From positions 1 to 15,169 of the forward strand of contig CALVUU010000129.1 in the NCBI GenBank assembly GCA_944363655.1: a DNA stretch of 15,169 nucleotides. Direction: 5' to 3'. This document shows positions 1 through 15,169 of the stretch, one piece after another. The position numbers and the translations under genes are program-made. The DNA is from an uncultured Bacilli bacterium (lineage in GTDB: Bacteria > Bacillota_I > Bacilli_A > RF39 > UBA660). How positions within the stretch are numbered: the first letter of the stretch is position 1; every line of letters starts with the position of its first letter. The notes beneath the pieces are model-generated. The model saw nothing but the letters and a program-made list of their open reading frames with translations. It was not told where the DNA came from and searched no databases.

Positions 1-416
1 TCTTTCTTATAACCTAAATCATTATAAACAAATTCCATACAAGTATTTGCCCACTTCATTAAATCTTCATTACTCATATTTTCAAAAAATTTAGGTGAAG
101 CAGTAAATAATAATTCATCTGCTACACAATTTCTTGATTGATTAAGCATTTGCGTATAACTTCTTTGTCTTTCTTTTCTTTCAGTTTTTTGTTTTTCATT
201 ATGTTGTTTCTCGTATTCTTTTGTTATCTCTTTAAATCTTTTAACATATTTATAATTTAATGGCACTAATTCTAAATTTTTATAACTATCTTCAATTCTT
301 ATATCAGGATTAGAATTATATGCTTTCTTTTCTCTTTGATTATGAGAACCAATTTGTGCTAAATCATATGTAGTCATAATAGGTTCACTTCTAAATATTG
401 CATAATTTAAATTCAT
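1..416 (-). CDS. MobV-family (Pre/Mob) relaxase, N-terminal part, runs off the left edge
   Basis: An open frame reads leftwards from ATG at 414-416 to the window edge without a stop (about 138 codons). It begins MNLNYAIFRSEPIMTTYDLA, followed by IGSHNQREKKAYNSNPDI and then LVPLNYK. This matches the start of the plasmid recombination/mobilization (Pre/MobM) family: a short strand-forming N-terminus, a His-Asn-Gln-Arg-Glu segment and an Asn-Pro-Asp-Ile segment. The family nicks one strand at oriT and carries it in conjugal transfer, using a conjugation apparatus supplied by another element. A Shine-Dalgarno AGGAG lies 9 nt before the ATG. The later histidine-rich metal site would lie outside the window, so catalytic completeness cannot be judged. 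Family assignment comes from recalled motifs. Confidence 0.75.
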   Translation of the reverse strand, partial: MNLNYAIFRSEPIMTTYDLAQIGSHNQREKKAYNSNPDIRIEDSYKNLELVPLNYKYVKRFKEITKEYEKQHNEKQKTERKERQRSYTQMLNQSRNCVADELLFTASPKFFENMSNEDLMKWANTCMEFVYNDLGYKK

Positions 417-450
417 TTATCGGGTCTCCTCTCTTTTTTACAAAATAAAA

Positions 451-484
451 AGAATATGCTTTTAACATATTCTAGTGTTTATAA
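451..484 (+). other. Candidate MobV-type origin of transfer (oriT)
   Basis: Just upstream of the relaxase start there is a perfect 8-bp inverted repeat, AGAATATG (451-458) and CATATTCT (466-473), with a 7-nt loop. It is followed directly by TAGTGTTTA (473-481). The pMV158 oriT recognised by MobM likewise has a hairpin next to TAGTGTG/TTA, where the nick occurs. The match is one base short, and the motif points away from the relaxase gene, which may differ from pMV158. An alternative reading is a simple hairpin in the mob leader. Confidence 0.35.
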
Positions 485-522
485 GATACTAATTAAATTG
501 ATATAACCTCAAACTTACTTAT

Positions 523-831
523 TTAAAAAAGTTGTGTACTTTTGTGTGTCATAACATATAACCCATCTTTGTTTTTTAATATTATTTGTTCATGATTGTT
601 AGTTTGGTTAACTAAAACCACTTTATAAAAATCGTCTTTTAAAAAGTAAGTGTCAATACTATAGGTAAAAATTTCCTCACCACTACTTATTTCCATTGTT
701 CCATTTAACTTATATGATTTACTATTTTCCACGCTTTTAGTAAAATCACTAACAACATCTTCAAGTTTTTTTTCACCGCATCCTGTTAATAACAATAACA
801 TAACCGCAAATAAAGCAAAATACTTTTTCAT
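523..831 (-). pseudogene. YdcC/LolA-like lipoprotein, truncated by element insertion
   Basis: The frame starts at ATG 829-831 behind a strong AAGGGG Shine-Dalgarno and gives 102 residues. The N-terminus MKKYFALFAVMLLLLTGCGE is a signal peptide with lipobox LTGC, so the protein would be lipid-anchored on the outer face of the membrane. Residues 23-95 resemble Bacillus YdcC (LolA-like 'outer membrane lipoprotein carrier' fold), including YKLNGTME, YKVVLVNQTNNHEQIILKNK and DGLYVMT. In the family this continues as P-[SA]-L-N-K-S-F-[KR]-F for another ~230 residues; here it breaks off into HKSTQLF and stop, so the last seven codons (526-546) look like element sequence. Whether the short lipoprotein is still made is unknown. 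The function of YdcC-type proteins in Gram-positives is not well defined. Confidence 0.75.
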
Positions 832-877
832 TACCAAATCCCCTTTTCTAATTAAATATATTTTTAATATTTTAAAA

Positions 878-891
878 TATACATGTATAAT
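878..891. promoter_or_regulatory. Palindrome and -10 between the lipoprotein and DUF378 genes
   Basis: TATACATGTATA (878-889) is a perfect 12-bp palindrome in the divergent intergenic region. TATAAT at 886-891 on the plus strand is a plausible -10 for the DUF378 gene with a leader of about 35 nt, but no convincing -35 was seen. It may be no more than an AT-rich promoter region. Confidence 0.35.
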
Positions 892-933
892 ATCTAAAAA
901 ATTACTCACAATAGAAATAAAGGATGTGTGATA

Positions 934-1137
934 ATGGTAATTTTACAAAAAATAGCACTTGTTATTACAATAATTGGAGCTGTTAACTGGGGATTGATTG
1001 GTTTATTCGACTTCAACTTAGTAGCAACATTATTTGAGAGTGTAGAAATTATTGAAAAAATTATTTATATTTTAGTTGGTATCTGTGGACTTATCAACAT
1101 TGGAATTTTATTTATGAATCTTGAAGATGGAGATTAA
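934..1137 (+). CDS. DUF378 family small membrane protein
   Basis: This encodes a 67-residue protein with two hydrophobic segments, about residues 2-23 and 36-60, joined by FDFNLVATLFESVE. The motif GAVNWGLIGLF followed by IIYILVGICGL is the signature of DUF378, a family of small inner-membrane proteins of unknown function. The start is placed at ATG 934 rather than the in-frame GTG at 928, because AAAGGA at 919-924 gives 9 nt spacing to the ATG and only 3 nt to the GTG. The gene is alone on the plus strand, divergent from the truncated lipoprotein and convergent with cdaR, and ends in a shared terminator. The family assignment is firm; no function is claimed. Confidence 0.85.
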   Translation: MVILQKIALVITIIGAVNWGLIGLFDFNLVATLFESVEIIEKIIYILVGICGLINIGILFMNLEDGD

Positions 1138-1145
1138 TTCTACAG

Positions 1146-1178
1146 AAAAATCGTTACCGTAAATGGTAACGATTTTTT
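1146..1178. terminator. Bidirectional terminator between DUF378 gene and cdaR
   Basis: A 13-bp perfect stem (1146-1158 with 1165-1177) has a GTAAAT loop; GGTAACG is followed by a T run, and an A run precedes the left arm. It can therefore serve both the plus-strand DUF378 gene and the minus-strand cdaR, whose stop is at 1181. Confidence 0.9.
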
Positions 1179-1180
1179 AG

Positions 1181-2536
1181 TTAATTTTCAGTAATGCGAA
1201 TCTGTACGGTTGTTGAAACTATATACGTTAATAATGGATTATTATTATCTATTTTTACTTCTACTTCATAGTCTCCAGCACCATAACCACTTAAATCAAT
1301 ATAGGCATTTATTGTTTCGTTTTCAATGTTTTCCAATACAGATGCCACGCCTTTAACTTGAACTGTTATTTCTTCGCCATTTAAAATATTAACTCTTAAT
1401 CCATCCGCTAGATTAACTTGTTTTATATCGTTGCTAATATCAATTGTTTTTTGTTGTTCTTCTCCGAATGTTGCAGTTATTTCAACCGCTTCTGCACTCA
1501 TTTCTCGAACACCATTTGGTTTTCTGATGTTAACATCATATGTCCAAGTACTTTCATTTCCTCGACCATCAACATTAATTGTAACTGGTACACTTTCAAT
1601 ATTATCTATTTCTTCTTTGTCACCATAAATAGTAATTGAATAATTAGTATTATTATTTATTAATATTGAAGCAATAGCTTTTCCTGTTACTAATTCACCA
1701 GTAGTTTCAACAGAAATTGGAACAGTTCGTGAGTAACTTTCAAGAACTAATGTTGCACTAATTGATTCTGGAACAATTTCGATATTATCTAATCGGTTAC
1801 CATGTGAATCATATGCGGCTAGTTCGATATTGTCAACATCATACGTACCTGCTTCAGTAAAGCTTTGTTGTTCTAGGTCAATTAGGGCTTTCACTGATGC
1901 TATTTGGACTAGATTATCACTTCCCCCCTTGACAACTACTTCTGATTTATCTAAACTTACTGATTCAACACTTAATCGACTGTCTAAGGCATCAACATTT
2001 AATAAATCGTATGAGATAGACATAACTTGACTTTCTTTGTTTTTTATTGTTACTTGTACATATTCTGGAGATAATTGATAACTTAGGCTATCAATCGATT
2101 TAGAATAGGTAAAATATACTTTATATGGGGTATCACTCGGAGTATAATCAGATAAATCTAATATGACTTCATATTCTCCTAGTTGTTTTGCTAAATAAAT
2201 ATCACTTTTTCGCCCGGTAATAGTTATATCGACAGTTTCAGGAACGCCTTCAACAACATACGCTTCCTCATTATATTTAACAACTACTGGGACATTTGTA
2301 ATTACTTCGGCTTCGGTTTCTACTAAAGATATAACTTTAGAATCGATTAGTAAAAATAAAACTACAGCAATTATAAGTGATAAATATATTAAAAAGTGTG
2401 GTCTATTTAATATTTTATCTAATTTACCTTGATTCTTTTTAAACTTCTTAGATAAATAATAAACTGCTCTACTTATGGGAACAACTATAAATTTATCGAT
2501 GAAGTTATAGATTTTTTTGAAAAACTTAGTTATCAT
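1181..2536 (-). CDS. cdaR: YbbR-domain protein, CdaA regulator CdaR
   Basis: The product is a 451-residue protein with a cytoplasmic N-terminus, one membrane segment at about residues 48-64, and a long extracellular part made of about four YbbR-type repeats (roughly 80-165, 180-265, 275-355 and 375-448). Repeats show the pattern 'V.[IV].G....[IL].....V.A.[ID]DLS', for example at EVILDLSDYTP and AYIDLSGYGAGDYEV. CdaR-type proteins bind and modulate the diadenylate cyclase CdaA in the membrane. The ATG overlaps the cdaA stop codon by 4 nt (ATGA), implying translational coupling. In Bacillus the third gene of the operon is glmM; here a terminator follows cdaR and no glmM is in the window. The assignment is supported by the fold pattern and by adjacency to cdaA. 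Confidence 0.88.
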   Translation of the reverse strand: MITKFFKKIYNFIDKFIVVPISRAVYYLSKKFKKNQGKLDKILNRPHFLIYLSLIIAVVLFLLIDSKVISLVETEAEVITNVPVVVKYNEEAYVVEGVPETVDITITGRKSDIYLAKQLGEYEVILDLSDYTPSDTPYKVYFTYSKSIDSLSYQLSPEYVQVTIKNKESQVMSISYDLLNVDALDSRLSVESVSLDKSEVVVKGGSDNLVQIASVKALIDLEQQSFTEAGTYDVDNIELAAYDSHGNRLDNIEIVPESISATLVLESYSRTVPISVETTGELVTGKAIASILINNNTNYSITIYGDKEEIDNIESVPVTINVDGRGNESTWTYDVNIRKPNGVREMSAEAVEITATFGEEQQKTIDISNDIKQVNLADGLRVNILNGEEITVQVKGVASVLENIENETINAYIDLSGYGAGDYEVEVKIDNNNPLLTYIVSTTVQIRITEN

Positions 2537-3345
2537 TCTTCTTCACCATCGCTTTCATCTGCTTCAAAGAAGACTTCCATCTTAGGTTTTAATTCATCTA
2601 TTAACATCATTCGGAATTGATCGGGTTCTAAGTTATAATGTAAATGACTATCAACTGCTATACTTAAACGTCCAGTTTCTTCCGATACAATTAAAGCAAT
2701 AGCATCACTCTCTTCTGCAATACCTAAACCTGCTCTATGTCTAGTACCTAACCTTTTAGAAATATCGGGATTCATACTAGTTTTAAATACAGCACCTGCA
2801 CAAGTAATTCGGTCTCCTTGAATAATTACACCACCATCGTGAAGTGGAGAATTAGGGAAAAATATTGTTTCCAATAAAGAATCACTTAAATCAGCATAAA
2901 CTTTAGTAGCATTTCGGATATATTCTTCCAAAGATATTTCTCTTTCAATAACAATTAGGGCTCCGATGCGGTTTTTTCTTAAGTATTCAACTGCACGCAT
3001 TATTTCATAAACAACTTTTTCTCGTTCATCAACTGTAAGGATTTTATGTCGTCCTAAAAGTTGGGTACGTCCTAAAGATTCTAAAACACTTCTTATCTCT
3101 GGTTGGAAAATTACAATAATTGCTAGAGGTCCCCATTGAATGGCATATTCCAAAATGACTCCAACTGTATATAAATTAAGCCAATCACTTAATAGTTTTA
3201 CTAAAAGTATTACTATTACTCCTTTAACGATTAACACCATTTTAATATTATTTTTTACATTTTTTAAAATATAGTAGAAAGCTATCCACACAAAACATAT
3301 ATCTAATATTTTGGTGAATATATCCCATACTACTGACAAATTCAT
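2533..3345 (-). CDS. cdaA: Diadenylate cyclase CdaA (DisA_N/DAC domain)
   Basis: This enzyme condenses two ATP into cyclic di-AMP at the membrane. The 270-residue protein has three hydrophobic segments in residues 12-80 (about 12-28, 36-53 and 60-80), a coiled linker, then the DAC domain (about 100-240). The catalytic LHDGG motif is at 168-172 and the second active-site motif GTRHRAG at 200-206, followed by IVSEETG. Most members read LHDGA, so Gly replaces Ala at 172; the catalytic Asp170 is kept. Residues 264-270 form an acidic tail. The gene starts a two-gene operon with cdaR and has its own extended -10 promoter. Length and architecture match CdaA rather than the soluble DisA. Confidence 0.95.
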   Translation of the reverse strand: MNLSVVWDIFTKILDICFVWIAFYYILKNVKNNIKMVLIVKGVIVILLVKLLSDWLNLYTVGVILEYAIQWGPLAIIVIFQPEIRSVLESLGRTQLLGRHKILTVDEREKVVYEIMRAVEYLRKNRIGALIVIEREISLEEYIRNATKVYADLSDSLLETIFFPNSPLHDGGVIIQGDRITCAGAVFKTSMNPDISKRLGTRHRAGLGIAEESDAIALIVSEETGRLSIAVDSHLHYNLEPDQFRMMLIDELKPKMEVFFEADESDGEEE

Positions 3346-3376
3346 TTAAACACCGTCCTTATAATACTGCTTAATC

Positions 3377-3385
3377 ATTATACCA
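3377..3385 (-). promoter_or_regulatory. Extended -10 promoter of cdaA-cdaR
   Basis: On the minus strand TGGTATAAT is an extended -10 (TGN-TATAAT) located between the preceding terminator and the cdaA ATG. The -35 region at 17-nt spacing is T-rich and weak (TTTTTA). A Shine-Dalgarno AAGGA lies 10 nt before the start. Confidence 0.65.
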
Positions 3386-3400
3386 AAATTTTATGAAAAT

Positions 3401-3420
3401 AAAAAGTCCTAAACGGACTT
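3401..3420 (-). terminator. Terminator after the 86-aa membrane protein gene
   Basis: On the minus strand AAGTCC-GTTTA-GGACTT is followed by a T run (hairpin 3404-3420, tail from 3401). The hairpin overlaps the stop codon at 3419. It ends the rnr operon before the cdaA promoter. The six-bp stem is short, so read-through into cdaA is possible. Confidence 0.7.
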
Positions 3421-3679
3421 ACTGTGGCATGTTATTTTGATTATTGTTAGTAATTACATTTTTATTTAAGGCTTCAGATAAAGATACATTACTACTTATA
3501 CTTTTTAAATTTTCAATATTTATTTGCTCAGCATCATTTTTGTCTGAGGCAATTTTAAATGGTGATGGCTTGCGACGTTTTCTTTCAACGAAGTATCCTA
3601 TTAAAGCAAAAAATAATATTAAAGTTATAACTATTAACAATATATACCAATCTGATATAAAATTTAAAAATGTAGTCAT
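3419..3679 (-). CDS. Small single-pass membrane protein, unknown function
   Basis: The product has 86 residues. One hydrophobic helix (about 11-29, WYILLIVITLILFFALIGYF) is followed by VERKRRK, so the basic tail should lie in the cytoplasm by the positive-inside rule, with about ten residues outside. The remainder (about 38-86) is polar, low in complexity towards the end, and rich in Asn and Gln. A strong GGGAGG Shine-Dalgarno precedes the ATG. The gene follows the DUF3048 gene by 11 nt and closes the operon. I do not recognise the family. The size and context suggest a membrane accessory protein, but nothing in the sequence fixes a role. Confidence 0.7.
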   Translation of the reverse strand: MTTFLNFISDWYILLIVITLILFFALIGYFVERKRRKPSPFKIASDKNDAEQINIENLKSISSNVSLSEALNKNVITNNNQNNMPQ

Positions 3680-3690
3680 AATTTTCCTCC

Positions 3691-4758
3691 CTAAGATATT
3701 TCTAATTTTTGACCTGCGGGTTGTATTTGAATAAATGTATTTCCATCATTAACTAATAATTCTTCGCCATTTTCATAATAATACTTTGTTTGAGAAGAAC
3801 GACTTGTTTTTTCCCAAGTTATAGGTATAGCATAACCTCCACTAATGAAATAACCTGTACCTTTTCCAAGATTTTCAAGTTCTTGTCTGCCTTTATTTTC
3901 ACCATCATTTAAAGTATAATTATCAACTTGATAAGTAATTATATTTTTAAATGTATATTGTTCTTTTGTAACATAATCTGTATGTTTATCACCATTAACA
4001 AACCTTTTATATACTTTGTTTGTACTATCATATTCATAATTAGATGTTATTGTTCCTGAATATTTTATACTAACATTTTCAGCAGGTATAGCATTATCTA
4101 TGCTAGACATATCTATTTCATCAACACTATAATTTAATAATAAATCATTTTTTCTTTCTGTTCTTTTGCTACCTAAACCATTTTCTAATTTTTCGATGCT
4201 TGTAAATAAGCGATGTTCACTCGATACTTTTAAACTGGTATCTCGCCATCCAGTTTTATTTTCGGTTACTTCAATACGATCTACTCCTAAAGCGGTAAAG
4301 TCTCTAGCTGCCTGAGGGCTTTGACCATGGTGAACATATATTGCATCATTTTCTAGGGCATAATCTAAAAAATAATGACGAGCACTACGAATTGAACCAA
4401 TTCTTTCAGTATCTTGGTCTAAAAATAGCGCCATATATCTAGTAATTCCTCCTTCAACGATTATTTCATAAATTATATAAGCATCTTGTAAACCACTTTG
4501 GTATGGACGAGCAACATTTATATTATTAATCATTACAGCATAGGGTCTACTAGTAGATAATTCATCAACAATTTGTAGCTTTTTGGCTTCTTCAACTGGA
4601 GTAGGTAATTTATCATTATTTACCGTATTATTATCTTCTTTATTGGCAAAAATAACACAAGTAATTACTATGACAATGGCTATTAATAAAAGAAGAGCCC
4701 CAATTATAAGAATCTTTTTGTTCTTTGTGCCTAATCTTATTTTTTTTGACTTCGTCAT
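3691..4758 (-). CDS. DUF3048 (YerB-like) membrane-anchored extracellular protein
   Basis: The product has 355 residues. A basic N-terminus (KKIRLGTKNKK) and a membrane helix (about 15-38) are followed by an extracellular part. Residues about 65-200 carry the DUF3048 N-terminal domain signature: RPYAVMINN, ARPYQSGLQDAYIIYE, EGGITRYMALF and IGSIRSARHYF. Residues about 235-350 match the C-terminal domain (ending in the GYFISGGYAIPITWEK and NGNTFIQIQP type pattern). Bacillus YerB is a lipoprotein; here the Cys in the membrane segment (VITCVIF) is not a lipobox, so a signal anchor is more likely. The exact role of the family is not settled. The gene follows smpB with a 1-nt gap, so it is co-transcribed with rnr-smpB. 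Confidence 0.85.
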   Translation of the reverse strand: MTKSKKIRLGTKNKKILIIGALLLLIAIVIVITCVIFANKEDNNTVNNDKLPTPVEEAKKLQIVDELSTSRPYAVMINNINVARPYQSGLQDAYIIYEIIVEGGITRYMALFLDQDTERIGSIRSARHYFLDYALENDAIYVHHGQSPQAARDFTALGVDRIEVTENKTGWRDTSLKVSSEHRLFTSIEKLENGLGSKRTERKNDLLLNYSVDEIDMSSIDNAIPAENVSIKYSGTITSNYEYDSTNKVYKRFVNGDKHTDYVTKEQYTFKNIITYQVDNYTLNDGENKGRQELENLGKGTGYFISGGYAIPITWEKTSRSSQTKYYYENGEELLVNDGNTFIQIQPAGQKLEIS

Positions 4759-4759
4759 A

Positions 4760-5185
4760 CTACCTCCGACGATCCATTCTTTCTAGATCTCTTTTTTTTA
4801 TACTTTCTCGTTTATCATATATTTTTTTTCCTCTTGCAATACCAATCAACAATTTAGCTTTACCATTTTTAATATATATTTTTAAAGGAATTATGGAAAT
4901 TCCTTCTTTTTTGACTTTCTCAAGTAATTTTTTTATTTCTTTTTTGTGTAAAAGAAGTTTTCTTTCTCTACTTGGGTCATGATTGAATATGCTACTGGTT
5001 TCATGTTTTTCAATAATCATATTAATAATATATGCTTCATTATTTTTAATACGTATGTAAGCATCACTTATATTTACTCTACCAGCACGAATTGATTTTA
5101 TCTCAGTCCCGACTAGAACGATTCCTGCTTCTAATTCGTCTTCAATATAATAATTAAAATAAGCTTTTTTATTTTTTATCTCCAT
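4760..5185 (-). CDS. smpB: SsrA-binding protein SmpB
   Basis: SmpB binds tmRNA and brings it to stalled ribosomes for trans-translation. The 141-residue protein is slightly short for the family but complete. It shows the OB-fold core motifs AYFNYYIEDELEAGIVL, GTEIKSIRAG and SDAYIRI, then HDPSRERKLLLHKKEI, and the basic tail with GKKIYDKRESIKKRDLER that folds in the mRNA channel. The ATG at 5183-5185 directly abuts the rnr stop at 5186, and the DUF3048 gene follows after 1 nt. The rnr-smpB pairing is common in Firmicutes and fits their joint work on stalled ribosomes and defective mRNAs. I could not see the tmRNA gene (ssrA) in this window. Confidence 0.97.
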   Translation of the reverse strand: MEIKNKKAYFNYYIEDELEAGIVLVGTEIKSIRAGRVNISDAYIRIKNNEAYIINMIIEKHETSSIFNHDPSRERKLLLHKKEIKKLLEKVKKEGISIIPLKIYIKNGKAKLLIGIARGKKIYDKRESIKKRDLERMDRRR

Positions 5186-7276
5186 TTAATCCCCCACTAA
5201 TTCAAAATCAACGGTACTATTTTCTTTACTGGCTGCGGTAACAACAATTGTTACTTCATCACCAATACGATATTTTTTGCCACCATCTTCCCTTACAAGT
5301 GACAATATTTCCGGAATATATTCATAGTAACCATCAAGAGTACTTATATGTACTAAACCTTGAATTAAATTTTCAAGTTCAACAAATAAGCCAAAATTAG
5401 TTACGCCACTAATAATTCCTGGATATTGTTCGCCGATATGATTTTCCATATATTCAGCCATTTTCATAGAAAGTACATCTCGTTCAGCCTCAGTTGCTGC
5501 AACTTCTCTTTCACTAGAATTAGTTGCAACGTCTATTAAGTATTTTTGGTTAAAATTAATCGTTTCTAAATCGATTCTTTGTTCAAATAAATATGTTCTT
5601 AAAAGACGATGAACTGTTAGGTCAGGGAATCTTCTAATTGGACTTGTAAAGTGTGTATAGTTTTTTAAAGCAAGACCAAAGTGACCAATATTATTAGTAC
5701 TATATACGGCTTTTTTCATACTGCGAAGAAGCATATCTGAAAGAATTGTAAATTCTTTTTTATCTTTTAGTTCTACTAATATTTGTTGCATAGTCATAGG
5801 AGTTAATTTACTCATATTAGTATGTATTTGATACCCCATTTGTTTAATTAAATTTTTAAAATCTTCAATTTTTTCACTACTGGGAATGTCATGAACACGG
5901 TAGATAAATGGTAAATCCATATTGTTAATATGAGTTGCTACTGTTTCATTGGCAGCAATCATAAAGTCTTCGATTAAGTTTTCACCATCCCCGCGCGTTC
6001 TTTTAACAACATCTATGGCTTTTCCCGTTTCATCTTGAATTATCTTGGCTTCATCTAAACCAAAATCGATATATCCACGAGATATTTTTTCCGCACGTAA
6101 TATTTTGGCAAGTTCATTCATTTCTCTTAACTTTTCGGCATATGGTTCATATCCTGCTGGGATAGTGTCTTCCATCAAAATTTTATTAACATTTTTGTAA
6201 GTCATTTGTTTATTTGACTTAATATATGAAGGGAATATATCATAATCTATTACTTTTCCTTTGGAATTAATAGTCATTACACAACTTATCGTAAGTCTTA
6301 TAACCTCAGGATTTAATGAACAAATACCATTAGATAATTGATGAGGTATCATAGGTATTACCGTATCTGCTAGATAACTGGAAGTTCCTCTAGCATAGGC
6401 ACTTTCATAAAGGGCAGTTCCAACACGGACATAATATGAAACGTCAGCGATATGAACTCCTAAAATGTAATTATCATTACTTTTTTCAAGACTAATAGCA
6501 TCGTCGATATCCTTAGTATCATCACCATCAATAGTAAAAATCATTTCCTTAGTTAAATCTCGACGCCCTTTTAATTCTTCGGTATTTACTTCATTTGGGA
6601 TAGTAACAAGTTCTTTTATAACGGAATCATTAAAATCCGCTTCAATACCATGTCTTAAAGCAATTGATAAAATATCAATACCAGGATCATTCTTATGACC
6701 TATTATTTTAGTAACTTTTCCCAAAAACAAACGAGTTCCAATCTCTTTAATTATGCTGACTACAACTTTATGACCTTCAACACATTGCTTTACACTTTCC
6801 TTAGTAAGTTTAACAACTATATTTAATTTATCATTATCTGGTTTAAATGTTAATTTATTTTTAATTTTAATCATTTCTCCAACAACATTTTTTATATCTC
6901 TTTTTAATATTTTAATAACGCGACCTTCCATTTTACCTTGGTATTTAACAAAGTCAACTTCAACAAAATCTCCATCAATAGCACCGTGTAAAAATTCACT
7001 TCTAATAAAAACATCCTCTTTACCTGCAATATCAACAAAGCCATTTCCGTTACGATTAATACTAATACGACCGCATTTTAAAGTTTTAGTATTTTCCATT
7101 AAAAGAAATTCATGCTTTTTTGATTCATGAATAATACCATCTTTTGTCATTTCTTCTAGAATACTTTCCAACTTTTCTATTTCTTCAACCGTTGTTAAGC
7201 CAAGTTTGTCATTAATTTCGTTAACACTTTTGGCTTTTGTTTCATCTTTTAATATTTCAATTATTTTTTCCTTCAT
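5186..7276 (-). CDS. rnr: Ribonuclease R
   Basis: This is a 3'-5' processive exoribonuclease of the RNase II/R family that degrades structured RNA. The 696-residue protein has an N-terminal winged helix (about 1-60), two cold-shock-like domains (about 66-200), the RNB catalytic domain (about 240-580) and an S1 domain (about 618-693, with GVTNFGLFVEL and GLVHIST). The active-site aspartates are visible in FTIDGDDTKDIDDA: Asp250, 256, 258 and 259, the equivalents of 201/207/209/210 in E. coli RNase II. The lysine-rich tail after S1 seen in many RNase R proteins is absent. A Shine-Dalgarno GAAGG precedes the ATG; the upstream pilin-like gene ends only 2 nt before it. Confidence 0.97.
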   Translation of the reverse strand: MKEKIIEILKDETKAKSVNEINDKLGLTTVEEIEKLESILEEMTKDGIIHESKKHEFLLMENTKTLKCGRISINRNGNGFVDIAGKEDVFIRSEFLHGAIDGDFVEVDFVKYQGKMEGRVIKILKRDIKNVVGEMIKIKNKLTFKPDNDKLNIVVKLTKESVKQCVEGHKVVVSIIKEIGTRLFLGKVTKIIGHKNDPGIDILSIALRHGIEADFNDSVIKELVTIPNEVNTEELKGRRDLTKEMIFTIDGDDTKDIDDAISLEKSNDNYILGVHIADVSYYVRVGTALYESAYARGTSSYLADTVIPMIPHQLSNGICSLNPEVIRLTISCVMTINSKGKVIDYDIFPSYIKSNKQMTYKNVNKILMEDTIPAGYEPYAEKLREMNELAKILRAEKISRGYIDFGLDEAKIIQDETGKAIDVVKRTRGDGENLIEDFMIAANETVATHINNMDLPFIYRVHDIPSSEKIEDFKNLIKQMGYQIHTNMSKLTPMTMQQILVELKDKKEFTILSDMLLRSMKKAVYSTNNIGHFGLALKNYTHFTSPIRRFPDLTVHRLLRTYLFEQRIDLETINFNQKYLIDVATNSSEREVAATEAERDVLSMKMAEYMENHIGEQYPGIISGVTNFGLFVELENLIQGLVHISTLDGYYEYIPEILSLVREDGGKKYRIGDEVTIVVTAASKENSTVDFELVGD

Positions 7277-7278
7277 TT

Positions 7279-7635
7279 CTAACCTTCTTTATAAGTACAA
7301 ATCATTTTGTCATCTTTAAAAGAGATTTGTATATAACTAGATGTATCTTCACTAATCTTGGTGTTAGTTTTAGGATCAATTAAATCTTCCGACAAATAAT
7401 CTCGAGTTATTAAAGTATTAAATCCAACTTTGCAAAGATTTTCATAAGCATTACAAATTGCTTCCGTAAAGTTTTCTTCACTTGCATACTTGCAAGCAGC
7501 TTGGGAAACTTCGTTTTCAAAATCACTTATTTCTTTAGCTTTTTGACCACCGAATATTAATACTATTACCAATAGTGTTACCAAGATTATTATTAAAACT
7601 AACAATATTATTAAAACCCGTTTTTTATTCTTCAT
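7279..7635 (-). CDS. Degenerate pilin-like membrane protein
   Basis: The product has 118 residues from ATG 7633-7635; a GTG at 7642-7644 is also in frame but more likely forms part of the GTGAT Shine-Dalgarno. A very hydrophobic helix (about 6-30) is followed by GGQKAKEISDFENEVSQAACKYA. The remainder, with conserved spacing ACKYA ... LITRDYLSEDLIDP ... ICTYKEG, lines up with the prepilin encoded just upstream (ACVYA ... LIQEGLLSSDLNNP ... TCLYEQ), so the two look like paralogues. This copy lacks the G-F-T-L-x-E cleavage motif, so it cannot be a standard substrate of prepilin peptidase. It lies 2 nt upstream of rnr and must share its transcript. Function unknown; possibly a membrane-fixed pilus assembly partner. 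Confidence 0.7.
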   Translation of the reverse strand: MKNKKRVLIILLVLIIILVTLLVIVLIFGGQKAKEISDFENEVSQAACKYASEENFTEAICNAYENLCKVGFNTLITRDYLSEDLIDPKTNTKISEDTSSYIQISFKDDKMICTYKEG

Positions 7636-7650
7636 TTTTATCACACTCTA

Positions 7651-7662
7651 AGTATAACATAT
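7651..7662 (-). promoter_or_regulatory. Possible extended -10 before the pilin-like/rnr operon
   Basis: On the minus strand ATGTTATACTTA contains TGT-TATACT, an extended -10 form, about 20 nt before the pilin-like start. No clear -35 was found in the A/T-rich gap. No terminator was seen between the prepilin gene and this point, so co-transcription from the prepilin is equally possible. Confidence 0.35.
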
Positions 7663-7683
7663 TTATTAAAAATTAAAAATATT

Positions 7684-8028
7684 TTATTGTTCATAAAGAC
7701 AAGTTCTTTTGCCATTGGACCAGTTAATATTTACTTTATCACTTCCATATTCTGCAACAGGCTTATTTTCAACTGGATTATTTAAATCACTACTCAATAA
7801 ACCTTCTTGAATTAAAGTATTAATTTCAACTGTTGTTGAAAACATTATATTATTTATTTCGGCATAAACACAAGCTGCTTCTTCAATGGTATTATTATAT
7901 TCTTCAACTCGTTTTTCATCTTGACGAGAAAGCATACCACTCATACTAACTCCAATTGTAACAGAAATAATAGCAATTAAAGTAATTGTAATTATTAATT
8001 CAACTAATGTAAATCCTTTATTTTTCAT
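7684..8028 (-). CDS. Type IV prepilin-like protein with GFTLVE motif
   Basis: The product has 114 residues. MKNKG/FTLVELIITITLIAI is a classic type III signal: a short basic leader of five residues, prepilin peptidase cleavage after Gly5, Glu at mature position 5 (Glu10) and a hydrophobic helix (about 8-28). It would be processed and assembled into a pilus or pseudopilus, or into a competence-type fibre. The C-terminal part is short and contains two cysteines (AACVYAE and RTCLYEQ), which could form a disulfide. No prepilin peptidase, ATPase or PilC-like gene is in this window, so the machinery must be elsewhere. Translation is likely from a GTGAT-type Shine-Dalgarno. The next minus-strand gene is its degenerate paralogue. 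Confidence 0.85.
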   Translation of the reverse strand: MKNKGFTLVELIITITLIAIISVTIGVSMSGMLSRQDEKRVEEYNNTIEEAACVYAEINNIMFSTTVEINTLIQEGLLSSDLNNPVENKPVAEYGSDKVNINWSNGKRTCLYEQ

Positions 8029-8122
8029 ATTATCACAACATTATTCTAACATAACTTTCGCATTTTGAACATAGAAAGTTCACTTTGAAATAATATGATG
8101 TTAATGGAAGCGAGGTGATGCG

Positions 8123-8368
8123 ATGAATATAATGATTATTGGTAGTAATTGTAGTAATGGAATAAAACTCAAAAAATTGTTGCTTAAGGTTGCCAACAAT
8201 TATGACGGAGATGTCGAAATAGAGTTAAAAGACGACCAAGAATCAATGAGAAAATACAATGTTAAAAATATACCAGGTTTGGTAATCTATGGAAAAAAAT
8301 ATAGCGAAGGTAAAGTACCAAACGATAGAGAAATTTTAAAATTTATTAAGTCATACACAACTAATTAG
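8123..8368 (+). CDS. Thioredoxin-like small protein lacking the second active-site Cys
   Basis: The product has 81 residues with ATG behind GAGGTGAT at 8112-8119. The first strand and loop MNIMIIGSNCSNGIKLKKLL match the 'redox-active disulfide protein' type (Thioredoxin_3), where the usual active site is C-x-x-C; here it is Cys10-Ser-Asn-Gly13, so only one cysteine remains. The rest of the fold is kept: YNVKNIPGLVIYGKKYSEGKVP with a probable cis-proline at Pro51. A two-cysteine disulfide cycle is therefore not possible within the chain; a monothiol or structural role is more likely. The gene stands alone, divergent from the prepilin gene, and ends in its own hairpin. Confidence 0.75.
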   Translation: MNIMIIGSNCSNGIKLKKLLLKVANNYDGDVEIELKDDQESMRKYNVKNIPGLVIYGKKYSEGKVPNDREILKFIKSYTTN

Positions 8369-8393
8369 AAAAATCCCAAAAATGGGATTTTTT
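8369..8393. terminator. Terminator after the thioredoxin-like gene
   Basis: A ten-bp perfect stem (AAAAATCCCA with TGGGATTTTT, loop AAAA) directly follows the stop and is bounded by A and T runs on its two sides. It can also stop transcripts coming from the minus-strand surface-protein gene, which has no other hairpin between 8394 and 8475. Confidence 0.88.
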
Positions 8394-8475
8394 GCAAGTG
8401 TTTATCGATTTTACTTTATAAAGTTTTACATCAAAGTATTTTGAAATTATTAAAAAATATATTGCTATCGGATAT

Positions 8476-9306
8476 TCATTGTGTAGGTGCACACACAAAT
8501 CTAGAAGCCACGTAATTTGCTCCATTTTCTATTATATCAGTAATTTCAACTCCTCCGAGAATATAATTAGTACATATACTACTACCATCTATATAAAAAT
8601 TATCTGTATTGTAGTCGCTATCAATCCATTCTTGCCAAGTCAAACCTTTTTTTGAATAAAACGTTGTTACAGATCCATTATAATATGTTACTGTAAAACT
8701 TATTAAATCAGAAATAGTTGTAAAATTTGTATTATAATTACTAGACTTTCTGTCGTTGCTGTCCGTTACATAAACTTTTATATTATAATTGGTCTCTGCA
8801 TTTAAATTTTCAAAAATATAAGTATTACTATTACTAGAGACATATTCACTATCATTAATGGCATAATGGTAACTTACTATTTCCCCATCTCCTGGTATTG
8901 CACTTACACTTACTGTGATACTATTAGAGGTTATTTCTGTTGCTGAAACACTTGTTATTTCTGAGACAATATACTTATCAAAATAAACATAGCATTTGTC
9001 TGATGTATTTGCTTGCATTATAATTCTTTTGCTTTCATTATCCCATGTAAGTTTACTACCATTTTCACAACCGGATAATTTTTCGTTAAAAATATAACCC
9101 TCCTGCGGCCAAGACGAATCACTTGATACTTGATACTCTCCACTATTTTCTTCTGTTTCATACATCATTGTTAATGCGTTAGAATTAACTATCTTTTTAT
9201 TAGTAGAATTGCTTATTATTTCTTTACTATTATTAAAATTATAAATAGAAGATACTATAACAATTGTTAATAACAAGCTACTTATCAACATTAATTTTCT
9301 ATACAT
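8476..9306 (-). CDS. Surface protein with shared N-terminal module and Fn3-like domain
   Basis: The product has 276 residues, with the start placed at ATG 9304-9306 behind AAAGGAGAA. An upstream in-frame start (9336) lies inside the promoter palindrome region and is rejected. Residues 1-22 form a signal anchor or signal peptide. A module at about 43-108 (LTMMYETEENSGEYQVSS ... CENGSKLTW ... DKCYVYFDK, two cysteines) is nearly identical to that of the other surface protein in the window. Next comes a fibronectin type III-like domain (about 110-200: SVSATEITSNSITVSVSA ... YHYAINDSEYV ... LNAETNYNIKVYVTDSN), then a C-terminal stretch of about 75 residues with YYNGSVTTFYSKKGLTWQEW and two cysteines. 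There is no LPXTG or other sorting signal. Probable exported adhesin or antigen; no named family was recognised for the N-terminal module or the C-terminus. Confidence 0.75.
   Translation of the reverse strand: MYRKLMLISSLLLTIVIVSSIYNFNNSKEIISNSTNKKIVNSNALTMMYETEENSGEYQVSSDSSWPQEGYIFNEKLSGCENGSKLTWDNESKRIIMQANTSDKCYVYFDKYIVSEITSVSATEITSNSITVSVSAIPGDGEIVSYHYAINDSEYVSSNSNTYIFENLNAETNYNIKVYVTDSNDRKSSNYNTNFTTISDLISFTVTYYNGSVTTFYSKKGLTWQEWIDSDYNTDNFYIDGSSICTNYILGGVEITDIIENGANYVASRFVCAPTQ
8975..9174 (-). repeat. 200-bp direct repeat, copy 1 (N-terminal module of surface protein)
   Basis: This pairs without gaps with 11867-12066 (constant offset 2892). By hand I count 14 differences in 200 bases, all in 9022-9073; the last 101 bases (9074-9174) are identical, including silent positions. 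It encodes the shared module from about LTMMYETEE to CYVYFDK. Confidence 0.95.
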
Positions 9307-9330
9307 TAATAATTCTCCTTTGTGTATTAC

Positions 9331-9342
9331 ATACACGTGTAT
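9331..9342. promoter_or_regulatory. Second operator-like palindrome ATACACGTGTAT
   Basis: This perfect 12-bp palindrome falls just after the expected transcription start of the minus-strand surface-protein gene. With GTGTAT at 9322-9327 it forms a cluster of the same half-site used in the larger palindrome at 9365-9390, giving five GTGTAT/ATACAC copies in 64 bp. Probable binding site for the adjacent HTH protein. Confidence 0.6.
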
Positions 9343-9351
9343 TTTAAATTA

Positions 9352-9380
9352 ATTATAATAAGTTATTTTGTGTATGTCAA
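9352..9380 (-). promoter_or_regulatory. Consensus sigma-70 type promoter of the surface-protein gene
   Basis: On the minus strand TTGACA (9375-9380) and TATAAT (9352-9357) are separated by exactly 17 nt, a perfect match to the housekeeping consensus. The -35 lies in the centre of the 26-bp palindrome, so a bound repressor would block RNA polymerase. Confidence 0.85.
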
Positions 9381-9390
9381 TACACAAAAT
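9365..9390. promoter_or_regulatory. 26-bp operator palindrome over the -35 element
   Basis: Perfect arms ATTTTGTGTAT (9365-9375) and ATACACAAAAT (9380-9390) flank GTCA. It covers the -35 of the minus-strand gene and ends next to the promoter of the plus-strand HTH gene, so one protein could control both directions. Autorepression by the HipB-like protein is the simplest reading. Confidence 0.75.
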
Positions 9391-9410
9391 ACAAAGATAA
9401 TAGATATTAT

Positions 9411-9419
9411 TGTTATAAT
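9411..9419 (+). promoter_or_regulatory. Extended -10 promoter of the HipB-like gene
   Basis: TGTTATAAT is a TGN-TATAAT extended -10; the -35 at 17 nt is poor (ACAAAG). Transcription would begin near 9426, only about four bases before the ATG at 9430, so the message would be nearly leaderless. Confidence 0.6.
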
Positions 9420-9429
9420 TCTAGTTGTG

Positions 9430-9657
9430 ATGAATATGGAAATCAAAGCAAATAAATATAAAGGTAAAGATATTTTAAAGTTTATTAGACAAAATTCTAA
9501 TATGACTCAAAAAGAATTTGCTGAGACTATTAATAAAACAAGAGATTGGCAAGCATCGAATGAAACTGGAAGAAGTAGATATTTTATCGATGATTTAATT
9601 AATATAGCAAACACTCATAATTTAGAAATTATTATAAAGGATAAAACTCAAAAATAG
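9430..9657 (+). CDS. XRE-type HTH protein, probable HipB-like antitoxin
   Basis: The product has 75 residues from ATG 9430; a second in-frame ATG at 9436 is possible. The helix-turn-helix is about residues 24-43 (MTQKEFAETINKTRDWQASN), and the rest (about 44-70) is helical with DDLINIANTHNLEIIIKDK, as in small HipB and XRE proteins. It lies directly upstream of a HipA-like kinase gene on the same strand, the usual order for hipBA-type toxin-antitoxin pairs, and directly downstream of two operator-like palindromes. The expected role is neutralising the kinase and repressing its own promoter; it may also repress the divergent surface-protein gene. Assignment rests on HTH pattern and context rather than on a close family match. 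Confidence 0.7.
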   Translation: MNMEIKANKYKGKDILKFIRQNSNMTQKEFAETINKTRDWQASNETGRSRYFIDDLINIANTHNLEIIIKDKTQK

Positions 9658-9679
9658 CACGCATAAAGTGTTATTTTTA
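9651..9679 (+). terminator. Hairpin terminator or attenuator between HipB- and HipA-like genes
   Basis: AAAATAGCAC (9651-9660) and GTGTTATTTT (9668-9677) form a 10-bp stem with one G-U pair, loop GCATAAA and a T run. The stem overlaps the TAG stop of the HTH gene. It should reduce read-through into the kinase gene. Confidence 0.75.
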
Positions 9680-9686
9680 TAAAATA

Positions 9687-9715
9687 TAGACTTTTAAGTT
9701 AAAATCTTGTACAAT
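9687..9715 (+). promoter_or_regulatory. Candidate separate promoter of the HipA-like gene
   Basis: TAGACT (9687-9692), 17 nt, then TACAAT (9710-9715) are one and two mismatches from consensus-like hexamers. Together with the hairpin just before it, this suggests that the kinase gene is transcribed on its own. A Shine-Dalgarno GAAGGTGA precedes the ATG at 9740. Confidence 0.5.
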
Positions 9716-9739
9716 TAGGATAATTAAAGAAGGTGAATT

Positions 9740-10918
9740 ATGTTATATACATTTATGAATAAAAATTATAAATTGTTTGATTTTGAATATGATTTTAAAA
9801 TTAATGCAATTATAAATATAACTAATATTTATGATAAATCTCGTTTGCCACTCTTTTTAGCAAATAGTAATAATGAATATTTAATAAGTAATTTTAATTC
9901 TTGGTTAAGTCAAAGATATTCTAAAAATAGCAGTTGGTTTAAAAAACAACAATGGAATTATAATTTTTTAAAATTAACTAATGATTTAGTTATTAAATCT
10001 TATGGTTTATCTTTATCAGATCAGTATTGGATAAAACCAAAATCTGATGATAAAACTTGGGAAGAAATTAATTTTTTTACTAATGATTTTGTATTTAAAA
10101 GTTTTATAACCAATTTAAGTCGTGAGTATAATTATGGTAGTGTTGATGTATTATATTCACCTGATATAACTACTGGGGGAGAAGTTGATAAGGCATGGAT
10201 AATTGAAAATGATGTAAGAATACTTTGTAAATCCTCTAATACATTTTTAGGAATAGAACCAATTAATGAATGGATAGCCAGTAAAATAGCAGAAATTATT
10301 AATTTACCACATGTAATATATGATATAAAATTATTATCTAATTTGGAAAAAAAGACAATGGTATCGACTTGCCCTACTTTTATAAACGAAAATACTGAAT
10401 TAATTCCTGCTTTTCAAATAATAAAAAAAGATGATAGCGTTGAGTATGAATATGAAAAATATATTGAAACATTGAATAACCATGGTATTAACAACGCTAA
10501 AGAAAAAATAGATAAAATGATATTACTTGATTTAATTATGAGTAATTGTGATAGACATATGAATAATTACGGAGTTATAAGAGATATAAATACTTTAAAA
10601 TGGTTAGATGTTGCTCCAATTTATGATACAGGTAGATCACTTGCTACATCTTATCCTAGTGTACAAGATTATGATGATACTATTATTTTATTTACTCATG
10701 CTTGTAAAAGAAAAGATGCCTTTAAATTCATTAAAGATATTGAATTATCAGTAGAACAAATAAGTAAATTAAAAGAAATACCAATTCAATATAAAGAAAT
10801 GCTTTTAAAATACAAAAAATATACTAATATTAAAGAAGATAATAATAAAAAAGTTGAAGAGATAGTAGCATTACTTAGTAAAAATATTAATGAAGTTTTG
10901 AACCTTAATAGCAAATAA
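9740..10918 (+). CDS. HipA-like serine/threonine kinase, probable toxin
   Basis: The product has 392 residues. The N-terminal part (about 1-130) contains SLSDQYWIKPKSDDKTWEEI, a segment seen in many Firmicutes HipA-like proteins. The kinase part follows: a glycine-containing loop TTGGEVDKAW (144-153), candidate ATP-binding Lys164 in RILCKSSN, catalytic motif NCDRHMNNYGV (Asp271, Asn276) and metal-binding Asp296 in APIYDTGRS. These correspond to Asp309, Asn314 and Asp332 of E. coli HipA. HipA kinases phosphorylate tRNA synthetases or other translation factors and slow growth; the target here is unknown. All key residues are present, so it is probably active. The very low GC content matches its neighbours. 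Paired with the HTH protein upstream and convergent with a surface-protein gene. Confidence 0.82.
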   Translation: MLYTFMNKNYKLFDFEYDFKINAIINITNIYDKSRLPLFLANSNNEYLISNFNSWLSQRYSKNSSWFKKQQWNYNFLKLTNDLVIKSYGLSLSDQYWIKPKSDDKTWEEINFFTNDFVFKSFITNLSREYNYGSVDVLYSPDITTGGEVDKAWIIENDVRILCKSSNTFLGIEPINEWIASKIAEIINLPHVIYDIKLLSNLEKKTMVSTCPTFINENTELIPAFQIIKKDDSVEYEYEKYIETLNNHGINNAKEKIDKMILLDLIMSNCDRHMNNYGVIRDINTLKWLDVAPIYDTGRSLATSYPSVQDYDDTIILFTHACKRKDAFKFIKDIELSVEQISKLKEIPIQYKEMLLKYKKYTNIKEDNNKKVEEIVALLSKNINEVLNLNSK

Positions 10919-10950
10919 AAACTCCATAAGGAGTTTTTATTTGCTATTAA
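10905..10950. terminator. Bidirectional terminator with a 21-bp perfect stem
   Basis: Arms 10905-10925 and 10930-10950 are perfectly complementary over 21 bp around an ATAA loop. The core is AAAAACTCC and GGAGTTTTT, so T runs occur inside the 3' arm on both strands. The kinase stop codon (10916-10918) lies within the left arm and the surface-protein stop (10951) directly abuts the right arm. Confidence 0.9.
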
Positions 10951-12198
10951 TTATTCAATGATGTAAGGGTCAGATAAAGTTCCTGTACCGGAGATGTAGG
11001 CTACATCTGAGTTTAGATAAAATGTAGGCCGAGCAGCAACGTCTTCTAAAATAACATTAACACATCCCGTAGTTATACTGCCTCTATCTCGCAAATTAAA
11101 TACATATAACACTCCACTATCAGAATCAGAACGGCGAGTAATTGTCCATTCCATTTGCCCCATAAACATCCAGTTATTATTTCTATTTGTATTGTTATCA
11201 TAATTATATAAATTTGTATTCCAATTTGCAGGACTCGCGGCATAGCCATAATCACTTACATACATTAATCCTATTTTTGCATCGTATGTAGTATTTAATG
11301 CTGGATTTACTATTTCATTTTGATATGTTTGTTTTACTGGAACATTATATATGTTATCTATTATATTACCTCCAACTTTCCAGTTTGTTGTTGCAATTAA
11401 ATTATTCCATTTACTTCCTATATTATCAAGAAAATTTTGATTTAAATTTATTGTATTTAATTCACTTTCGCTCCATGTATTTGTCCGCGTACTATTATTC
11501 CAATAATATCTATCAATTGTTGTTTTTGTTCCTTTATAATAAGTTGAACTTGTGTTACTATATACTCTATTGGAATATTCTCCATTTGTTCCCAATAAGT
11601 CACTATTTGCATATTCATATTTTATCAATTTAACTTGGTTACCAAATACTCCAATGATACGATATAAGTTATCATTTGGGCACGTTGTATCATCTGATCC
11701 AAAGCATACATAATTATTTGGGTTTGCTCCACTATAACGATAACTATAATCTGCCGATTCAAGCGCACCATACGTACCTTGTCCATCGTGATAATATAAT
11801 CCGTTTTCACCATCACTTGAATACAAACCTTTGATATAATCTGCTAAGTGTTCTTTATCAGATTCTTTATCAAAATAAACATAGCATTTGTCTGATGTAT
11901 TTGCTTGCATTATTACTTTATTTGTTTTACTATCCCATGTAAGAGTACTATTATTTTCACAATCAGATAATTTTTCGTTAAAAATATAACCCTCCTGCGG
12001 CCAAGACGAATCACTTGATACTTGATACTCTCCACTATTTTCTTCTGTTTCATACATCATTGTTAAAACACTATTGTTAATAACTTGTGAATTATTAATA
12101 GTATTTTTATATACTATTTTTTTATTATTTGGAACATAATATAAATATAATGTAATAATACTTAAAAATATTATTAAACCTAGTAATAATTTTTTCAT
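10951..12198 (-). CDS. Large surface protein with shared N-terminal module
   Basis: The product has 415 residues. MKKLLLGLIIFLSIITLYLYY is a signal anchor or signal peptide. Residues about 44-111 repeat the module of the 276-residue surface protein (LTMMYETEENSGEYQVSS ... CENNSTLTW ... DKCYVYFDK). The remaining ~300 residues form one large domain: LYYHDGQGTYGALESADYSYRYSG, NYVCFGSDDTTCPNDNLYRIIGVFGNQVKLIKYE, a Trp/Asn/Tyr-rich middle with TWSESELNTINLNQNFLDNIG, GLMYVSDYGYAASPANWN, and the end ARPTFYLNSDVAYISGTGTLSDPYIIE. The layout recalls DUF6273-like exported domains, but I do not assign it. No sorting motif. The start at ATG 12196-12198 has GAGGTGT as Shine-Dalgarno. Likely an exposed antigen or adhesin. 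Confidence 0.75.
   Translation of the reverse strand: MKKLLLGLIIFLSIITLYLYYVPNNKKIVYKNTINNSQVINNSVLTMMYETEENSGEYQVSSDSSWPQEGYIFNEKLSDCENNSTLTWDSKTNKVIMQANTSDKCYVYFDKESDKEHLADYIKGLYSSDGENGLYYHDGQGTYGALESADYSYRYSGANPNNYVCFGSDDTTCPNDNLYRIIGVFGNQVKLIKYEYANSDLLGTNGEYSNRVYSNTSSTYYKGTKTTIDRYYWNNSTRTNTWSESELNTINLNQNFLDNIGSKWNNLIATTNWKVGGNIIDNIYNVPVKQTYQNEIVNPALNTTYDAKIGLMYVSDYGYAASPANWNTNLYNYDNNTNRNNNWMFMGQMEWTITRRSDSDSGVLYVFNLRDRGSITTGCVNVILEDVAARPTFYLNSDVAYISGTGTLSDPYIIE
11867..12066 (-). repeat. 200-bp direct repeat, copy 2 (N-terminal module of large surface protein)
   Basis: This is the partner of 8975-9174. Bases 11966-12066 are identical to 9074-9174, while the signal peptides upstream and the domains downstream are unrelated between the two proteins. 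The sharp edges inside the coding sequence point to a recent duplication or gene conversion of only this module. Confidence 0.95.
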
Positions 12199-12228
12199 TA
12201 ATACACCTCATTTATTTTATACAGATAT

Positions 12229-12257
12229 ATTATAAACTATTTTTTTATTTTACACCA
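12229..12257 (-). promoter_or_regulatory. Promoter of the large surface-protein gene
   Basis: On the minus strand TATAAT (12229-12234) lies 17 nt after TGGTGT (12252-12257), a weak -35 embedded in the palindrome at 12251-12262. A weak -35 covered by an operator could need an activator rather than a repressor. Confidence 0.5.
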
Positions 12258-12262
12258 GTGTA
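12251..12262. promoter_or_regulatory. Operator-like palindrome TACACCAGTGTA
   Basis: Arms TACAC and GTGTA flank CA, using the same half-site as the palindromes at 9331-9342 and 9365-9390. It lies on the -35 of the minus-strand surface-protein promoter and just upstream of the promoter of the divergent XRE gene (TATAAT 12289-12294). Confidence 0.5.
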
Positions 12263-12318
12263 TAAAAGACTTGGCTGTTTTATTTTTTTATAATAAGTGA
12301 TAAAGAGGGCGATAATTC

Positions 12319-12579
12319 TTGAAAAAACTAAAAAGCAAAGATATTTTAGCGATTAATTTAAAATATTATAGATATAAAAATAATTTATCACAAGAAAAAT
12401 TTGCAGAAATGTTGGGAAGTACATTACCATATATTAATCAATTGGAAAATGGTAGAAGAAAGCCGACATTAGAACTTTTAGATAAATTTGCTAGTAAACT
12501 GGATATTACTAGCGCTGAATTAATTACTTATAACGAAAAACATAATATTTTAGCAAAAAGAATTGATGAAAAAAAATAA
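12319..12579 (+). CDS. XRE-family HTH transcriptional regulator with TTG start
   Basis: The product has 86 residues. The first possible start is TTG at 12319-12321, placed by AGAGGG at 12304-12309; the next ATG would delete half of the DNA-binding domain. The classic XRE helix-turn-helix is about residues 12-66: LKYYRYKNNLSQEKFAEMLG, then TLPYINQLENGRRKPTLELL, with the recognition helix TLPYINQLENG. It ends with a short basic tail. The gene is divergent from the large surface-protein gene with a shared intergenic palindrome, so it is the obvious candidate regulator of that gene. It is convergent with the HNH gene, and both share a terminator. Confidence 0.88.
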   Translation: MKKLKSKDILAINLKYYRYKNNLSQEKFAEMLGSTLPYINQLENGRRKPTLELLDKFASKLDITSAELITYNEKHNILAKRIDEKK

Positions 12580-12609
12580 CACTATCGATTTGTGACGGTG
12601 TTATTTTTT
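12571..12609. terminator. Bidirectional terminator between XRE and HNH genes
   Basis: AAAAAATAACAC (12571-12582) and GTGTTATTTTTT (12598-12609) form a perfect 12-bp stem around a 15-nt loop, with A and T runs at the outer ends. It overlaps the stop codons of both convergent genes. Confidence 0.85.
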
Positions 12610-12957
12610 ATACAAAACTCTTGTTAGAGCTTGTTTATATTCTCTAGATTCTTCTTCTAGTTCTGGGGATAAAGGTGCTTTATGTTCAATAATTTCATGA
12701 AAAAATTCATTAATCAAACAATATAAATAGACATCTCTTGATTCACACATATTTAAAGCTCTATGTGATTTTTTTGTTAATAATGCAGCATTATCAACTT
12801 GTAATTTACCACCTTCAGATTTTTCATCTACGTGATGAATTGTTAATTTATTTTGTTTTGTTATTTGATAACTTAGCCAATCATATATTGTGGGCTTATA
12901 TATTTCTATTAATTGTTGTAATAATATTTGACTTTCATTAGTATAGATCTTGCCCAT
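12601..12957 (-). CDS. HNH-type nuclease-like small protein
   Basis: The product has 118 residues from an ATG behind AAGGAGGAA. The core LTIHHVDEKSEGGKLQVDNA followed by ALLTKKSHRALN matches the HNH beta-beta-alpha metal fold: His41-His42, then Gly49-Gly50, Asn56 and His65. No zinc-ribbon cysteine pairs are present. The flanks are helical: the N-terminal KPTIYDWLSYQ, and a C-terminal tail from about residue 95 rich in Glu and Lys. Small HNH proteins serve as nicking or homing enzymes in phages and mobile elements, or as components of defence systems; nothing here picks among these. It is just downstream of secG, separated by a terminator, and no own promoter was visible in the 47-bp gap. Confidence 0.7.
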   Translation of the reverse strand: MGKIYTNESQILLQQLIEIYKPTIYDWLSYQITKQNKLTIHHVDEKSEGGKLQVDNAALLTKKSHRALNMCESRDVYLYCLINEFFHEIIEHKAPLSPELEEESREYKQALTRVLYKK

Positions 12958-12970
12958 ATTTCCTCCTTAT

Positions 12971-12999
12971 GAAAAAGCACTGAGAAAATTCTCAATGCT
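12971..12999 (-). terminator. Terminator of secG
   Basis: On the minus strand AGCATTGAGAA and TTCTCAGTGCT form an 11-bp stem with one G-U pair and a TT loop, followed by five Us. It lies between the secG stop and the Shine-Dalgarno of the HNH gene. Confidence 0.75.
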
Positions 13000-13004
13000 A
13001 GAAT

Positions 13005-13223
13005 TTATTGTAAGAACATTATAAAAGAAATTACAAAGAAAAGAATTCCAAGTACCATTGTTGCACGGCTTATAACTAGTTCTAAACCTCTTTCTTTAGC
13101 ATGTTGGAACAAATTTTCATTACCACCAGTAATTATTTGTCCAGCATCACTTGCTTTGTTACCTTGTAAAAGTACAATGGCAATTAACAAAATTGATACA
13201 ACTAATAATATATTTTCTAACAT
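13005..13223 (-). CDS. secG: Preprotein translocase subunit SecG
   Basis: SecG is the small, non-essential subunit of the SecYEG channel that promotes SecA cycling. The 72-residue protein has two membrane helices (about 3-20 and 52-71) joined by the conserved polar loop: VLLQGNKASDAGQIITGGNE, then NLFQHAKERG. Size and motifs fit Firmicutes SecG. GGATGTGA acts as Shine-Dalgarno. In Bacillus this gene is followed by rnr-smpB; here an accessory region of about 5 kb separates them. It is on the same strand as ftsH, whose stop lies 55 nt upstream. Confidence 0.93.
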   Translation of the reverse strand: MLENILLVVSILLIAIVLLQGNKASDAGQIITGGNENLFQHAKERGLELVISRATMVLGILFFVISFIMFLQ

Positions 13224-13277
13224 ATTTTCACATCCGTTTCGCTAATAATCTAACATATTCTGAAGAAAAAAGCAATA

Positions 13278-15169
13278 TTACTTTTCTTCTTCAGATTCGC
13301 TAGATTTTGGTTTTCTACCTCTTGATGGTTTCTTTTCTTCAACTTCTTTAGTATTTACTTCTTTTTCAATGGGTTTAATTTCTCCAGTGGTTACAATAGA
13401 TTCAATTTGTTCTTTAGTAATTGTTTCATATTTCATTAAAGCTTCACTAAGTTTAAATATTAAATCTTTATTTTCTTTAATAATTTTCTTAGCTTTTTCG
13501 TAACATTCTTCGATTATCTTACGAGTTTGTTCATCTATTTCTAAAGCAACTTGATCAGAGAAATTCTTAGATTTAGCATAATCTCTTCCTAAGAATACTC
13601 CTTCACTTTTTTCTTCATATTGAACAGGTCCTAAGTCACTCATACCATATTCAGTAACCATGCTACGAGCAATCTTTGTTGCTCTTTTAATATCATCACT
13701 AGCACCAGTAGAAATTTCTCCTAGAAACATTTCTTCACTAACACGTCCACCAAGTAGACCAGTTATTTGAGCAAGTAATTCATCTTTAGTTAAAACAGCA
13801 ATCTTTTCTTCTTTAGGAAGCATCATAGTATAACCACCAGCCATACCTCGAGGAATGATTGTTATTTTATGTACTTCTTGAGCATCTTCTAATTTTAAAC
13901 CAATAACAGCATGTCCTGCTTCATGAATTGAAACTAATTTCTTTTCTTTGTCAGTAATCTTTCTAGTAGTTTTAGCAGGTCCAAGCAATACTCTATCGGT
14001 TGCTTCATCTATTTCATCCATTGTAATTTCATTTTTATTACGACGTACAGCAAGTAAAGCTGCTTCATTTAATAGATTTTCTAGATCTGCTCCACTAAAG
14101 CCTGGAGTTCTAAGACTTAAGTTGTCTAATTTAACATCTTTAGCCAATATTTTATTTTTTGCATGAACTTTTAATATTTGTTCTCTTTCGTTAGCATCTG
14201 GTAGACTTACTGTAACTTGACGGTCAAAACGACCTGGACGAAGCAATGCTGGGTCAAGAACGTCAGGACGGTTAGTAGCAGCAATGATGATTATACCCTC
14301 ATTTTCCCCAAATCCATCCATTTCTGTTAATAATTGGTTTAATGTTTGTTCTCTTTCATCATGCCCACCACCAAGGCCAGTTCCTCTTTGGCGACCAACA
14401 GCATCTATTTCATCGATAAATATTAAACATGGCGCATTACGTTTTGCTTCTTTAAACATATCACGAACACGACTTGCTCCAACACCAACGAATAATTCAA
14501 CAAAGTCAGATCCACTAATAAAGAAGAATGGAACATTTGCTTCCCCAGCAATAGCTTTAGCAAGTAAAGTTTTACCAGTTCCTGGAGGACCTACAAGCAA
14601 TACACCTTTTGGAATTCTTGCCCCCATTTTTTCAAATTTTTTAGGATTTTTTAAGAAATCTATTAATTCTTCAACTTCTTCTTTTTCTTCTTTTAATCCT
14701 GCAACATCTTTAAAACTTTTTTTATCATTTTCATTACTTAAACGAGCTTTACTTCGTCCAAAGTCCATAGAATTTTTATTAGTACTTGCAAGTTTCATAA
14801 ACAAGAAATACATTACAACTACTAATAATACTAAAGGTAAAACATTTACTAAAATATATAGTAACATATTTTCCCCTGGGTCAGCATTAGTATCATATTC
14901 TGCAACATTATTTTCTTCAATTAATGCCAAAATATTATCTAATTCTGTGCCAACTGCTTTGGCGGTAAATGCTTCAGTAGCACTATATCCTTCAAGCTTT
15001 CCTTCAATATAGTAAATACTTTCATTACTTTTTGGTGTTACTGTAATTTCTGTTACATTATTTTCTTTTAATTCTGTAATTAACTCACCAGTTGTAAGTT
15101 CATTTACTTTTGTCCCTTGCATATTAAGGGCAAATATTACAATTATTACCACAAAACCTAATACTAGGT
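13278..15169 (-). CDS. ftsH: ATP-dependent zinc metalloprotease FtsH, 5' end outside the window
   Basis: FtsH is a membrane-anchored AAA+ protease that removes misfolded and regulatory proteins. The frame stays open to the right edge ([15 protein letters not shown]), which is the middle of the first membrane helix; the codon at 15150-15152 is GTG and not the true start. Numbering from that codon: extracellular region about 12-95, second helix 97-118, Walker A GPPGTGKT 188-195, Walker B LIFIDE 243-248, second region of homology [20 protein letters not shown] 292-311, zinc motif HEAGH 410-414, third ligand in TGASDD (probably Asp487), then a charged C-terminal tail of Lys/Glu. Only about 10-20 N-terminal residues should be missing. 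It is upstream of secG on the same strand. Confidence 0.97.

Follow-up and report, generated by a model that had tools for sequence, protein, structure and literature searches.

In paralogous surface-protein families of bacteria, a conserved part is common to the members, a variable part is swapped or has diverged, and conversion tracts are local. IS492 of Pseudoalteromonas atlantica, an element of the IS110 type, disrupts a surface-related gene at a single precise position and reportedly undergoes precise excision. Intragenomic gene conversion in paralogous bacterial surface-protein families is among the subjects reviewed in PMC4534519, and the IS110 scheme, as outlined for IS621 in PMC11208160, has the core paired in all four guides. 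The account in PMC12237041 includes the finding that the IgA peptidase of Thomasclavelia ramosa (PDB 9qa6) is comparably active without its N-terminal domain. The locus described here resembles the paralogous surface families in its conserved common part, its swapped variable part and its local conversion tracts; unlike in those families, the conserved part is N-terminal and the entire C-terminal fold changes.

The DNA analysed (hereafter the window) comprises 15,169 nt from an uncultured Bacilli bacterium (assembly GCA_944363655.1, contig CALVUU010000129.1, positions 1-15,169). Two of its genes, A and B, both on the minus strand, in direct orientation and 2.9 kb apart, encode an N-terminal helix followed by a module, a predicted beta domain of 67-68 residues that lies C-terminal to the N-terminal hydrophobic helix; behind the module, A continues with a fibronectin-III domain and a small C-terminal part, and B with a C-type-lectin-like domain. 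We put at about 0.72 the probability that A and B are members of a family, present in many copies, of surface proteins with a predicted membrane anchor, and that a tract of identical bases in their modules stems from recent gene conversion between the two genes. The features concerned are as follows.

8476..9306, minus strand: module gene A, 276 aa from the ATG at 9306 (286 aa from the GTG at 9336)
8707..8973, minus strand: fibronectin type III domain of A, residues 112-200
8974..9174, minus strand: module in gene A, 67 codons, LTMMYETE...KCYVYFDK
8992..8993, minus strand: IS110 insertion point of relatives mapped onto module A by junction alignment, AAATG/CTATG (the slash marks the point); vacant
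9074..9174, minus strand: 101-bp tract of A, same bases as 11966-12066 (alignment, permutation test, codon comparison)
9235..9303, minus strand: predicted N-terminal hydrophobic helix of A, residues 2-24 (structure model)
9436..9657, plus strand: divergent HTH-like small protein upstream of gene A (weak match, below cut-off)
10951..12198, minus strand: module gene B, 415 aa
10954..11856, minus strand: C-type-lectin-like domain of B, residues 115-415
11866..12066, minus strand: module in gene B
11884..11885, minus strand: IS110 insertion point of relatives mapped onto module B by junction alignment; vacant
11966..12066, minus strand: 101-bp tract of B, same bases as 9074-9174 (alignment)
12136..12195, minus strand: predicted N-terminal hydrophobic helix of B, residues 2-21 (structure model)
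12319..12579, plus strand: divergent XRE-type HTH regulator upstream of gene B (HTH_3, 55.8 bits)

The fibronectin III assignment in A (residues 112-200) was confirmed both by Pfam (PF00041, 30.1 bits; cut-off 25) and by fold, and residues 115-415 of B have an overall C-type-lectin-like fold that resembles the N-terminal domain of the T. ramosa IgA peptidase (PDB 9qa6) at 20% identity; unlike that enzyme (as described in PMC12237041), B is without a peptidase domain. Inside the module the structure model of B is less certain, with blocks of 70-85. The helix at 9235..9303 of A is likely a membrane anchor, and both proteins are placed at the surface, binding something, on the strength of sequence and model only.

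A gap-free alignment of 8975-9174 with 11867-12066 shows 14 differences over 200 bases, all of them between 9022 and 9073, and 9074-9174 forms with 11966-12066 an unbroken run of 101 identical bases, corresponding in these two minus-strand genes to the 5' portion of the module (LTMMYETEENSGEYQVSSDSSWPQEGYIFNEKLS). Outside the module, identity between A and B drops to 8-15 bases out of each 30 compared, directly upstream of the identical run and just past KCYVYFDK. The first-pass annotation had reported the same alignment with unrelated flanks and different C-terminal domains behind one common module, and had read it as a recent exchange of module DNA; all of this was borne out here. Inside the tract, all 30 comparable codons (same residue, neither Met nor Trp) are identical between A and B, as against 1274 of 2010 (63%) when module codons 2-35 of the window copies are compared with the modules of five close genomes (G001-G004 and G012); the 101 identical bases therefore represent a recent exchange. 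A codon count of 31 includes one differing codon, located just beyond the tract. When the pair's 15 differences were placed at random with site weights, a run this long arose in a fraction of 0.0004 of the 5000 trials. Selection acting strongly on the module might also keep the DNA alike, and 32 of 68 columns are indeed invariant among 12 modules compared, but the figure of only 63% over the same stretch makes this explanation next to negligible; equal conservation of the module DNA in distant genomes, which the first-pass annotation had named as the sign of such selection, was not found either, the median identity between genomes being 72% among 62 modules.

The tract is known at the DNA level from one assembly, and is backed at the protein level by P0001 and P0002, near-identical versions of both window proteins. 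That a metagenome assembly collapse made the two stretches identical is highly improbable: while a number of module copies in related MAGs lie at contig ends, which is possibly a mark of assembler trouble, P0001 and P0002 are located on other contigs and have the same residues in the tract, and long tracts were also found in G001 and G010. As for the mechanism of the exchange, gene conversion is most likely and the simplest reading. A recent tandem duplication of the 5' part of the gene, with later divergence outside the module and with no conversion, would agree with the direct orientation and the short distance of A and B and with the arrangement in one relative (L009), where an A-like and a B-like gene lie side by side upstream of a thioredoxin-like gene; we nevertheless regard it as unlikely, as the N-terminal 43 residues of A and B are identical at only 13 positions despite adjoining the identical tract, and as a 46-base inner stretch of A is closer to a module of another genome. 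These 46 bases, which follow the tract, are 87% identical to L116 of that genome and 76% identical to B, and over the last 51 bases of the module A and B are 94% alike again; the module copies A and B are mosaic. A very recent partial duplication and a conversion look the same in these data.

The first-pass annotation had proposed a search of the rest of the genome for further copies of the module; many are found well beyond the window, in related genomes. Among 256 candidates, a protein search identified 220 module relatives, and each of 16 related MAGs has 4-22 module copies; at E up to 1e-10, 29 of the 30 genus genomes carry the module, in 2-27 copies each, as do 14 of 386 genomes in a family-level sample, and it is absent from the viral, phage and plasmid collections searched. 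Judged by RNase R (85-88%), the nearest genomes are MAGs likewise named uncultured Bacilli bacterium. At about the same position, upstream of the pilin-like genes, a single A-like gene is present in L002, a single B-like gene in L008 and one of each kind in L009, and four further loci (L003, L005, L006 and L007) have no module gene between secG and the pilin-like genes. L002, the sole relative checked as a recombinant of both window loci, is not one.

We compared 62 modules, i.e., 60 fetched out of roughly 200 module places, from eight of the 16 related MAGs, and the two window copies. Median DNA identity is 73.5% within genomes and 72.1% between genomes; as copies of one genome are hardly more alike than copies of different genomes, exchange does not homogenise the family as a whole and looks local and occasional. 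Twenty-five of the 1891 pairs were permuted, all but the window pair picked for their long runs (at least 35) and the results uncorrected for that choice, and ten of them reached 0.0012 or less; seven of the ten lie within one genome (the window pair, two in G001, one in G002 and three in G010), and three connect different MAGs, which may reflect transfer or mis-binning.

Among the same 62 copies, 59 have at least 42 in-frame residues ahead of the module. At 45 of the 62 loci, a divergent ORF of at least 60 residues starts within about 470 bases of the start of the module gene, and 17 loci are without such an ORF; Pfam HTH_3 matches 35 of the 45 ORFs and an Arc-type ribbon-helix-helix matches two. 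A model built from the divergent ORFs matches 38 of the 45, so that 38 of the 62 copies have an HTH-like divergent gene, versus 9 of the 201 divergent ORFs that flank 538 control frames, a comparison in which the model was made from the test set and the controls (unannotated frames of at least 200 residues) perhaps include a few module genes. Proteins resembling the product of 9436..9657 also adjoin other module genes. Judged by sequence, most copies thus seem to be under a control of their own, a picture that speaks against a silent-cassette system. An arrangement of silent copies around one expression site was not encountered among the 62 copies, and in this, as in the N-terminal part that nearly every copy has of its own and the divergent HTH-like gene that most have, the family is unlike the paralogous surface families; the suggestion that the two genes resemble a cassette system for antigen or adhesin variation is not supported in the form in which it was made.

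Comparison of whole proteins suggests that halves have been shuffled at the module. In a set of 119 proteins, the N-terminal parts reach at least 95% identity in 277 pairs, and 17 of these pairs have C-terminal parts that are less than 50% identical or without a match, P0011 taking part in 11 of the 17; in the case of P0038 and P0094, 117 of 117 residues are identical and nothing is detectable after them. The converse pattern, of like C-terminal and less like N-terminal parts, was seen in two pairs. Nearest relatives of the halves were sought among 211 splittable proteins, with P0001, the near-identical copy of B, set aside. In its N-terminal part and module B is nearest to P0004 (32/44 and 53/66), with only 69/280 after the module, and with P0065 it shares 11/43 in the N-terminal part and 202/302 in the remainder; A shows the same split more weakly (P0182, 25/43 then 59/166; P0121, 16/44 then 108/165). 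Since N- and C-terminal halves have different nearest relatives, shuffling of domains at the module over evolutionary time is supported by these protein sequences.

The most unusual feature, the targeting of the module by an IS110 element, is located outside the window, in which no IS110 element is present. Six module copies in G001, G003 and G012 stop at one point, GATAA(A/G)TG or GAAAAATG, beyond which all six continue into the same foreign DNA. The element in these relatives is about 1.6 kb long and encodes an IS110-family recombinase of 399 aa, with a DEDD/RuvC-like N-terminal domain (PF01548, 96.9 bits) and a C-terminal Transposase_20 domain (PF02371, 81 bits) and a match to NF033542 (209.1 bits; cut-off 140). 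For the variant with the left end GAGTAAA, six left junctions were read in the 16 MAGs, all six in modules; its right end occurs with zero mismatches at four places, at three of which a module end follows (CYVYFD, CYIYFD, CYVYYD) while the fourth runs into a contig end, so that the readable right junctions are at the module position in 3 of 3 cases. The left junction reads AA(A/G)TG/, the right junction ACGTG/TTAT and the intact module AA(A/G)TG(T/C)TAT, with only TG common to them; this corresponds to insertion without target duplication at a core dinucleotide, left and right having been read at different sites. In the genus, 11 matches to the left end with AARTG comprise the six module insertions and five outside modules, and the variant was seen in 3 of the 30 genomes (G001, G003 and G012). 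In the family, 53 matches occur in 29 of 386 genomes, and only that of G001 is in a module among the 30 of 53 flanks read; none of the sister insertions read is in a module. The insertions show a change of target.

As with IS492, an uninterrupted version of an interrupted gene exists: L130 has a counterpart in P0012, 99% identical over 105 residues. Unlike in that system, P0012 comes from another assembly than L130, and excision of the element is conjectural. In L119 the element is without its right part, and not all copies could therefore leave.

Like IS621 (as described in PMC11208160), the element combines the recombinase domains and a shared core dinucleotide with a bridge RNA predicted in a long left end and donor guides that match the ends of the element; unlike IS621, it targets a repeated protein-coding module and is known from sequence. 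Twenty-two elements were examined for the RNA. The consensus of 14 sequences, with 7 compensated pairs out of 35, predicts a two-loop RNA upstream of the recombinase gene. The left donor guide corresponds to the right end of the element in 18 of 18 readable cases and the right donor guide to the left end in 19 of 20, and the guides track the end variants AGAATGT, AGATTGT, AGAAAGT and AGATAGT and CACG, CATG and CAAG; as the search patterns fixed most bases, the informative positions in this comparison are two variable bases on the left and a single one on the right. The exception, L207, is a parsing fault, its end reading CACG. In the element of L118, GA follows the predicted left donor guide whereas the donor core is CA, a further difference from IS621.

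Taken over 13 of the 22 elements, target guides matched their own targets better than shuffled ones (P 0.0001 on the left and 0.0005 for the first two positions on the right), the P values not being independent because the 13 elements are related. For the module-targeting element, of which there is one complete copy and whose target was taken from other insertion sites, the left guide pairs with the module at 5/7 (two G-U pairs, one mismatch), and good pairing of the right guide is confined to the bases beside the core. This left guide scores 2-3.5 on eleven of 12 other targets and 6 on that of L224; conversely, the guide of L224 scores 6 on the module and those of the remaining elements up to 5.5. 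The two sites in the window have C after the core, versus T at the three readable right junctions, and score 4. Since the fit of the guide to the module is partial and other guides score up to 6 on it, the RNA basis of the target change is only partly supported by these predicted pairings.

The module might also be the recognition site at which an RNA-guided IS110 recombinase actively swaps C-terminal domains, as a variation system. The presence of all readable junctions of one variant at a single module position in three genomes, the proximity of this position to the border where C-terminal domains change and the predicted two-loop RNA would be consistent with such a role, but the window tract ends about 80 bases from the insertion position in a window without the element, the target guide of the complete element reaches only 5/7 on the module while guides of other elements reach up to 6, and the variant was seen in no more than 3 of the 30 genus genomes; we consider this role distinctly unlikely. 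Under the preferred reading, of a displayed family with recent gene conversion, the N-terminal helix would hold each protein in the membrane, the module would serve as a stalk domain, and the C-terminal domain would point outward and bind something. RecA-type homologous recombination inside the module would copy tracts between genes and occasionally join an N-terminal half to a new C-terminal half, and the small divergent DNA-binding gene common beside the copies would set the expression of each separately. In three relatives, an IS110 element occupies one exact module position and ends the protein there; selection of the module by its bridge RNA is a prediction, and its precise departure from the module is a conjecture. 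A more far-reaching proposal, which we rate as unlikely, is that this Bacilli genus has surface genes throughout the genome, all with the common module and most with a regulator of their own, that a natural RNA-guided IS110 element was retargeted to one codon pair of the module, so that its guide RNA addresses the whole surface-gene family, and that it switches single members off, may restore them by leaving, and creates, through identical 1.6-kb copies, crossing points for the exchange of outer domains.

The occurrence of a natural IS110 variant within a repeated coding module, its sister elements having retained other targets, makes bridge-RNA retargeting in nature directly testable. A and B are proposed as display proteins of uncultured Bacilli, the lectin-like fold of B being related to that of a gut IgA peptidase. 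The tract in the window is a single event made visible in a large family of modular proteins that are probably displayed at the surface, in which small genomes of about 1-1.7 Mb maintain up to 27 module copies with exchanged outer domains.

In three relatives an element of the IS110 family interrupts the module, each time at exactly the same codon position; besides L118, its junctions lie in L117, L119, L130, L149, L170, L182, L185, and L186. The sister insertions that were read lie at sites other than the module position, for the most part AT-rich. At L119, the element is shortened; its right part is missing, the left end is intact, and the module end follows directly. The element and the features of the window are as follows.

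L118 2209-3808 (genome G001): IS110-family element
Window 7279-8028: two small genes adjoining RNase R
Window 9333-9340 and 12252-12261: ACACGTGT and ACACCAGTGT, palindromes in the upstream regions of the two module genes
Window 9740-10918: HipA-like protein (HipA_C, 28.4 bits, slightly below the cut-off of 30.5)
Window 12604-12957: adjoining secG, a small protein resembling HNH endonucleases (PF01844, 25.8 bits)

The palindromes are possibly an operator common to module genes A and B; such a motif has a background frequency of 5/1645 windows, and the other 60 module copies have none in the 150 bp upstream.

Both module genes flank the region in which the HipA-like gene adjoins a small HTH-like gene, and L003 holds a 70-residue match close to the equivalent place. 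secG likewise has an adjoining HNH-endonuclease-like small protein in L006. A single stretch of L012 is matched by both small genes near RNase R, of which the one at 7684-8028 carries a prepilin N-methylation motif.

Module copies in L147, L150, L166, and L169 are disrupted by frameshifts, stops or deletion; the module family therefore undergoes decay too.
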